57,134 bases of DNA from Bacteroidota bacterium (GTDB lineage Bacteria > Bacteroidota > Rhodothermia > Rhodothermales > UBA10348). Made by a program: the position numbers and the translations under genes. The stretch covers positions 1 through 57,134 of the forward strand of contig JAJCYP010000061.1 of NCBI GenBank assembly GCA_029262855.1, given 5' to 3'. Of this stretch, positions 1 to 57,134 are shown in pieces (within the stretch, counting starts at the first letter, position 1; every line of letters begins with the position of its first letter). The notes beneath the pieces are model-generated. The model saw only the letters and a program-made list of their open reading frames with translations. It did no database searches and was not told the origin of the DNA.

Positions 1-333
1 GTCCGTCGCGGCGACCACCAAAATGGCGCCGTCCATCTGGGCCGCACCCGTGACCATGTTCTTCACATAGTCGGCGTGACCCGGACAGTCCACGTGGGCA
101 TAGTGACGGGCATCCGTCTCATACTCCACGTGAGCCGTCGCAATCGTGATTCCACGCTCGCGCTCCTCAGGGGCGTTATCGATTGAATCGAAGCTGCGCA
201 GCTCGTTGCCCTCAACTCGCTTGGCAAGCACTGTCGTGATTGCGGCCGTGAGGGTGGTCTTGCCGTGGTCAACATGACCAATCGTGCCCACGTTCACGTG
301 CGGCTTGTTACGCTGAAATGTCTCCTTCGCCAT
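1..333 (-). CDS. tuf: Elongation factor Tu, N-terminal part (cut by window edge)
   Basis: Translating the minus strand from the ATG at 333 gives [19 protein letters not shown] and then the G1 loop GHVDHGKTT, the switch region with ERERGITIA, and the G3 motif DCPGHADY. These are diagnostic of EF-Tu, the GTPase that delivers aminoacyl-tRNA to the ribosome. About 111 codons are present and the rest lies beyond base 1. The gene follows four tRNA genes on the same strand, an arrangement well known for bacterial tuf operons, so it is probably co-transcribed with them from the promoter near 943-973. The leader (334-431) can fold into two hairpins. The identity is essentially certain; whether a second tuf copy exists cannot be seen here. 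Confidence 0.97.
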
Positions 334-377
334 GATTGTAGCGCTGTGGCTAGGTTCTCAGATGGTTATCATCGGGA

Positions 378-427
378 CCATGCCGTTTCACTGTGATCGG
401 GCATGGAGTCCGGGGAATTCACCCCGG
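378..427 (-). other. Two hairpins in the tRNA-Thr/tuf spacer
   Basis: Two inverted repeats lie between tRNA-Thr and tuf. CCATGCC (378-384) pairs with GGCATGG (400-406) across 15 bases. CCGGGG (410-415) pairs with CCCCGG (422-427) across 6 bases, starting 5 bases after the 3' end of tRNA-Thr. On the transcript these could mark the tRNA 3' processing boundary or shape the tuf leader. No function is shown directly. Confidence 0.5.
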
Positions 428-431
428 TCAG

Positions 432-503
<72 letters not shown>

Positions 504-516
504 AAGGCGCCATTGC

Positions 517-574
517 GGTCTCTCGAAGCCTGGGACCCGCGATGTTCTCCAGAGGAGAAATCGCGGGAGAGACC
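517..574 (-). other. Long hairpin between tRNA-Gly and tRNA-Thr(GGT)
   Basis: Three nested inverted segments lie between the two tRNA genes. GGTCTCT (517-523) pairs with AGAGACC (568-574), CCCGCGAT (536-543) with ATCGCGGG (560-567), and TTCTCC (545-550) with GGAGAA (554-559), closed by the triloop AGA. This gives 21 base pairs with a one-base bulge and a 12-base one-sided bulge. It fills nearly the whole spacer and may be an RNase III-type or other processing element of the tRNA precursor. The structure is visible in the sequence; the role is inference. Confidence 0.6.
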
Positions 575-576
575 TG

Positions 577-649
577 AGCGGGAGACGAGATTCGAACTCG
601 CGACCCTCAGCTTGGAAGGCTGATGCTCTACCAACTGAGCTACTCCCGC
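577..649 (-). tRNA. tRNA-Gly (anticodon TCC)
   Basis: The minus strand 649-577 folds into a 73-base cloverleaf. Acceptor GCGGGAG pairs with CTCCCGC, the D-arm is of the AGCTCAGTTGGTAGAGC type, anticodon stem TCAGC/GCTGA encloses loop CTTCCAA (anticodon TCC), and the T-arm carries AGTTCGAATCT. CCA is not encoded. Confidence 0.96.
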
Positions 650-678
650 TTGCAAAAACGGGCGCCGGTCGCGATTTG

Positions 679-760
679 TGGACGGGGGAGGATTCGAACC
701 TCCGAAGGCTAAGCCACTGGATTTACAGTCCAGCCCGGTTGACCGCTTCGGTACCCGTCC
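679..760 (-). tRNA. tRNA-Tyr (anticodon GTA)
   Basis: The minus strand 760-679 is an 82-base class II tRNA with a long variable arm. Acceptor GGACGGG pairs with CCCGTCC, anticodon stem CTGGA/TCCAG encloses loop CTGTAAA (anticodon GTA), and the T-arm carries GGTTCGAATCC. The long variable arm and GTA anticodon identify tRNA-Tyr. Confidence 0.96.
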
Positions 761-785
761 ATTGAGCCAGTTTCCTGGCGCGACC

Positions 786-802
786 GGCGCCACGAAGGCG
801 CC
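786..802. other. Hairpin between tRNA-Thr(TGT) and tRNA-Tyr
   Basis: GGCGCC at 786-791 and again at 797-802, each self-complementary, can form a 6-bp stem with a 5-base loop. TTTT follows on the plus strand only. No plus-strand gene ends here, so it is more likely a spacer structure in the minus-strand tRNA precursor than a terminator. Confidence 0.35.
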
Positions 803-838
803 TTTTCAATCTGTCAAAGTGCCGGCGAGGCCAGATGG

Positions 839-911
839 AGCTGGCGGAGGGACTCGAACCCCCAACCTGCTCATTACAAATGAGCTGCTCTACCAATTGA
901 GCTACGCCAGC
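839..911 (-). tRNA. tRNA-Thr (anticodon TGT)
   Basis: The minus strand 911-839 folds into a 73-base cloverleaf. Acceptor GCTGGCG pairs with CGCCAGC, the D-arm is TAGCTCAATTGGTAGAGC, anticodon stem GCTCA/TGAGC encloses loop TTTGTAA (anticodon TGT), and the T-arm carries GGTTCGAGTCC. It is the first gene of the Thr-Tyr-Gly-Thr-tuf unit, whose order and anticodons match the E. coli thrU-tyrU-glyT-thrT-tufB operon. Confidence 0.96.
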
Positions 912-942
912 AGCAGGTAGCCTGCAAATCAGGCCAGACACC

Positions 943-973
943 CAAACTACCCTTCCTGTTGAACGCAAGTCAA
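943..973 (-). promoter_or_regulatory. Predicted promoter of the tRNA-tuf operon
   Basis: On the minus strand TTGACT (973-968) is followed after 18 bases by TAGTTTG (949-943). The predicted transcription start is a short distance ahead of the first tRNA (5' end at 911). TTGACT is a good -35 match. The downstream box resembles the Bacteroidetes -7 element (TAnnTTTG) with one base fewer, and recurs upstream of tkt and serA in this window. Confidence 0.5.
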
Positions 974-1007
974 CATTCGGGGGCGAAAGATCGGTGAAAG
1001 CATTCCT

Positions 1008-1646
1008 TCAGGATTCATCCCCGACGGCATCCTCGGGTATCTGACGGTTAAGCCAGAATCGAGTCAGTTGGACACCGACGAACACCACCATCAAAATGAC
1101 AACCACCTCGCCGTAGCCGCGCAGATACTCACCAACCACCTCCCAGTTCTCTCCAATGTAAAAGCCGGCCACCGTCAGGAGGATGGTCCACACCAGCGCA
1201 GATACTGTCGCCCAGAAAATTGTCGGCCCGATGGGCTTGTGCGCCATCCCGACAGACAGGGAAATCACGGACCGCAAACCGCTCAGGAACCGGTTGGCAG
1301 CCACGAGTCCATACCCCCACCGTGCCAGGTAGGCGCGCGCCGCCAACATCCGCTTCTTGGGTAGCCAACGGAACCGATCCGGAGTGAGTATGGCCGTTCC
1401 AAGCTTGCTCCCTATCCCATACATGGACATGAACCCGGCCGCCCCGCCCAGGGTGGACAACAGAACCACCATGGTCACGTCCAGCCGTCCAAGCCCGGCC
1501 AGGTACCCACCGAAGACGACGATCATATCGCCGGGGATGGGCGGCAGAACGTTTTCGCCGTAGGCCACGAGGAGAATCAGGAAGTAGATCCAGCCCTGCG
1601 GCAAGTCCGACATCCAGGCCACGAGATCGACAAGGAGTTCGCCCAC
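1008..1646 (-). CDS. DedA-family membrane protein (VTT domain)
   Basis: A polytopic inner-membrane protein of 212 residues. It shows the DedA hallmarks: an N-terminal re-entrant segment containing ENVLPPIPGD, then FGGYLAG, a Gly-rich helix, and the basic motif NRFLSGLRS followed by more membrane helices. DedA proteins are linked to lipid scrambling and membrane homeostasis, including recycling of undecaprenyl or other carrier lipids. I chose the GTG at 1646 because AGAGG sits 6 bases upstream and the start then falls just past the ispF stop; an ATG at 1670 would overlap ispF by 22 bases and add eight unconserved residues. It is the last gene of the queA-ispD-ispF-dedA run. Confidence 0.88.
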   Translation of the reverse strand: MGELLVDLVAWMSDLPQGWIYFLILLVAYGENVLPPIPGDMIVVFGGYLAGLGRLDVTMVVLLSTLGGAAGFMSMYGIGSKLGTAILTPDRFRWLPKKRMLAARAYLARWGYGLVAANRFLSGLRSVISLSVGMAHKPIGPTIFWATVSALVWTILLTVAGFYIGENWEVVGEYLRGYGEVVVILMVVFVGVQLTRFWLNRQIPEDAVGDES

Positions 1647-1648
1647 GC

Positions 1649-2134
1649 TCAGCCTCTGATGACGGTACACACCGCATAGGCAGCCGCTCCTTCCCTCGTC
1701 CCCACAAATCCCATCTGCTCCGAGGTCGTGGCCTTCACAGAAACCTGCCCCCGATCAACCTCCAGGATTTCGGCAATACGCGCCCTCATGGCATCGATGT
1801 GCGGACGGAGCTTGGGCTTTTCGAGGACCACAGTTGCGTCCACATTCCCGACCGTCCAGCCGTCGCCCGCGATGCGCTCGACGACTCCGGCCAGCAGCAT
1901 GCCCGAATCGGCATCCTTCCACGCAGCGTCCGTGTCCGGGTACAGAGCGCCGATGTCCCCCATGGCAAGTGCTCCGAGGACGGCGTCGGTAATCGCATGC
2001 AAGAGCACGTCCGCATCGGAATGACCCAGCAGCCCGATGTCTGATGGGATTTCCAGGCCACCCAATACGAGGCGTCTCCCGGCCACCAGTCGGTGCACAT
2101 CGTAGCCAAACCCTATTCGCAGGTCGCTCCCCAT
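1649..2134 (-). CDS. ispF: 2-C-methyl-D-erythritol 2,4-cyclodiphosphate synthase
   Basis: 161 residues, the usual IspF length. The N-terminal GYDVHR supplies the zinc ligands Asp and His, and GHSDADVLLHAITDA supplies the third zinc ligand and substrate-binding residues. DIG.LYPDTD and the C-terminal KATTSEQMGFVGTREG are also typical. The enzyme converts CDP-methylerythritol 2-phosphate to the cyclic diphosphate in the MEP isoprenoid pathway and works as a cytosolic trimer. GGGAGG lies 10 bases before the ATG. It follows ispD with a two-base gap, so consecutive pathway enzymes are translated from one message. Confidence 0.97.
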   Translation of the reverse strand: MGSDLRIGFGYDVHRLVAGRRLVLGGLEIPSDIGLLGHSDADVLLHAITDAVLGALAMGDIGALYPDTDAAWKDADSGMLLAGVVERIAGDGWTVGNVDATVVLEKPKLRPHIDAMRARIAEILEVDRGQVSVKATTSEQMGFVGTREGAAAYAVCTVIRG

Positions 2135-2136
2135 GC

Positions 2137-2889
2137 CTATCGAGCCTCCCGCGAAAGCTCGCCATCAACACCCTCGCGGCTTAACACCGAATCCCACACG
2201 GGCCAGTAGTTCATCGCGCGCTCCCAGTCATCCGGCGTCGTGATCTTGACGTTGTCCATGGTGCCGTCAACCAGATAGACCTGCTCACCAAGACCCATGA
2301 CTAATGCGACGTCATCGGTTGCGTTCAGTATTTCGTCCTCCGGACGGGAATGTGCCCTGGTCAGGACATCTCGGCTGAAGCCCTGTGGAGTCTGCATGCG
2401 GACCAGGCCGGTTCGATCGACGGCGTCGCCAAAAACCCCGTCGGCCACTCTGCGAACCGTGTCCACGACCGGGACGGCTGGGGCGGCCGCTCCATACTGC
2501 TTCACGGCCTGAATGACCGAGGAGATCTGGGACTGCCTCACGAAGGGTCTTACCGCATCGTGAACCAGCACCAACTCGACCAGGGGCGGGAGCGCCTCGA
2601 TTCCGGCCCGAACCGATTCCTGCCTGGTACTGCCGCCGGCGACCACCCTCTCCAGCTTGCTTATTCCCACCCGCCTGAACTCTTCCTTCAGCGGGCGGAC
2701 GGCACCCTCGGGTGCAACAACGATAATCTGGTGGATCTCCGGATGACGCTCAAACGCCAGGAGCGTTTGTACGATCACCGGCTTTCCGCCAAGCTCCCGG
2801 AATTGCTTTCGATGACCACCAAGCCGACTCCCCGAGCCGGCTGCCGGGACAATGACCGCAATCTCTCCGGGTAAGCCTGATTCGTGCAC
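2137..2889 (-). CDS. ispD: 2-C-methyl-D-erythritol 4-phosphate cytidylyltransferase
   Basis: 250 residues. The N-terminal nucleotide-binding signature is AVIVPAAGSGSRLGG with RKQF shortly after, followed by the catalytic region HDAVRPFV and a C-terminal KITTPDDWERA, all typical of IspD. The enzyme activates methylerythritol phosphate with CTP in the MEP isoprenoid pathway. It sits between queA (48-base gap) and ispF. The last stretch after about residue 230 (ending in ELSREAR) is a short variable extension. The first residues MHESGLPGE are not conserved, so the true start could lie a few codons downstream. Confidence 0.96.
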   Translation of the reverse strand: MHESGLPGEIAVIVPAAGSGSRLGGHRKQFRELGGKPVIVQTLLAFERHPEIHQIIVVAPEGAVRPLKEEFRRVGISKLERVVAGGSTRQESVRAGIEALPPLVELVLVHDAVRPFVRQSQISSVIQAVKQYGAAAPAVPVVDTVRRVADGVFGDAVDRTGLVRMQTPQGFSRDVLTRAHSRPEDEILNATDDVALVMGLGEQVYLVDGTMDNVKITTPDDWERAMNYWPVWDSVLSREGVDGELSREAR

Positions 2890-2937
2890 GATTGTTCAGT
2901 TGCCTGGACTTTGGAGCGCACTCCTCCACGGGGCGCA

Positions 2938-3990
2938 TCAGAGGATAAGCATGGCGTCGCCGAACGAAAACAGGCGATACTCTTCCTTCATGGCCACCTG
3001 GTAGGCCTCCATCGTGAACTCGTAGCCGGCAAACGCCGCCACCAGCATGACCAGCGTGCTGCGGGGCATGTGGAAGTTGGTGATGAGCCGCTCCGCAATT
3101 CTGAACTCGTACGGCGGATAAATGAACTTGTCCGTCCAGCCCCGATTCGCCTTGAGCATATTCGCGGCCGAAAGACTGGATTCGATGGCCCGCACGACGG
3201 TGGTGCCCAGGGCCGTCACCGTCTTGGTCTTGGAGCCGAGCGCCTCGTTCACCCTCTCCTGGGTGCTGAACGGAATATTGAAGTACTCGGAGTCCATCCG
3301 GTGCTTCGTCAGGTCCTCCACTTCGACGGGACGGAAGGTGCCGAGTCCGACATGCAGGGTCACGGGAGCAATGCTGACTCCCTTCTCCATCAGACCATTG
3401 ACGATGCCCGGCGTGAAGTGGAGGCCGGCCGTCGGGGCCGCGACTGCACCGCGCTCTTCGGCGAATACCGTCTGGTAGCGCTCGCGATCTTCCGGCTCCA
3501 CGTCGCGCTTGATGTACGGCGGAATCGGCGTCTCACCGATTTCGTCGATCTTCCTGTAGAGATCTTCGATGTCTCCTTCGTGAACAAACCGGATTGTCCG
3601 GCCACGCGAGGTTGTGTTGTCAATCACCTCGGCCACCAGGCCGTTCTCGAAGTAGAGCTTGTTGCCAATCCGGATCTTGCGAGCCGGATCCACGATCACG
3701 TCCCAGAGCCTGTTTTCCGCGTTCAGTTCCCGCAGAAGGAAAACCTCGATCCGGGCGCCCGTCTTTTCCTTGTTGCCGTACAGACGTGCCGGAAACACCT
3801 TGGTGTTGTTGACCACAAGCGCATCGCCCTTGCCGAAGTAGTCAACGATGTCGGTAAACTTCTTGTGCTCAATGGTACCAGCCGCGCGATTCAGTACCAT
3901 CAAGCGGGACTGATCTCGGGGCTCAATCGGGTACTTCGCAATTAGCTGGCGTGGAAAATCAAAGTCGAAATTCGACAGTTTCATCGCCAT
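2938..3990 (-). CDS. queA: S-adenosylmethionine:tRNA ribosyltransferase-isomerase
   Basis: 350 residues, full length for QueA. Recognisable segments are [18 protein letters not shown] near the N-terminus, [15 protein letters not shown], the [10 protein letters not shown] motif in the middle, [10 protein letters not shown], and [18 protein letters not shown] near the end. The enzyme transfers the ribosyl part of SAM to preQ1 in tRNA to form epoxyqueuosine. Two ATGs lie in frame (3990 and 3984); the first has GAGG about 8 bases upstream. It is the first gene of the queA-ispD-ispF-dedA run, with a predicted promoter at 4039-4067. Confidence 0.97.
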
Positions 3991-4038
3991 AGTTTCTTCC
4001 TCTTAAAGAGCGTCTTGAGTCCCTGAAATGAGGGGGAG

Positions 4039-4067
4039 AATATAGGTTGGCTTGGCGCCTGGGCCAA
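4039..4067 (-). promoter_or_regulatory. Predicted promoter of queA operon
   Basis: On the minus strand TTGGCC (4067-4062) and TATATT (4044-4039) are separated by 17 bases, about 50 bases before the queA start. It lies back to back with the predicted plus-strand promoter at 4077-4105. Confidence 0.38.
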
Positions 4068-4076
4068 AAACGTGGG

Positions 4077-4105
4077 TTGAACATCTGTCAAAGACGCGTT
4101 ACTAT
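4077..4105 (+). promoter_or_regulatory. Predicted promoter of lipoprotein-TonB receptor pair
   Basis: TTGAAC (4077-4082) and TACTAT (4100-4105) are separated by 17 bases. If used, transcription begins near 4112. That supports the ATG at 4125, with GGAGG at 4118-4122, over the ATG at 4103, which lies inside the -10 box. Confidence 0.4.
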
Positions 4106-4124
4106 GTCCTGCTGTCCGGAGGCT

Positions 4125-4598
4125 ATGAGACTACCACTTTTTCTGGGTGCGCTTGTCCTTGCGGCACTGTTCGCGGCTGCCGGATGTGACCACGGGCTTG
4201 AACCACCCGAGCGCGCCGCCGACGGATCCATCGTTGGGACGGTGACCTACTCGGGCCCTTGGCCTCCCCGGTCCGAGTTTCAGGACCTGCGGTTTGTGGC
4301 CATGCGATTCGTCCCTCAGGACACACTGGACTTCCTGCAGCTCAATCGGATGGCGATTTCCAGTACGCTCGCCTACGGCGTTGAACAGGACAGCTTCCGA
4401 ATCTCGGCGGTGGCTCCGGGTGTCTTCCTGTACTCCGGTGTCGCGCAGCAGCAGACGAGTGATATCCTGTCGTGGCGGCCGGTTGGCCTGTTCGAGGACA
4501 ACGCGGGCTTGTTCAGCGTGGAGCCCGGAGCCGAAACCCGCATCAACCTGACCGTGGATTTCGAGAACCTGCCGGTCTTTCCCCCGGAGGACCTCTGA
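4125..4598 (+). CDS. Small lipoprotein encoded ahead of a TonB receptor
   Basis: 157 residues with a clear lipoprotein signal: MRLPLFLGALVLAALFAAAGC, with the lipobox AAGC at about residues 18-21. The mature part looks all-beta and Gly/Pro punctuated, without a domain I recognise. GTVTYSGPWPP suggests a carboxypeptidase-regulatory or transthyretin-like fold, but that is a guess. Its stop TGA overlaps the ATG of the TonB receptor (TGATG), so the two are translationally coupled. It may be a surface- or periplasm-facing partner of that receptor. The start was chosen for the signal peptide; GGAGG is unusually close (2 bases), so the start is uncertain by up to eight codons. Confidence 0.75.
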   Translation: MRLPLFLGALVLAALFAAAGCDHGLEPPERAADGSIVGTVTYSGPWPPRSEFQDLRFVAMRFVPQDTLDFLQLNRMAISSTLAYGVEQDSFRISAVAPGVFLYSGVAQQQTSDILSWRPVGLFEDNAGLFSVEPGAETRINLTVDFENLPVFPPEDL

Positions 4599-6835
4599 TG
4601 TGGCGGGCACTCATCTTTTTCCTCCTGGCCGGACTCCCGGCTGCCGGTGTGACGGCCCAGTCAGCCTCGGTGGCCGGCCGTGTCGTGGATGAAGCCGGCA
4701 TCCCTCTGCCGGGGGTAAACGTCGTAGTCGCCGGTACCATTCGTGGAAGCGCCACAGACGTGAACGGACGCTACGAGATACCGGGCCTTACGCCGGGCAC
4801 GGTTCGGTTGTCGGCTTCTGCCATCGGCTTTCAGACTTCAGTTCGAGATCTGACCCTCGCCCCCGGTGCCACGACGGTTGATTTCGTTCTCATGGAGGAC
4901 GTCCTGCAGACCGGCGAGGTGGTTGTCACGGCATCGCGGCGACCGCAGGCGCTGCTGGAGGCCCCCGCCAGCGTATCCGTGCTTTCGACGGCCGACCTGG
5001 ACGTTCGAAACATCGTCGCCCTGGACGACGCACTGCGGTACGTGCCCGGCGTTCATGTTCAGGAGAATCAAGTAAACGTCCGCGGGTCGTCTGGCTTCGC
5101 CTACAACACAGGCAGTCGGGTACTCCTGCTTCTGGACGGGATGCCCCTCCTGACGCCCGACTCGGACGGAATGCCCTTTGACGCGCTGCCCATCGCGCAG
5201 ATAGAGCGCATCGAGGTCCTCAAAGGACCCGGATCGGCACTATATGGCGGCGGGGCGCTTGGAGGTGTAGTCAACGTCATCACCCGGGACGCCGGCCCGG
5301 ATCCCCAGACCACCGTCTCGGGATTCCTGGGTGCCCACGCGCCAGTCCGCTACCAGGTATGGCGCACCGGTTATCCCAAAGGCGGCCAGTTCCGCGCGTT
5401 CGGGGGCTTGTCGGTTTCCCACTCGCGCCGCCTCTCCGAGGATTGGGGCGGCTGGTTCAATCTCTCGATTCGCCGGGATGAAGGCTATCTCAACTTCAAC
5501 CGGGCCTCCTTTCTGCAGGCGTTCACCAAGGTGAACTGGACGCCCAAGTCGGGTCGGCGCGGTGAACTGCTGCTTGGTTTCCTGGCTCGGGAAAAGGACA
5601 ACTTTCTTTTCTGGAACGGCGCACGGGATGCTCTGAACCCGGGCTCTCTGGCCATCGGCTCACAAACTTCCACAGGCGATCCGACCGGGACGAACGACAT
5701 TTTTGCCAACCAGCTCACCGTGCTCCCGTCGTTCTCGAGCTTTGTGGGTGACCACATTTTCTATGCTCTCCGGGGCCGCGTTTTTGGGTCCGTCCTGCGC
5801 CCTCTGGACGCCGAGGGCAACGTGGAATCGCTTGACAACGGCACGCTCGGAATCCGGTACGGTGGAGAAGCCCAGGTTGATTGGGTACCGAACGAGTCCC
5901 GGACGGTGACCCTCGGTGTTTCGGGTGATGCCATGGTGACCCAGTCCTCGTTCTTTGTCACGGCCGACGGGGATTCGACGGGTGGGCAGCCGGAGACGGC
6001 CTTCTTCGCCCAGTGGGAGGAGCGGCTCGGCGCGGTCTCCGCATCGGGCGGCCTGAGGCTCGACCGCTATGCCATCGACACCGGAACCACCCTTCAACGA
6101 CTGAGCCCCAAGGTGGCCGCATCGCTTATCGTGGGTCCCAGAACTTCCCTGAGGGTGTCCTACGGGCACGGCTTCCGCGCGCCCAGTCTCGCAGAGCGTT
6201 TCACAGACAACCAGGACTTCTTCCCGATCGTCCGCAATCTGTCGCTGAAGCCCGAACGCAACATCAGCTTTGAAGCCGGGCTCCGGGACACCCGATTCGT
6301 GGCGGCCGGATGGCAGTTGGAGACGGATGTAGCCCTGTTCCTCAGCGAATACTACGACCTGATTGAACCCCGCCTGGTCCCGAAGCTGCGTGCGTTCCAG
6401 TTCATCAACTTGACGCGGGCCCGCATCGCCGGGAGCGAGGTTTCTCTCGAAGCCTCCCGCGGCGGGCATCGGGTACGCTTGGGCTACACCTTGCTGGATG
6501 CCCAGGACAAGACCATCGACGCGCCGCTGGCCTCTCGCTCCAAACACCAGCTGACAACAGGACTCGATGTGGAAGTCCTCGGGATGGTCGCGCTCGGGGC
6601 GGACCTCCGCTTCATGAGTGCGCCCGAGAGCGTGGACACGGATTTCGCCCTCTTTGTCCAGGACGCCGACCTGTTGGTAGGCATGCGTGTGCTGGACCTC
6701 AGGGCCACCTTCAGAAGGGGCCCCATCGCGGCCACGCTGCTCCTCAACAACGCGCTGGACTACTACTATCTGGAGCGGCCAGCCTTCCTGGCGCCGCCGC
6801 GCCATCTGCAGATCAGGGTGAAGGCCACGTTCTGA
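4598..6835 (+). CDS. TonB-dependent outer-membrane receptor
   Basis: 745 residues starting at the ATG at 4598, with GGAGG 7 bases upstream. A signal peptide (about 1-21, ending VTAQ) is followed by a carboxypeptidase-regulatory-like domain (about 24-100; GRVVDEAGIPLPGVNVVVAG, then DVNGRYEIPGL). Next come a TonB-box-like GEVVVTASR, the plug (PGVHVQENQVNVRG, ERIEVLKGPGSALYG, GGVVNVITR) and a beta barrel ending in KATF. The receptor uses proton-motive force through TonB-ExbBD to import a substrate that the sequence does not reveal; siderophore, cobalamin or another ligand are all possible. It is coupled to the upstream lipoprotein gene. It converges with the DinB gene downstream. Confidence 0.94.
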   Translation: MWRALIFFLLAGLPAAGVTAQSASVAGRVVDEAGIPLPGVNVVVAGTIRGSATDVNGRYEIPGLTPGTVRLSASAIGFQTSVRDLTLAPGATTVDFVLMEDVLQTGEVVVTASRRPQALLEAPASVSVLSTADLDVRNIVALDDALRYVPGVHVQENQVNVRGSSGFAYNTGSRVLLLLDGMPLLTPDSDGMPFDALPIAQIERIEVLKGPGSALYGGGALGGVVNVITRDAGPDPQTTVSGFLGAHAPVRYQVWRTGYPKGGQFRAFGGLSVSHSRRLSEDWGGWFNLSIRRDEGYLNFNRASFLQAFTKVNWTPKSGRRGELLLGFLAREKDNFLFWNGARDALNPGSLAIGSQTSTGDPTGTNDIFANQLTVLPSFSSFVGDHIFYALRGRVFGSVLRPLDAEGNVESLDNGTLGIRYGGEAQVDWVPNESRTVTLGVSGDAMVTQSSFFVTADGDSTGGQPETAFFAQWEERLGAVSASGGLRLDRYAIDTGTTLQRLSPKVAASLIVGPRTSLRVSYGHGFRAPSLAERFTDNQDFFPIVRNLSLKPERNISFEAGLRDTRFVAAGWQLETDVALFLSEYYDLIEPRLVPKLRAFQFINLTRARIAGSEVSLEASRGGHRVRLGYTLLDAQDKTIDAPLASRSKHQLTTGLDVEVLGMVALGADLRFMSAPESVDTDFALFVQDADLLVGMRVLDLRATFRRGPIAATLLLNNALDYYYLERPAFLAPPRHLQIRVKATF

Positions 6836-6852
6836 CGCGTGCCCCTTCGCCA

Positions 6853-6898
6853 GACGGCGGACCGGTCTACCGGCCGACGGCGCGCCGGTCTACCAGCC
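6853..6898. repeat. 23-bp tandem duplication across a stop codon
   Basis: Two adjacent 23-bp units (6853-6875 and 6876-6898) match at 20 of 23 positions; both begin GACGGCG and contain CCGGTCTACC. The second unit includes the TAG stop and last codons of the minus-strand DinB gene, while the first is intergenic after the TonB receptor stop. It looks like a local tandem duplication in the space between convergent genes. Confidence 0.6.
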
Positions 6899-7414
6899 CT
6901 TCGCCTCGCGAAGGCTCGTGATATGGGCCACGTGGTGACGCCCGTGCCACTGGTAGGTCTCCAGGAGATTCCAGAGCGTGATGTCGCCACTCTCGGGATG
7001 ATGGAGCGTCCGCTCATAGTGCTCCAGTCTCAACGTATCCAGTAGTCGTGTCCACCGGTCGTGGAGTGCACGAACGAGCGTCAGCGACGGACCCACCGGG
7101 GCATTCGCCGCGTCATCCAGCTTGGCCCACTCACCCTCCTTGTAAGTTCTGATGGTGGGATGATCCTCAGTGAGTGTCAGGCGAAACCGGCAGTAGGCGT
7201 TGACGTGACTGTCCGCGACGTGGTGGACTACCTGCTTTACGGTCCAGCCGTCCTTCCGGTAGGGCGTGTCCAACTGCTTGTCCGTGAGGCCGGCCACGGC
7301 GGCCTCCAGCGCGGCCGGAAGAGCACGGATCCGCTCCCTGAAGACGTCCATGCGTTCGTCGGAAGGTTCCTCGCCTGTTTTCGAAGGGCCAATCGGATAT
7401 CTGGGGTCTGCCAT
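6890..7414 (-). CDS. YfiT-like DinB-family protein (putative bacillithiol transferase)
   Basis: 174 residues. The sequence follows YfiT of Bacillus: an N-terminal RYPIG segment, then WTVKQVVHHVADSH, EGEWAKLDDA and a C-terminal ETYQWHGRHHVAHI. The conserved histidines in the VVHH/DSH and HGRHHVAH motifs form the DinB-type divalent metal site. YfiT/BstA proteins in bacillithiol users are reported as S-transferases joining bacillithiol to electrophiles. A YpdA-like bacillithiol disulfide reductase is also encoded in this window (30691-31710), which supports bacillithiol use. It is the last gene of the tkt run, 6 bases after the 4-helix membrane protein. Family assignment is firm; the exact substrate is inferred. 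Confidence 0.85.
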   Translation of the reverse strand: MADPRYPIGPSKTGEEPSDERMDVFRERIRALPAALEAAVAGLTDKQLDTPYRKDGWTVKQVVHHVADSHVNAYCRFRLTLTEDHPTIRTYKEGEWAKLDDAANAPVGPSLTLVRALHDRWTRLLDTLRLEHYERTLHHPESGDITLWNLLETYQWHGRHHVAHITSLREAKGW

Positions 7415-7420
7415 AACGGT

Positions 7421-7777
7421 CTAGAAAGGCTGGTAGAGGGCCAGGTAGGCAGCGACGAACCCGAGCAGGACGGCCCCGAACAGGAATCCCTTCGACTTCT
7501 CCGGTGCCTTGCGGAGGAGAAAAGGAGCCGCTCCCAGCAGTAGCCAGATCACGAGCTTGCCCCAGACCCAGCCCGGCCAGGAACCCATAATTTCGAGTTT
7601 CGCCAGCATGCCGAAGCCACCCAGAATCAGCAGGAACAGGCCGATTCCGTGCAGGGCTCCGTGCAGTTTCCTCCAGCTCTTGTCGGCGGTGGCGACCGTG
7701 ATGACGGCCCCGCCCATCGCGGCAAACAGCATGAGCAGGCCGAGAATGTGCAGGAGTTTGTAGAAAATGAGCGGCAT
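7421..7777 (-). CDS. Four-helix integral membrane protein, unknown function
   Basis: 118 residues forming about four hydrophobic helices (around 2-24, 37-60, 65-83 and 92-114). A conserved-looking His sits in the first helix (YKLLHILGLL) and LHGALHGIG lies before the second. The pattern of His residues near membrane helices recalls small cytochrome b-like or SirB-like proteins, but no family is certain. It lies two bases after the amidase stop and 6 bases before the YfiT-like gene, so it is part of the same minus-strand operon. Confidence 0.7.
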   Translation of the reverse strand: MPLIFYKLLHILGLLMLFAAMGGAVITVATADKSWRKLHGALHGIGLFLLILGGFGMLAKLEIMGSWPGWVWGKLVIWLLLGAAPFLLRKAPEKSKGFLFGAVLLGFVAAYLALYQPF

Positions 7778-7779
7778 GG

Positions 7780-9498
7780 CTACTGGATTGGTGGTCGTTG
7801 CAGGTGGAAGTCGGTCGCGGACTGGTAGGCGTGGGCCACCGCGAGGGTGACATCGTCCTGGTAGAGTCCGCCGATGAAGTTAATCGCGTCGGTGCGGCGC
7901 CGCCCGGATTCCGGGGCGTCCTCCAGCGGATCCAGGCGATTGGGTACCGTCACTGTTGGATGGCCGGTCAGATTGGTGATGCTCAGGCCATTTCGGCGGT
8001 GATTCGTGACAATGACGTCGTGGTTCGCCATCAGGCCGGAGACGACGTGCATGAGCCGCGTTCGCTGCCGCTGACCATTCACGTAGTCCACCGCCGTGAT
8101 GAAACGAGCCTCGCGAAAGCTGCTGGGCCACAGCTGCTGGCTGACCATGGAATCCGTCCCGCCGGTTCGCGACAACTCGTCGAATGCGGCGGCCGTCTCC
8201 GCGCCCAGTGCCAGCATCGGACCGCCCGTCGGGATATCCGGCCACGCCATGGGCTTCGGGTCAAATCCCAGGGAACGCAACACATCGAGCACGGCACGAT
8301 CAGATTCGGCGCCTGCATAGTCGCCCTCGAAGGCACCCGCCACGTAGCCCACCCGGATTCGGGCCGGCTCGATCGAAAAAGGCCACGCGAAATCCGCGTC
8401 CAGGGTTGTCGGATCCCGATCGTCCTGACCGTGGACCGCCCCGAATACGAGTGCGCAATCGAAGGCGGACCTGCACATCGGGCCCAGCTTGTCCAGACTC
8501 CACGAGAGTGTCATGGCGCCGGCGCGAGAGACCCGGCCAAAGGTCGGGCGAAAGCCTGATACCGCGTTGCGGGTCGAAGGGGAAACGATGGATCCGAGCG
8601 TTTCGGAGCCTATCGCAAATCCAACCAGCCCCGCCGCCACGGCCGACCCCGGGCCCGCGGATGACCCGCTGGAGCCCTGTTCGATATTCCAGGGATTGAG
8701 TGTCTTCCCTCCGAACCAGACATCGCCCCAGGCCAGCGCTCCGGTAGTGAGTTTAGCCAGGAGGACGGCCCCCGCGGCGTCCAGCCGTTCGACCACGGAC
8801 GCATCGTCATCGATTACCTGATCCCGGAATGGCATCGCGCCCCAGGTGGTCGGGTATCCCCGCACGGACAGCAGGTCTTTCGCGCCCCAGGGCACGCCGT
8901 GCAGAGGGCCTCGCCAGAGGCCGGCATCCAATTCCGCGTCCGCGGCCTTGGCCTGGGCCAGGGCTCGTTCCTCAGTCAGATTCACCACGCAGTGGAGGAC
9001 ACGATCGTAGTGCTTGAGTCTTTCCAGGTAGAGCCGGGTCAACTCGAGCGAGGTCACCTGCCGAGAGCGCAAGAGCGAAGCCAGCACGTGGACGGGCTGG
9101 AACGCCAGGTCCTCTTTCGAACCTGGACGGCTGGCGGGCGATGGGATCCACTCCGGATGGGGCTGCGGAGGTCTGGGACGGTCACCCGCAATCTGCGGAT
9201 CGAAACGCTGGGCCGGGATCAGGCTGTTGGGTGGGCTGGCCGCGTGCAGGTCCTCCAGAACGCCCAATCGGCGTTCCAGCGGCTCCAGCATGGCCTCGCG
9301 TTGCTCCGGCGTAAACGCCACGCCGGCCACACGCTCGGCCCCCTCGATATCCGCTGCGGAAAGTGCGCGGGCTGCGGCCGCCCCCGGCGCCTTCGAGGCG
9401 CTACTCCCTACCGTCAGGGGTGCGACGGCCCCGGCCACGCCAAGCGTGGCGGCCTTGCCCAGGAATGCGCGTCTCGAAACAGGTTGATCTTGAGGCAT
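7780..9498 (-). CDS. Tat-exported amidase-signature hydrolase
   Basis: 572 residues. A twin-arginine signal (SRRAFLGKAATLGVAGAVAP) opens the protein, so it is probably folded in the cytosol and exported. The amidase-signature core has the catalytic Lys in GVPWGAKDLLSV (about residue 212), the cis-Ser in GSSGSSAGPGSA, and the nucleophilic Ser in GSETLGSIVSPS. It hydrolyses an amide bond, but the substrate is not deducible. It is not GatA: GatA is present elsewhere (45909-47342), and this protein has a long N-terminal extension of about 100 residues. The gene lies in the tkt-headed operon between a small secreted protein and a membrane protein. Confidence 0.9.
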   Translation of the reverse strand: MPQDQPVSRRAFLGKAATLGVAGAVAPLTVGSSASKAPGAAAARALSAADIEGAERVAGVAFTPEQREAMLEPLERRLGVLEDLHAASPPNSLIPAQRFDPQIAGDRPRPPQPHPEWIPSPASRPGSKEDLAFQPVHVLASLLRSRQVTSLELTRLYLERLKHYDRVLHCVVNLTEERALAQAKAADAELDAGLWRGPLHGVPWGAKDLLSVRGYPTTWGAMPFRDQVIDDDASVVERLDAAGAVLLAKLTTGALAWGDVWFGGKTLNPWNIEQGSSGSSAGPGSAVAAGLVGFAIGSETLGSIVSPSTRNAVSGFRPTFGRVSRAGAMTLSWSLDKLGPMCRSAFDCALVFGAVHGQDDRDPTTLDADFAWPFSIEPARIRVGYVAGAFEGDYAGAESDRAVLDVLRSLGFDPKPMAWPDIPTGGPMLALGAETAAAFDELSRTGGTDSMVSQQLWPSSFREARFITAVDYVNGQRQRTRLMHVVSGLMANHDVIVTNHRRNGLSITNLTGHPTVTVPNRLDPLEDAPESGRRRTDAINFIGGLYQDDVTLAVAHAYQSATDFHLQRPPIQ

Positions 9499-9524
9499 GA
9501 TCTATGGGATGTGCGTCACTGAAT

Positions 9525-9932
9525 CTAGTGCTTGGGAGGCAGCTTGCGAATCCGCAATCCGCGGACACCAATCTGTTCTACCGACCGGCCATCTGCGAAG
9601 GGAATGAAAAAGAGTCCATCCGAATCGCCCGTTACGGACTCGCCCGCACCCAGCTGTCCGGACACCTCGCGCTCGGCCTGCGCACCGCCACTCCGAAAGA
9701 GAGCAATAAACCGAAAGGCGATGCGTGCGGAGCCGCGATTGTCCAGACGCAGAACAACCCCGTTGTTCACGTTGTCGGCGTGGGAGTAAAAGAGGTACCG
9801 AATGGCGACGCTGTCTTGGGTCACAACCGACTTCCACGCCCAGTCGCCGGGTGGCGTCTGGGCCAGGGCTGACGTTGATAATCCGCCGATGAGCAACAGC
9901 CCGACCAGTCCGGCCGCAGGCCCGCCAGGCAT
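9525..9932 (-). CDS. Small secreted protein, unknown function
   Basis: 135 residues with a signal peptide ([25 protein letters not shown], about 1-25) and a mature part that alternates polar and hydrophobic residues like a beta sandwich. I recognise no family. Its ATG overlaps the TGA stop of the transketolase gene (TGATG), so it is translationally coupled to tkt. It precedes the amidase by 26 bases. Overlap with tkt and the good signal peptide support it as a real gene. Confidence 0.7.
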   Translation of the reverse strand: MPGGPAAGLVGLLLIGGLSTSALAQTPPGDWAWKSVVTQDSVAIRYLFYSHADNVNNGVVLRLDNRGSARIAFRFIALFRSGGAQAEREVSGQLGAGESVTGDSDGLFFIPFADGRSVEQIGVRGLRIRKLPPKH

Positions 9933-11941
9933 CAGCCCATCACCTTGCGCGCTGCCTCCACGACCGCGTCAACGGTGAAGCCGAAGCGCCGGAACAGTTC
10001 GGGAGCCGGTGCGGACGCGCCGAAGCGATCCATGGCCACCGACTCCCCGGCGAACCCGAGGTAGCGGTCCCATCCCATCGACACGCCAGCCTCCACCGAA
10101 ACGCGCGCCGTTACGGACGGGGGCAGCACCCAATGGCGGTATGCCTCATCCTGCCGCTCGAATTGTTCGTGGCAGACCATGCTCACCACCCGCGCGGATA
10201 TTCCTTCTTGTGCCAGGCGGGCGGCCGCGTCCACCGCGAGGTAGAGCTCCGAGCCCGTACCCATGAGGATCACATCTGGCTGGCCATCGCCATCCCGAAC
10301 GACATAGCCGCCTCTTCCGGCCGTCTCGGACGCGGGTCCCGTTGTGCCCTCCAACTGGCGAAGCGTCTGCCGCGAGAGGGCGAAAACCGACGGGCCGTCG
10401 GTGCGATTCAGTGCCGTCTCCCAGGCCGCGGCCGTCTCGGCCGCGTCGGCAGGACGGTATACATCCATGCCCGGAATGGTGCGCAGGGCCATCAAGTGCT
10501 CGACGGGCTGATGGGTCGGCCCGTCTTCGCCGAGGCCGATCGAGTCATGCGTGAGCACATAGATCACGGGAAGCCCCATCAGGGCGCTGAGCCGCATCGA
10601 CGGACGCATGTAGTCACTGAAGACCAGGAAGGTGGCGCAATAGGGCCGAATTCCTCCGTGGAGGGCCATCCCGTTGCAGATCCCCGCCATTCCGTGCTCC
10701 CGGACGCCGAAGCGGAAGTATCCCCCACCGGGCTCTTCCCGCTGGTTGTCCACGCGCCCCGGAATGTCGGTGAGGTTCGAACCCGTGAGGTCGGCCGAGC
10801 CCCCCAGCAGCATTTCCATGTTGGGACCGATGGCGGCGAGCACCTTGCCGCTGGCCTTGCGTGAGGCCATGTCGTCACCCACCCGGAAGGTGGGCATATC
10901 CGCGGCCCAACCCTCAGGCAGGTCCCCGGCCATCCAGGATCTGTACTCGTCGGCGAGTTCCGGATAGGCCCTACTGTATTCGGCCATTCTGCGGTCCCAG
11001 TCACGCTGCCGATCGGATGCGTGGCCGGCCAACTCCGCCAGATGGGACCGCACCTCGCCGGGTACCTCGAAGGGCCCCTCGGTCCATCCCAGTGCTGCCC
11101 GCGTGGCGGCGATCTCGTCAGGCCCGAGTGGCGAACCGTGAGAAGCGGCCGTGTCCTGTTTGTTCGGGCTGCCGTACCCGATGTGCGTCCTTACGACGAG
11201 CAGGGAAGGCTTCGCGTGTTCGGCCCGCGCCTCCGCGAGCGCCTCGTCGACGGCTTCCACATCATTGCCGTCCGACACCTCAGCCACGTGCCAACCGTAG
11301 GCTTCGAACCGGGCCGCCACATCCTCGGTGAAGGACAGATCCGTGCTTCCGTCGATGGTGATCCGATTGGCATCGTAGAGATAGATCAGTTTGCCGAGGC
11401 CGAGATGCCCGGCCAGCGAGGCCGCTTCGTGGCTGATCCCTTCCATGAGATCGCCATCTGATACGATTGCGTACGTATGGTGATCGACAATTTCAAATCC
11501 GGGGCGATTGAACCGGGCAGCCAGATAACGCTCTGCGATGGCCATTCCAACGCCGTTGGCAAAGCCCTGGCCGAGCGGCCCGGTGGTGGTCTCGACGCCC
11601 CGCGTGACGAAGTTTTCCGGGTGCCCCGGCGTCTTGCTTCCCCACTGGCGAAACTGCTTGATTTCCTCAATCGGGAGGTCATACCCAAAGAGATGGAGCA
11701 GACCGTACAGGAGCATCGAGCCGTGTCCGGCCGAGAGCACAAACCGATCACGGTCCAGCCAACCCGGGTCGGCCGGGTTGTGCTTCATGTGCCGGCTCCA
11801 GAGCGTATACGCCATGGCCGCGGTGCCCATCGGCATGCCGGGATGGCCGCTGTTTGCCTTTTGGACAGCATCCACCGCCAGGAAGCGGAGGCTGTTGATG
11901 GTCAGTTCGTCGCGGTCAATCTGGACGGCTTCAGTTTCCAT
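9932..11941 (-). CDS. tkt: Transketolase
   Basis: 669 residues, full length. Thiamine-diphosphate transketolase signatures are present: [24 protein letters not shown] at the N-terminus, [30 protein letters not shown] with the metal-binding GDG, and the central [15 protein letters not shown] region with its catalytic His. The C-terminal domain follows. The enzyme moves two-carbon units between sugar phosphates in the pentose phosphate pathway. It heads a minus-strand operon of tkt, secreted protein, amidase, membrane protein and YfiT-like protein. No SD is evident before the ATG. A GTAGTTTGG box lies about 50 bases upstream. Confidence 0.97.
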
Positions 11942-11987
11942 GGAGGTCGGTAGCGTGGAGGACCCGAAGGGTCATGGGACATCCCGC

Positions 11988-12017
11988 CAAACTACGCAGA
12001 CCAATCCTGAGGTTCAG
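11988..12017 (-). promoter_or_regulatory. Predicted promoter of tkt operon
   Basis: On the minus strand CTGAAC (12017-12012) and TAGTTTG (11994-11988) are separated by 17 bases, about 47 bases before the tkt ATG. The TAGTTTG box matches the one in front of the tRNA-tuf operon (943-949) and serA (44296-44302). Confidence 0.42.
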
Positions 12018-12032
12018 CCGACCGCTCCGATT

Positions 12033-12074
12033 GTGGAAAAGAGGCGTGAGGCGGCTCAGTCGGCCGGGGCCGCC
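12033..12074 (-). terminator. Possible terminator after the DsbA-like gene
   Basis: GGCGGC (12050-12055) pairs with GCCGCC (12069-12074). On the minus strand this hairpin comes 13 bases after the DsbA-like stop and is followed after a few bases by CTCTTTTCC. The 13-base loop and displaced T-run make it a weak candidate. Confidence 0.35.
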
Positions 12075-12087
12075 GGGCCTTCCAGAC

Positions 12088-12900
12088 TCAGCCCGTCGGA
12101 GCCGCCGCCTCGATCATCTCCTGCAGGCAGGCCACCGTCTTGGCCTCTGACTTGATGAGCCGCCCGTTGATCATCACCGTCGGTACTCCACCGACTCCCA
12201 GGTTGCGAATCTGCTCCCTGCGTGAGGCAATCATGGTCCGATTCAGTCCCCGGCTGACCCGCTGGGCGAATACGGTCGAGTCAATTCCCATTCCGCTGGC
12301 CAATCCTGCGAGTTCCGGAATCGAGAGACCAGACGCCTTCTGGGCCAGGAATTGGGCATCAATCATTTCGTCAAACTTCCCGTCCTGGGCCGCCACGTAC
12401 AGGGCCTCGATCTGGGGAAGTGACTGCGGGAATACGATAAACGGAATCATGAAAAACTGCGCCCGATCTCCGTGCGTCTGGATCACGTGCTTCATGATCG
12501 GATGCATCGTCCGGCAATGCGGGCAGTTCGGGTCAAAGAATTCCAGCACCTGAACTCCCGAGGACGCGTTGCCCGAGAACGGATCGGAGAAGGTCACGAG
12601 CTGCTCGTAGTTCTGCACCGCCGGGACGGCCGGATCGTATTGGCAGGCTCCCATGACGGGGGCGGCGGGCGCGGCTGGCGTTGCGGCAGCGGCCGGTGCG
12701 GGCGCGGCGGCGGGAGCGGCGGGTGCGGTTGTGGGAGCGGCGGGTGCGGTTGCTGGCGAGGCGGCCGCAGCACCAGCCGAGACGGCTTCAGCCTCCGGCG
12801 CGGCGTCGGCCACGGCAAGCTGCGAGAAATACGCGATGTCTGCCACGGCGACGGTCAGTGCCAATGCGGCCAGTCCGATGTAGAATTTCTTGCCCTTCAT
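12088..12900 (-). CDS. DsbA-like thioredoxin-fold oxidoreductase with Ala/Pro linker
   Basis: 270 residues. An N-terminal hydrophobic segment (about 5-22) acts as signal or anchor, followed by a low-complexity Ala/Pro linker (about 40-80). The thioredoxin fold follows: VLEFFDPNCPHCRTMHP carries the DsbA-type CPHC active site, and GVGGVPTVMINGR supplies the cis-Pro loop. An extra Cys pair (GACQYD near the domain start and TVACLQE near the end) may form a structural disulfide. It should oxidise thiols of exported proteins. The VKOR gene lies immediately upstream (3-base gap), so VKOR rather than DsbB would re-oxidise it. The linker likely lets a membrane-anchored domain reach across the periplasm. 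Confidence 0.9.
   Translation of the reverse strand: MKGKKFYIGLAALALTVAVADIAYFSQLAVADAAPEAEAVSAGAAAASPATAPAAPTTAPAAPAAAPAPAAAATPAAPAAPVMGACQYDPAVPAVQNYEQLVTFSDPFSGNASSGVQVLEFFDPNCPHCRTMHPIMKHVIQTHGDRAQFFMIPFIVFPQSLPQIEALYVAAQDGKFDEMIDAQFLAQKASGLSIPELAGLASGMGIDSTVFAQRVSRGLNRTMIASRREQIRNLGVGGVPTVMINGRLIKSEAKTVACLQEMIEAAAPTG
12712..12753 (-). repeat. 21-bp tandem repeat in the Ala/Pro linker
   Basis: Two in-frame 21-bp units (12712-12732 and 12733-12753), identical except for the last base, encode repeated Ala/Pro/Thr residues in the linker of the DsbA-like protein. In-frame repeat length (7 codons) allows the linker to expand or shrink without breaking the gene. Confidence 0.75.
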
Positions 12901-12903
12901 GAC

Positions 12904-13356
12904 TCAGGATTCCGATTGTTTTCCGAAGAGTTCGTAGCTGACAAGCGCCGTCAGTACCGCCACAATCCCCGCGGAGATCAAGCAAAGTTTGCACCAGGCT
13001 CCAATCTGGGTGGCCTGGACATAGACCAGATAGGCCGAATAGAAGAAGGCTCCGTAGATCATCGCAGCTCGGAGCGCCCTGCCTCGTGACGCCAGCTGCG
13101 AGCCCATTCCGATGAGGAAGGACAGGGCAGCGAGCCCAACGTAGAAAAGCAGCCCCCAGACGGCATTGGAGACGCCAAACAGTGACCCTGCGTCCGACTG
13201 AATGACGGCCTCGCATTCAACTACGGGTGTCGGATCGGAAAACCCGAAGCAGCCCCGGTCGAATCCGCGGTCGACCATGAGCCAGAGATGCACGACCACC
13301 AGCACTCCGACCAGGGCTGTGGCGTAAATCGAGCGATCCAGCGTGGCTTTCTGCAT
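12904..13356 (-). CDS. Vitamin K epoxide reductase (VKOR) family protein
   Basis: 150 residues with four membrane helices. VKOR hallmarks are present: a loop Cys pair (GCFGFSD and VECEAV), then SLFGVSNAVWG with the conserved Ser-FG-N segment, and the active-site CxxC as WCKLCLIS in the last helix region. Bacterial VKORs re-oxidise a DsbA-like partner and pass electrons to quinone. The gene is followed after three bases by the DsbA-like gene, which is the expected partner. A perfect TTGACA box lies upstream at 13406-13411. Confidence 0.92.
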   Translation of the reverse strand: MQKATLDRSIYATALVGVLVVVHLWLMVDRGFDRGCFGFSDPTPVVECEAVIQSDAGSLFGVSNAVWGLLFYVGLAALSFLIGMGSQLASRGRALRAAMIYGAFFYSAYLVYVQATQIGAWCKLCLISAGIVAVLTALVSYELFGKQSES

Positions 13357-13383
13357 GGTCGAGAAGGGGTCGGGTACCGGGGG

Positions 13384-13411
13384 TGTATCGGCGTAGTGGG
13401 GGCGGTGTCAA
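13384..13411 (-). promoter_or_regulatory. Possible promoter of VKOR-DsbA operon
   Basis: On the minus strand a perfect TTGACA (13411-13406) is followed after 16 bases by GATACA (13389-13384), a weak -10. It lies 28 bases before the VKOR ATG, so the untranslated leader would be short. Confidence 0.3.
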
Positions 13412-13498
13412 GGCCCTGAGAATCGCGCGCGGCTCCTACCCTCCGGGCTTGCAAACCGTTCCGGCGGGAGGCAACTTGCCCGTTCGAACACGCCCCAG

Positions 13499-14386
13499 AT
13501 GCAGCTCCCGGAAGAATTCGGCAATGAACTCGTGATACGCCTGCTACTCATTGTAGGCGTCATCATTCTGTTGTTGGTCGTGGTGCGCGTGGTGTCGCGC
13601 ATCCTGGGGAGCACCATCCAGGACCCCACCAAGTCTTATCTGGCCATGCGTGCCGTCCGGCGGAGTGCTGCGGCACTGGGATTGGTGGTGGGCATTGTCA
13701 TCCTTTCGCCGGATTCAAGCGGACTGGTGACGGTCCTGACGGTGATCGGAGCGGGTCTGGCCATTTCCCTGCGGGAGGCCCTCCTCTCCATCGCCGGCTG
13801 GTTGCGGCTGGTGACCATGAACGATTACCGGGTGGGCGAGCGCATCGAAATCGGCGGGGTCCATGGTGATGTCATCGACATCCGTCTGCTCCGGACCACG
13901 CTCATGGAAATCCGGGCGTGGGTCCAGGCCGACCAGAGTTCGGGGCGGATAACCCACGTTCCTAACGCCTGGGTCTGGCTCCACACGATTCACAATTACA
14001 CTCGTGGCTTCAACTTCATCTGGAACGAACTGGCCTTCACCGTGACATTTCAGAGTGACTGGCAGGCAGCGCAGAACATCCTTCTGGATCTCGCGGACGA
14101 GAGTGCGGCTATCGTCGAAAAGCAGGCAGCCGCAGAAATCCATCAGATGTCGCGCGAGTTCTTGATCCACTATGGGATTCTCACGCCGTTTGTGTACGTG
14201 AGCGTCAAGCCCGACGGCGTGCTGCTCACCCTGCGGTACCTGTGCGAGGTTCGCAAGCGCCGGGGCACCGAGCACGCGCTGACGATTTCTGCTCTGGACG
14301 CCTTCGAGAAGCACGGCGACATTCAGTTCGCGCATCCGTCCATCGACATCCGACGAACGGACCCGATCCATGCTGACCCTGGATGA
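13499..14386 (+). CDS. MscS-family mechanosensitive channel
   Basis: 295 residues. Three N-terminal membrane helices (about 10-35, 50-70, 73-90) end in the pore-lining segment with VLTVIGAGLAISLREALLSIAGWL. The MscS beta domain follows, with YRVGERIEIGGVHGDVIDIRLLRTTLMEI and ITHVPNAWV, then a mixed C-terminal domain. It would relieve osmotic pressure as an inner-membrane heptamer. The 3' end overlaps the start of trpE by 17 bases, so it is probably transcribed with the tryptophan genes, an unusual pairing. No strong SD precedes the ATG. Confidence 0.9.
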   Translation: MQLPEEFGNELVIRLLLIVGVIILLLVVVRVVSRILGSTIQDPTKSYLAMRAVRRSAAALGLVVGIVILSPDSSGLVTVLTVIGAGLAISLREALLSIAGWLRLVTMNDYRVGERIEIGGVHGDVIDIRLLRTTLMEIRAWVQADQSSGRITHVPNAWVWLHTIHNYTRGFNFIWNELAFTVTFQSDWQAAQNILLDLADESAAIVEKQAAAEIHQMSREFLIHYGILTPFVYVSVKPDGVLLTLRYLCEVRKRRGTEHALTISALDAFEKHGDIQFAHPSIDIRRTDPIHADPG

Positions 14387-15863
14387 ACTGACCGAAATCG
14401 TTCGCGTCCACCGCGAAGGAGGAGACGAACGCTTGATCGTCCCGCTGCATCGGCGGGTGAGCGCGGATCTGCTGACGCCCGTGTCGGCGTATCTGGCGCT
14501 CCGGGATGGCGCGGACCATGCCTTCCTGCTGGAGAGCGTGGAAGGCGGAGAGAAACTGGCGCGATACTCTTTTTTGGGCCGCGATCCCTACCGGGTGATC
14601 ACCGGGAATGGGGCAGGCGTCGATGTGCTGGAGACGGCCACCGGCAGGACCGAGCATCGGAACCATACCATATTTGACGCACTCCGTGCCGAGACGGCCA
14701 CGCACAAGGAGGTCGCGATACCCGGCCTCCCCCGCCTTACCATGGGCGCTGTCGGCTACGCGTCGTATGACACAGTCCGCCTCATCGAAGACCTTCCTGA
14801 CGCGCCGCCGGACGACCTGCACGTGCCCGATTCGGTGTGGTGCCTGTACGACACGGTTGCGGCCTTCGATCACGTCAAGCACCAGATCGTCCTGATGTCG
14901 GGCGTATTCGTCGAGCCGGGAGCCGATCTGGCAGCTGCCTACGGCCTGGCCGCTGAGCGCATCGAACGGTTGTCACAACTGCTGACCCGCCAACCGCACC
15001 GCGCGGCGGAGTCCGTCTCCTTGATCGGTGAGATGACGTCCAACTTCCGACAGGATGAATTCGAGGCGGCTGTGGAGACCGCCAAACGGCACATTTTCGA
15101 GGGCGACATCTTTCAGGTGGTGCTCTCGCAGCGGTTCAGGCTTCCCTACCGGGGCGACCGGTTTAATCTCTATCGGGCCCTGCGACAGGTGAACCCGTCA
15201 CCCTACCTGTTCTATCTGGACTTCCAAGACTTCGCACTGGTCGGCTCCTCTCCGGAAGTCCTGGTTCGGGTCGAGGGCTCCCGGGCAGAGGTGTTGCCGA
15301 TTGCCGGCACCCGGCCGCGGGGCGAGACCGAGGCTGCGGACATGGCCTTCGAGCGAGAGCTGCTCGCCGACCCGAAGGAGCGCGCGGAGCACCTGATGCT
15401 GGTGGACCTCGGGCGCAACGACCTCGGGCGCGTCTGCGGGTTTGGCAGTGTGAACGTGGACCGCTATGCCTACGTGGAGCGGTACTCCCACGTCATGCAC
15501 ATCGTCTCGGCAGTCAGCGGCCTCCTCGCCGAAAGGCAGGGTCCCATCGAGGCGCTCGAGGCCTGCTTTCCCGCCGGCACGGTGAGCGGCGCGCCGAAAG
15601 TCCGTGCGATGGAGATCATCGACGCTCTCGAACCGACGCGGCGTGGCCCCTACGCAGGAGCCGTTGGATATCTTGATTTTTCGGGTAATCTGGACACCTG
15701 CATCACGATTCGGACTATGGTTGTACGGGACGATGCGATCTTCGTGCAGGCCGGGGCCGGAATCGTGGCCGACAGCGAACCGACCGCCGAGTACCAGGAA
15801 ACACTGAACAAGGCACGGGCGCTCAAACAGGCCATTCACCTCGCAGCCGGAGAGTTGCTCTAA
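14370..15863 (+). CDS. trpE: Anthranilate synthase component I
   Basis: 497 residues. The N-terminal FLLESVEGGEKLARYSFLG (about 50-68) contains the LLES tryptophan-binding motif used for feedback inhibition. The chorismate-binding core follows, with FQVVLSQRF, SPEVLVRVEG, PIAGTRPRG, EHLMLVDLGRNDLGRV, FPAGTVSGAPKVRAMEII and QAGAGIVADS. The enzyme makes anthranilate from chorismate with ammonia supplied by TrpG. It is the first biosynthetic gene of an operon containing the whole pathway. The ATG lies inside the end of the mscS-like gene, so no separate leader peptide or attenuator is possible directly in front of it. Confidence 0.97.
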   Translation: MLTLDELTEIVRVHREGGDERLIVPLHRRVSADLLTPVSAYLALRDGADHAFLLESVEGGEKLARYSFLGRDPYRVITGNGAGVDVLETATGRTEHRNHTIFDALRAETATHKEVAIPGLPRLTMGAVGYASYDTVRLIEDLPDAPPDDLHVPDSVWCLYDTVAAFDHVKHQIVLMSGVFVEPGADLAAAYGLAAERIERLSQLLTRQPHRAAESVSLIGEMTSNFRQDEFEAAVETAKRHIFEGDIFQVVLSQRFRLPYRGDRFNLYRALRQVNPSPYLFYLDFQDFALVGSSPEVLVRVEGSRAEVLPIAGTRPRGETEAADMAFERELLADPKERAEHLMLVDLGRNDLGRVCGFGSVNVDRYAYVERYSHVMHIVSAVSGLLAERQGPIEALEACFPAGTVSGAPKVRAMEIIDALEPTRRGPYAGAVGYLDFSGNLDTCITIRTMVVRDDAIFVQAGAGIVADSEPTAEYQETLNKARALKQAIHLAAGELL

Positions 15864-15876
15864 GTACAGAATAGAC

Positions 15877-16323
15877 ATGGGAATCAAGGACCTTATCCTC
15901 AACAAGGGCTGGGCCGGCCGGACCATCGATCGCCAGGACACGATCGACCGCGTCAACCCGATCATCATGGACCTGACCGGTCTGATGCACTTCTACGAGG
16001 ATGCAGCAGCGCGCCTGGGTGGCACGGCCGCAGGGGAAATTCACGCCGCACTCAAGACCCTGCGCGGCGACATCGGGAAGCTCTGCGAGACCGTGTTCAG
16101 TGCGGGTGGCGTGGCGTATTCCGGCACAGACATCGAACCGGGCTCCCTGAAACTCAGCGACTCGCTGTTTGAGGAACTGGCTGACCGTGAGCGGGCCTTT
16201 TGCGCCTCAATCGTCGAGGAGTCAGAGGTGGAGCATCAGATGCGCACTCGCGCCATCCTGGCGGTGGCCGGCTCCAACGGTGCCACCCGGCTGAAGATGC
16301 TCCGCACACTCAGCGGACGGTAG
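15877..16323 (+). CDS. Unknown protein encoded inside the trp operon
   Basis: 148 residues, mostly helical in appearance, starting MGIKDLILNKGW and including DLTGLMHFYEDAAARLGG, a middle VFSAGGVAYSG, and a basic C-terminus (ATRLKMLRTLSGR). It has no signal peptide or membrane segment. I do not recognise the family. The gene is 13 bases after trpE and 3 bases before trpS, so it is surely co-transcribed. One possibility is a regulator or small partner of tryptophan metabolism, but nothing in the sequence proves it. Reading-frame length, spacing and base composition like its neighbours support a real gene. Confidence 0.78.
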   Translation: MGIKDLILNKGWAGRTIDRQDTIDRVNPIIMDLTGLMHFYEDAAARLGGTAAGEIHAALKTLRGDIGKLCETVFSAGGVAYSGTDIEPGSLKLSDSLFEELADRERAFCASIVEESEVEHQMRTRAILAVAGSNGATRLKMLRTLSGR

Positions 16324-16326
16324 CAC

Positions 16327-17322
16327 GTGGCTGGTCCCTCTCCTGTAATCGTCTCCGGCTTGCAGCCATCCGGCACGCTGCACATCGGCAACTACTTCGG
16401 AGCGATCCGGCAGCACATAGCCCTGCACCGTGATCACGAAGCGTACTTCTTCATCGTGAACTACCACGCGATGACCACGCTTCACGACGCGGAGGCCCTT
16501 CGCACGTACTCGTTCGACATCGCCCTTGATTACCTGGCGCTGGGATTCGATCCGAACCAGGCCGCCCTGTTCCTGCAGTCCGACGTTCCGGCGGTCAACG
16601 AACTCGCCTGGATTTTCTATACCCTGACGCCTGTCTCCCAGCTTGATAAGGCGGTGTCCTTCAAGGACAAGGTGGCCCAGGGACTCACTCCCAATGCCGG
16701 TCTCTTCAACTACCCCGTTCTTCAGGCTGCGGACATTCTGATCTACGCAGGGACCCGCGTCCCGGTAGGGCAGGATCAGAAACAGAACATCGAGATCACC
16801 CGGAATCTGGCGCAGAAGTTCAATGCCATCTTCGGGTCTGGCGTGCCGATTCTCCCCGTTCCGGAGCCCTATATCCTGGAGGATGTGGCGGTCGTACCGG
16901 GTGTGGACGGTCGAAAGATGTCCAAGAGCTACGGCAACGCCATCGGGATCTTCGAGGAGGGTAAGGCCCTGAAGAAGAAGGTGATGAGCATCGTGACCGA
17001 CTCCACGCCGCTGGAGGCTCCCAAGGACCCCGACACCTGCAACGTCTTCGCCCTCATCAAGCTGTTTGCAGACAAGGAGACCCTGGAGCGCGTTGCCGGC
17101 GCATACAGGGCCGGCGGATACGGTTTTGGCCACGCCAAGAAGGAACTGCTCGGACTGATGACGGCTTACTTCGCCGAGGCCCGGGACCGGAGACGAGAAC
17201 TGGTAGCCCGGCCGGACTATGTTCGGGATGTGCTGCGCGAGGGCGGGAAGCGCGGCCGCGAGAAGGCTGCCGGTGTCATGGCACGGGTCCGCGAGGCCAC
17301 CGGCGTCGTTACCACCTACTAG
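16327..17322 (+). CDS. trpS: Tryptophanyl-tRNA synthetase
   Basis: 331 residues from a GTG start at 16327. Class I synthetase motifs are clear: SGLQPSGTLHIGNYFGAI (HIGH variant) near the N-terminus and GRKMSKSYGN (KMSKS loop) at about residue 195. PVGQDQKQNIEITR is typical of bacterial TrpRS. It charges tRNA-Trp and is essential. Its place inside the trp biosynthesis operon, 3 bases after the unknown gene, ties use of tryptophan to its synthesis. The start is a GTG directly after the upstream TAG; no later ATG precedes the conserved first strand. Confidence 0.97.
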   Translation: MAGPSPVIVSGLQPSGTLHIGNYFGAIRQHIALHRDHEAYFFIVNYHAMTTLHDAEALRTYSFDIALDYLALGFDPNQAALFLQSDVPAVNELAWIFYTLTPVSQLDKAVSFKDKVAQGLTPNAGLFNYPVLQAADILIYAGTRVPVGQDQKQNIEITRNLAQKFNAIFGSGVPILPVPEPYILEDVAVVPGVDGRKMSKSYGNAIGIFEEGKALKKKVMSIVTDSTPLEAPKDPDTCNVFALIKLFADKETLERVAGAYRAGGYGFGHAKKELLGLMTAYFAEARDRRRELVARPDYVRDVLREGGKRGREKAAGVMARVREATGVVTTY

Positions 17323-17338
17323 GCTGAGGTAGCGCGAC

Positions 17339-17923
17339 ATGATTCTGGTTCTGGACAATTACGACTCCTTCACCTACAACCTGGTCCACATGGTGGCAGG
17401 CGGTGGGCAGGAGGTGCGGGTGATCCGAAACGACAAGATTGACATCGATGGGGTTCGCGCCCTGGACCCGGCCGGCATATTGATTTCGCCGGGGCCGGGA
17501 CGGCCCGAGGACGCGGGAATCACCGAAGAACTGATCCGGACCATGGGGCCGAGCACGCCGGTGCTTGGCGTTTGCCTCGGGCATCAGGCCATCGGGCGTG
17601 TGTACGGTGGTGAGGTGGTGTACGCCCCGACACTGATGCACGGGAAAACCAGCCCGGTGACGCACGACGGCCTGGGCGTCTTCAAGGGCGTGGAACAGGA
17701 TTTCGAGGCCACACGGTACCACTCCCTCGTGGTGGCCGAGGACTCGGTACCCGAGGAACTGATAGTGACCGCGCGGACCCCTGACGGCGTCGTGATGGGG
17801 CTTCGCCACCGGCACTACCAAGTGGAAGGCATCCAATTCCATCCGGAGAGCTTCATGACCCGGGTTGGCGGACAGATCGTGGCCAACTGGCTGCTGGATG
17901 TTCAGAGCCGGATCGTGGCATGA
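17339..17923 (+). CDS. trpG: Anthranilate synthase glutamine amidotransferase component
   Basis: 194 residues, a class I glutamine amidotransferase. NYDSFTYNLVHM opens the domain. The catalytic triad is visible as Cys in GVCLGHQAIG (about residue 79) and His-x-Glu in QFHPESFMT (about residue 170). It supplies ammonia to TrpE; a dual use with PabB is possible in genomes lacking a separate pabA. Its stop overlaps the ATG of trpD (ATGA), so the two are translationally coupled. Confidence 0.96.
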   Translation: MILVLDNYDSFTYNLVHMVAGGGQEVRVIRNDKIDIDGVRALDPAGILISPGPGRPEDAGITEELIRTMGPSTPVLGVCLGHQAIGRVYGGEVVYAPTLMHGKTSPVTHDGLGVFKGVEQDFEATRYHSLVVAEDSVPEELIVTARTPDGVVMGLRHRHYQVEGIQFHPESFMTRVGGQIVANWLLDVQSRIVA

Positions 17924-18948
17924 CGGAGTACCTGAAGGTGATCGCCTCGAGCGAGACGCTCTCCGATGAGCAGGCCAGCGGCGCCATGCACGTGCTGCTC
18001 AGAGGCGAGTCCACGCCGGAGCAGACGGCCGGCCTCCTGATGGGGCTTCGCGGACGCGGAGAGACCGTCGACGAACTCACGGCCTTTACCCGGGTGATGC
18101 GCGAGTACGCCGTGCCCGTCCAGGTGGATGACCCGGCTGCCATTGATGTGGTGGGCACGGGAGGCGACGGAAGCGGGACGTTCAATATTTCCACGACCAC
18201 GATGTTCGTCTGCGCCGGTGCCGGCGCGACCGTTGCCAAGCACGGCAACCGGTCCGTCTCGTCAAAATGCGGATCGGCCGACGTCCTCCGGGAGTTGGGT
18301 GTTTTCGTGGAGCTGCCAGCCAAGGAAGTGGGTCTCTGCATCCGGGATGCGGGGCTCGGCTTCATGTTTGCCCCCCTCTTCCACCCGGCCCTGCGGTACG
18401 TGATGCCCGTGCGCCGGGCACTGGCCGTGCGAACCTTCTTCAACATTCTGGGGCCCCTGTGCAATCCGGCCGGGGTTCGTCGTGGCCTCTTTGGCGCGTT
18501 CGACGGCGAAGTGGCCGATACGATGGGCACGATCCTCGGGCGACTGGGGGCCGAAAGGACCTTCACCGTCCACTCGGAAGACGGACTGGATGAGTTGTCC
18601 ATTGCAGGACACTCGCGGGTGCGCTTCAACGAGGGCACACTCGAGCCCCGTCCGTCGCGCGTCCGGCCCGAAGACCTCGGACTTTCGCGGGCTCCCCTGT
18701 CAAGCATCCAGGGTGGCGACGCATCCGTCAACGCCGACATCATCCGGGATCTTCTGAGCGGCGGAAAGGGCGCCCACCGGGACGTGGTCATCCTGAACGC
18801 GGCGTTTGCCCTGGTCGCAGCCGGAATCGCCCAAACGCCCTCCGATGGGGCCACCTTGGCCGCGGAGAGCATCGATTCCGGGTCTGCCAAGCGCAGCCTG
18901 CACGCGATGGTGACCGCCAGTCACGACCACAGGCCGGCGGGCGCATGA
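17920..18948 (+). CDS. trpD: Anthranilate phosphoribosyltransferase
   Basis: 342 residues. The PRPP-binding loop VGTGGDGSGTFNISTT (about residues 78-93) is followed by KHGNRSVSSKCGSADVLRELG, both diagnostic of TrpD. LGPLCNPAG and NILGP segments bind anthranilate. The enzyme joins anthranilate to PRPP. It overlaps trpG by four bases at the start, and trpC follows after a 26-base gap. Confidence 0.97.
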   Translation: MTEYLKVIASSETLSDEQASGAMHVLLRGESTPEQTAGLLMGLRGRGETVDELTAFTRVMREYAVPVQVDDPAAIDVVGTGGDGSGTFNISTTTMFVCAGAGATVAKHGNRSVSSKCGSADVLRELGVFVELPAKEVGLCIRDAGLGFMFAPLFHPALRYVMPVRRALAVRTFFNILGPLCNPAGVRRGLFGAFDGEVADTMGTILGRLGAERTFTVHSEDGLDELSIAGHSRVRFNEGTLEPRPSRVRPEDLGLSRAPLSSIQGGDASVNADIIRDLLSGGKGAHRDVVILNAAFALVAAGIAQTPSDGATLAAESIDSGSAKRSLHAMVTASHDHRPAGA

Positions 18949-18974
18949 GTGCACTCGCACAACGCCCCTGAACC

Positions 18975-19781
18975 ATGGCCACGATTCTGGATGAACTGGT
19001 CCTGGGGGCCCGATCGGAGGCCGCGCGGCGTCGCAAGCAGATCAGCGCGCGTGAGTTGGAGGGGCGATTTCCCTCAGAGCGGCGATCCCTGGCCGAGGCC
19101 TTGAGAGCAGATGGGCTGTCCGTGATTGCGGAGGCCAAGAAGGCGTCGCCCTCGCAGGGAGTCATCCGGGAGCATTTCGAGCCGGCTGCCATCGCGGAGA
19201 TGTATCAGGAGGCAGGCGCGGCCGGCGTCTCCGTCCTTACTGAACCGCTGCAGTTTCAGGGTGCGCTGGAGCATCTCGCCGAGACGCGGCAGAGCTGCGA
19301 TCTACCGCTCCTCCGGAAGGACTTCATTGTCGAAGAGTACCAACTGCTCGAAGCCAGGGCCTACGGGGCTGACGCGGTGCTTCTGATCGCGACCGTGCTC
19401 GAACGCGCGCACCTGACGGATCTGCTTCAGGCCGCCCGAGAACTGGAACTGGAATGTTTGGTCGAGCTGTACGACATGGACGAACTCGATCGCCTCGATT
19501 TTGAACTGGTGGAGATACTCGGGGCAAACAACCGGGACCTTCGCACATTCGAGGTGGATCGTTCACATGCTCCCCGTGTGCTGGCTCACGCTCCGGACCA
19601 CGTGGTGACGGTGGCCGAAAGCGGCCTTCGGACCGCGGAGGATCTGGCGGATGTCCATGCGGCTGGCATAGACGCGGTCCTGATCGGAGAGGCCTTCATG
19701 AGGGCAGAGCATCCTGGGCAGGCCCTGCGCGACCTGCTTGAACAGACCAACAAACTGATAGAGGGGAGGGCATCTGCGTGA
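18975..19781 (+). CDS. trpC: Indole-3-glycerol phosphate synthase
   Basis: 268 residues, a TIM-barrel enzyme. Signature segments are VIAEAKKASPSQGVI (catalytic Lys), GVSVLTEPLQFQG, LPLLRKDFIVEEYQLLEARAYGADAVLLI, ILGANNRDLRTFEVD and VAESGLRTAEDL, then AVLIGEAFMR. The enzyme closes the indole ring of carboxyphenylamino-deoxyribulose phosphate. The trpF start overlaps its stop (GTGA). It is separate from trpF, not fused as in enterics. Confidence 0.97.
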   Translation: MATILDELVLGARSEAARRRKQISARELEGRFPSERRSLAEALRADGLSVIAEAKKASPSQGVIREHFEPAAIAEMYQEAGAAGVSVLTEPLQFQGALEHLAETRQSCDLPLLRKDFIVEEYQLLEARAYGADAVLLIATVLERAHLTDLLQAARELELECLVELYDMDELDRLDFELVEILGANNRDLRTFEVDRSHAPRVLAHAPDHVVTVAESGLRTAEDLADVHAAGIDAVLIGEAFMRAEHPGQALRDLLEQTNKLIEGRASA

Positions 19782-20431
19782 GTACCCGGATCAAGATTTG
19801 CGGCATCACGAATCTGGCCGACGCGCGTTACGCAGCGGGTGCCGGGGCCGATTACCTCGGGTTCATTCTGCACGCCGGAAGCCCACGATTCGTTGGCCCG
19901 GAAATGGTGCGCGACATCGGCGAATGGCTGTACGGCCCCAAGACCGTGGGCGTCTTTGTGGATGCCGGGCGGGACGCCATACTCGAGGCCGTCGCGACGG
20001 CGGGATTCGACCTTGTCCAGCTACATGGTGACGAATCTCCAGAGGACTGCCTGGCGCTGGACATGCCTGTCATAAAGGCGGTGCACATCGGAGGATCAGG
20101 ACCCGTGGCGGCAAACACGGCCGACGAACTCATGGCCCTGGCCGAGCGCTACGAGGGTTCGGCGGCCTATCTCCTGCTGGATACGGCCCGGAATGGGATG
20201 TCCGGCGGGACCGGCGAGGCCTTTGACTGGTCCATCGTGCCGGACCTCCCCCTGTCCGTATTCGTGGCGGGCGGGCTGACCCCCGAAAACGTCGGAGAAG
20301 CGATTCGAACCTGTCATCCCTACGGCGTCGATTCGTCCAGCGGCGTGGAGGAAGCGCCGGGACGCAAGGACTTTGAACGCCTTGACGCGTTCGCAGAAGC
20401 CGTCCGCGCTGCCGCCACCGAGACCGAGTGA
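19778..20431 (+). CDS. trpF: Phosphoribosylanthranilate isomerase
   Basis: 217 residues from a GTG start that overlaps the trpC stop; GGGGAGGG lies upstream. The N-terminal RIKICGITNLADARYAAGAG carries the catalytic Cys. GADYLGFI, DLVQLHGDES, and a C-terminal phosphate-binding VAGGLTPENV followed by GVDSSSGVEEAPG with the catalytic Asp complete the TrpF pattern. The segment with LLLDTARNGMSGGTG matches the usual catalytic loop region. The enzyme carries out the Amadori rearrangement step of tryptophan synthesis. Confidence 0.97.
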   Translation: MSTRIKICGITNLADARYAAGAGADYLGFILHAGSPRFVGPEMVRDIGEWLYGPKTVGVFVDAGRDAILEAVATAGFDLVQLHGDESPEDCLALDMPVIKAVHIGGSGPVAANTADELMALAERYEGSAAYLLLDTARNGMSGGTGEAFDWSIVPDLPLSVFVAGGLTPENVGEAIRTCHPYGVDSSSGVEEAPGRKDFERLDAFAEAVRAAATETE

Positions 20432-20437
20432 CTGACT

Positions 20438-21625
20438 ATGACCTCGATTCTGGATACCCCCTCAGAGACCGGTCGATTCGGAGACTACGGCGGGATTTTT
20501 GTGCCCGAGATCCTGGTACCCGCGGTAGAGGAACTCCTCGCGGCCTACCGGGAGGCCCAGCGCGACCCCGCCTTCCAGGCCGAACTTGATCAGCTCCTCC
20601 ACACCTATGTGGGCCGCCCGACTCCGCTGACGTTCGCCAATCGCCTGACGGACGAACTGTGTGGGCCACGGATCTATCTGAAGCGGGAAGATCTCTGCCA
20701 CACCGGTGCGCACAAGATCAACAACACCATCGGCCAGATTCTGCTGGCCCGGAGGATGGGAAAGACCCGCATCATTGCGGAGACCGGCGCCGGCCAGCAT
20801 GGGGTCGCCACCGCCACGGTGTGTGCCAAGTTTGGCCTGGAGTGCATCGTCTACATGGGTGCCGAGGACATCGAACGACAGAACCTGAACGTCCTTCGCA
20901 TGCGCCTTCTCGGAGCCGAGGTCAGGCCAGCCACGAGTGGAAGTCAGACCCTGAAGGACGCCACGAACGAGGCGATTCGAGACTGGGTCACCAACGTCGA
21001 AGACACGTTCTACATCATCGGCTCGGTCGTGGGCCCTCACCCCTACCCCATGCTGGTCCGGGATTTTCACCGGGTCATAGGCCGGGAAACGCGGGAGCAG
21101 CTACAGAAGGCCGAAGGGCGCGGACCCGACGCCCTGGTGGCGTGTGTCGGGGGAGGCTCCAACGCGATGGGCCTGTTCTATCCGTTCCTGGGCGACGAAG
21201 GCGTTGCGATGTATGGCGTGGAGGCAGCCGGCGAAGGCCTGGACGGCCGACATGCCGCCACGCTCACCTTGGGATCCCCCGGAATCCTGCACGGCGCCAT
21301 GAGCTACCTGCTGCAGGATGAAGACGGACAGATTGAACTGGCCCATTCCGTTTCGGCCGGGCTCGACTACCCCGGCGTCGGCCCGGAGCACGCCTTTCTC
21401 AAGGACGTGGGGCGTGTGACGTATGTCTCAGCGACCGATGACGAGGCGCTGGAGGGTGTCAAGCTGCTTTCGCGAACAGAAGGAATCATCCCGGCCCTCG
21501 AGACCGCCCACGCCATCGCCTATCTCCCGAAGCTGGCCAAGACCATGACCCCGGACCAGATTGTCGTGCTGAATTGCAGCGGACGCGGCGACAAGGACAT
21601 GGGCACCATATCGCGGTACATCTGA
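20438..21625 (+). CDS. trpB: Tryptophan synthase beta chain
   Basis: 395 residues of the standard TrpB1 type. The PLP lysine is in [13 protein letters not shown] (about residue 92), followed by [14 protein letters not shown]. The PLP phosphate loop is [10 protein letters not shown] (about residue 234). The C-terminal [13 protein letters not shown] is the usual end. It condenses indole with serine and works in a complex with TrpA. The stop TGA overlaps the ATG of trpA. Confidence 0.98.
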
Positions 21626-22446
21626 TGGAATCCCGAATCACGACGCGGATCCGGCAGACAGTAGCCGCGGGCTACAAGGCCATGGGCATCTTCATCACGA
21701 GTGGATTCCCGAATCCGGACGTGACGCTGGAGATCCTGAATGCCATCGACGCGGGTGGCGCGGATTTTATCGAGTTGGGCATGCCCTTCAGCGATCCGCT
21801 GGCCGAGGGCCTGCCCATCCAGCAGTCAAGCGAAAGGGCCCTGGCGGCGGGGGCCTCGATGAAGACCACCATGGAGGCTGCGCTGCGCTTTCGGGCCGGC
21901 AGCGACACGCCCCTGCTTCTTATGGGTTACCTGAATCCAGTAATCCGCTTTGGCGTCAGCAACTTTTTCCAGACTGCGGCCTCTTGTGGGGTAGACGGCG
22001 TCATTCTGCCCGACCTTCCGCCTTCGGAGCGCCCCCTGGTTGCCGGCGCGGCGGAGTCGGCTGGGGTCGACGTGATCCAGTTGATTGCACCCAACACATC
22101 GGATGAACGAATTCGCCTGGTCGATGACGTCTCGTCCGGGTTCGTGTACGCGGTGTCGATCACGGGCCTCACCGGAACCGGCCATGGGCAATCGGGCGCC
22201 GTCAACCAGTATCTCCGGAAGGCCCGGACTCTGGTCACTCACAATCCGCTTCTGGTGGGCTTCGGGATCTCCTCTCACGAGGATGCCATGCGCCTCTCGG
22301 AGCACACTGACGGGTTTATCGTGGGATCGGCGGTGATCCGAAAGGTTGATGCACTCTACGGCGATTCGTCCCTCACCTCGGCCGAGCGCGCGGCGGCACT
22401 TTCGCGATTTGTCCGTGATCTGAAGCAAGGCTCATCCCAGGCGTAG
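21625..22446 (+). CDS. trpA: Tryptophan synthase alpha chain
   Basis: 273 residues from the ATG at 21625, which shares bases with the trpB stop (TGATG). The catalytic Glu is in DFIELGMPFSDPLAEG (about 46-61), where the conserved Asp of FSDP also lies. LLMGYLNPVIRFG and VDGVILPDLPPSE form the active-site region, and VGFGISSHEDAMRL and GFIVGSAVIR bind phosphate. One difference from most TrpA is AEGLPIQ in place of the common ADGPTIQ, a mild substitution. It is the last tryptophan gene before two lipoprotein genes. Confidence 0.97.
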   Translation: MESRITTRIRQTVAAGYKAMGIFITSGFPNPDVTLEILNAIDAGGADFIELGMPFSDPLAEGLPIQQSSERALAAGASMKTTMEAALRFRAGSDTPLLLMGYLNPVIRFGVSNFFQTAASCGVDGVILPDLPPSERPLVAGAAESAGVDVIQLIAPNTSDERIRLVDDVSSGFVYAVSITGLTGTGHGQSGAVNQYLRKARTLVTHNPLLVGFGISSHEDAMRLSEHTDGFIVGSAVIRKVDALYGDSSLTSAERAAALSRFVRDLKQGSSQA

Positions 22447-22516
22447 ACCACCCCTGTCCTGCAGCGCAACCCGGCCGAGCCTCCTCGCGTTAGCCCACCC
22501 TGAAACCCCGTTTGGC

Positions 22517-23623
22517 ATGAGACCTACCCTATTTCTGCTTCTGGCACTGATTCTGTTCGGGACGGGCTGCGAAGCCCTGGACGTCCGCCCGCGGGCGGTC
22601 GGCCGGGAGGGCGAAATTATCGTGGTCACGGACTCGGCCAGTTGGAATGGGGAATTGGGCGATGCCCTTCGCGGCGAGTTGTCTCCCTACATCGGGACGC
22701 TTCCGGCACCCGAGCGAATGTTCGCCCTCCGCCGGATGGGAATCGTGAACCGGCGATCCCTGAACCTGCTGCGCAAGCAGAAGAACGTGATCTTTGCCGC
22801 CCCGCTGTCCGACTCCACGCGCGAATCGCAGTTCATGCAACAGATTCTGGATGCGGAGGCCACGGAGTCGGTAATCAACGGTGGAACGGTAGCCGTGGTC
22901 GGACGACGCGATGAATTCGCGCAGGCGCAGCAGGTGTACTATCTCATCGGCCGCGATGCCGGTGCGATTGCCCAGGCAGTTCGCCAGAATGCAGAGGGCA
23001 TCCGGTACAACTTCAACACCATCACCCGCCAGCGACTGCAGCGCGACATGTTCGAGAAGGGTCGCCAGTTCGAGATGGAACAGCGACTCGTGGACACCCA
23101 CTCGTTCGCCGTCAACGTGCAGCACGACTATGTGATTGCCGCCGACACCACCAACTTCGTTTGGATGCGCCGGATTGTCAGTAGCGACTCGTGGCGGAGT
23201 TTCTTTGCGTGGTACACCGACGATCTCAGCCCTGCGGACCTGGATGTGGACTGGGCGCTGGCCGTTCGGGATCGCCTGTCCACGGCCTATGTTCAGGGAA
23301 ATATGGGAGGGCACGTTGAGGTGGACCTGAGGCGCCCCCTTGAATCGGACAATATCGACTTCCTCGGCCGGTTCGGGTACGAAATCCGCGGCCTGTGGCA
23401 CATGGTGGGCTACGAGAACGGTCGTAAGGTTGAGTATGGGATGGGTGGCCCCTTCCTGCTCTACGCCTTCTATGATGAGGATACCGGCCGGACCTACGTT
23501 CTGGACGGAATGGTCTTCGCACCGGGCTACGAAAAGCGGGAGTTCCTCCGTCAGATGGAAGTGATAGCGCACACCTTTCGCACGGCCGAAGAAATTGCCG
23601 CACGAGCCGAGGCGGCCGAGTAG
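22517..23623 (+). CDS. DUF4837-type lipoprotein
   Basis: 368 residues with a lipoprotein signal (MRPTLFLLLALILFGTGC; Cys at residue 18). The body resembles the DUF4837 family of Bacteroidota: VVTDSASWNGELGDALRGELS at the start, LPAPERMFALRRM, and a central RRIVSSDSWRSFFAWYTDDL. RGLWHMVGYENGRKVEYGMGGPF follows. The function of the family is not known. It follows trpA by 70 bases and may be read through from the trp operon or have its own promoter. The downstream DUF4296-like gene starts at or just after its stop. Confidence 0.82.
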   Translation: MRPTLFLLLALILFGTGCEALDVRPRAVGREGEIIVVTDSASWNGELGDALRGELSPYIGTLPAPERMFALRRMGIVNRRSLNLLRKQKNVIFAAPLSDSTRESQFMQQILDAEATESVINGGTVAVVGRRDEFAQAQQVYYLIGRDAGAIAQAVRQNAEGIRYNFNTITRQRLQRDMFEKGRQFEMEQRLVDTHSFAVNVQHDYVIAADTTNFVWMRRIVSSDSWRSFFAWYTDDLSPADLDVDWALAVRDRLSTAYVQGNMGGHVEVDLRRPLESDNIDFLGRFGYEIRGLWHMVGYENGRKVEYGMGGPFLLYAFYDEDTGRTYVLDGMVFAPGYEKREFLRQMEVIAHTFRTAEEIAARAEAAE

Positions 23624-23646
23624 TGACCCAGGGCCGACCCAATACG

Positions 23647-23967
23647 ATGGACTGGCTGCGACGAGGCATCCTGCCCGGCGTGCTGGCGGTGCTGCTGGCT
23701 GGTTGCGTCCAGACCCCCGAGCGCGTCATGGTCATTCCGGACTCGACGCTCATCGTGGTGCTGGCAGACCTCCACCTGGCCGATGCCCGCGCCCGACTGC
23801 CCGAGCAGGCTGTGGGCCTGAGGGACACGGTCCTGGCTTTCCACGGCTTGGACGAAGCCCTCTTCCAGAAGGCCATGGACAGCTTTGATGCGCATCCAGA
23901 GGACTTGACCAACCTCTACAACACCGTTCTGGACAAACTGAACGCGACCCGCTCGCCGACTCAGTGA
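23647..23967 (+). CDS. DUF4296-like small lipoprotein
   Basis: 106 residues from the ATG at 23647, with a lipoprotein signal (MDWLRRGILPGVLAVLLAGC). The mature part follows the DUF4296 pattern: VMVIPDSTLIVVLADLHLAD, then LFQKAMDSFDAHPEDLTNLY and VLDKL. Function is unknown. A GTG at 23623 overlapping the DUF4837 stop would add eight residues and is an alternative start. The last 7 bases overlap the 3' end of the recQ-like gene on the other strand. Confidence 0.75.
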   Translation: MDWLRRGILPGVLAVLLAGCVQTPERVMVIPDSTLIVVLADLHLADARARLPEQAVGLRDTVLAFHGLDEALFQKAMDSFDAHPEDLTNLYNTVLDKLNATRSPTQ

Positions 23968-25727
23968 CCCGACGGCTCGTTTCCCAGGCAGTTGTCGCAG
24001 TTGCCGCATCGGCGGAGCGGTTTCTCACCGAAGTAGTTCAGAAGTACGCGGCGCCGGCAGTCGGTGACACCGGCGTAGGCAATCACGTCCTCGGCCCTTC
24101 CGATGGCCCGCTTTCGAAGCACGTTCACGCGCGTCGAGCCCAGATCAGGACGGGCCTGACGACTCCCGATCAGGGTAACTTCCATCGAACCGCCCGGCAG
24201 CATCATTCTCAGAAGGCCCCGGTCGACGAAGAAGTCAAGCCCCTCCAGCACCCGGCCAGGTTCCAAGCCGGTGGTCTGGGCCAGTGGACTGAGGCTTACC
24301 TCCTGCATTCGGGGTTCGATTCCTTCCGGCGGACTTCCGTCTGACCGCAGCAAGGCGTCGGCAAGCCGGTGAACGGGATGGGTGCGGGGATAACCCGCGG
24401 CCGCCATCCTCAGGACCTCGTCCGATTCGGGCCATTCGATTCGGGCCGTGTCCTCCGCCAGTTCCCTGACCGACCAGAGACCCGCCGATGCGAGAAGGCC
24501 GGCCGCAGCCTTGACCTGGTCCCCTCGGAGACCGGTGATAGTGGCCACGCGCTCGACTTCAAGAACCACGGGCACCTCGCCCTGGCTTCCCACGGCAAGT
24601 CCCCCCAGGTCACAGACCACATCGTAGACCCGTCGCATGGCGCCTGCTTCCGGATACCGGTCTCGTGCCCAGGCGCGCACCCGGTCTGTGTCGGCCTCCG
24701 GGGCAATCAGTACCGCTGCGGCTGGTAGTCCATCGCGTCCGGCGCGCCCGGCCTCCTGGTAGTAGGCCTCGATCGAGCTGGGCAGCATCGTATGGAGGAC
24801 GATTCGGACGTCCGGTTTGTCGATGCCCATGCCGAACGCTGAAGTCGCGGCCACCACGCGGCAGTCACCCTTCATCCATGCCGACTGAGCGGCATTCCGT
24901 GCGCCCGCTTCCAGTCCGGCATGGTAGGGCCTGGTCTCGATCCCCTTGTCGCGGAGTCTGCGCGCCCAGGCCTCTGTGTTTCGACGCGTGCCGGCGTAAA
25001 GAATTCCCTGGCCGGGATGCTCCCGGAGAAGCCCCACGACCTCATCCAGGAGGTTTTCCGTGCGCCGAACCTGCCAGGTGATATTGGGACGATCGATGGG
25101 CCAGACGTGCAGCCGGGGCTCTTTGAGATCGAGTGCCCTCCCGATATCCCTCCTCACTCGCGGCGGTGCCGTGGCGGTCAGTGCCGTAATCGGAATGCGC
25201 TCGGGGGACGCCACGGTAAGGGCCTCGCGGATTGCCGTGTAGGCAGGCCGAAAGTCGTGCCCCCATTCACTGATGCAATGCGCCTCATCCACGGCCACGC
25301 GGCGGATGTTCAGGCGGGGAGATCTCGCAGCGAACACCTCGCCGCCGAGCATCTCCGGAGAAAGAAATACAAGCTGCACACCTCCGTGCTCCAGCCTGCT
25401 CCAGGTGTGCTCCCGCTGTCGATGGGACATGCTCCCCGTAAGCCTTTCGACTTCGACACCGCGCTTTCGCAATGCTCCCACCTGATCCTCCATCAGGGCC
25501 AGAAGAGGCGAAACAACCACGGTCAGGCCGTTCTGTATCAAGGCAGGAATGAGGTAGCACAAGGACTTGCCGCCACCGGTCGGCATCACGGCCAGGATGT
25601 CCGCCTCCCCCAGCGCATCGACCACGACATCCAATTGCCCGGGCCGAAAGTCTTCGTATCCCCAGATGCGGGATAGCAGCGCCCGGGCGGATGCCTCCTT
25701 CTCCGCTCGTTGAGTCTCCCCCGTCAT
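23961..25727 (-). CDS. recQ: RecQ-family ATP-dependent DNA helicase
   Basis: 588 residues from the ATG at 25727. The helicase core has Walker A MPTGGGKSLCY (about residue 48), VVSPLLALMEDQV, the box VDEAHCISEWGHDFRP and, in the second lobe, YYQEAGRAGRDG. A zinc cluster (DCRRRVLLNYFGEKPLRRC then CGNCDNC) is at the very C-terminus. About 200 residues lie between helicase core and zinc cluster, whereas in E. coli RecQ the cluster directly follows the core; no HRDC domain is seen. The enzyme should unwind DNA 3' to 5' in recombination repair. The start overlaps the aroK stop (ATGA). A longer in-frame reading upstream is only the shadow of aroK. Confidence 0.92.
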   Translation of the reverse strand: MTGETQRAEKEASARALLSRIWGYEDFRPGQLDVVVDALGEADILAVMPTGGGKSLCYLIPALIQNGLTVVVSPLLALMEDQVGALRKRGVEVERLTGSMSHRQREHTWSRLEHGGVQLVFLSPEMLGGEVFAARSPRLNIRRVAVDEAHCISEWGHDFRPAYTAIREALTVASPERIPITALTATAPPRVRRDIGRALDLKEPRLHVWPIDRPNITWQVRRTENLLDEVVGLLREHPGQGILYAGTRRNTEAWARRLRDKGIETRPYHAGLEAGARNAAQSAWMKGDCRVVAATSAFGMGIDKPDVRIVLHTMLPSSIEAYYQEAGRAGRDGLPAAAVLIAPEADTDRVRAWARDRYPEAGAMRRVYDVVCDLGGLAVGSQGEVPVVLEVERVATITGLRGDQVKAAAGLLASAGLWSVRELAEDTARIEWPESDEVLRMAAAGYPRTHPVHRLADALLRSDGSPPEGIEPRMQEVSLSPLAQTTGLEPGRVLEGLDFFVDRGLLRMMLPGGSMEVTLIGSRQARPDLGSTRVNVLRKRAIGRAEDVIAYAGVTDCRRRVLLNYFGEKPLRRCGNCDNCLGNEPSGH

Positions 25728-26284
25728 AGCCCGTGCCCGCGAAGCTGCGAGAGCAACGAGGCCACCAGTTCCCTGGGCCGCTTGTCGGCTGTCCAGACGA
25801 AATGCAGGTCCGCCTGGGCATACGCCGGGCGTCGTGCCTCCAGCAATTCGCTTACCCTCGCCCGCAATGCCTCGCCCTGAAGCATCATTCCGTCTGCACC
25901 CAGCAGCAGCGGACGATGACTCTTTCTTGCAAGCCGGGTGCTGAGAATTCTTGCGGGCACGTCCAGCCAGACGGTGGTGCCTGATGATCGAAGCATTTCC
26001 CGATTCTCCTCCGACAGATAGGCTCCGCCGCCCAGGGCAACCACGACCGGCTTTGCCTGTCCGGTCACGGCCTCGAGGACTCGGCGCTCCAGTGTGCGAA
26101 AGTGAGCTTCCCCAAACCGGGAAAACACCTGGGAGACCGAGAGGCCTGAATCCGCCTCGATCAACGTATCGAGATCCTGGAACTCCCAGCCCAGGCTCTT
26201 GGCCAGCAGGGGACCAAGCTTGGACTTCCCGCTCCCCATAAAACCGGTCAGGTAGACGCGCGTATGGGGCCTGCTTTGATTCAC
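25724..26284 (-). CDS. aroK: Shikimate kinase
   Basis: 186 residues from the GTG at 26284. The P-loop is YLTGFMGSGKSKLG (about residues 10-23), followed by FQDLDTLIEADSGLSVSQVF with the shikimate-binding Asp. FRTLERRVL and VVALGGGAYL complete the binding site, and a lid region with RPLL follows. It phosphorylates shikimate on the route to chorismate; aroA for the next step is at 48817-50112. I chose GTG because conserved sequence begins eight residues later and any ATG further up would run deep into truA antisense. The start codon is only 11 bases from the truA ATG on the other strand. It is coupled to recQ downstream. Confidence 0.93.
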   Translation of the reverse strand: MNQSRPHTRVYLTGFMGSGKSKLGPLLAKSLGWEFQDLDTLIEADSGLSVSQVFSRFGEAHFRTLERRVLEAVTGQAKPVVVALGGGAYLSEENREMLRSSGTTVWLDVPARILSTRLARKSHRPLLLGADGMMLQGEALRARVSELLEARRPAYAQADLHFVWTADKRPRELVASLLSQLRGHGL

Positions 26285-26295
26285 GGATTTGGTCA

Positions 26296-27054
26296 ATGGG
26301 GAGATTTCGCGCGACGGTCGAGTATGACGGAACGGGGTGGCACGGATGGCAAACACAGCCTGGAGCCCCCACCATTCAGGAGAGTCTGGAGGCTGCTCTC
26401 GCAACCGTTCTCCGGACGCGGGTTTCCGTGGTGGGTTCCGGACGGACGGACGCGGGCGTACACGCCACGGGTCAGGTGGTTCACTTTGATCTGGATGCGG
26501 ACGTGGAACCTGATGCCCTCCAAGGTCGGGTGAATGGACTCCTGCCGCGGTCCATCGCGGTGCGTGACGTGAGCGCGACGCATGCCGGATTTCACGCTCG
26601 CTACGACGCCGTGCTCCGGACCTATCACTATCACGTCTCGGAGCATCCCGTCGCTATCGGAAGGAGCACGCGCGTACACCTGCGACCTGTGCCAGACTGG
26701 GACCGGATGAATCGGGCCGCATTGTCTCTGGTCCGGCAGACCGACTTCTCGGCGTTTTGCAGAACGGCGTCTGCCACGACAAACCGTATCTGCGACGTGT
26801 CACGCGCGACTTGGGAGAGAATGCCTGATGACGGACACTGGCGCTTCGTGGTCTCCGCAGACCGCTTCCTTCACGGCATGGTCCGCGCGTTTGTGGGGAC
26901 CCTGCTGGAAATCGGTTCCGGAAAGCGGGACGAGGATGACCTTCAGCGGGCTCTCGAGTCCCGAGACCGCCGGGAGGCGGGCCCTGCGGCTCCTGCCAGA
27001 GGGCTGATCCTGGCCAGAGTGGACTATGCCGCCGAAGGGATAGTATTTCCGTAA
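26296..27054 (+). CDS. truA: tRNA pseudouridine synthase A
   Basis: 252 residues. The N-terminal FRATVEYDGTGWHGWQ and the catalytic segment VVGSGRTDAGVHATGQV with the nucleophilic Asp (about residue 52) are diagnostic of TruA. FHARYDAVLRTYHYHV and FSAFCR follow, and the C-terminal RFLHGMVRAFVGTLLEIG is also typical. It modifies U38-40 in the anticodon arm of many tRNAs. The gene starts 11 bases from the divergent aroK start, so the promoter of each gene must lie within the other. Confidence 0.97.
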   Translation: MGRFRATVEYDGTGWHGWQTQPGAPTIQESLEAALATVLRTRVSVVGSGRTDAGVHATGQVVHFDLDADVEPDALQGRVNGLLPRSIAVRDVSATHAGFHARYDAVLRTYHYHVSEHPVAIGRSTRVHLRPVPDWDRMNRAALSLVRQTDFSAFCRTASATTNRICDVSRATWERMPDDGHWRFVVSADRFLHGMVRAFVGTLLEIGSGKRDEDDLQRALESRDRREAGPAAPARGLILARVDYAAEGIVFP

Positions 27055-27192
27055 GACCCTTCCGTCATTCGCCGGCCCAATTCAGCAATCGACCGGACGG
27101 ATCACACCCGAGGCAAGTTTTTCTCGCCTCCGTTCGTCGTCTTCAGTTACGTTTATGGCTAACCTCGCCGATCGACTGCTGCCCGTCCCAGG

Positions 27193-28653
27193 ATGGGTGG
27201 CAACCCTTTCCCTCTCGACTCTATGAGTTCTCTCCCCGGCATGACTTTCCCCACGCTGCCCGGCGGTGCCGTTTTTCCTGGAGGGCCTTCGAGGACCGGC
27301 AAGGCCGCCTTCGGAGGCATCGGCGGAAAGGCTTGCCTGTTTCTGTGTCTGTTCACCGTGGTCTCGACGGGCTGCGACCGCCCCTTTGTCGAGCAATCCG
27401 TTCCCACCATCGAGGTTGTGAGCCCCGATCCGGGGATTGTTCAGGAGGAGGCCGCAGTGACCCTGTTGGTTAAGGCCAACTCATTCAGATCGGTGGAACG
27501 GATTACCCTCGGCGGCACCCCGTTCGAGAGGCTCGGCGATGGTACGTGGCGAGTTGAGCTTGAGCTGCAGCCCGGCATCAATCGCCTGATCCTCGAATCG
27601 TTCGACTCGGACGATGTTGCCGGGCTTGATACCGTCCAGTACCTTCACCAGTCCATCTCCAGTCAGGTGGGAGTACTGATCTTCCCGGATCCCCGCGGCG
27701 GTCACACGGCGAACATGCTCCCGAACGGAGATTTGATCCTGGTTGGCGGGTCTCGAACCACATTCACGCGGGCCGAGTCGCACGTCTTCATGCTCCCGAT
27801 CGGAGGGGCCCGTATCATCCTCGTGGACGCCCGGCTCAACTTCGCGCGGCTGGGCCACACCACGACCCTCCTTCCAGACGGCCGCCTGCTCATTGCCGGA
27901 GGCGTTTCCGTGCCACGCATGGAGTCCGTTGCCGACCTCGTGGAGACGCCCGAGGTCTTCAACCCGGCGACGGGAGTCATGACCGCCCTCGTGCTCGAGG
28001 GCGATCCCATTCGGAGGGCCTTCCACACGGCCGAGGTGTACTCATCGACCGGAGGCGTTGTCCTGACTCTCCTGGGCGGAACCGGCGACGTCACTTACCA
28101 ACCCGTGTCGGAAATCGGTGTACGCAGTGACGTCCGATCCTTTCAACTTGTCGGAGACACCCTGAGAGCGTTGAGTCCGGCGATTGGCCCTTTTGTCGAC
28201 CTCTTGACGGGTCACACCCAGACGCCACTCGCGAACCAACCTCCCGGTGTACCTACCCGTCAGCTGATTACCGGCGCAATCTATCTTCCGGCAGGCGTCG
28301 AGGAACACACGTTCGTGCTCGATCCGCGAAGCCCCCTCGGGTTCGAATTTGAGGATCTTGATCCGCCGCCCATCCTGCGAACCGAGCACGCGGCCGCTCT
28401 GATGGCCCCTGGAAGGGTTATTCGTATCTCCGGACTGACTACGATAGACATGCCCTCAGAGTCCTCGGCCGACATCTACGACGACACGCTGGGACGATTT
28501 CTGACGTTCGGGGCTGAAAGCGCGTTTACTCCTGTCGCTCGAAACCTCCAAACCGCAACAAATGTGGGCGGAGGCCGAATACTGGTCCTCGGTGGATTCG
28601 ATGAAAGGGGAACCGCCCTCTTCACCGCCGAATACATCACCTACGATCTCTAG
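27193..28653 (+). CDS. Kelch-like repeat lipoprotein
   Basis: Up to 486 residues. A hydrophobic segment ends in a lipobox (LFLCLFTVVSTGC, Cys at about residue 61). The mature protein has an Ig-like domain (about 70-150) and then kelch/galactose-oxidase-like blades marked by HTANMLPNGDLILVGGS, HTTTLLPDGRLLIAGGV and GGGRILVLGGF. It is probably an outer-membrane or surface protein of unknown ligand. The start is uncertain: ATGs at 27193, 27223 and 27241 all leave a long N-terminal region before the hydrophobic segment and none has a good SD. The preceding 138-base gap contains TACGTTTA, a possible -7 element. Confidence 0.72.
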   Translation: MGGNPFPLDSMSSLPGMTFPTLPGGAVFPGGPSRTGKAAFGGIGGKACLFLCLFTVVSTGCDRPFVEQSVPTIEVVSPDPGIVQEEAAVTLLVKANSFRSVERITLGGTPFERLGDGTWRVELELQPGINRLILESFDSDDVAGLDTVQYLHQSISSQVGVLIFPDPRGGHTANMLPNGDLILVGGSRTTFTRAESHVFMLPIGGARIILVDARLNFARLGHTTTLLPDGRLLIAGGVSVPRMESVADLVETPEVFNPATGVMTALVLEGDPIRRAFHTAEVYSSTGGVVLTLLGGTGDVTYQPVSEIGVRSDVRSFQLVGDTLRALSPAIGPFVDLLTGHTQTPLANQPPGVPTRQLITGAIYLPAGVEEHTFVLDPRSPLGFEFEDLDPPPILRTEHAAALMAPGRVIRISGLTTIDMPSESSADIYDDTLGRFLTFGAESAFTPVARNLQTATNVGGGRILVLGGFDERGTALFTAEYITYDL

Positions 28654-28668
28654 CGCTCCTATTCGAAC

Positions 28669-28857
28669 ATGCTTGATGTTCAGCAAATACTACGCTGGTT
28701 GGTGATGGCCATCGTTGCGATGGTCGCCATCGTTGTGCTCGGTGTGATTTTGAAGGTGGCCGCCTTCATGTTGCCCTATGCCATCAAGGGCCTGATCATT
28801 CTTCTCGTGGTGGCGATTGTGCTTCGGCTCATTACTGCCGTCAGAGCAAAGCGATAG
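28669..28857 (+). CDS. Small two-helix membrane protein
   Basis: 62 residues consisting almost entirely of two hydrophobic helices (about 10-33 and 38-58) with a basic end (RAKR). No family recognised. The ATG lies 15 bases after the kelch-like gene stop, so it is likely co-transcribed. Hydrophobic pattern and spacing support a real gene, but small size leaves doubt. Confidence 0.5.
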   Translation: MLDVQQILRWLVMAIVAMVAIVVLGVILKVAAFMLPYAIKGLIILLVVAIVLRLITAVRAKR

Positions 28858-28950
28858 CACTTTGCGAGTCCTGGAAGCCGGAGCCTCTATGGCCGGCGGG
28901 GCGTACCTTGGCGAGTCGAGTCATCCCTCAATCGTCCGGTTTGGTTATAT

Positions 28951-30183
28951 ATGGCATCTGCCCTGAACGTCCGGTCTGAAACGGGCATTCTACAGGAAGT
29001 AATCGTCCACACTCCGGCGGCGGAGATGGAACTCGTGGCGCCGGACCGGCTGGATGAACTCCTGTTCGAAGACATCCTGTTTGTCGGTCATGCGCGCGAA
29101 GAGCACCTGGTGATGCGCGCGGTGTTCGAGAAGGTTATCGGATCACGCAAGGGTGTCATCGAAATTGCGGATCTACTGGCCAAGGCGTTCCAGGAGGAGC
29201 GCGCCAGGGAGGATTTCGTCGAGCAGCTCTGCGTGGTGAAGCCGGAGCGCAACCTGCAGGCGTTCGCCAAGGACCTCGTGGACCTGGGGGCCTCCGGGCT
29301 TACCGACTTCGCCATGACCGGTGTATCTCCGCTGCCGGTCTATGCCCAACCGCTGCCGAACCTCCTGTTCACACGAGACGTAGCGGCAGTTGTCGGCAAC
29401 TCCCTTGTGCTTTCGCATCCTGCCACGTCTGCCCGAGCACGCGAGAGCCTGATCATGAACGTGGTGGTTTCCCACCACCCACGTTTCGCGCCTCACCGAG
29501 ACCAGGTGATCCGCCTCCCCAAGGGCGTGACATTCGAAGGAGGAGACCTGTTGGTGGCCTCTGACACAACGGTGATCGTGGGATGCTCGGAGCGCACCTC
29601 ATTTGGTGGCGTGGTTTCGCTGGCCCGGGCGCTGTTTGCCCAGACGGACATCGAGAACGTCATCATGGTTGACCTGCCCAACCGGCGGTCCTGCATGCAC
29701 CTGGACACGGTGTTCACGTTCGCCGAACAGGACCTGTGCGTAGCCTACCCGCCAATCATCGAAGCGTACGGCCTCAACAACGTGGTCTGTTTCCGGCCGG
29801 GAACGGGAGACACGAGTCTGGAGTGCCACACGTTCGAGAACCTGAAAAGCGCGATCGAAGAGATTCTGGGACGCTCGTTCACGTTTGTGGCCTGCGGCGG
29901 CGATGACCCCCTGAACCAGCAACGCGAGCAGTGGACCGACGGCGCGAATTTTTTCGCACTCGCTCCTGGCGTCGTGATCGGCTACGAACGCAACAATCGC
30001 ACATTCGACGCCATGGGACGTCACGGGTATCGCGTGGTTGAAGCGAAGAGTTTTCTGGAGTACCACCGCGAGAGCCACTTCGACCCCAAACAGAAGTTGG
30101 CCATCAAGCTGGAAGGCAATGAACTCTCGCGCGGCCGCGGCGGGCCACGCTGCATGACTATGCCCCTGCGCCGGGCTGACTAG
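28951..30183 (+). CDS. arcA: Arginine deiminase
   Basis: 410 residues. Typical motifs are present in order: LNVRSETGILQEVIVHTP near the start, LLFTRDVAAV, the catalytic VTFEGGDLLV, NRRSCMHLDTVFTF with the active-site His and Asp, and near the end the nucleophilic Cys in GRGGPRCMTMPL. The enzyme converts arginine to citrulline and ammonia. The usual partners arcB and arcC are not adjacent, so a complete ATP-yielding arginine deiminase pathway cannot be claimed from this window; nitrogen or acid stress roles are alternatives. It stands 93 bases after the small membrane gene with no clear SD, only TTATAT directly before ATG. Confidence 0.95.
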   Translation: MASALNVRSETGILQEVIVHTPAAEMELVAPDRLDELLFEDILFVGHAREEHLVMRAVFEKVIGSRKGVIEIADLLAKAFQEERAREDFVEQLCVVKPERNLQAFAKDLVDLGASGLTDFAMTGVSPLPVYAQPLPNLLFTRDVAAVVGNSLVLSHPATSARARESLIMNVVVSHHPRFAPHRDQVIRLPKGVTFEGGDLLVASDTTVIVGCSERTSFGGVVSLARALFAQTDIENVIMVDLPNRRSCMHLDTVFTFAEQDLCVAYPPIIEAYGLNNVVCFRPGTGDTSLECHTFENLKSAIEEILGRSFTFVACGGDDPLNQQREQWTDGANFFALAPGVVIGYERNNRTFDAMGRHGYRVVEAKSFLEYHRESHFDPKQKLAIKLEGNELSRGRGGPRCMTMPLRRAD

Positions 30184-30206
30184 CGCCCACTGAAGGCATC
30201 GGTAGG

Positions 30207-30698
30207 ATGGACGATTTGCTCAATCCCCACAGGAAGTGGATGAAAGCCGCGCTGCGGGAAGCTGAACGCGCTTTCGAGGCAGACGAGGTACCCGTGGGTG
30301 CCGTTGTGGTCCGGGGAAACGTGATTGTGGGCCGGGGGCACAACATGGTGGAACGCCTGGAAGACCCCACTGCGCACGCAGAACTCATCGCCATCACGGC
30401 CGCCTGTTCGACCATGGGCACCAAGAACCTCACCGGGTGCACACTCTACGTCACCCTTGAGCCGTGCCCCATGTGTGCAGGCGCAACCGTGCTGTCCCGC
30501 CTGGACCGAATCGTATTCGGGGCCTTTGACGAGAAGGCCGGGGCGGCCTCCACCCTGTTCAACATCCCGCAGGATCCCCGACTCAACCATCGGGCGGAGA
30601 TCATCTCGGGAATCGAGGAGGAGCGGTGCGCCGAGTTGCTGCAGGAGTTCTTCCGGCGTAAGCGCACCCAGGGCGGGGACCTGACACGTGATGCTTGA
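30207..30698 (+). CDS. tadA: tRNA-specific adenosine deaminase
   Basis: 163 residues. The zinc-dependent deaminase core shows DPTAHAELIAI (His ligand and catalytic Glu, about residue 55) and LEPCPMCAGA (two Cys ligands, about residues 90-93). VPVGAVVVRGN and the helix FDEKAGAASTLFNI, which is typical for TadA, support tRNA substrate use over free cytidine. It makes inosine at the wobble position of tRNA-Arg. The 3' end overlaps the ypdA start by a few bases. Confidence 0.95.
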   Translation: MDDLLNPHRKWMKAALREAERAFEADEVPVGAVVVRGNVIVGRGHNMVERLEDPTAHAELIAITAACSTMGTKNLTGCTLYVTLEPCPMCAGATVLSRLDRIVFGAFDEKAGAASTLFNIPQDPRLNHRAEIISGIEEERCAELLQEFFRRKRTQGGDLTRDA

Positions 30699-31710
30699 CG
30701 CGGTCATTGTCGGCGCCGGTCCGGTCGGACTGGCGTGTGCCATCGCATGCAAGAGGGCCGGCTTGGCCATCCGAGTTGTGGAGAAGGGCGCGCTGGTGAA
30801 CTCCCTGATCGGATATCCGACGAACATGGAGTTTTTTTCGACTCCTGAACTGCTTGAGATTGGCGATCATCCGTTCGCGACCAGCCGCTACAAGCCGCTA
30901 CGCGAAGAAGCTCTGGACTACTATCGGCGGGTGGCTGAGGCGGAGTCTCTCGACCTGTCCCTGTTTACGCGGGTCACGGGAGTTGAGGGCCACGTTGGGG
31001 ATTTTCGGGTTCGCACGGAATCCGCGAGACCTGGCGCGGGTCTGGGCGAGGACCTGGGGGCGGATCCGGGTGCGGGTCCGGGCGCCGAATTGAACGCCCG
31101 CGCCGTCATCGTCTCCACGGGTTTTTTTGATGTCGCCAACCTGCTCAACGTGCCCGGGGAGGATCTTCCGAAGGTCTCCCACTACTACAAGGAGCCGTAT
31201 CGATTCGCAGGGCAGCGTGTCCTGGTGATTGGGGCCAAGAATTCCGCGGCAAAGGCCGCTCTCCAGTGTCGGCGCAACGGGGCCGAAGTGACGATGGCCA
31301 TACGTGGCCCCGCCATCTCCGACCGTGTGAAGTACTGGCTACGGCCGGATCTGGAGAATCGGATTGCCGAGGGATCCATCCGGGCCTACTTCAATGCGGC
31401 CGTATCCCGCATCACGCCTACCGAGGTACTCCTGCAGACTCCCGATGGCGCAGTCGAGCTACAGAACGACTTTGTGCTCGCCATGACCGGCTATCGCCCC
31501 GACTATCCCTTCCTCAGGGAACTGGGTATCGAGGAGACGGATGATGAGGCCCGGACGCCTGTCTACAACCCTGAGACGCTCGAAACCAACCGGCCGGGCG
31601 TTTTCCTGGCAGGAACTGTGTGTGGGGGCCTCAGGACTGGCCGGTGGTTTATCGAGAACGGACGCTTCCACGCGGAGTCGATCGTTCGACGCCTGACCGG
31701 AAAGACCTGA
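30691..31710 (+). CDS. ypdA: YpdA-type putative bacillithiol disulfide reductase
   Basis: 339 residues of a flavin-dependent NAD(P)H oxidoreductase. The N-terminal FAD-binding IVGAGPVGLACAIACKRAG is followed by NSLIGYPTNMEFFSTPELLEIG, which is typical of YpdA. VPGEDLPKVSHYYKEP, the NADPH-binding VLVIGAKNSAAKAAL and a C-terminal GVFLAGTVCGG with the conserved Cys complete it. YpdA reduces oxidised bacillithiol. A Gly/Ala/Pro-rich insertion of about 18 residues near residue 115 is encoded by a 12-base tandem repeat (31034-31081). A GTG at 30688 is an alternative start one codon upstream. The YfiT-like gene at 6890-7414 fits the same thiol system. Confidence 0.9.
   Translation: MLDAVIVGAGPVGLACAIACKRAGLAIRVVEKGALVNSLIGYPTNMEFFSTPELLEIGDHPFATSRYKPLREEALDYYRRVAEAESLDLSLFTRVTGVEGHVGDFRVRTESARPGAGLGEDLGADPGAGPGAELNARAVIVSTGFFDVANLLNVPGEDLPKVSHYYKEPYRFAGQRVLVIGAKNSAAKAALQCRRNGAEVTMAIRGPAISDRVKYWLRPDLENRIAEGSIRAYFNAAVSRITPTEVLLQTPDGAVELQNDFVLAMTGYRPDYPFLRELGIEETDDEARTPVYNPETLETNRPGVFLAGTVCGGLRTGRWFIENGRFHAESIVRRLTGKT
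31034..31081 (+). repeat. 12-bp tandem repeat inside ypdA
   Basis: Four degenerate 12-base units in a row: GCGCGGGTCTGG, GCGAGGACCTGG, GGGCGGATCCGG and GTGCGGGTCCGG. They encode four-residue Gly-Ala/Glu-Gly/Asp-Leu/Pro units in a loop between two strands of the FAD domain. The repeat is in frame, so copy number can change without destroying the protein. Confidence 0.8.
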
Positions 31711-31742
31711 GGCACGGAAAGTTTGCCCCGGCTCCTCGCTGG

Positions 31743-33851
31743 TCACTGCTCGAGCGCGGCCAGGATCTGTTGCGCCACGGGATGCCCTGGCTGGGCCTTG
31801 AGCGCTCTGCGTGCATAGAGCCGTGCTGAGCCATGCTCACCCAATTGGTAGTGCGCCGCTGCTCTGTTCGCGAGCGCGTCCGCGTAGTCCGGGGACGCCC
31901 GGATGGCTCGTTCCAGATAGGGAATGGCCCGGTCATACTCCCGGGAGTTGACGTAGTAGGCCCCAAGGTTTCCAAGAGCGACCGGGTTGTCGGGGGCCAG
32001 GAGCACCGCTTGTTCAAACGCGAACCGCGTGCTGTCGGGCTGTCCAAGCTGTCCGTAAACAGCTCCGAGATTGCCCCAGATCTGCGGATCTCGGGGCTCA
32101 AGCTTGACCGCCTCCAGAAGCGATCGTCGAGCCTGTGCAAGTTGGCCTGATCTCGCAAGGGCTGTGCCCAGATTGTAGCTGGCGGCTGCAAGCCACGGCT
32201 CCTGCTCGGTGGCCCTCCGGTAGGCCTCGGTTGCCTCCTGCAGTCGTCCTTGGGACTCCAGAAACCGACCATAATTAACCCAGATGTCTGCGCGGGCAGG
32301 TTGGGCCGCCAACGCCCTTCCGTAGGCCTCCTCGGCTACGGCCAGCTCACCGCCGGTGGCCTCAAGCGCCTGCGCGAACGCATTGAGGAGTTCGGGGACG
32401 TCTCCGTCGAGCCGGATTGCCGCGCCAAGACCTTCAAGCGCGGCACGGGGGTCTCCCAGTTCCAGCCGCGCGAGGCCTCGCAGGAAGTGCGCCTCGCCGT
32501 GAAGGTCGCCCTGGCGCGCCAGACTGTCGAGCAGTGCGGCCCCTTCCCCGAGCAAGGCGGCATCGGCACGCTGGCGGCCAAGGATCACCAATGCCATGCC
32601 CTCATACTCGGTCCGGCCATCCTCGGGCCAGTACGACTCCAGTCTGCCGGCTTCAGTTGGTGCGGGACTGGCCACTTCCCTGCTCGAGACGACGCGGATC
32701 CTGTGATCAGTGAAGGATGAGTGCGGAGCCTCCGATGCCTCGATCCGGGGCATATGACAATCAACGCAGTTTGCCTCGGCGCCGGGATGCGACGGCAGCA
32801 CGGACAGTGCTGGCGAAGCGTGGCAGGTCAGGCACGTCTGATTGAAGTAGGCCGGGCCGCTGGCACGAAACCCCCCGTGGGGGTCATGGCACGTCGTGCA
32901 CTCGAAGGAGCCACTCCGCGCAACGGTCTCGATGAAGCATGCACTCTGCCTCATCCGGTCGGCGTGCGAAATCACGCCGATCTCAGTGCCCAGATCGGGT
33001 TCGGGAACCGAGTACATCGCAACAAAAGCGGACAGGTCGTGGGACGGCCTGAAGTCGAACGCCTCGTTGCCCTCCCGCAGTACCGACACGGTTGTATGCA
33101 GGTGGCACTGCTGGCAGACATCCAGTCGCCGTTCCAGGTTCAGATGAGCCGGATTCACGATGGTCGCGTCAATCTCGGTCAGGGGCTCCGGCACCGCCAA
33201 TCGCTCGGAAACGTGGAGGGCGCCTGGGCCATGACAACGCTCGCATCCAATTCCCTGCGGGATGTCGACGAACTTCCCGCCGGCGAATGGCTCTGCCTCG
33301 GTATAATCGTTGTGACACGCCATGCACCGCTCGGGGACTTTGCGGTCAAAGCGCTTGTTCGCCACCTGATACCCGGGGCTGAAGTCCCAGCGCTCCTTTT
33401 GCGTGTACCATGTGAGCGGGAGTTCATAGAGGAAGCCCTCGCTGTCATCGAAATACGTTCTGGCGGCCGTGCCGCTTCCCATTACGTACTTCATCCTCCG
33501 CTCCAGGGTGTGAATCACCCGTCCCCCTCGATCCTGGAGCTCTTCCACCTGGACGACGGAATCGCCGCGGCGCTCTGCCCGGTAGCGATAGCCGTTCGCA
33601 CGATCCACGATCCATGGCCCCGGCAGGGTCTCGACGGTGTTGTGGGCGGTCAGCTCGTAGAACGAGTTCGCCATTCCGTGCTCCTGAAATCCGGAGTACT
33701 GGTCCTCGTGACAGGAGGCACAGGCCGCAGCACCCACGTATCCGACTGCCGTGTTCGCGTTCAGGAAGGCAGGAGGCGTCGCATCCGAGGGCTGAGACCC
33801 GTCAGAGCAGCCCGCCAGAATCAGGATCGGTATCAGGAGTGCGAACTTCAT
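31743..33851 (-). CDS. Seven-heme c-type cytochrome lipoprotein with TPR domain
   Basis: 702 residues from the ATG at 33851. A lipoprotein signal (MKFALLIPILILAGC, Cys 15) is followed by seven heme-binding CxxCH motifs: CASCH, CMACH, CERCH, CQQCH, CTTCH, CLTCH and CVDCH. After about residue 420 the protein becomes a TPR array with repeats such as YGRALAAQPARADIWVNYG and AYYVNSREYDRAIPYLERA. The layout resembles cytochrome c554-like proteins fused to TPRs. It likely transfers electrons in the periplasm or at the outer membrane while the TPRs bind a partner; the donor and acceptor are unknown. It lies downstream of the PorV-like gene but behind a terminator-like hairpin, so it may be a separate unit. 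Confidence 0.88.
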   Translation of the reverse strand: MKFALLIPILILAGCSDGSQPSDATPPAFLNANTAVGYVGAAACASCHEDQYSGFQEHGMANSFYELTAHNTVETLPGPWIVDRANGYRYRAERRGDSVVQVEELQDRGGRVIHTLERRMKYVMGSGTAARTYFDDSEGFLYELPLTWYTQKERWDFSPGYQVANKRFDRKVPERCMACHNDYTEAEPFAGGKFVDIPQGIGCERCHGPGALHVSERLAVPEPLTEIDATIVNPAHLNLERRLDVCQQCHLHTTVSVLREGNEAFDFRPSHDLSAFVAMYSVPEPDLGTEIGVISHADRMRQSACFIETVARSGSFECTTCHDPHGGFRASGPAYFNQTCLTCHASPALSVLPSHPGAEANCVDCHMPRIEASEAPHSSFTDHRIRVVSSREVASPAPTEAGRLESYWPEDGRTEYEGMALVILGRQRADAALLGEGAALLDSLARQGDLHGEAHFLRGLARLELGDPRAALEGLGAAIRLDGDVPELLNAFAQALEATGGELAVAEEAYGRALAAQPARADIWVNYGRFLESQGRLQEATEAYRRATEQEPWLAAASYNLGTALARSGQLAQARRSLLEAVKLEPRDPQIWGNLGAVYGQLGQPDSTRFAFEQAVLLAPDNPVALGNLGAYYVNSREYDRAIPYLERAIRASPDYADALANRAAAHYQLGEHGSARLYARRALKAQPGHPVAQQILAALEQ

Positions 33852-33916
33852 TTCGTACCAGGCAAACGCGGACTCCGGCACCTCGTTTCGGCCTTCAGCC
33901 AGGCCTGCACGACGTA

Positions 33917-33950
33917 GAAAGGGGCTGACTCCGTCGGAGCCAGCCCCTCT
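33917..33950 (-). terminator. Terminator-like hairpin after the PorV-family gene
   Basis: GGGGCTGACTCC (33921-33932) pairs with GGAGCCAGCCCC (33936-33947) with one A-C mismatch and a 3-base loop. On the minus strand, the direction of the PorV-like gene ending at 33987, it is followed by TTTC. It separates the surface operon from the heme-TPR gene. Confidence 0.7.
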
Positions 33951-33986
33951 CAAGACTCTACAAGTCAGTGTCTAACCCGGATCGAT

Positions 33987-35021
33987 CTAGAGATCGACGC
34001 CGAGGGTAAACATCTGAACGTTGTCAAAGAAGTCTGTCGCCCGGTAGGCATAGTCCAGGTGAAGCATCGTGCCACCGAACTCCACGTTCAGACCAGCACC
34101 GAAGTTGGCGCCGGTCCACATGGTCAGGTCCTGGTCTGGAGTCATTTCGAAGCCGCCGCGAAGGTCGAGCATTTCGAAAAGATTCACTTCGATACCGCCT
34201 GAGTACTGGTCCTGATCGAACGAGTTTGAGCGGAAGTTGCCAATCACGGTCACAAGAGCGCCAGCTCCCATTTCCCGTGTGTAGGCCACACCGAAGTTCA
34301 GCAGGGACGGAAGCTCAACGCCTTCACTCTCGAGAACGAGAGCGTTGTTCGTGGCATCCGGTGCCTGACCAGGGATGCGAACCTGACGAGTCAGGCCAAC
34401 ACCACTGTAGTTCATTGATGTACCGATGTTCTTCAGGCTGACGCCGAGGCGCAGGCCTGACTCCCCGACCACATAGGTCATACCGGCGTCGACGGCGATG
34501 GCAGAGCCACTCACATCATCAATGCTTTCGGTAACAACCTTCAGTGTGGCACCAGCCGCGATGCGGTCGGTGAACTGACGGGCATAGGTAAGGCCGGCCG
34601 TGACGAACGAGGCGTCATACGTAACGGACGAGATCTCAGGCGCAAGCTCCGTCTGCTTCGGAATTGCTCCGAAGTCCCAAGAGGTGACGGTGAAGGCCAG
34701 AGAACTCTGACCAAAGCTTTGCGCCACGCCGAAGTAGTTGACGCCGATGTCGGCGACGTACTCCATCCGGCTGAAGATGGCGCCCGTTCCCTGGTTGTTA
34801 ACCAGGCCAGCGGGGTTTGTGTAGATGGCTTCCAGACCAGAGAGATCTGAGAGACCGCTCGTGAGTGACGAACCCAGCGACGCATTGCGCGCGGTCACGG
34901 GAACCAGGAGCTGTGAAGCTCCTGCCGTGCCACGGCGCTTTTTGTCGCCGGCGTACGCATCCAGAGCCGAAAGCCCTAGCATGGACACGATCACGAGCCC
35001 AAGCAGAATGTTGCGTTTCAT
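33987..35021 (-). CDS. PorV/PorQ-family outer-membrane barrel protein
   Basis: 344 residues from the ATG at 35021, with GGAGG 9 bases upstream. A signal peptide ends at about residue 24 (LDAYA). The mature start AGASQLLVPVTARNASLGSS followed by LEAIYTNPAGL is the signature of PorV/PorQ-family barrels. The rest is a series of beta strands ending LGVDL. Family members such as PorV act with type IX secretion to release or anchor cargo at the cell surface. The gene follows one for a secreted protein with a T9SS-like tail (35115-38498), which suggests that it handles this specific cargo, or serves as its outer-membrane partner. The partnership is inference from gene order. Confidence 0.85.
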   Translation of the reverse strand: MKRNILLGLVIVSMLGLSALDAYAGDKKRRGTAGASQLLVPVTARNASLGSSLTSGLSDLSGLEAIYTNPAGLVNNQGTGAIFSRMEYVADIGVNYFGVAQSFGQSSLAFTVTSWDFGAIPKQTELAPEISSVTYDASFVTAGLTYARQFTDRIAAGATLKVVTESIDDVSGSAIAVDAGMTYVVGESGLRLGVSLKNIGTSMNYSGVGLTRQVRIPGQAPDATNNALVLESEGVELPSLLNFGVAYTREMGAGALVTVIGNFRSNSFDQDQYSGGIEVNLFEMLDLRGGFEMTPDQDLTMWTGANFGAGLNVEFGGTMLHLDYAYRATDFFDNVQMFTLGVDL

Positions 35022-35077
35022 ATCGGAATTCCTCCGTTTCAATATTCGTGGGTGTCGAATCGCTTGCAGGATGAATT

Positions 35078-35101
35078 GGGTCCCGGCAGGCGCCGGGACC
35101 C
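35078..35101 (-). other. Intercistronic hairpin, surface protein to PorV-like gene
   Basis: A perfect 10-bp stem: GGGTCCCGGC (35078-35087) and GCCGGGACCC (35092-35101) with a 4-base loop. On the minus strand it begins 13 bases after the surface protein stop. No T-run follows, so it fits an mRNA-stabilising or partial termination element better than a full terminator. Confidence 0.7.
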
Positions 35102-35114
35102 GATTCCTCATTCA

Positions 35115-38100
35115 CTAGAAAGTGTTGAGCTGCACGCGCTTCTTGATGACAGCGAATTTGATGACCTTCTCACCGATGCCGGGCACATCCACATGGATGA
35201 TGTACATGCCCGACGCGATGGGAAGTCCCTCTTCGGTCGTCATATCCCAGCCGAAGGACTTAGCGGAGCTGTTCTTCTCTAGGGTGGTGATGAGTGTACC
35301 ATTCAGGCTGAAGACCCGGATGGTGGCCTGATTCGGCATGTTCGTGAAACGAGCCTGGTCGACCAGCTGGCTGACTTCGTATGCGGAAGCACCCTTGTAT
35401 GGGTTCGGCGAGATGCCGATTTCCTCGAGGTCTGCAACCTGCTCTTCCAGCGTCTCAGCACGAGCACCGAGGCCAGCCGTTGACAGCGAGAACGAGTCTC
35501 CGGGCTGGTTCGGCTTCGTGGTCTCCATCCGGAAGATGGATCCCTGCTCCGGACCAAGGGGTGACTTGAACGATGACTTGTCGGTGATGTCACCGGCACC
35601 GTTCCAGTCAACGAACACCAGACGAGCGATGACCTCACGGTCAATGCCCGACTCGGCGTCGCCGCCTGCCAAAGCATTGGCGGCCCATGCATCGTAACCG
35701 GCGGAACCTGGCGAACGGTCCACAGGATCGTACCAGTAGATCCAGTCAGACTCAGGATCGTTCAGCGCGCCGGAGATGACACTGTCAAACGCCTGCATGT
35801 CCCAACCATCGGCCTCCCAGTCGATGACTGCAGGAATCATGCGGTAGTCGTCAGAAGCATCATCGGGCGTAGCGATGCCGGTGTTCCAGATCTCGAACGG
35901 CAGATCTGCGCCAACCTGAACGGCTCCGTCGATGAGACCGAACCGGTCGTAGTTGACCGAACCGCCGGCCGTGAAGCGCACTTCGAAGTCGAAGGGCACG
36001 ACATTTCCAAAGCCGTTCCGCATGGAACGTGAGAGGAAGTCGCTGTAGCTGTTCCGCGATCCGTTGTCACCCGTGTGGATGAACCACTGCGACCCGGAAA
36101 CCATCTGGTTTCCGATGTTTGTCCGGCCCAGTCCCGGGTAACCAGCGTAATCAGCGGCAGCACCAGTCGGCTCGGTCAAAGGACCGGCCGCATTGGCGGT
36201 AGCCTTGAAATCGAGCCAATCGTCGGGAGCGCCAGCGATATTGAGCGACAAGCCGTCAAAGCTCACCACGTCAATTCCTTCAGGTGCAGCTCTTCCGGTC
36301 TGCATGGAAGCAGCCGTACCATCAAAGACGACTACGCCGTCGGAGCGCGTCACGTCGTAGGTGGTGACAGTGACCGCGCTGGCGCCCTTCTGGGCCTCAG
36401 GGAGTCTGCCGTCCTCAAGGTCACCGCGTGTGGCAACATCGCTCCACTCGAACCGCTTGGAGTCCAGATCCAGGTTGTAGAACTCAACCGTATAATCCAG
36501 ACCCGTCAACTGCTCGGGGTTGATGACGTTGAGACCAGCACCACCGTTTCCGATGTTGCCGGCTCCACCGGTACCAACGATCGAAGCAGAACCAGCCGCG
36601 ATGTTCGCCGACGCCTGAGTGGCGAGCGCTGAGGCCTCACCTGTGGCGACGACGTCGGACGTGCTCGGCACGACCGAGAAACGGTTGACCGGACCCTTGT
36701 ACACCTTCTGACCGGAGGGCTCATTGTAGGCGTAGGCCTGGACTCCGAAGTAGTAGGTCTGATAGTTGGTCAGACCACCCACTTCGTGGAAGTGGAGCAC
36801 ACCGGAGTCATTGCCTTCGGCGGTAACGAAGGTAATCTCCGTTCCCTCGATGACGCGCTTGATGCCGTTGACCTTGTCGTACGTCGCCAGGCGTTTTCCG
36901 ACTTGGTCAGCGCGTGACGCGTACTGGAACACGTTATACCCCTCGAACTGATAGTCATTGTCCGTGACGTCGTCAGACAGCAGCGGGTCAATGACGTTAT
37001 ACGTGTCGAGGTAGTTGTTGTCGGTGGTCCTGTAGCCCCACTCGATCAGCACCTTGCCATTGCCCGTGGTCGTGGTGACTCGCGGAGCAGCAGGCGGTGA
37101 CGGCAGTTCGAAGTTGATGTCGAATACCGCCTGTGCCAGGAGGTCATCGGCCTTCATCTGCTGAACCGAGTCAAGGTTGTCGTCACCAAAGGAGGTCACG
37201 ATTCCAAACACGATTTCCTGCTCATCATTCGGGCGAATGGTGAACGGACCGGTTGCCATCACGAAGCGACGGTCAGCCGGGGAAATAGCCGTGCCCTGAC
37301 CATCTGAGTTGAACTCACTCCAGAACTCGGGCGGGTTGCCCGGGAATTGGAAGTTGGTCGGGATGTTAGAGAAGTCACGGCCGGTACCACCAATGGTAAA
37401 GCGCTTACCATCTTTCCAACGACCGCGCATGTAGTTGTACATGTCGGCACCATTACCCGGGTCACCCTGGACGCCGGAGTTGTTCGAGTAGAACGCAAAC
37501 GCGGTCATTGACAGACGTTCGCCGTCCTCATCCACTTCTCCGTCGCCGTCGTTGTCCTTGCCGTCGTCCGAGACCAGTGGTCCCTGGAAGAAGTCGTAAC
37601 CGGCGGCCGGAGGAGCTTCACCGTAGCCCTCTCCACCTTCGTCGTCGTTGTCTGCGTTGTAGATATAGCCCATCCCGAGGGTGGTGTCAGATCCAACGTA
37701 GTCGTCGTCGAAGTTTCCGAGGTCAGGATCCGAAAACAGACCCATGTAGGTGTTCTCCAGGGGCACGGAGCCCTTGTAGAAGATGCGGTACTTGTAGAAC
37801 GTCGTGTTGCCGATTGCACCCGCGGTGTTGAAGGCAAACGCCGAAACGTGTGCCTCAACGCCCATTGCCGGGGTATCGGTACGACTGTGGACGTTTCCAC
37901 GGTCGTTCATGATCCACCACAGCATCTGGTCGCCCAGGATGGCAGGACGCTCGCCGGCACCCAGGTTGATCTTGCGATCAATGCGGCTGACGAGTGGCTG
38001 GCCGGTCAGGTCGATCAGATCGCCGTTGGCGTCAAGTGTCGGAGCACCGAGTCCGGTCGGCCAGTCTGCAAGATCAGGCGTGGAAACGCCGGTACCATCG

Positions 38101-38498
38101 TAGTTGACAACGTCTTCCTTGGAAACCTTGAAGACCCGGTCGTAGGGATCGCAATCCGCGGGTGCGGATCCATCATCGTTTAGTGGGCCTGCCCAGAACT
38201 CGTAGGGTCCGTAGGTGGATCCAGCGAGGCGAAGCTGCCCGTTGACGGTGCCGCCCATCCAGATACCCGATGCAAAGATCGCGTTGGAAGGGCCGCCCTT
38301 GGGGATGTTGTAGACGTGGGGTGAGCCACGCCAGAACAGGTTGCCGTTATTCAGGATGCGGGCGCGAACGTTGTTGATGTCGAGGAATGCCTCGCCGATC
38401 GCAGCCTCACATGTACCTGTGCTCTGAGCCTGTGCGGGAACCGCACTCAGGCCAAGCACAACGGCAAGCATAAAGAGGGAAAGTATTCTGTATTGCAT
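35115..38498 (-). CDS. Large secreted surface protein with T9SS-like C-terminal domain
   Basis: 1127 residues from the ATG at 38498. A signal peptide (about 1-25, ending PAQAQ) leads into a long all-beta mature protein. An acidic Ca-binding-type stretch lies near residue 330 (DDGKDNDGDGEVDEDGERL), and a fibronectin-like segment lies near the middle (APRVTTTTGNGKVLIEWGY). The last 100 residues show the sorting-domain pattern: ISPNPYKG, ATIRVFSLNGTLITTLEKN, WDMTTEEGLPIASGMYIIHV and KFAVIKK. That pattern marks cargo of type IX secretion, here with a short extra tail (RVQLNTF). It lies between a TonB receptor and a PorV-like barrel. I infer a surface-exposed binding or capture protein for the receptor. 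No enzymatic motif was seen, and there is no SD before the start. Confidence 0.85.
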   Translation of the reverse strand: MQYRILSLFMLAVVLGLSAVPAQAQSTGTCEAAIGEAFLDINNVRARILNNGNLFWRGSPHVYNIPKGGPSNAIFASGIWMGGTVNGQLRLAGSTYGPYEFWAGPLNDDGSAPADCDPYDRVFKVSKEDVVNYDGTGVSTPDLADWPTGLGAPTLDANGDLIDLTGQPLVSRIDRKINLGAGERPAILGDQMLWWIMNDRGNVHSRTDTPAMGVEAHVSAFAFNTAGAIGNTTFYKYRIFYKGSVPLENTYMGLFSDPDLGNFDDDYVGSDTTLGMGYIYNADNDDEGGEGYGEAPPAAGYDFFQGPLVSDDGKDNDGDGEVDEDGERLSMTAFAFYSNNSGVQGDPGNGADMYNYMRGRWKDGKRFTIGGTGRDFSNIPTNFQFPGNPPEFWSEFNSDGQGTAISPADRRFVMATGPFTIRPNDEQEIVFGIVTSFGDDNLDSVQQMKADDLLAQAVFDINFELPSPPAAPRVTTTTGNGKVLIEWGYRTTDNNYLDTYNVIDPLLSDDVTDNDYQFEGYNVFQYASRADQVGKRLATYDKVNGIKRVIEGTEITFVTAEGNDSGVLHFHEVGGLTNYQTYYFGVQAYAYNEPSGQKVYKGPVNRFSVVPSTSDVVATGEASALATQASANIAAGSASIVGTGGAGNIGNGGAGLNVINPEQLTGLDYTVEFYNLDLDSKRFEWSDVATRGDLEDGRLPEAQKGASAVTVTTYDVTRSDGVVVFDGTAASMQTGRAAPEGIDVVSFDGLSLNIAGAPDDWLDFKATANAAGPLTEPTGAAADYAGYPGLGRTNIGNQMVSGSQWFIHTGDNGSRNSYSDFLSRSMRNGFGNVVPFDFEVRFTAGGSVNYDRFGLIDGAVQVGADLPFEIWNTGIATPDDASDDYRMIPAVIDWEADGWDMQAFDSVISGALNDPESDWIYWYDPVDRSPGSAGYDAWAANALAGGDAESGIDREVIARLVFVDWNGAGDITDKSSFKSPLGPEQGSIFRMETTKPNQPGDSFSLSTAGLGARAETLEEQVADLEEIGISPNPYKGASAYEVSQLVDQARFTNMPNQATIRVFSLNGTLITTLEKNSSAKSFGWDMTTEEGLPIASGMYIIHVDVPGIGEKVIKFAVIKKRVQLNTF

Positions 38499-38546
38499 TT
38501 CTGTCAGTGTTTTGACTACAAGTTCGATTTCAAGATGAGTGGCCCT

Positions 38547-38575
38547 CCCCGGGCGACCACATGGGTCGCCCGGGG
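38547..38575 (-). other. Intercistronic hairpin, TonB receptor to surface protein
   Basis: A perfect 12-bp GC-rich stem: CCCCGGGCGACC (38547-38558) and GGTCGCCCGGGG (38564-38575) with a 5-base loop. On the minus strand it starts 11 bases after the TonB receptor stop and lies about 50 bases before the next start. No T-run follows. It resembles the hairpin at 35078-35101 in position relative to the stop codon. Confidence 0.75.
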
Positions 38576-38586
38576 GAACCAACAAT

Positions 38587-41500
38587 CTAGAAGTCGACTC
38601 GCACGCCGATGCGCGTCAAGCGCGGGAGGCCCCATCTACCGGTACCGCGCGTTCGGTGACGGTAGAGAGACTCCGCGGCTGGAACCGCGCCACTCAGGAA
38701 CTGCTGACCGCCCGCGGTTGACAGGTATCCATCATCACCGGGAAGGCCCGTAGCGCGCCATACGCCTTGGATATTCTCGGTGTCGAGGACATTCTGCACC
38801 CAGAGGAATGCAGACACTGTCGAGCGCGCGCCAGCGGCGAACTTGCGATCGATCCGAAGGTCGATACGGCTGGTCCATGGCATGCGATCGCTGTTGATGC
38901 CACCGGAGGGAACCGGTGCCTTCGAGTCAACGATCGAGAAGGGCTCAATCTGCGGCGTGTACGGGAAGCCGGAGCCAGCCGTGCCGAGAACGTTGAAACC
39001 CATGTTCTCGAAGAGCTTCGCGCCAAACACCGTCGGGCCTTCACCGGCTCCAAGACGGTAGTCCATGGAGAGGTTGACCTTGTGGCGCTGGTCGAAATCC
39101 AGCGGAGAAATGAAGTTCGGAGGCGTCTCGTCGATCCACACGATGGTTGAGGTCGTCGTGGAGGAAGAACCCGTTCCCTGAGCGAAGGACAGCGTGTAGT
39201 TCGCATTGACTGCGACGCCGCCGGAGCGGCGAAGGTCAAAGTCGAGCTCAACACCCTTGACGGTGCCGAAGTCCTTGTTGCTGTAGGTCGAGTATCCCTG
39301 CGGGAAGCTCTCACGAAGGTCATCCAACTGAATCAGGCCACGGATCTGACGGAAGAAACCGGAGATCGTGACGGCTGAACGGGCACTCGTACGCTGGCGG
39401 AAGCCGAGTTCGTACTCGGTGGTTTCCTCAGGCTGAAGGCCGTTGTTGTTGATCCGCCCGGTCGGGGAGGAAAGTCCCGCGATCGAGGTAAAGCTGTTGG
39501 ACGACGGACGCTGAGAAACAACGCCGTAGCGAGCGAAGAAGAGTGCCTCGTTGGTAACGGGGAAGCTCACGCCGATACGCGGCATGAACGTTACCTGGGG
39601 CTCGTAGTCCTCGAAGGCATCTTCGGTCACGATGTTTGACGTCGTCCGCGGCTTGGCACCCGATAGCAGGATGTCACCAGCGGGCACTTCCTGTCCGTTG
39701 GCATCATAGAAGGTGCCATCACGGTCACGGTAGCCGGTGACATCGTTCTGGTTGAAGTACGGTGCGGCGTCGCCCGGTACGTTGGCGGGAGCGCCACCGA
39801 CATCGGAGACGCGAACCAGCGGCAGGCGCGAGAAGCGGTCAAACAGGGTCAGCACGTTGTTGTCGAAGACGTCAACACGCACACCGAGGTTCAGGACGAT
39901 GTCCCGGAACTCGATTTTGTCCTGGATATACCCGCCGTAGTACAGCGGCTTGTGCGGAGCGATGTCGTAGCAGCTCGTCGGTACGTCTTTCGAGACCGAG
40001 AAGCCACAATCATCGGCATAGCCGTTCAGGTCTTCGCTGTCAACCTCCTCCGTTCCGTAGAAGTTGTAGCCGTAGTAGCCGGCTGACATCTGCTCGAACG
40101 TGAGGTCAGTCCACTGCGTAACGCCAACTTCACCGGTCGGAAGACCCTCGGCGCCGTCTGCGTCCTCAACCCAGCGAGCCAGGCCCCATGCCCCACCGCG
40201 ACTAGAGCTGTATGAACGATTCGTCTGCTGTTCGAACTCGCCGCCAAACTCGAGCTGGTGGAGGCCAACCTGCGTCGTTGCCGTGGCATTGAACCGGATC
40301 TGAGTGGCATCAAAGAACGAACGGGTACTGATGTCTTCCCGTCCATAGCTCGCGGAAACCAGGCCACCAGCGGTCTGGTGGCCCGGGCCACGACCATCTT
40401 CCCAACGCTGGGTGTAGGTCGGGACGGAAACCGTGAACTCGGTGTCGTCTGCAGGATCAGCCGTGTCGTGGTCGTCGATGCGCGTCTCGGTGGTAAACGA
40501 GAGGTTCATCGGATACTTCAACTGCGCGTTCGGAGCGGCATCGATATCCCCGTAGGAGAGGATGCTATCCAGCGACTTGCTGAAGTCCGGATCCCACGTG
40601 TCACCGGTGCGGCTGGTGTAATCCACCTGCAGCTGGTAAAACGTCGAGTTGGACAGGTAGTGCGTCCACGTAGCGAAGAACTGAGCGTCCTTGTTACGGA
40701 ATTCGTTCGCCGTGTTGGGCGTGAAGACCATATCACGCTCGGAGACGAACGGAGCCGAGTCGCCGCCGCGGGTGACGTACCGCCCGCCAACGCGGAGGCG
40801 AACGTCATCCAGGAGACTGAACTGCAGGTTGGAGCTAAGCGAGAAGTTGTCGAAACCGCTCTGCCGCTTGAAGCGATTCACCTCACCAACGGTGACTCCA
40901 CTGCGGTCGACAAGCGTCTCGCCATCTGCACCAGTCTGCAAGTAATCGGCCGCGTCCCTCAGTTCAGGATCGATCGAGGAAGCATCGACGCCTTCTGGAA
41001 CCGTGATCACGACGCCGTTGGCCGTGGTGATGGTTCCGTTTGAGACCACAACCGTTCCGTCGTCGTCGACAGGAAGCGAGTCACCACCGATGATCGTGTT
41101 TGGCACATCAATGAAGGAGCGATTGCCGGCACCGTCAAGCGCAAGCATGACCGACGGAAATGCATCCAACTGCGCGAGCGCGTCATCATTGAGACCGAGC
41201 TCTCCAATCCAGCGCGGTCCAGAATCGGCCTGGTCGAGATACTCACCTGCCAGGAAGAAACTGACCTTGTCACCGGCTATCGGTCCACCCACGGCGAATG
41301 ACGCCAGGTTGTAACCGAAATCGTCCAGTGACTCGCTGGTCACGCCTTCGATGGAACCGAAGAACTTGCGTGAACCAGACTTGGTCGTGATGTTGATGAT
41401 ACCGGACATCGCGTCGCCGTAGCGGGCCGAGATGTTGCCGATGATCATTTCCTGCTCCTGGATCGCGGACTGTGGGAGCGCGGTCGAACCGACCACCTTC

Positions 41501-42042
41501 ACACCGTCGATGTAGTAGGTGACCTCAGAGCCACGACCACCACGAACGTTGAGCGTATTGGAACCTTCCTGAGAAACAACACCGGCCTGAATAGAGGCGA
41601 CGGCTGCTGCTCCACGGACGGGCAGGTTCACGAGTTCCTCGGCGTCAACAATCTTCGGGACACCAATGGCGTCCTTCTGAATCAGCGGGCGCTCATACTC
41701 GACAATGATCTCGTCAAGTTGAACTCCCTCTGCTAGGTTAAAGTTGACTTCCTGGGTATAACCGGAGCTGACTTCAACACCCGAAACCGTCGCTGTCGAG
41801 AAACCGACAAACGAGGCTTGGATATCGTAGCTGCCCACGGGGACGCCGATGATGAAATAATTTCCATCGACGTCGCTGATCGTTCCCAGCTGAGTTCCGA
41901 CAACGACGACACTTGCACCAGGCAAGGGTTCACCGGTATCGGACTCCATTACAACACCCGAGATCTTACCTGTGTTTTGGGCAAGAGCTACTGTGGGTAT
42001 TGCAATAAGTGCCAGGACGATCACGCCCCATTTACGCAACAT
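38587..42042 (-). CDS. Large TonB-dependent receptor with carboxypeptidase-regulatory domain
   Basis: 1151 residues. A signal peptide (about 1-22, ending VALAQ) precedes a carboxypeptidase-regulatory-like domain (about 25-110; GKISGVVMESDTGEPLPGAS, DVDGNYFIIGVPVG). A TonB-box-like DEIIVEYERP follows, then a plug with VPKIVDAEELVNLPVRG, NTLNVRGGRGSEVTYYIDG and ARYGDAMSGIINITTKSG. A large barrel ends in IGVRVDF. The start has the strong SD AGGAGGAGG six bases upstream, so high expression is likely. It is the first gene of the receptor-surface protein-PorV block. The size is nearer to SusC-type receptors than to siderophore receptors, but no SusD gene is present. The substrate is unknown. Confidence 0.93.
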   Translation of the reverse strand: MLRKWGVIVLALIAIPTVALAQNTGKISGVVMESDTGEPLPGASVVVVGTQLGTISDVDGNYFIIGVPVGSYDIQASFVGFSTATVSGVEVSSGYTQEVNFNLAEGVQLDEIIVEYERPLIQKDAIGVPKIVDAEELVNLPVRGAAAVASIQAGVVSQEGSNTLNVRGGRGSEVTYYIDGVKVVGSTALPQSAIQEQEMIIGNISARYGDAMSGIINITTKSGSRKFFGSIEGVTSESLDDFGYNLASFAVGGPIAGDKVSFFLAGEYLDQADSGPRWIGELGLNDDALAQLDAFPSVMLALDGAGNRSFIDVPNTIIGGDSLPVDDDGTVVVSNGTITTANGVVITVPEGVDASSIDPELRDAADYLQTGADGETLVDRSGVTVGEVNRFKRQSGFDNFSLSSNLQFSLLDDVRLRVGGRYVTRGGDSAPFVSERDMVFTPNTANEFRNKDAQFFATWTHYLSNSTFYQLQVDYTSRTGDTWDPDFSKSLDSILSYGDIDAAPNAQLKYPMNLSFTTETRIDDHDTADPADDTEFTVSVPTYTQRWEDGRGPGHQTAGGLVSASYGREDISTRSFFDATQIRFNATATTQVGLHQLEFGGEFEQQTNRSYSSSRGGAWGLARWVEDADGAEGLPTGEVGVTQWTDLTFEQMSAGYYGYNFYGTEEVDSEDLNGYADDCGFSVSKDVPTSCYDIAPHKPLYYGGYIQDKIEFRDIVLNLGVRVDVFDNNVLTLFDRFSRLPLVRVSDVGGAPANVPGDAAPYFNQNDVTGYRDRDGTFYDANGQEVPAGDILLSGAKPRTTSNIVTEDAFEDYEPQVTFMPRIGVSFPVTNEALFFARYGVVSQRPSSNSFTSIAGLSSPTGRINNNGLQPEETTEYELGFRQRTSARSAVTISGFFRQIRGLIQLDDLRESFPQGYSTYSNKDFGTVKGVELDFDLRRSGGVAVNANYTLSFAQGTGSSSTTTSTIVWIDETPPNFISPLDFDQRHKVNLSMDYRLGAGEGPTVFGAKLFENMGFNVLGTAGSGFPYTPQIEPFSIVDSKAPVPSGGINSDRMPWTSRIDLRIDRKFAAGARSTVSAFLWVQNVLDTENIQGVWRATGLPGDDGYLSTAGGQQFLSGAVPAAESLYRHRTRGTGRWGLPRLTRIGVRVDF

Positions 42043-42048
42043 ATGCTA

Positions 42049-42057
42049 CCTCCTCCT
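42049..42057 (-). promoter_or_regulatory. Strong ribosome-binding site of the large TonB receptor
   Basis: On the minus strand AGGAGGAGG (42057-42049) lies 6 bases before the ATG at 42042. It is among the best SD sequences in the window, consistent with high translation of the surface operon. Confidence 0.75.
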
Positions 42058-42140
42058 TTAAATTGAGATGTGTGGCTAGCGGGTTATGCGAAGCCGGATC
42101 AAAGTTGATCACGACGCGCACAATTTCTTGTGTGTCATAT

Positions 42141-42155
42141 CCGTTCCTTGAACGG
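42141..42155. promoter_or_regulatory. Palindrome in TonB receptor leader
   Basis: CCGTTC and GAACGG with a CTT spacer, a perfect 6-bp inverted repeat about 100 bases before the receptor start. Possible operator or leader hairpin. Confidence 0.4.
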
Positions 42156-42170
42156 CTCCAGGATTCAGAG

Positions 42171-42192
42171 GCATTGAGGTTGCCCTCAATGC
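42171..42192. promoter_or_regulatory. 9-bp hairpin in TonB receptor leader
   Basis: GCATTGAGG (42171-42179) and CCTCAATGC (42184-42192) with a 4-base spacer. It lies about 130 bases upstream of the receptor ATG and could be a leader hairpin or protein-binding site. Confidence 0.45.
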
Positions 42193-42573
42193 TTTCCGCG
42201 CGGCGAGAAAAACTCGCCAGCGAACCCGGACTCGCCGGACTCGTCGGAATGTCGACCAAGTTGGATCGGTATCTGATCACACGGGGATGGAGTTCAGCGA
42301 AACTGTAACAGTGACGGCTGTTCTCCGTAGTTCTGATTTGCGCAAGAAGCGCGGACCTTGTCGGTCTCCGACGGTTAGCCCCAGTCGAGCAAGATTGGCA
42401 CACCACACCCTTGGAAGGGAGATGTACTTGGCGTGCCTTGGCCGACAGCTGGCTTGGGGGTGAGGGGTCGGGGAGTCGAATTGCCGTAGCGTTGGGTCTA
42501 TGCTTTTGCGCGATTGTGAAACGTTAGTTTCTCGTTCATTGAGTCAATATAGACGGGTGTTTTACCGTAGTCA

Positions 42574-42590
42574 AGGCATTGTGAATGCCT
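42574..42590. promoter_or_regulatory. Perfect 7-bp palindrome, candidate operator
   Basis: AGGCATT-GTG-AATGCCT is a perfect inverted repeat of the size bound by dimeric repressors or activators. It lies in an AT-richer part of the region, about 530 bases before the TonB receptor and 85 bases after serA. Confidence 0.4.
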
Positions 42591-42642
42591 GATGGAGCAG
42601 GCAAACGCTTTTGCAGTCGCGCAAAAGTGCCCTGCCGACATC

Positions 42643-42656
42643 GCCCTTTGAAGGGC
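42643..42656 (-). terminator. Weak hairpin after serA
   Basis: GCCCTT and AAGGGC form a 6-bp stem 18 bases downstream of the serA stop on the minus strand. There is no T-run, so termination here is uncertain. Confidence 0.3.
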
Positions 42657-42673
42657 TTTCGTGAGGGTTTCCC

Positions 42674-44260
42674 CTACAAAAGGGCGTGGCGAACACCCGT
42701 CACACCGTCCAGTTCTCGGATGGCCTGCAACGTTTCTTCTTGAACGGGTTCGTCCACGCTGATGGCTGTCAGCGCTATTGCACCGCGCGCGGACCGTCCC
42801 AGGGCAAGGGCGGCGATGTTGATGCCACCCTTGGCAAGAAGGCCGCCGACATGCGCGAGCATGCCCGGTCTGTCCACGTTGCGGTAGAAAAGCAGTGCGC
42901 CCTCAGGCTTGAGCTCGATCCAGGCGTCGTCCACGCGGACGATTCTCACGTCATCCACGCCGAATACGGTGCCGGCCAGGCTTCGCTCTCCTTCTGTGGA
43001 GGTGAGGACTACCTCGACCAGATTCGTGTAGCTGCCGTCTGCGTGAAAGGTCTGGACGTCCGCCTTCAGTCCCGCTTCCCGGGACAGGACAGGCGCGTTC
43101 ACCAGATTCACCTGCTCGGTGACCATGTCGCGCATGACACCCTTCAGCGCTGCGACTACGAGCACGTCCTTGTAATGACGCGGTACCTCTCCGTGGCAGC
43201 GCACCACCACGCTCCGGGCGGATCCATCCGAGAGCTGATGAGCGATGCGGCCCAGTCTCTCGGCCAGGTCCAGATAGGGTTTGACTTCCGGCTGGGCGGC
43301 CAGGCGAATGGCCATGGCGTTGACTGCCGTGGTGACGGGCTCATCCCGGAGGGCATGAATCACCTGCTCGGTGACCTGACGGGCCACCTTCTCCTGGGCT
43401 TCCCCGGTTGAAGCGGCGATATGCGGTGTGGCAACGACGCGCGGATGCTCGATGAGGGCCCGAAGCGCGGCCGGCGGGGGCTCTGTGGAATAGACGTCGA
43501 GCGCCGCCCCCCCTGCCTGCCCGCTTTCCAGGGCAGCAAGGAGATCCGTCTCATGGATGATGCCGCCTCTGGCGCAGTTCACCAGGCCGACACCGCGCTT
43601 GCAGGTCGCAAGGGACTCGGCATTCAGAAGGCCACGCGTTGCGTCGTTGAGCGGCGTGTGAACGGTGATATAATCGCTTTCACGGAACAGCTCAGCCAAC
43701 TCGACCAGTTCAATGCCCATCCGCTGGGCAATATCAGGCGACAGGACTGGGTCATACCCGAGAATCCGGGTGCCGAACGACTTCATCCGTTCGGCCACGG
43801 CCTGCCCGATCTTGCCGACCCCGATGATTCCGATGGTTTTTTCGAAGACTTCGGCGCCAGTATATGTCTTGCGGTCCCAGGCCCCAGACTTGAGCGACGC
43901 GCTCGCGGCCGGAATCCTGCGGGCGAGTGCCATGAGCATCGCCACGGTGTGCTCGGCCGTCGACACGGTATTGCCGGCGGGCGCATTCATGACGAGGACG
44001 CCCCGGTGGGTGGCCGAGGCCAGATCCACGTTGTCTACGCCGACTCCGGCACGGCCAATCACCTTCAGATTGGCGGCGGCCTTGATCATGGGAGCGGTGA
44101 TCCGGGTCCCGCTGCGAATGATCCAGCCGTCTACGTCGCGGCACAATGAGACCAGTTCATCTGGCGTGCGGCCCAACTCGACGCGGGCCTCTATCCCCGC
44201 CTCCTTCAGCATGTCCGTGCAGATGGAGTGGACGGAATCGGTAATCAGGACGGAGAGCAT
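42674..44260 (-). CDS. serA: D-3-phosphoglycerate dehydrogenase
   Basis: 528 residues from the ATG at 44260, the long form of the enzyme. The substrate domain begins VLITDSVHSICTDML. The NAD-binding motif is TIGIIGVGKIGQAVAERM (about residue 142), and catalytic residues lie in NCARGGII, DVYSTEPP and HIAASTGEAQEKVA. An intervening domain and an ACT domain (ALLFYRNVDRPGMLAHVGGLL) end the protein, so serine feedback is possible. It makes phosphohydroxypyruvate for serine synthesis. An inverted repeat with a TAGTTTG box lies in front of the gene. engB is 113 bases upstream on the same strand. Confidence 0.96.
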   Translation of the reverse strand: MLSVLITDSVHSICTDMLKEAGIEARVELGRTPDELVSLCRDVDGWIIRSGTRITAPMIKAAANLKVIGRAGVGVDNVDLASATHRGVLVMNAPAGNTVSTAEHTVAMLMALARRIPAASASLKSGAWDRKTYTGAEVFEKTIGIIGVGKIGQAVAERMKSFGTRILGYDPVLSPDIAQRMGIELVELAELFRESDYITVHTPLNDATRGLLNAESLATCKRGVGLVNCARGGIIHETDLLAALESGQAGGAALDVYSTEPPPAALRALIEHPRVVATPHIAASTGEAQEKVARQVTEQVIHALRDEPVTTAVNAMAIRLAAQPEVKPYLDLAERLGRIAHQLSDGSARSVVVRCHGEVPRHYKDVLVVAALKGVMRDMVTEQVNLVNAPVLSREAGLKADVQTFHADGSYTNLVEVVLTSTEGERSLAGTVFGVDDVRIVRVDDAWIELKPEGALLFYRNVDRPGMLAHVGGLLAKGGINIAALALGRSARGAIALTAISVDEPVQEETLQAIRELDGVTGVRHALL

Positions 44261-44267
44261 CAAATCG

Positions 44268-44318
44268 CGGATTCGAAGTGCAAACAATGTCCCGACAAAC
44301 TACCCCGACTCGAATCCG
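44268..44318 (-). promoter_or_regulatory. Inverted repeat around a TAGTTTG box upstream of serA
   Basis: CGGATTCGA (44268-44276) and TCGAATCCG (44310-44318) are perfect 9-bp inverted arms 33 bases apart. Between them, on the minus strand, lies GGGTAGTTTG (TAGTTTG at 44302-44296), the box also found in front of tRNA-tuf and tkt. The arms could be a repressor site around the promoter or a leader stem. Confidence 0.42.
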
Positions 44319-44373
44319 TCAGGGGTTAGGATTTGGCGAATGACCCCAGGCGCAACGGCCCTGGCAACGGCCC

Positions 44374-44961
44374 CTAACGAACATGGAGGCCAATCAGCTT
44401 GAGTGCTTCCTCCTTTCCCCGGCCATCCTTTGCTGAGGTGAGGATTACCGGGACCTCGAGGCCCATGCCTTTCCCGGCCTTCACGACGGCCGCAACGTTC
44501 TTCGCCCGCTGGTTTCCGGACAGCTTGTCTGATTTCGTCATCAGCACCGCGTAGACGGCCGTCGATTCACGGATCAGCGCCATGATCTCCAGATCCAGGG
44601 GAGTCGGATCGTGACGCCCATCAACGAGGTGGAGAATCAGCCTCAGTGACTCGCGCGTGGCGATATAGCCGCCGATGGTTCGCTGCCAGGCGGCTCGCTC
44701 CTTCTTGGACACCCGCGCGTAGCCAAACCCCGGCAGGTCCACGAAATAGAACGCATCATTGATGCGGTAGAAGTTCAGCTCGCGCGTCTTGCCCGGTGTC
44801 CCACTCGTCCGGGCCAAAGCCTTTCGATTCACCAGGCGGTTGAGTAGCGAACTCTTCCCCACGTTGGACCGACCAATGAAGGCCACTTCAGGGGCGCCGG
44901 GCGCCGGCAACTCAGCCAGGCTGGGTGACGCCCGCTCGAAATTTGCGGTCTTGATCTTCAC
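44374..44961 (-). CDS. engB: Ribosome biogenesis GTP-binding protein EngB (YsxC)
   Basis: 195 residues, normal length. GTPase motifs are G1 GRSNVGKSSLLN (about residue 30), G2 region SGTPGKTRELNFY, G3 DLPGFGYA and G4 TKSDKL. The KERAAWQRTIGGYI segment is typical of the EngB/YihA/YsxC family. It assists assembly of the large ribosomal subunit. It lies between sucD (66 bases upstream on the same strand) and serA, possibly in one transcript, though the serA promoter element argues for partial independence. Confidence 0.96.
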   Translation of the reverse strand: MKIKTANFERASPSLAELPAPGAPEVAFIGRSNVGKSSLLNRLVNRKALARTSGTPGKTRELNFYRINDAFYFVDLPGFGYARVSKKERAAWQRTIGGYIATRESLRLILHLVDGRHDPTPLDLEIMALIRESTAVYAVLMTKSDKLSGNQRAKNVAAVVKAGKGMGLEVPVILTSAKDGRGKEEALKLIGLHVR

Positions 44962-45027
44962 GGTCGGTTGGGACTACGCACCCTGCCCATGAAGCCCGGT
45001 CGCAGGAAAGGGCGGCCCAGCGAGGGC

Positions 45028-45906
45028 CTAGCTGACAGGCGCAAAATGCTCGCGGACCGTGGAACCCAGAGCCGCCGGGTTCTTGACGATGACTGCGCCT
45101 GCATCCTCGAGGGCCGCGAATTTTTCCTCAGCCGTTCCCTGACCACCGGAGATGATGGCACCGGCGTGTCCCATGCGACGTCCCGGAGGCGCGGTCTGCC
45201 CGGCGATGAACGCGAACACCGGCTTGGTCATGTGCTCCTTGATATACGCGGCAGCCTCCTCTTCGGCCGTACCGCCAATCTCGCCGATCATGATCACCGC
45301 CTCGGTCTCGTCGTCCGCCTGAAAGAGGGTCAGGATGTCGACGAATCGGGAGCCGATGATCGGATCGCCACCGATTCCCACCGCGGTGGACTGACCAAAG
45401 CCCTCACGGGTCAACTGGTCCACGGCCTCGTAGGTAAGCGTACCCGAACGGGACACGACACCCACATTGCCCGGAGAGAAGATCATGGCGGGCATGATGC
45501 CGACCTTGGCCTGACCCGGCGTAATCACACCCGGGCAGTTTGGACCTACGAGTTTGACCCCTTCCTGCAGGCAATAGTGATAAACGGGAATCATATCCCG
45601 TGCCGGGATGCCCTCGGTGATGCAAATCACCACCTCGATGCCGGCCATGGCCGACTCAAGAATGGCATCCGCGGCGAAGGGAGGTGGGACGAAAATGATG
45701 GAGGCGTTGGCACCCTCCTTTTCCACCGCACCAGCTACGGTGTTAAATACCGGCTTGCCCAGATGCGTCTGACCACCCTTCCCGGGCGTGACTCCACCCA
45801 CCAGCGGCGTTCCGTACTCGATCATCTGCTCGGAGTGGAACGTACCCTCCTTGCCAGTAAAGCCCTGGACAATCAGGCGGGTATTGCGGTCAACGAGAAT
45901 ACTCAT
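45028..45906 (-). CDS. sucD: Succinyl-CoA synthetase alpha subunit
   Basis: 292 residues from the ATG at 45906. The CoA-binding N-terminal domain ([16 protein letters not shown]) and the NCPGVITP segment are typical. The phosphohistidine loop is [16 protein letters not shown], with the active His near residue 248. The enzyme couples succinyl-CoA cleavage to nucleotide triphosphate synthesis in the TCA cycle. The beta subunit gene sucC is not adjacent, which is less usual. It follows gatA with a two-base gap on the same strand. Confidence 0.96.
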
Positions 45907-45908
45907 GG

Positions 45909-47342
45909 TCAAACGGAAGCGTGTATGGGTGGCCAGCAAACGCTGCCGGCGCGGAGTAGTTCGGCCTCACTGAAGGCCGGTCCCAGTAATTGAATGCCAA
46001 TCGGAAGTCCATCCGGGTTCGTCCCGGCCGGGACCACGAGTCCCGGAATACCTGCAAGATTGGCCGTGACGGTATAGATGTCGGAAAGGTACATCGAAAG
46101 GGGGTCATCGGCGTGACTCCCCGCCGGGAAAGCAGGGCCCGGCGTGGCGGGGGTGGCGATGATGTCCACCCCCGCAAAGGCGTGCTCGAAGTCCTCGCGG
46201 ATGAGCCTTCTGACACGCTGCGCCTTGGCGTAGTAGGCATCGTAGTACCCGGACGAGAGGACGTAGGTACCGAGCATGATGCGCCGTTTCACCTCGTCTC
46301 CAAAGCCCTCGTTGCGGGAGCGGACATACAGATCCTGCAGGTCGGTCGGATCCGCGGCCCGATGGCCGTACCGGACACCGTCATACCGCGCCAGGTTGCT
46401 GGACGCTTCGGCCGTGGTCAGGATGTAGTAGGCCGCGACACCGTAGCGTGTGTGGGGCAACGAAACCGGGATCGCGGTTGCGCCGGCGGCCTCGAGTCTT
46501 GTCACAGCGTCCCTTACGCACTGTGCCGTGGCCGCGTCGAGCCCGGGGTCGAAATACTCCTCTGGCAGACCAACCCGAAGCCCCGCGATCGACCCGTCTG
46601 CGGAGGTCGCGAAGTCGGGCACCGGCACGTCGGCGCTCGTGTTGTCCCGATCATCGTGCCCCGCCAGGTGCTGAAACACGGCAGCCAAATCGCCCAGACC
46701 GCGTGCAATGGGCCCGATGGAATCGAAAGACGATGCGTAGGCCACCAGGCCAAAGCGCGAGACGCGCCCGTAGGTGGGCTTGAGGCCGGCCACGCCGCAA
46801 AACGAGGCAGGCTGACGAATGGAGCCTCCCGTGTCCGAACCCAGGGCAACGTGGCACAGACCGGCGGACACTGCTGCCGCCGACCCTCCGGAGGACCCGC
46901 CCGTCACCAGCAGAGGATCTGCCGGGTTCTTGGCCCGGCCGTACACAGAGTTCTCGTTCGAGGACCCCATGGCGAACTCGTCACAGTTGGTTCGTCCGAG
47001 AACCACCGCCCCTTCCTCGATGAGGCTGGCCAGCGCGGTCGAGTCGATAAGTGACGTGAAGTCAGCCAGGATCTTCGAGGCGCAGCGAACGGGCTGGCCT
47101 TTCTGGCAGATCACATCCTTCACGCCAAGCATCAGCCCGGCCAAAGCGGGCCGCTCGCCGCGGTCTACCCGGGCGTCCACGCCGTCGGCGGCCTGCAGCA
47201 CAGCGGCCTCGTCCACATGGACGAACGCATTGAGCGCCGGATTCTCGGAAGCGATTCGGGCAAGGTGTTCCTCTGCCAGACCGCGGCAGGTCACCGAGCC
47301 CTCAAACAACGCCTGCTGAGCATCCAGAAAAGGATTGATCAC
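45909..47342 (-). CDS. gatA: Glutamyl-tRNA(Gln) amidotransferase subunit A
   Basis: 477 residues from a GTG start whose bases overlap the tatA stop (GTGA). The amidase triad is visible: Lys in LMLGVKDVI, the cis-Ser in [13 protein letters not shown], and the nucleophile in [24 protein letters not shown] and [18 protein letters not shown] are typical of GatA. The subunit frees ammonia from glutamine for GatB to make Gln-tRNA or Asn-tRNA. gatB and gatC are not in the window. The last residues ([10 protein letters not shown]) are short relative to other GatA, which often run a few residues further, but no frameshift is apparent. Confidence 0.95.
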
Positions 47343-47602
47343 CCGCCGTCGCTGTCTCGCTTCTGTGCCACGGGGTCCGCGGTGGCGCGGGGAGCGGGGG
47401 GCTGCGCCGGCGGGGCAGGCGTGTGAATCCGATTCGGGTTCGTTTCCGTGTTGAACTCGTTGGAGATGTCCCGCGTTGCCGATTTGAACTCACGAATTCC
47501 CTTGCCCAATCCGCGGGCGATCTCGGGAATGCGCTTGGCTCCAAACACAAGCAGGATCACCAGAAATACGAGCGCTATCTCAAAGGGTCCGAGACTTCCC
47601 AT
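47339..47602 (-). CDS. tatA: Twin-arginine translocase subunit TatA
   Basis: 87 residues. One N-terminal membrane helix (FEIALVFLVILLVFGA) is followed by the hinge KRIPEIARGLGKGIREFKSA amphipathic helix and an unordered Pro/Ala-rich tail, the standard TatA layout. It forms the protein-conducting part of the Tat export system, used here for example by the Tat-signal amidase at 7780-9498. AAGGA lies 8 bases before the ATG. The stop overlaps the gatA start, linking Tat, tRNA amidation and sucD in one transcript. Confidence 0.94.
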   Translation of the reverse strand: MGSLGPFEIALVFLVILLVFGAKRIPEIARGLGKGIREFKSATRDISNEFNTETNPNRIHTPAPPAQPPAPRATADPVAQKRDSDGG

Positions 47603-47791
47603 TGCCAGTTCCTTTCTATTGCCGTGGCGTGTGCGGCCCCGGAGATGGGTACCGACGGTCGCCCCGAGGTATTTGGCGAAAACTACGAAACCTAGAGCCG
47701 TGCGGGCCGCTTCTTTCGCGTTTTTCTCGGACCTTTACCGTACGTCGATCGGAGCGGTTCCTTTCGCGCTCCGCCGAAGCCGAGAGTCTCC

Positions 47792-48820
47792 ATGGAAGTC
47801 CTGTCATTGGAACAGATCAAGAGTTGGCCCAAGGCCGAGCTCCATCTGCACCTGGACGGCTCCCTCCGGCCCGAGACCATGATCGACCTGGCGACCCGCC
47901 AGGGAAAGCTCGATCGACTGCCGGCCAGCACGGCCCCGGCCCTGGCGCTGGCGGTTCGGGGCATCGATACAGCGGGAAGCCTGGAGGCGTATCTGGCGTG
48001 GTTCAAGATTACGCTCGTGCTCATGCAGACCCGCGAGGCGCTCGGCCGCATCGCCCGGGAACTGGTCGAAGATGCGGCAGCCGAAAACGTCCGGTATCTG
48101 GAGGTTCGGTTCTGTCCCCTTCTGCACGTGGATGAAGGGCTTTCGCTGGAGGCCGTGGTTTCGGCGGTTCTGCTGGGCCTCCAGGAAGCCGGCGTCGAGC
48201 ACGGCGTGGAGATCGGCCTGATCATCTGTGCACTCAGAGGGAAGCTGGCCAAGGAATCCCTGCATCTGGCGCAGTTGGCCGTAGCGTTCAAGGAGCGCGG
48301 CGTGGTGGCCTTTGACCTCGCCGGGCCGGAGGCCGGGCATCCGGCCAAGGAGCATCTTGAGGCGTTCAGCCACGCACGCCGCAATCTTCTGGGCCTGACC
48401 ATCCACGCGGGCGAGTCCTGGGGACCGAGTTCCATTCGGCAGGCCTTGCTTGTCTGTGGCGCTCACCGCATCGGACACGGGATCACTGCTGTTTCGGATC
48501 CCGAGCTTTTGGCGTACATGGTCCGGCACGGAATCCCGATGGAGGTCTGCCCCACCTCGAACGTGCAGACACAGGTTGCTCCGAGTTTTGCAGCGCACCC
48601 AATCGCAGAGTTGGTGCGAGCGGGTGCGGCCGTCTGCATCAACACGGACAGCCGTCTCTTCAGTTGTGGCACCGTCAGTGAGGAAATCTGGCGAGCCCAC
48701 GTGCAGTGCGGACTGACGGCGGAGGAAACCCGGGAATGTGTCCGAAACGCTTTTCGGATGGCGTTTACATCGCCCGCCAGGCGGCACGCCTTCCTCAACG
48801 AACTGGAGGCTGCCTTTTGA
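47792..48820 (+). CDS. add: Adenosine deaminase family protein
   Basis: 342 residues. Zinc-site motif PKAELHLHLDGSL is near the N-terminus (His 18 and 20), with LTIHAGESWGP (His and catalytic Glu) and RIGHGI in the middle and CINTDSRLFS (zinc Asp) near the end. The NTDSRL form, in place of the enterobacterial NTDDP, resembles the NTDNRL type of many other bacterial deaminases. It converts adenosine to inosine; a related aminodeoxyfutalosine or adenine deaminase role cannot be excluded. The stop overlaps the TTG start of aroA. Confidence 0.88.
   Translation: MEVLSLEQIKSWPKAELHLHLDGSLRPETMIDLATRQGKLDRLPASTAPALALAVRGIDTAGSLEAYLAWFKITLVLMQTREALGRIARELVEDAAAENVRYLEVRFCPLLHVDEGLSLEAVVSAVLLGLQEAGVEHGVEIGLIICALRGKLAKESLHLAQLAVAFKERGVVAFDLAGPEAGHPAKEHLEAFSHARRNLLGLTIHAGESWGPSSIRQALLVCGAHRIGHGITAVSDPELLAYMVRHGIPMEVCPTSNVQTQVAPSFAAHPIAELVRAGAAVCINTDSRLFSCGTVSEEIWRAHVQCGLTAEETRECVRNAFRMAFTSPARRHAFLNELEAAF
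48805..48819 (+). promoter_or_regulatory. RBS that fixes a TTG start for aroA
   Basis: GGAGG (48805-48809) stands 7 bases before TTG (48817-48819), which overlaps the add stop TGA (48818-48820). The optimal spacing and the fit to the conserved N-terminus identify TTG as the aroA start. Confidence 0.7.
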
Positions 48821-50112
48821 AGCCAGAAATTGATCAGCAGGTTATCCAGCCGTCGAAGGGGCTGGCCGGACGTGCCAGAATCCCCGGTGACAAGTCGGTA
48901 GCGCATCGGTGCGCCCTCTTCGCGGCGCTCGGCGAGGGCGAGAGTCGCATCGTCCACTTTCCCGACGCCGCGGACCCGCAATCCACGTTGGCCTGTGTGC
49001 GGGCGCTTGGCACCGAGGTGACGCGCGACGATGACGGGATCCTTGTGGTCCAGGGACGTGGACTCCGCGGTTGGGGCGCGCCCTCGACGGATCTGGACTG
49101 CGGAAACTCCGGAACCACGATGCGCCTCCTGGCGGGTCTTCTCGCCGGGCAGCCCTTTCCGGCGACGATGGTTGGCGACGAATCGCTCTCCAGCCGCCCC
49201 ATGGGACGCATCGCGGATCCGCTGACCATGATGGGCGCGCGAATCAGCATGACCGATGGCCATGCGCCCATGACGGTAGAAGGAGGAGAACTGTCGGGGA
49301 TCGAGTATCGCCTGCCGGTGGCTTCGGCGCAGGTAAAGTCTGCGGTCCTGCTTGCCGGTCTCTATGCCAGCGGTGAGACGACCGTTATCGAATCCAGGCC
49401 CTCGCGCGACCATACCGAGCGCATGCTCGGCCTGGATATTCTCGAGCTGGGCAGCGAACGCCACATCTCCGTGCGCTCCGGCCACACGATTCCGGCGCGA
49501 ACCTGGGCCGTGCCCGGCGACTTCTCGGCGGCCGCCTTCTTCCTGGTGGCGGCTACCGTCGTCCCGGGCTCTCTCCTGAAGCTGCACGGGATCGGGATGA
49601 ACAGGTCTCGCACGGGCCTGCTTGAAGTCCTCCGGGCCATGGGAGCCAACATCAAGGTCACCAACGAGCGTGTTCTGGGTGGCGAGCCCATCGCCGATCT
49701 CACCGTGAAATCAGCGCCCTTGAACGGAGTGACCATCGGCGGTGGGATTATCCCGAACCTGATAGACGAGATTCCGATTCTGGCGGTGGCCGCCGCGGCC
49801 GCAGAAGGCAAGACGGTGATCCGTGATGCGGCCGAGCTGCGCGTCAAGGAGACCGACCGGATTGATGCGATGTGCGCGGGACTCAAGGCCATGGGGGCGC
49901 ATGTGACGCAGCAGCCCGACGGCCTGACCATTCGCGGGCCGGCGAAATTGCGCGGCGCGACCGTCGAAGCCCGGCACGATCACCGTATTGCGATGGCGCT
50001 TGCTGTCGCGGGCTTGACCGCCCAGGGCCCGACCACGATCTCGGGTTCGTCGGCAGCGGCCATCTCCTTTCCGGGCTTCTGGGACGAGTTGCGGTCGGTC
50101 AGCTGGAGCTAG
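48817..50112 (+). CDS. aroA: 3-phosphoshikimate 1-carboxyvinyltransferase (EPSP synthase)
   Basis: 431 residues from a TTG start. Motifs in order are IPGDKSVAHRCALFAAL, DCGNSGTTMRLLAG, SSRPMGRIADPL, SRDHTERMLG, VPGDFSAAAFFLVAA, RVKETDRID and HDHRIAMALAVAG. The GNSGTTMRLL form and SRPM-type segment are those of class II rather than E. coli-type class I enzymes. It joins PEP to shikimate 3-phosphate on the way to chorismate, which feeds the trp operon in this window. It is translationally coupled to add. The 3' end overlaps the convergent MGMT-like gene by 14 bases. Confidence 0.96.
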   Translation: MKPEIDQQVIQPSKGLAGRARIPGDKSVAHRCALFAALGEGESRIVHFPDAADPQSTLACVRALGTEVTRDDDGILVVQGRGLRGWGAPSTDLDCGNSGTTMRLLAGLLAGQPFPATMVGDESLSSRPMGRIADPLTMMGARISMTDGHAPMTVEGGELSGIEYRLPVASAQVKSAVLLAGLYASGETTVIESRPSRDHTERMLGLDILELGSERHISVRSGHTIPARTWAVPGDFSAAAFFLVAATVVPGSLLKLHGIGMNRSRTGLLEVLRAMGANIKVTNERVLGGEPIADLTVKSAPLNGVTIGGGIIPNLIDEIPILAVAAAAAEGKTVIRDAAELRVKETDRIDAMCAGLKAMGAHVTQQPDGLTIRGPAKLRGATVEARHDHRIAMALAVAGLTAQGPTTISGSSAAAISFPGFWDELRSVSWS

Positions 50113-50452
50113 TCGGCTTTCGGCCCACTGCCTCGTCCGGGTCCCAGAGGTGCAACGCCATGTCGACGGTCCCGTCGTCCAGGAACGCCACGCCTTCGTT
50201 TCTGAGCTGGTCCTCCATGGCGAAGGGGTTGCCAAACTTCAGTCGACCGGATAACGCCCCGAACCGGTTGACTACGCGGTGACACGGGAGACCCGAGGCA
50301 GCGGCTCCATTGAGCGCCCATCCGACCGTTCGAGCGGCGCTCTTCAGTCCCAGGTGCTGGGCGATATGGCCGTAAGTCGTGACCTTTCCAGAAGGAATAA
50401 GCGCCACGACCTCGTACACCCGGTCGAAGAAGTCCGATCGATCTTTGCTCAT
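50099..50452 (-). CDS. MGMT-like DNA-binding domain protein (short alkyltransferase type)
   Basis: 117 residues, the DNA-binding half of O6-methylguanine-DNA methyltransferases. VVALIPSGKVTTYGHIAQHLG forms the helix-turn-helix, ARTVGWALNGA contains the Arg finger region, and the active-site loop is LPCHRVVNRFGALSG. The Cys of PCHR is present, whereas alkyltransferase-like (ATL) proteins have Trp or Ala there. So it could be a working minimal methyltransferase or a damage-recognition protein. It begins with an ATGA overlap on the GWxTD gene and ends inside the convergent aroA 3' end. Confidence 0.88.
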   Translation of the reverse strand: MSKDRSDFFDRVYEVVALIPSGKVTTYGHIAQHLGLKSAARTVGWALNGAAASGLPCHRVVNRFGALSGRLKFGNPFAMEDQLRNEGVAFLDDGTVDMALHLWDPDEAVGRKPTSSS

Positions 50453-52599
50453 TGCAGATCGAACAGAATGGCGCGCGAAGTGCTCTGGCCGGTCACCTCA
50501 TCCTTCACGGTCACCGTGATATTCAATTCTCCGCTTCCCTCCCAGGCCTGCAGGTCAATGAGGATCATCCGTTCGGCCGTGCGAGAGGTGCCGGTGGCGC
50601 CGAAGCTGGCCGACGTCCCCTGTGCCTCCTCGCGCCGGAGTGACAGGAAACCGCCTCGCCGCGCATCCCGCTTCACGTCGAATGTCACGGTATACTGCGT
50701 CTGGTCATCCGGCCCGAACGCCAGATGGTACACCTCGAAGGACAGGGCCAGTTGCAAATCGCGGGTGAGGACCCGGAACGGGTAGGGCGTTGGGACGAAG
50801 TCCGCGGGCGCGACATCTGCCAGGGCGGTCATCGGGAGCAGGTCGCTCATTTCCAACTCTCCCGGGTCGGCATTCAACGCCGCAAGGCTGTCGATCCGGG
50901 CCGTGGCCACCCGAAGCTGGGGGCCTCTCTGCGTATGCGAGGCTCCCATCGCATACTGGTCCCACTGCATGGCAATGTGAAAGAGCGCCGTATCTCCGGA
51001 CAGCGTTGTACGCTGAACCGGAATGGCCTCGCCTCGGTCCGGAAGATCGGTGATCATGAACCGGTCCTTGTGGATGACCCGGTCGAGGTATTCCGCATCC
51101 TTCTGGACGGCCGTCATGGTCACCAGGTATCGCCCGCTGTCCGGGTAATTCATGGACTCCATCACCCGTCGCTCCTTGCGGCCTGGGCGCAGACCTCCCG
51201 GTTCGGGACTCCAGTGGACGACCGTTCGCGTCGAACCATCGGGCTCCAGGAAGCGCACGGCCCGATAGCCGACCTCCAGCACACCCTGCTCCGAGAGCGC
51301 CTCCACGTAGACCCGTGGCGTGACCTTCTCCCGGGTGGCAATCGAGGCGTCGTCTTCACTGCGCGACTTCACCATCATGGTCTGGATGAACCGGTCAGGC
51401 TGCTCAATCTGGGTCTGGCCGGTCACGCCACCGGGGCGTGCAGCGAGACTCTGAGACGTCCGATTGGCCATGCGGCCCGGCCCAAACTCGGGCATCTGCA
51501 TGGCATAGTTGTCCACCTCGGCATACCTCATGGCAAAGTCGGGGTGAAGCGGTGACAGCTGGCGAAAAATGTTCTGCATTACGGCGATGGACATGCCGGC
51601 CTTGATGCGTCCGCGATTGCCCGCGCTAAAGCCCGTACGCAACGTGCGCGGTATGAGATCGAGGGTCTCACCGATTCGCCACCGGCTCTTGTCCCGGACG
51701 AAGAGAAACCAGGCCGCCCGGTCAATATGCCCGAACACCCAGAACTCGTTCTGGGGAAAATCGCTCAGGTTTACCACCGCACCCGGCCGATATATGATAT
51801 CGGTGAGCACCGGATCGTCGAAGGTGACCTTGATCTGCTCCTGCGGGGGTCCGTATCGGAGATAGACATCACCGCGGTGGTCGAGTCCAGCCGGGCTCGC
51901 GGGATCCGCATACCTGGACAGCGCCACACCCAATCGCTTCAGGTGCTCCTCCAGTCTCTCGTTGGAGCGCGTCGCCGGAACGGGGTCCTGACTCCGCCAC
52001 CACGTCACAAGCAGAGGCCCGGCGCCCTTCCTGGGCGCCCAGGCATCCACGCCGCCATTGGGGTCCCCCTGGAAGGCATCGCTCATCACCCCCGCCGGTG
52101 CGACGAGGGCCAATTGGGCGACGTACCGCGACAGGATGGCCCGCTCATCGTCATCCAGCAGTGCATCGACGTTGTAGAGCAGGTTGATGTACTGATCCAG
52201 GATTTGAGGCGTCACACGGCCGGGCTCCTCTGGATTGCTCAACGCCTGTACCACGAAGGCATCGGCGAGGCGGACGTCGAAGGAATCGCGCTCCTTCATC
52301 GACTCCACCCCTTCCCTCAGCGTGGCATCGGCGAGTGAGTCACTGGACGCCGCGCGGTATGCACGGCTCAGCCAGTAGGCCACACTGCCATACCGGATCT
52401 CCGACCAGGCCGGGTTCTGGTCGTACACCAGCCGAAAGCGGGTCTGTGCCGTGTCAAGGTCGCCGGCGTCCAGCGCACGACGACCCTCCCGAAACCACGT
52501 CGCCATCTGGTCCTGACTGGACTGCGCGACGACCTCTGATCGCGGGGCCGAACCACACACGATCAACAGGCTGGCCAATATCAGCGCACCGCGGTACAT
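50449..52599 (-). CDS. GWxTD-domain protein
   Basis: 716 residues with an N-terminal signal (MYRGALILASLLIVCGSAP to about VVAQ). An N-terminal TPR-like helical part (about 30-200) is followed by the GWxTD-family segment with LDHRGDVYLRYGPPQEQI (about residue 243). A long beta-rich C-terminal half follows, with LILDL-like strands and DFVPTPYPF. GWxTD proteins are common in Bacteroidota and Acidobacteria; their role is unknown. It is translationally coupled to the MGMT-like gene downstream and follows the two FG-GAP genes by 66 bases. Confidence 0.82.
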   Translation of the reverse strand: MYRGALILASLLIVCGSAPRSEVVAQSSQDQMATWFREGRRALDAGDLDTAQTRFRLVYDQNPAWSEIRYGSVAYWLSRAYRAASSDSLADATLREGVESMKERDSFDVRLADAFVVQALSNPEEPGRVTPQILDQYINLLYNVDALLDDDERAILSRYVAQLALVAPAGVMSDAFQGDPNGGVDAWAPRKGAGPLLVTWWRSQDPVPATRSNERLEEHLKRLGVALSRYADPASPAGLDHRGDVYLRYGPPQEQIKVTFDDPVLTDIIYRPGAVVNLSDFPQNEFWVFGHIDRAAWFLFVRDKSRWRIGETLDLIPRTLRTGFSAGNRGRIKAGMSIAVMQNIFRQLSPLHPDFAMRYAEVDNYAMQMPEFGPGRMANRTSQSLAARPGGVTGQTQIEQPDRFIQTMMVKSRSEDDASIATREKVTPRVYVEALSEQGVLEVGYRAVRFLEPDGSTRTVVHWSPEPGGLRPGRKERRVMESMNYPDSGRYLVTMTAVQKDAEYLDRVIHKDRFMITDLPDRGEAIPVQRTTLSGDTALFHIAMQWDQYAMGASHTQRGPQLRVATARIDSLAALNADPGELEMSDLLPMTALADVAPADFVPTPYPFRVLTRDLQLALSFEVYHLAFGPDDQTQYTVTFDVKRDARRGGFLSLRREEAQGTSASFGATGTSRTAERMILIDLQAWEGSGELNITVTVKDEVTGQSTSRAILFDLQ

Positions 52600-52665
52600 G
52601 AAGAACGTTATCGACTGTGCGGCCCGGAGTTCCGGAAATCTCGCCGGACGGCGTCTCTGATCCTG

Positions 52666-54915
52666 TCAGCGGTGCTCCGGCGCGGACTTCGACAAGGTAA
52701 ACGATGGCAGCGCCAGCGGCTGGAGGTCGCCGCCCTCGACCAATCGATAACTGACCCTTAGAGGAGGTCCAGGCAGAGTCTGGAGCAGCCCGGATGGCCA
52801 GAGAATCTCGATCTCCTCAACGCTGTCCGCCTCTCCCAATCCCACATAGACCCTGAAGCTGGACGCACCGAAACTGCCCCCCGACCCCACGGTCCGGAAG
52901 ATGTCCCGACCACCGGCTCTGACCTTCACCCGCGCCCCAATGGCCGAGCGATTCGACCGGACGCCCTCCAGGCGAAGCGACAGCCAGTTCGGCACCGACA
53001 ACGGATTTTCAAACAGGACGTTGCGGAATATGTCCCCCTCGAAGGCGCCGCCCATGACGGCGTAGACGTCCTGGTCTCCGTCCTGGTCGAGGTCGCCGAA
53101 CGCCACGCCGTGGCCTTTCTGGAGGTGCCCGAATCCGCCCGATTCGGTGACTTCCAGGAACCGCCGTCCGGCGTCGTTCCGGAACATGCGATTCGGCATC
53201 AGGGCCCTGAAATCGGGGTCGCCCGTACCGACGTAGAAGTCGAGCCAGCCATCGCCATCCAGATCCCCGAAGTTGGCGCCCATCGTATACATGACTCGGT
53301 CCAGTCCCGCAGGTCTGGTGCGATCCTCGAAGGTGCCGTCCCCGCGGTTCCGGAAGAGCCGCGGCGGCTCCGCGCGAAATGGCCGGCCGCTGTACTCGTC
53401 TGCGACATCCGCCGCCATCGCCCGCCAGCCGGAGACGAAGAGGTCAGGGTGGCCGTCGTTGTCGTAGTCCCAGAACCAGGTGGGGAACGAGTCGAGGGGC
53501 TCGGTCACGCCGGCCGCCTGAGCCACTTCCTCGAAGGCCCAGCCACTACCCTGGGGTCCGCGATTCAGATGCAGCTGGTTCGGGCCGTAGAGAACCGAGA
53601 CGTAGAGGTCCGGCCGATTGTCGCCATTCACGTCTCCCCAGACGGCACCCTTTACGTAGCCAACGGCCCGCAGGCCCGACGTGGCCGTGACATCCTCGAA
53701 GGTCCCATCGCCCCGATTGCGGAAGAGCTGTGACGGATTAAAACCGGCGTCCGGGTTGGTCTCATTCCCAACGAAAAGATCCACCCAGCCGTCCCCGTCA
53801 TAGTCGGCCCAGGCCGCGGTGTGGGAAGGAAATTCCTCCCCCAGCCCGGCGGCTACGGTGATGTCTGTGAAGTGTCCGCCTCCGTCATTCCTCAGCAGAG
53901 AGTTCGGGTACCCGTGATACAGCCACGCGCCGCGAAGTACGAAAACGTCCGAGTCGCCATCGTTGTCGTAGTCCGCGTGGATCATGTTGAGTCCGGAGAC
54001 AATGCCCTGCAGTCCCGACTCGGGTGTGGCGTCCTGGAACGTGCCGTCTCCCGTGTTCAGGAAGAGCCTGATCGGGTCCCGGAGACCCCAGGAGGTCATC
54101 ATCAGATCCAGGAGTTCATCGCCGTTGAGATCCTCCATCACCACGCCGCCGGAGAGTCCCTCCACATCGACGCCGACCTCCGCGGATCGGTCCACGAACC
54201 GGGGCATCACGAACTCGGACAATGCCGCATCCTCCGGGAGTCGATACCTGGCGGGCACCCCTTCAGGCCACGCTCCGAGGGTCATGTAGGCCACGTTCAG
54301 CAGCCAGCGGCTGTTTCCGTCCTCGGGGTCCAGCTCCAGCAACTCCTCGTAACGGTCGATGGCGTTCCGTGAGCCCCGCGGATTGGTGTGGACACCGTTC
54401 TCGACGATGGGCCAGATGCACCGGTCGGCCCCTGGAGAGTCGATGCAGTTTTCCTGCTCGCCCAGGCGCAGGTACGAGATGGCCAGGAAGTCGAGTACGG
54501 CCAGACGATCTGCGGGCCTGAACACGTTCTCCGGTGCTTGTTCGAACGTCGACAGCACGGCTTCGAAGTCAGCGATGGCACCCTCGCTATCCCCGGCCCG
54601 AAGGCGCTCCTGGCCCAGGTTGATGCGCCAGTACACCCGCTCTCTCGGATCCGGCGGGGGTCCATTGGCGAGGAGTCGGGCCACGCGCGCCTTGTTGGCG
54701 TGGGCGTTGATGGCGGGATTCTGCTCCGTGGAATCGGCAAGGGCGGCCAGGCGGGCGGCCATGGCAGCCGTGCCGTCCATGGAAGCGGCGCCGACCGGGG
54801 TAGCCGCGCCGGGTGGGGCAGCCGCGGAGTCCAGGGCAGCCGCGCCGGACCCGGGCGAGGGCGCATCTCCACCACACCCCACCACGAAGAGCGCTATGAG
54901 CAGCAGGCGAATCAA
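52666..54915 (-). CDS. FG-GAP/ASPIC-UnbV (CRTAC1-like) lipoprotein
   Basis: 749 residues. The TTG at 54915 overlaps the TGA of the upstream gene (TTGA) and gives a perfect lipoprotein signal, IRLLLIALFVVGCG, with Cys 14; no ATG lies nearby. The protein has an Ala/Pro-rich linker, a TPR-like region (about 60-260), then FG-GAP/VCBS repeats with Ca-binding loops (DYDNDGDSDVF, DYDGDGWVDLF, DVNGDNRPDLY, DLDGDGWLDFY). A C-terminal ASPIC/UnbV domain (NWLSLRLEGVRSNRSAIGAR, then VEIEILWPSG-like) follows. Such proteins are thought to be surface beta-propellers for binding or adhesion. It is paired with a similar protein upstream. Confidence 0.85.
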   Translation of the reverse strand: MIRLLLIALFVVGCGGDAPSPGSGAAALDSAAAPPGAATPVGAASMDGTAAMAARLAALADSTEQNPAINAHANKARVARLLANGPPPDPRERVYWRINLGQERLRAGDSEGAIADFEAVLSTFEQAPENVFRPADRLAVLDFLAISYLRLGEQENCIDSPGADRCIWPIVENGVHTNPRGSRNAIDRYEELLELDPEDGNSRWLLNVAYMTLGAWPEGVPARYRLPEDAALSEFVMPRFVDRSAEVGVDVEGLSGGVVMEDLNGDELLDLMMTSWGLRDPIRLFLNTGDGTFQDATPESGLQGIVSGLNMIHADYDNDGDSDVFVLRGAWLYHGYPNSLLRNDGGGHFTDITVAAGLGEEFPSHTAAWADYDGDGWVDLFVGNETNPDAGFNPSQLFRNRGDGTFEDVTATSGLRAVGYVKGAVWGDVNGDNRPDLYVSVLYGPNQLHLNRGPQGSGWAFEEVAQAAGVTEPLDSFPTWFWDYDNDGHPDLFVSGWRAMAADVADEYSGRPFRAEPPRLFRNRGDGTFEDRTRPAGLDRVMYTMGANFGDLDGDGWLDFYVGTGDPDFRALMPNRMFRNDAGRRFLEVTESGGFGHLQKGHGVAFGDLDQDGDQDVYAVMGGAFEGDIFRNVLFENPLSVPNWLSLRLEGVRSNRSAIGARVKVRAGGRDIFRTVGSGGSFGASSFRVYVGLGEADSVEEIEILWPSGLLQTLPGPPLRVSYRLVEGGDLQPLALPSFTLSKSAPEHR

Positions 54916-57134
54916 TCGATGAGTATGCGAAAGACCGAGCCGTCCCTGAGCGAAACGACGGGACTCCCTCTCCAGACGACCGCGTGGTCCTGGTCGCCGT
55001 TCAGCGCCATGGCGCGGTGAGTCCACGCTCCGTCGGTCCACGTCAGGACCAGGCCTGTGCCGGAATCCTGGCGGGCCGTGCCTGCGAGGTTGAAGTCGAA
55101 TACGTTCTGGGAAAGTATGATTTCGACCTGGCCGTCCCCATCGACGTCTGCCACGGCGATACCCTGGCCCGGCGCCCACTGGGCAGGATCGGGGAGGGCC
55201 ACGGCCTCAAACCGGTCTCCCCGATTGAAGAACACGGTCGAGGCCAGTGTCGTGGCCTCGTGAACCGCGGTTCGCGTACCGAAGAGTTTTTCGATGGATG
55301 CCTCCGCGTAGGCATGCCACGTGCTGATTCGACGCCCGAGCATCGGGAGTGCAGAACGCAGCGTGTTGAAGTCTGTGATGGGGCTCCACGCCTTCAGGTC
55401 TGGCCGGTATTCCGCCTCCACCGGGTCTGGGCGGCCGTCGCCGTCGTGGTCATCGAAGTACAGCCTGAGCCTGTGGCCTGCGTCGTCGGGGGCCCCGATC
55501 CGCCCGTATCGAGAGTTCCAGCCCCAGTTGCTGGCAACCAGATCCTGCCGGCCGTCTCCGTCGACATCACCCCAGGCGACGTCCTGCCAGAGGCCGCCGG
55601 TCTGGCTCAGGCCCCAGTTCTCGGTCTGTTCGGTCAGCGTACCATCCGTGTTGATGAACAGCCGGACCGGCCCCCAGTCGGTGGCCACGGCAAGGTCCGG
55701 GTCTCCGTCGCCATCCGCATCGCCGAAATCCGCGCCAGTCACCATGCCCGCTTCGATGGATGCGCCGGGTACGAGGCCCTCAGGCGAGCCGAACAGCAGC
55801 GAACTGGGTTCTGTCTCCGGGTAGCGACCCGCCACGCCGCGTGCGCCGACGAAGGCGTCCTGGGTCCCGTCTCCGTCGACATCCGCCACGGCAAGACTCG
55901 CGGCCCGGGTCTGCTCCAGCGCTATGTCCTGGACGATGCGGCCCGGTTCCAGAACCTGGAGCCTGACGGATCCAGTCGGGCCCGTGACGGCAGCGATGAT
56001 GCGCCGGTCTGCGACTGCGGCGTCTGACCAGGTCACGGGCGAGAGCGGAAGCACGTACTCCCCTCCATGAACGGTCGCTGGCTGCGTGAACGTTCCACCG
56101 ACCACAAGCTCATCCTGACCATCCCCGGTGAGATCGCCGGTGGCGAGGGGGCGACCGGACCCAAGAGGACGCGTGATCAAGGGGTGCCGTTCATTGGCGG
56201 CGGACGGAGTCGGCGGCTTGTTGGGGCCGGCATCTGATTGGGACAGGACAGGCGGGCCGCCCGCGCCCGCGAGCGATTCCGGGACGGCCGGGCGCGGCGT
56301 GGGCGGCCTAGGCCGAGCCGCGCCTGATAACTGAGGCCCGGAGATCTCGTAGAGCCGATTGGGTTTGGCCGTGAAACCACCCCGCGGCCCGTCCCTGCCC
56401 AGGAGACTGACACGCAGGCTGTCGCCGGGCGCCGCAAAGACCAGCAGCGGCTCGCTGCCGGACAGATACTGTCCGCCAATAACCGCCTCCTGAACAGACG
56501 CGCCCACGGACACCCGAAAGCCCCTGCCCGGTGCCGCTTCACCTCCCTGCGCCAGCCTGATCGCGACCCGGGGCTCGCCGGATTGGTTCTCGAAGAGACC
56601 GGCCGGCTCGTTCAACCGATTGGTCACCAGGTCCAGATCGCCATCGCCATCGAAATCCCCCAGGGCCATCCCGTGGGTGATGTCGGCCGCTTCGCCGATC
56701 CCCCAGCCGCCCTCAACCGACTCGAATCGCACGCCCCCGACGTTCCGATAGGCCGCATTCGGCAGGTCCAGTCGCGGATAGTCCAGAATCAGCCGCCGGA
56801 AATCGTCCACACTGCCGACCCGGCGGATGGCCTCCCGCTCGCGCGACTGGGCATCGACGTCCTGAACGTCGAAGGAATGGCCGGTGGACACCATCAGATC
56901 ATCCCATCCGTCCAGGTCAACGTCCAGGAAAAGGCCGGACCAGGACCACTCGGTTGCCGCAACACCCCAGGCCCAGGCAACATCGGCATAGCTCCGCTCC
57001 CGCAGGCTGCCGCCCGCCCAGGCATCCCCTCCCAGGTAGAGCGCGTTCTGCATGTACTGGGGAACGCCTGCCGGGTCGGGAGGCGCTGCCGTGCCCGCCT
57101 GGAAGCGGCTCCGCATCGGGTCCGGACTGCGCAT
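54912..57134 (-). CDS. FG-GAP/CRTAC1-like protein (5' end beyond window)
   Basis: At least 740 residues; the reading frame is still open at the window edge, so the true N-terminus is missing. FG-GAP/VCBS loops recur (DVDLDGWDDLM, DFDGDGDLDLV, DVDGDGTQDAF, DADGDGDPDLA, DVDGDGRQDLV). An ASPIC/UnbV-like segment lies in the first third (RVAIRLAQGGE, VSVGASVQEAVIGGQYLSG). A Pro/Ala-rich linker separates the two propeller halves at about residues 270-310. It probably belongs to the same surface-protein family as the gene downstream, to which it is coupled by the TTGA overlap. In related genomes such genes often accompany SusC/SusD-type genes, which may lie outside the window. Confidence 0.85.
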   Translation of the reverse strand: MRSPDPMRSRFQAGTAAPPDPAGVPQYMQNALYLGGDAWAGGSLRERSYADVAWAWGVAATEWSWSGLFLDVDLDGWDDLMVSTGHSFDVQDVDAQSREREAIRRVGSVDDFRRLILDYPRLDLPNAAYRNVGGVRFESVEGGWGIGEAADITHGMALGDFDGDGDLDLVTNRLNEPAGLFENQSGEPRVAIRLAQGGEAAPGRGFRVSVGASVQEAVIGGQYLSGSEPLLVFAAPGDSLRVSLLGRDGPRGGFTAKPNRLYEISGPQLSGAARPRPPTPRPAVPESLAGAGGPPVLSQSDAGPNKPPTPSAANERHPLITRPLGSGRPLATGDLTGDGQDELVVGGTFTQPATVHGGEYVLPLSPVTWSDAAVADRRIIAAVTGPTGSVRLQVLEPGRIVQDIALEQTRAASLAVADVDGDGTQDAFVGARGVAGRYPETEPSSLLFGSPEGLVPGASIEAGMVTGADFGDADGDGDPDLAVATDWGPVRLFINTDGTLTEQTENWGLSQTGGLWQDVAWGDVDGDGRQDLVASNWGWNSRYGRIGAPDDAGHRLRLYFDDHDGDGRPDPVEAEYRPDLKAWSPITDFNTLRSALPMLGRRISTWHAYAEASIEKLFGTRTAVHEATTLASTVFFNRGDRFEAVALPDPAQWAPGQGIAVADVDGDGQVEIILSQNVFDFNLAGTARQDSGTGLVLTWTDGAWTHRAMALNGDQDHAVVWRGSPVVSLRDGSVFRILID

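Follow-up and report, generated by a model that had tools for sequence, protein, structure and literature searches.

A three-gene cassette on the minus strand of the window (the whole stretch of DNA analysed here, 57,134 nt from a Bacteroidota genome) likely forms a TonB-coupled surface uptake unit, in which a capture protein exported by the type IX secretion system (T9SS) would be tethered by its own PorV-derived barrel. The genes encode a TonB-dependent receptor (TBR), a large secreted protein (SEC) and a PorV/PorQ-family barrel (PORV), and their succession is a real, ancient, all-or-none three-gene unit. The support computed here comprises the conserved gene order, the all-or-none linkage, a type of SEC C-terminal domain (CTD) that tracks PORV, the predicted folds and the sister copies in glycan loci. 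We infer that the CTD is held by PORV, that a complex with TBR is formed, and that this complex serves in capture and transport. The features of the cassette are as follows.

42546..42574, minus strand: promoter-like TTGACT-17-TATATT, about 500 nt 5' of TBR (consensus scan)
42049..42059, minus strand: Shine-Dalgarno sequence of TBR, AAAGGAGGAGG (direct reading)
38587..42042, minus strand: TBR, TonB-dependent receptor of 1151 aa with a CarboxypepD_reg N-terminal extension, plug and barrel
35115..38498, minus strand: SEC, secreted candidate capture protein of 1127 aa; signal peptide without lipobox, no Pfam domain over the cut-off
37104..38411, minus strand: N-terminal region of SEC (model residues 36-471), a predicted beta-supersandwich like the N-terminal domain of GH15/GH94/GH116-type enzymes
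35118..35441, minus strand: CTD of SEC (model residues about 1026-1133), a divergent T9SS domain of the cassette type; nearest solved chain PorZ 5m11
33987..35021, minus strand: PORV, PorV/PorQ-family barrel of 344 aa with 14 predicted long strands; nearest solved structure PorV in the T9SS translocon
33917..33951, minus strand: strong RNA hairpin with a short T run, 3' of PORV (z -4.6 for a 71-nt stretch)

Components of the cassette

The preliminary description of this DNA listed the three adjacent minus-strand genes in this order within 33987-42042, and both order and coordinates are confirmed, as are the 1151 residues of TBR and its strong Shine-Dalgarno sequence, which stops 6 bases short of the ATG. 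In the Pfam scan, TBR shows the CarboxypepD_reg domain as an N-terminal extension, a plug that scores slightly below the cut-off and a TonB beta-barrel (PF00593, 75.5 bits). It does not belong to the SusC/RagA family by the curated model TIGR04056, on which the window TBR scores 52.3 bits and the TBRs of sister copies 75.4 and 73.9 bits, against a cut-off of 368.25. The promoter-like element comes from a consensus scan that runs at chance level in this region (3 such sites versus 2.5 expected). The hairpin behind PORV may perhaps mark the end of the transcription unit; it was not called by the terminator scan of the region, which is likewise at chance level.

The start of SEC was placed at the first plausible ATG (38498) of an ORF that extends to 38585. 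The signal peptide ends in VPAQAQ, with no lipobox cysteine on direct reading, so that SEC does not look like a surface lipoprotein, and Pfam scans of the window SEC and three sister SECs detected no SusD family. Because TBR fails TIGR04056 and SEC lacks a SusD domain in Pfam, the earlier statement that the system is built from different parts than SusCD is right. The structure model of SEC (48 sequences; pLDDT 85.6, pTM 0.73) aligns over residues 36 to about 540 with the beta-supersandwich of dextran dextrinase 9ju0 (chain 9ju0_BBB; Z 19.2, rmsd 3.2, 253 aligned residues, the first and last of these being 38 and 537), and further fold matches include cellodextrin phosphorylase and a GH116 glucosidase. 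No long helical barrel is visible in the secondary structure of the model. The predicted resemblance is one of fold, from which sugar binding or function does not follow. The possibility that SEC is a known structure was dropped, the sequence search of solved chains having returned only the CTD of PorZ.

This match, to PorZ 5m11 (E 0.009), is the nearest solved chain to the SEC CTD by sequence, and the closest CTD models are those of PorZ and PorU; on the last 100 residues of SEC, the PorZ model (E 2.5e-6) outscores the type A sorting model TIGR04183. The T9SS-like tail of the preliminary description is thus a divergent T9SS CTD that is only borderline for type A: window SEC scores 18.6 bits on TIGR04183, or 22.8 (23.7 with neighbours) in a second search, at a cut-off of 23. 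The sequence sets used were A1 (48 of the 53 triplet SECs, five own-genome paralogues being left out), A2 (17 of the 48 A1 SECs) and A3 (52 of the 53 barrels). TIGR04183 matches 15 of the 17 A2 members at E<=0.01, which indicates that the CTD is related to type A. No type B CTD model is present among the NCBIfam matches of SEC at E<=0.1.

The translocon and sortase for a T9SS type A substrate were sought in the window genome (4.74 Mb, 146 contigs) and are both present, as SprA (1970 bits) and PorU (961 bits). This genome has 123 matches to TIGR04183 (118 over the cut-off, some on mirrored-looking contigs), and by coordinates only one of the 123, the window SEC, sits directly upstream of a PorV-family gene.

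PORV starts with an ATG preceded by its own GGAGG, in a longest ORF of 374 aa. The assignment of the third gene to the PorV/PorQ family is upheld by NF033709 (112.5 bits, cut-off 90), and PORV is neither a PorV nor a PorQ by the respective equivalog models NF033710 (23.6 bits versus 250) and NF033711 (79.6 versus 220); its NCBIfam matches at E<=0.1 include no PorP/SprF model. The AF2 model (pLDDT 87.9) has 14 long strands by count, as in FadL-type barrels. Among solved structures, its fold comes closest to PorV of the CTD-bound translocon (8gl6_F, TM 0.68), with FadL and TodX next, and by sequence the match is to PorV 6h3i (E 2e-27). The window genome contains 13 PorV-family matches, 11 of them over the cut-off. 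Its true PorV adjoins PorU on contig C41, its true PorQ is on C86, and a PorV2-like protein is on C8 (NF052325, 270.7 bits, cut-off 325). In a quick tree of the family, 45 core-cassette barrels drawn from the clusters form one clade (SH-aLRT 99), separate from the PorV, PorQ and PorV2-like proteins of this genome. The tree, to which 4 extra barrels from loci L218-L256 were added (3 of them entered twice under two labels), has long branches, and the starred core clade alone was used.

Conservation of the gene order

In the window genome, the order TBR-SEC-PORV occurs on contigs C61 (the window), C110, C32, C54 and C49, and also on C39, where TBR is cut by the contig end; on C74, TBR and PORV are present with no SEC between them. 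Relatives of SEC were found at E<=1e-10 in 125 of the 296 sampled genomes of the phylum, and 47 of the 60 loci picked by SEC (L058-L117) carry the complete triplet. A scan of named genomes yielded at least 556 SEC relatives, of which the best 80 were taken further; these span Rhodothermales, Ignavibacteria with Melioribacteraceae, Neomarinimicrobiota, KSB1, Calditrichota, Zixibacteria and unresolved MAGs. The triplet is present in 53 of these best 80 loci; when only the 52 that have room on both sides are counted, it is present in 47. Conservation far beyond close strains, on which the preliminary description had staked its proposal, is therefore observed from Rhodothermia to Neomarinimicrobiota, Calditrichota and Zixibacteria. 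Because the genome encodes PorU and SprA and the triplet recurs both within it and across phyla, the arrangement is more than chance.

The linkage was counted after clustering SECs at 90% identity and requiring at least 1400 nt of room on both sides. Among the resulting 118 clusters, 88 have TBR upstream and PORV downstream, 30 have neither, and none has only one of the two; the 88 include 4 own-genome loci chosen via PORV rather than SEC, and the loci scanned with the TBR, SEC and PORV profiles include some from which these profiles had been built. Measured between ORF limits, the gaps between genes are -193 to 148 nt in 53 triplets. A correlation of distances (rho 0.70-0.84; 50 of 53 triplets) links TBR, SEC body, CTD and PORV, and it may reflect shared vertical descent.

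The CTD type follows the barrel

CTDs were assigned to the higher-scoring of two profiles, an ordinary type A profile built from 54 tails, all from non-SEC proteins, and a cassette-CTD profile trained on 48 triplet SECs. Typing covered 163 of 187 SEC ORFs (24 truncated ORFs were dropped) in 146 clusters, of which 7 without room were set aside from the comparison with PORV. All 103 SEC clusters adjoining PORV have the cassette CTD, whereas the 36 clusters without an adjacent PORV split into 20 with the cassette CTD and 16 with the ordinary type A CTD (Fisher p 1.9e-11, the rows not being independent). Outside the training set, the cassette CTD is found in 51 of 51 clusters with PORV. Scores on the type A profile are 10.8-40.6 (median 24.7) in the PORV-linked set and 37.3-111.9 in the lone type A set, with slight overlap.

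In a tree of SEC bodies with the CTD removed (FastTree, 138 rows, one short type A row being left out), the distribution of the type A CTD requires 8 changes, and among the 35 lone rows the starred branches force at least 5. When 8 independent pairs are drawn on the tree, CTD type and PORV absence agree in 7 to 8, and no pair runs counter (median p 0.008). By this tree and the paired comparison, SEC bodies without the private barrel have borne a common type A CTD on several separate occasions.

Given that the cassette CTD goes with PORV and type A CTDs occur only on PORV-less SECs, PORV is probably the private carrier and anchor of SEC. The preliminary description had proposed a dedicated release or anchoring partner; the dedication agrees with the special CTD that accompanies the barrel, and, of the two roles, anchoring is the better match, given that the CTDs closest to it, from PorZ and PorU, remain uncleaved on PorQ and PorV, respectively, according to PMC10202324. 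The 20 of 36 lone clusters that have the cassette CTD imply that the barrel also acts in trans or is sometimes dispensable. In 11 of these 20, a complete cassette is present among the fetched loci of the same genome, which allows for service in trans; a further one (L197) is a SEC-PORV pair with its upstream side cut. In Flavobacterium johnsoniae, one SprF-like barrel is described as serving three orphan type B substrates (PMC12618676).

Sister cassettes in glycan loci

Two sister copies in the window genome lie among genes for glycan use. Behind the cassette on C54 (starch type) lie a T9SS protein with CBM20/CBM53, two GH13 proteins, the first of them a T9SS amylase, and an MFS sugar transporter. 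The cassette on C110 (GH130/ABC type) comes after LacI and a T9SS protein with CBM4_9; behind it lie a sugar-binding protein (SBP), two permeases, a pair of GH130 and a MalK-like ATPase. For the starch type, 25 loci, mostly best matches, were fetched from 126 genomes with SEC matches; for the GH130 type, 14 loci were fetched from 124 matching genomes, being 14 of the 15 close matches outside the window genome. All of these carry TBR-SEC-PORV. Where there is room, the starch-type cassette is followed by a CBM20 protein in 23 of 23 and by GH13 in 19 of 20 loci, whereas SBP and permease are each present in 14 of 14 GH130-type relatives, and GH130 in 11 of 11.

One relative (G003) has three more complete cassettes, each with the cassette CTD. 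Downstream of the first come a T9SS CBM9 protein and a protein of the GH10 xylanase family; the second has a T9SS CBM9 protein on one side and, on the other, two glucoamylase-family proteins, a GH3 and a sugar SBP; and the third, like C39 of the window genome, adjoins an Amidase_2 protein. Judging from these gene contents, the sister loci are predicted uptake loci in which TBR-SEC-PORV takes the place that SusCD would hold.

Comparison with known systems

As in SusCD/RagAB, a TBR with a CarboxypepD_reg extension adjoins a large surface protein, and sister copies belong to glycan-use loci that cover the outer, the periplasmic and the inner-membrane step. The genes of the triplet are adjacent, and the sister types stand in a glycan locus, with no glycan gene beside the window copy. 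Unlike SusCD/RagAB, the cassette has a receptor outside SusC/RagA by TIGR04056 (52-75 bits versus 368), a SEC that has neither a SusD domain nor a lipobox and is predicted to be beta-rich with a T9SS-type CTD, and a third gene, PORV.

In SprB-SprF and PG1035-PorP, a T9SS substrate is carried and anchored by its own FadL-family barrel, often encoded directly downstream (PMC9143113, PMC12618676), as we propose for SEC and PORV. However, those pairs combine a type B CTD with a PorP/SprF barrel, whereas the SEC CTD has type A/PorZ/PorU kinship and PORV is PorV-derived, and the cassette includes a TonB receptor. In PorU-PorV and PorZ-PorQ, an uncleaved CTD stays on a PorV-family barrel (PMC10202324), as we propose for the cassette, and the PorZ and PorU models are nearest to the CTD of SEC; these proteins, however, are parts of the secretion machine, and SEC resembles neither of them beyond its CTD and is found in several paralogous cassettes. 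A recognised PorV-family paralogue is PorV2 (NF052325, putative type IX sorting system protein PorV2), to which the C8 copy comes close; the window PORV gave no match to this model in the NCBIfam scan. Because NCBIfam curates PorV2, PorV paralogues as such are already known.

In the xylan locus of Rhodothermus marinus (Rmar_1067-1081), the paper describing it points to the SusCD pair Rmar_1077/1078 (PMC6987092). Apart from that pair, the same locus has a TonB receptor (Rmar_1070) followed by two hypothetical proteins, of which Rmar_1071 bears a Por sorting domain and Rmar_1072 comes next; the three are not treated as a unit in the portions of that paper concerned with the locus. Rmar_1070-1072 could possibly be an unrecognised cassette. 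Among the papers listed in a literature search with subscription papers and preprints outside its scope, none describes a PorV paralogue combined with both a T9SS protein and a TonB receptor.

Proposed mechanism and alternatives

In the mechanism that we propose, SEC would pass first through Sec and next through the T9SS translocon, and its special CTD would be taken up by PORV instead of the housekeeping PorV. PORV would hold SEC at the surface without cleavage of the CTD, in the way PorV holds PorU and PorQ holds PorZ. Placed over or beside TBR, SEC would capture a nutrient through its beta-supersandwich half and pass it to TBR for TonB-driven import, such that the SusD role would be filled by an unrelated protein with an unrelated anchor. 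Most likely, the cassette is an importer of the SusCD kind whose capture protein is exported by the T9SS and tethered by a barrel, made of parts of known kinds and nearly categorically new if the complex is shown. With more reserve, we lean towards the view that it represents a second general way of coupling nutrient capture to TonB, of ancient origin within the FCB superphylum. In this view, a T9SS-exported beta-supersandwich protein would be held permanently by a private PorV-derived barrel next to a TonB receptor, and duplication would have directed copies of the unit to starch, GH130-type glycans, xylan and further nutrients.

The link between the CTD and PORV requires no transport role, so that the cassette might instead be a surface-display unit and no importer, with PORV as a private T9SS carrier and anchor, SEC as an adhesin, coat or enzyme, and TBR importing something unrelated or only signalling. 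SprB-SprF is such a pair for an adhesin (PMC9143113), and the window copy has no catabolic neighbours. We nevertheless regard this explanation as unlikely: TBR is absent exactly where PORV is absent, with 0 of 118 clusters having only one of them, and the sister cassettes are found in sugar-use loci together with inner-membrane transport genes. The kinship of the CTD to type A, with 15 of 17 A2 members matching TIGR04183 at E<=0.01, speaks for the housekeeping PorV handling SEC like any type A substrate and for PORV being a generic co-transcribed porin; the occurrence of type A CTDs on 0 of 103 SEC clusters adjoining PORV versus 16 of 36 without it makes this very improbable. We give still less credence to a scheme in which PORV is a FadL-superfamily channel for hydrophobic compounds, SEC a binding protein and TBR a second route, the T9SS likeness reflecting shared ancestry. 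FadL and TodX do come next after PorV in the fold search, but the best match of PORV is PorV in the CTD-bound translocon, and the CTD type of SEC is predicted by the presence of PORV.

Under the preferred reading, a TonB-coupled uptake unit with a tethered capture protein, SEC would act in place of SusD, as the preliminary description supposed. Sister cassettes sit where SusCD would be in glycan loci; replacement in the sense of mutual exclusion was rejected. SEC and SusD occur independently of each other: across the 296 genomes, with the presence of SusD taken as PF07980, 66 have both, 59 SEC only, 93 SusD only and 78 neither (p=0.81); for the 69 genomes with a strong SEC match (E below about 1e-39, a limit chosen by eye), p=0.10.

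Outer-membrane glycan uptake in Bacteroidota and their relatives is now read through SusCD. If the cassette is such an uptake unit, predictors based on SusC-SusD pairs overlook an entire class of these loci, which Rhodothermia and perhaps also Ignavibacteria, Neomarinimicrobiota, Calditrichota and Zixibacteria would carry. These groups are frequent in sea water and sediments. The working rule that one PorV shuttle recognises all type A CTDs (PMC12618676) would be broken, and the cassettes would offer a natural series of CTD-barrel pairs for reading out the recognition code. Under the wider view of a second general design, PorV paralogues would be substrate-specific anchors rather than one common shuttle, which would explain the 13 PorV-family genes of this genome.

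Neighbourhood of the window copy

Among loci with room, the neighbour survey found no glycan gene adjoining the window cassette or its window-type relatives; by analogy with the glycan-linked sisters, we infer that the window copy works as they do. Carriers of the window type include the cultured Stygiobacter electus (locus L162). A multihaem cytochrome gene follows PORV in 23 of 86 window-type loci with room; here it lies behind the strong hairpin, and it was not adopted as a fourth part of the cassette. A GWxTD gene is present in 27 of 88 such loci, and the housekeeping neighbours are SerA in 24 of 71 and EngB in 18 of 66.

Genomic neighborhood of the module

Upstream of the TBR-SEC-PORV triplet (TonB receptor, secreted capture-protein candidate, and PorV-family barrel), the window carries serA and engB, and both genes recur beside the module across the phylum, serA in 24 of the 71 loci with enough sequence on that side and engB in 18 of 66. 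This recurrence suggests that the module occupies an old chromosomal place. Directly after the module, and separated from PORV by a strong RNA hairpin, comes a multihaem cytochrome gene; PORV is followed by a gene of this family in 23 of 86 loci with sufficient downstream sequence. A GWxTD-domain protein takes the position after PORV in 27 of 88 such loci, many of Ignavibacteria type, and is itself followed, in some, by a lipid A acyltransferase. The GWxTD and cytochrome genes occur together in only one locus.

42674-44961, minus: neighboring genes serA and engB (upstream)
31743-33851, minus: multihaem cytochrome c with fused TPR repeats
L185:4554-5951 and relatives: GWxTD-domain gene, downstream of PORV (example)

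Variation of SEC and of the cassette

Among the core SECs near that of the window, a conserved C-terminal extension beyond the last strand of the sorting domain (CTD) is closed by the motif KKRxQLNxF; the SECs of the sister cassettes in the same genome end short of it. In one variant arrangement, TBR is directly followed by PORV. In two genomes an Amidase_2 protein comes after the cassette, and cell-wall material may be the nutrient of this sister type. On another contig of the window's own genome, a 2358-aa protein with a PorU-like CTD match is encoded directly upstream of a divergent PorV-like gene; the two are a putative substrate-barrel pair distinct from SEC-PORV.

35118-35150, minus: SEC C-terminal extension
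L019:9741-13678 (own contig C74), minus: TBR then PORV, without SEC between
L259:4471-13238 and L015:1-7393: cassette then Amidase_2 protein
L024:2928-11020 (own contig C5): 2358-aa protein and divergent PorV-like gene

Sample composition and other genes of the window

Matches to TIGR04183, the type A sorting-domain model, occupy mirrored positions with equal scores on contigs C52 and C138 of the window's own genome, which therefore look like inverted duplicates from assembly and inflate the own-genome counts. A full triplet on a contig labeled Deltaproteobacteria (Myxococcota; L183) reflects either transfer or mis-binning.

Another TonB receptor in the window adjoins neither SEC nor PORV. A plus-strand gene that we take to encode a YpdA-like oxidoreductase contains a low-complexity insertion of the GADPGAGPGAEL type.

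4472-6835, plus: another TonB receptor
30688-31710, plus: YpdA-like oxidoreductase (presumed) with low-complexity insertion
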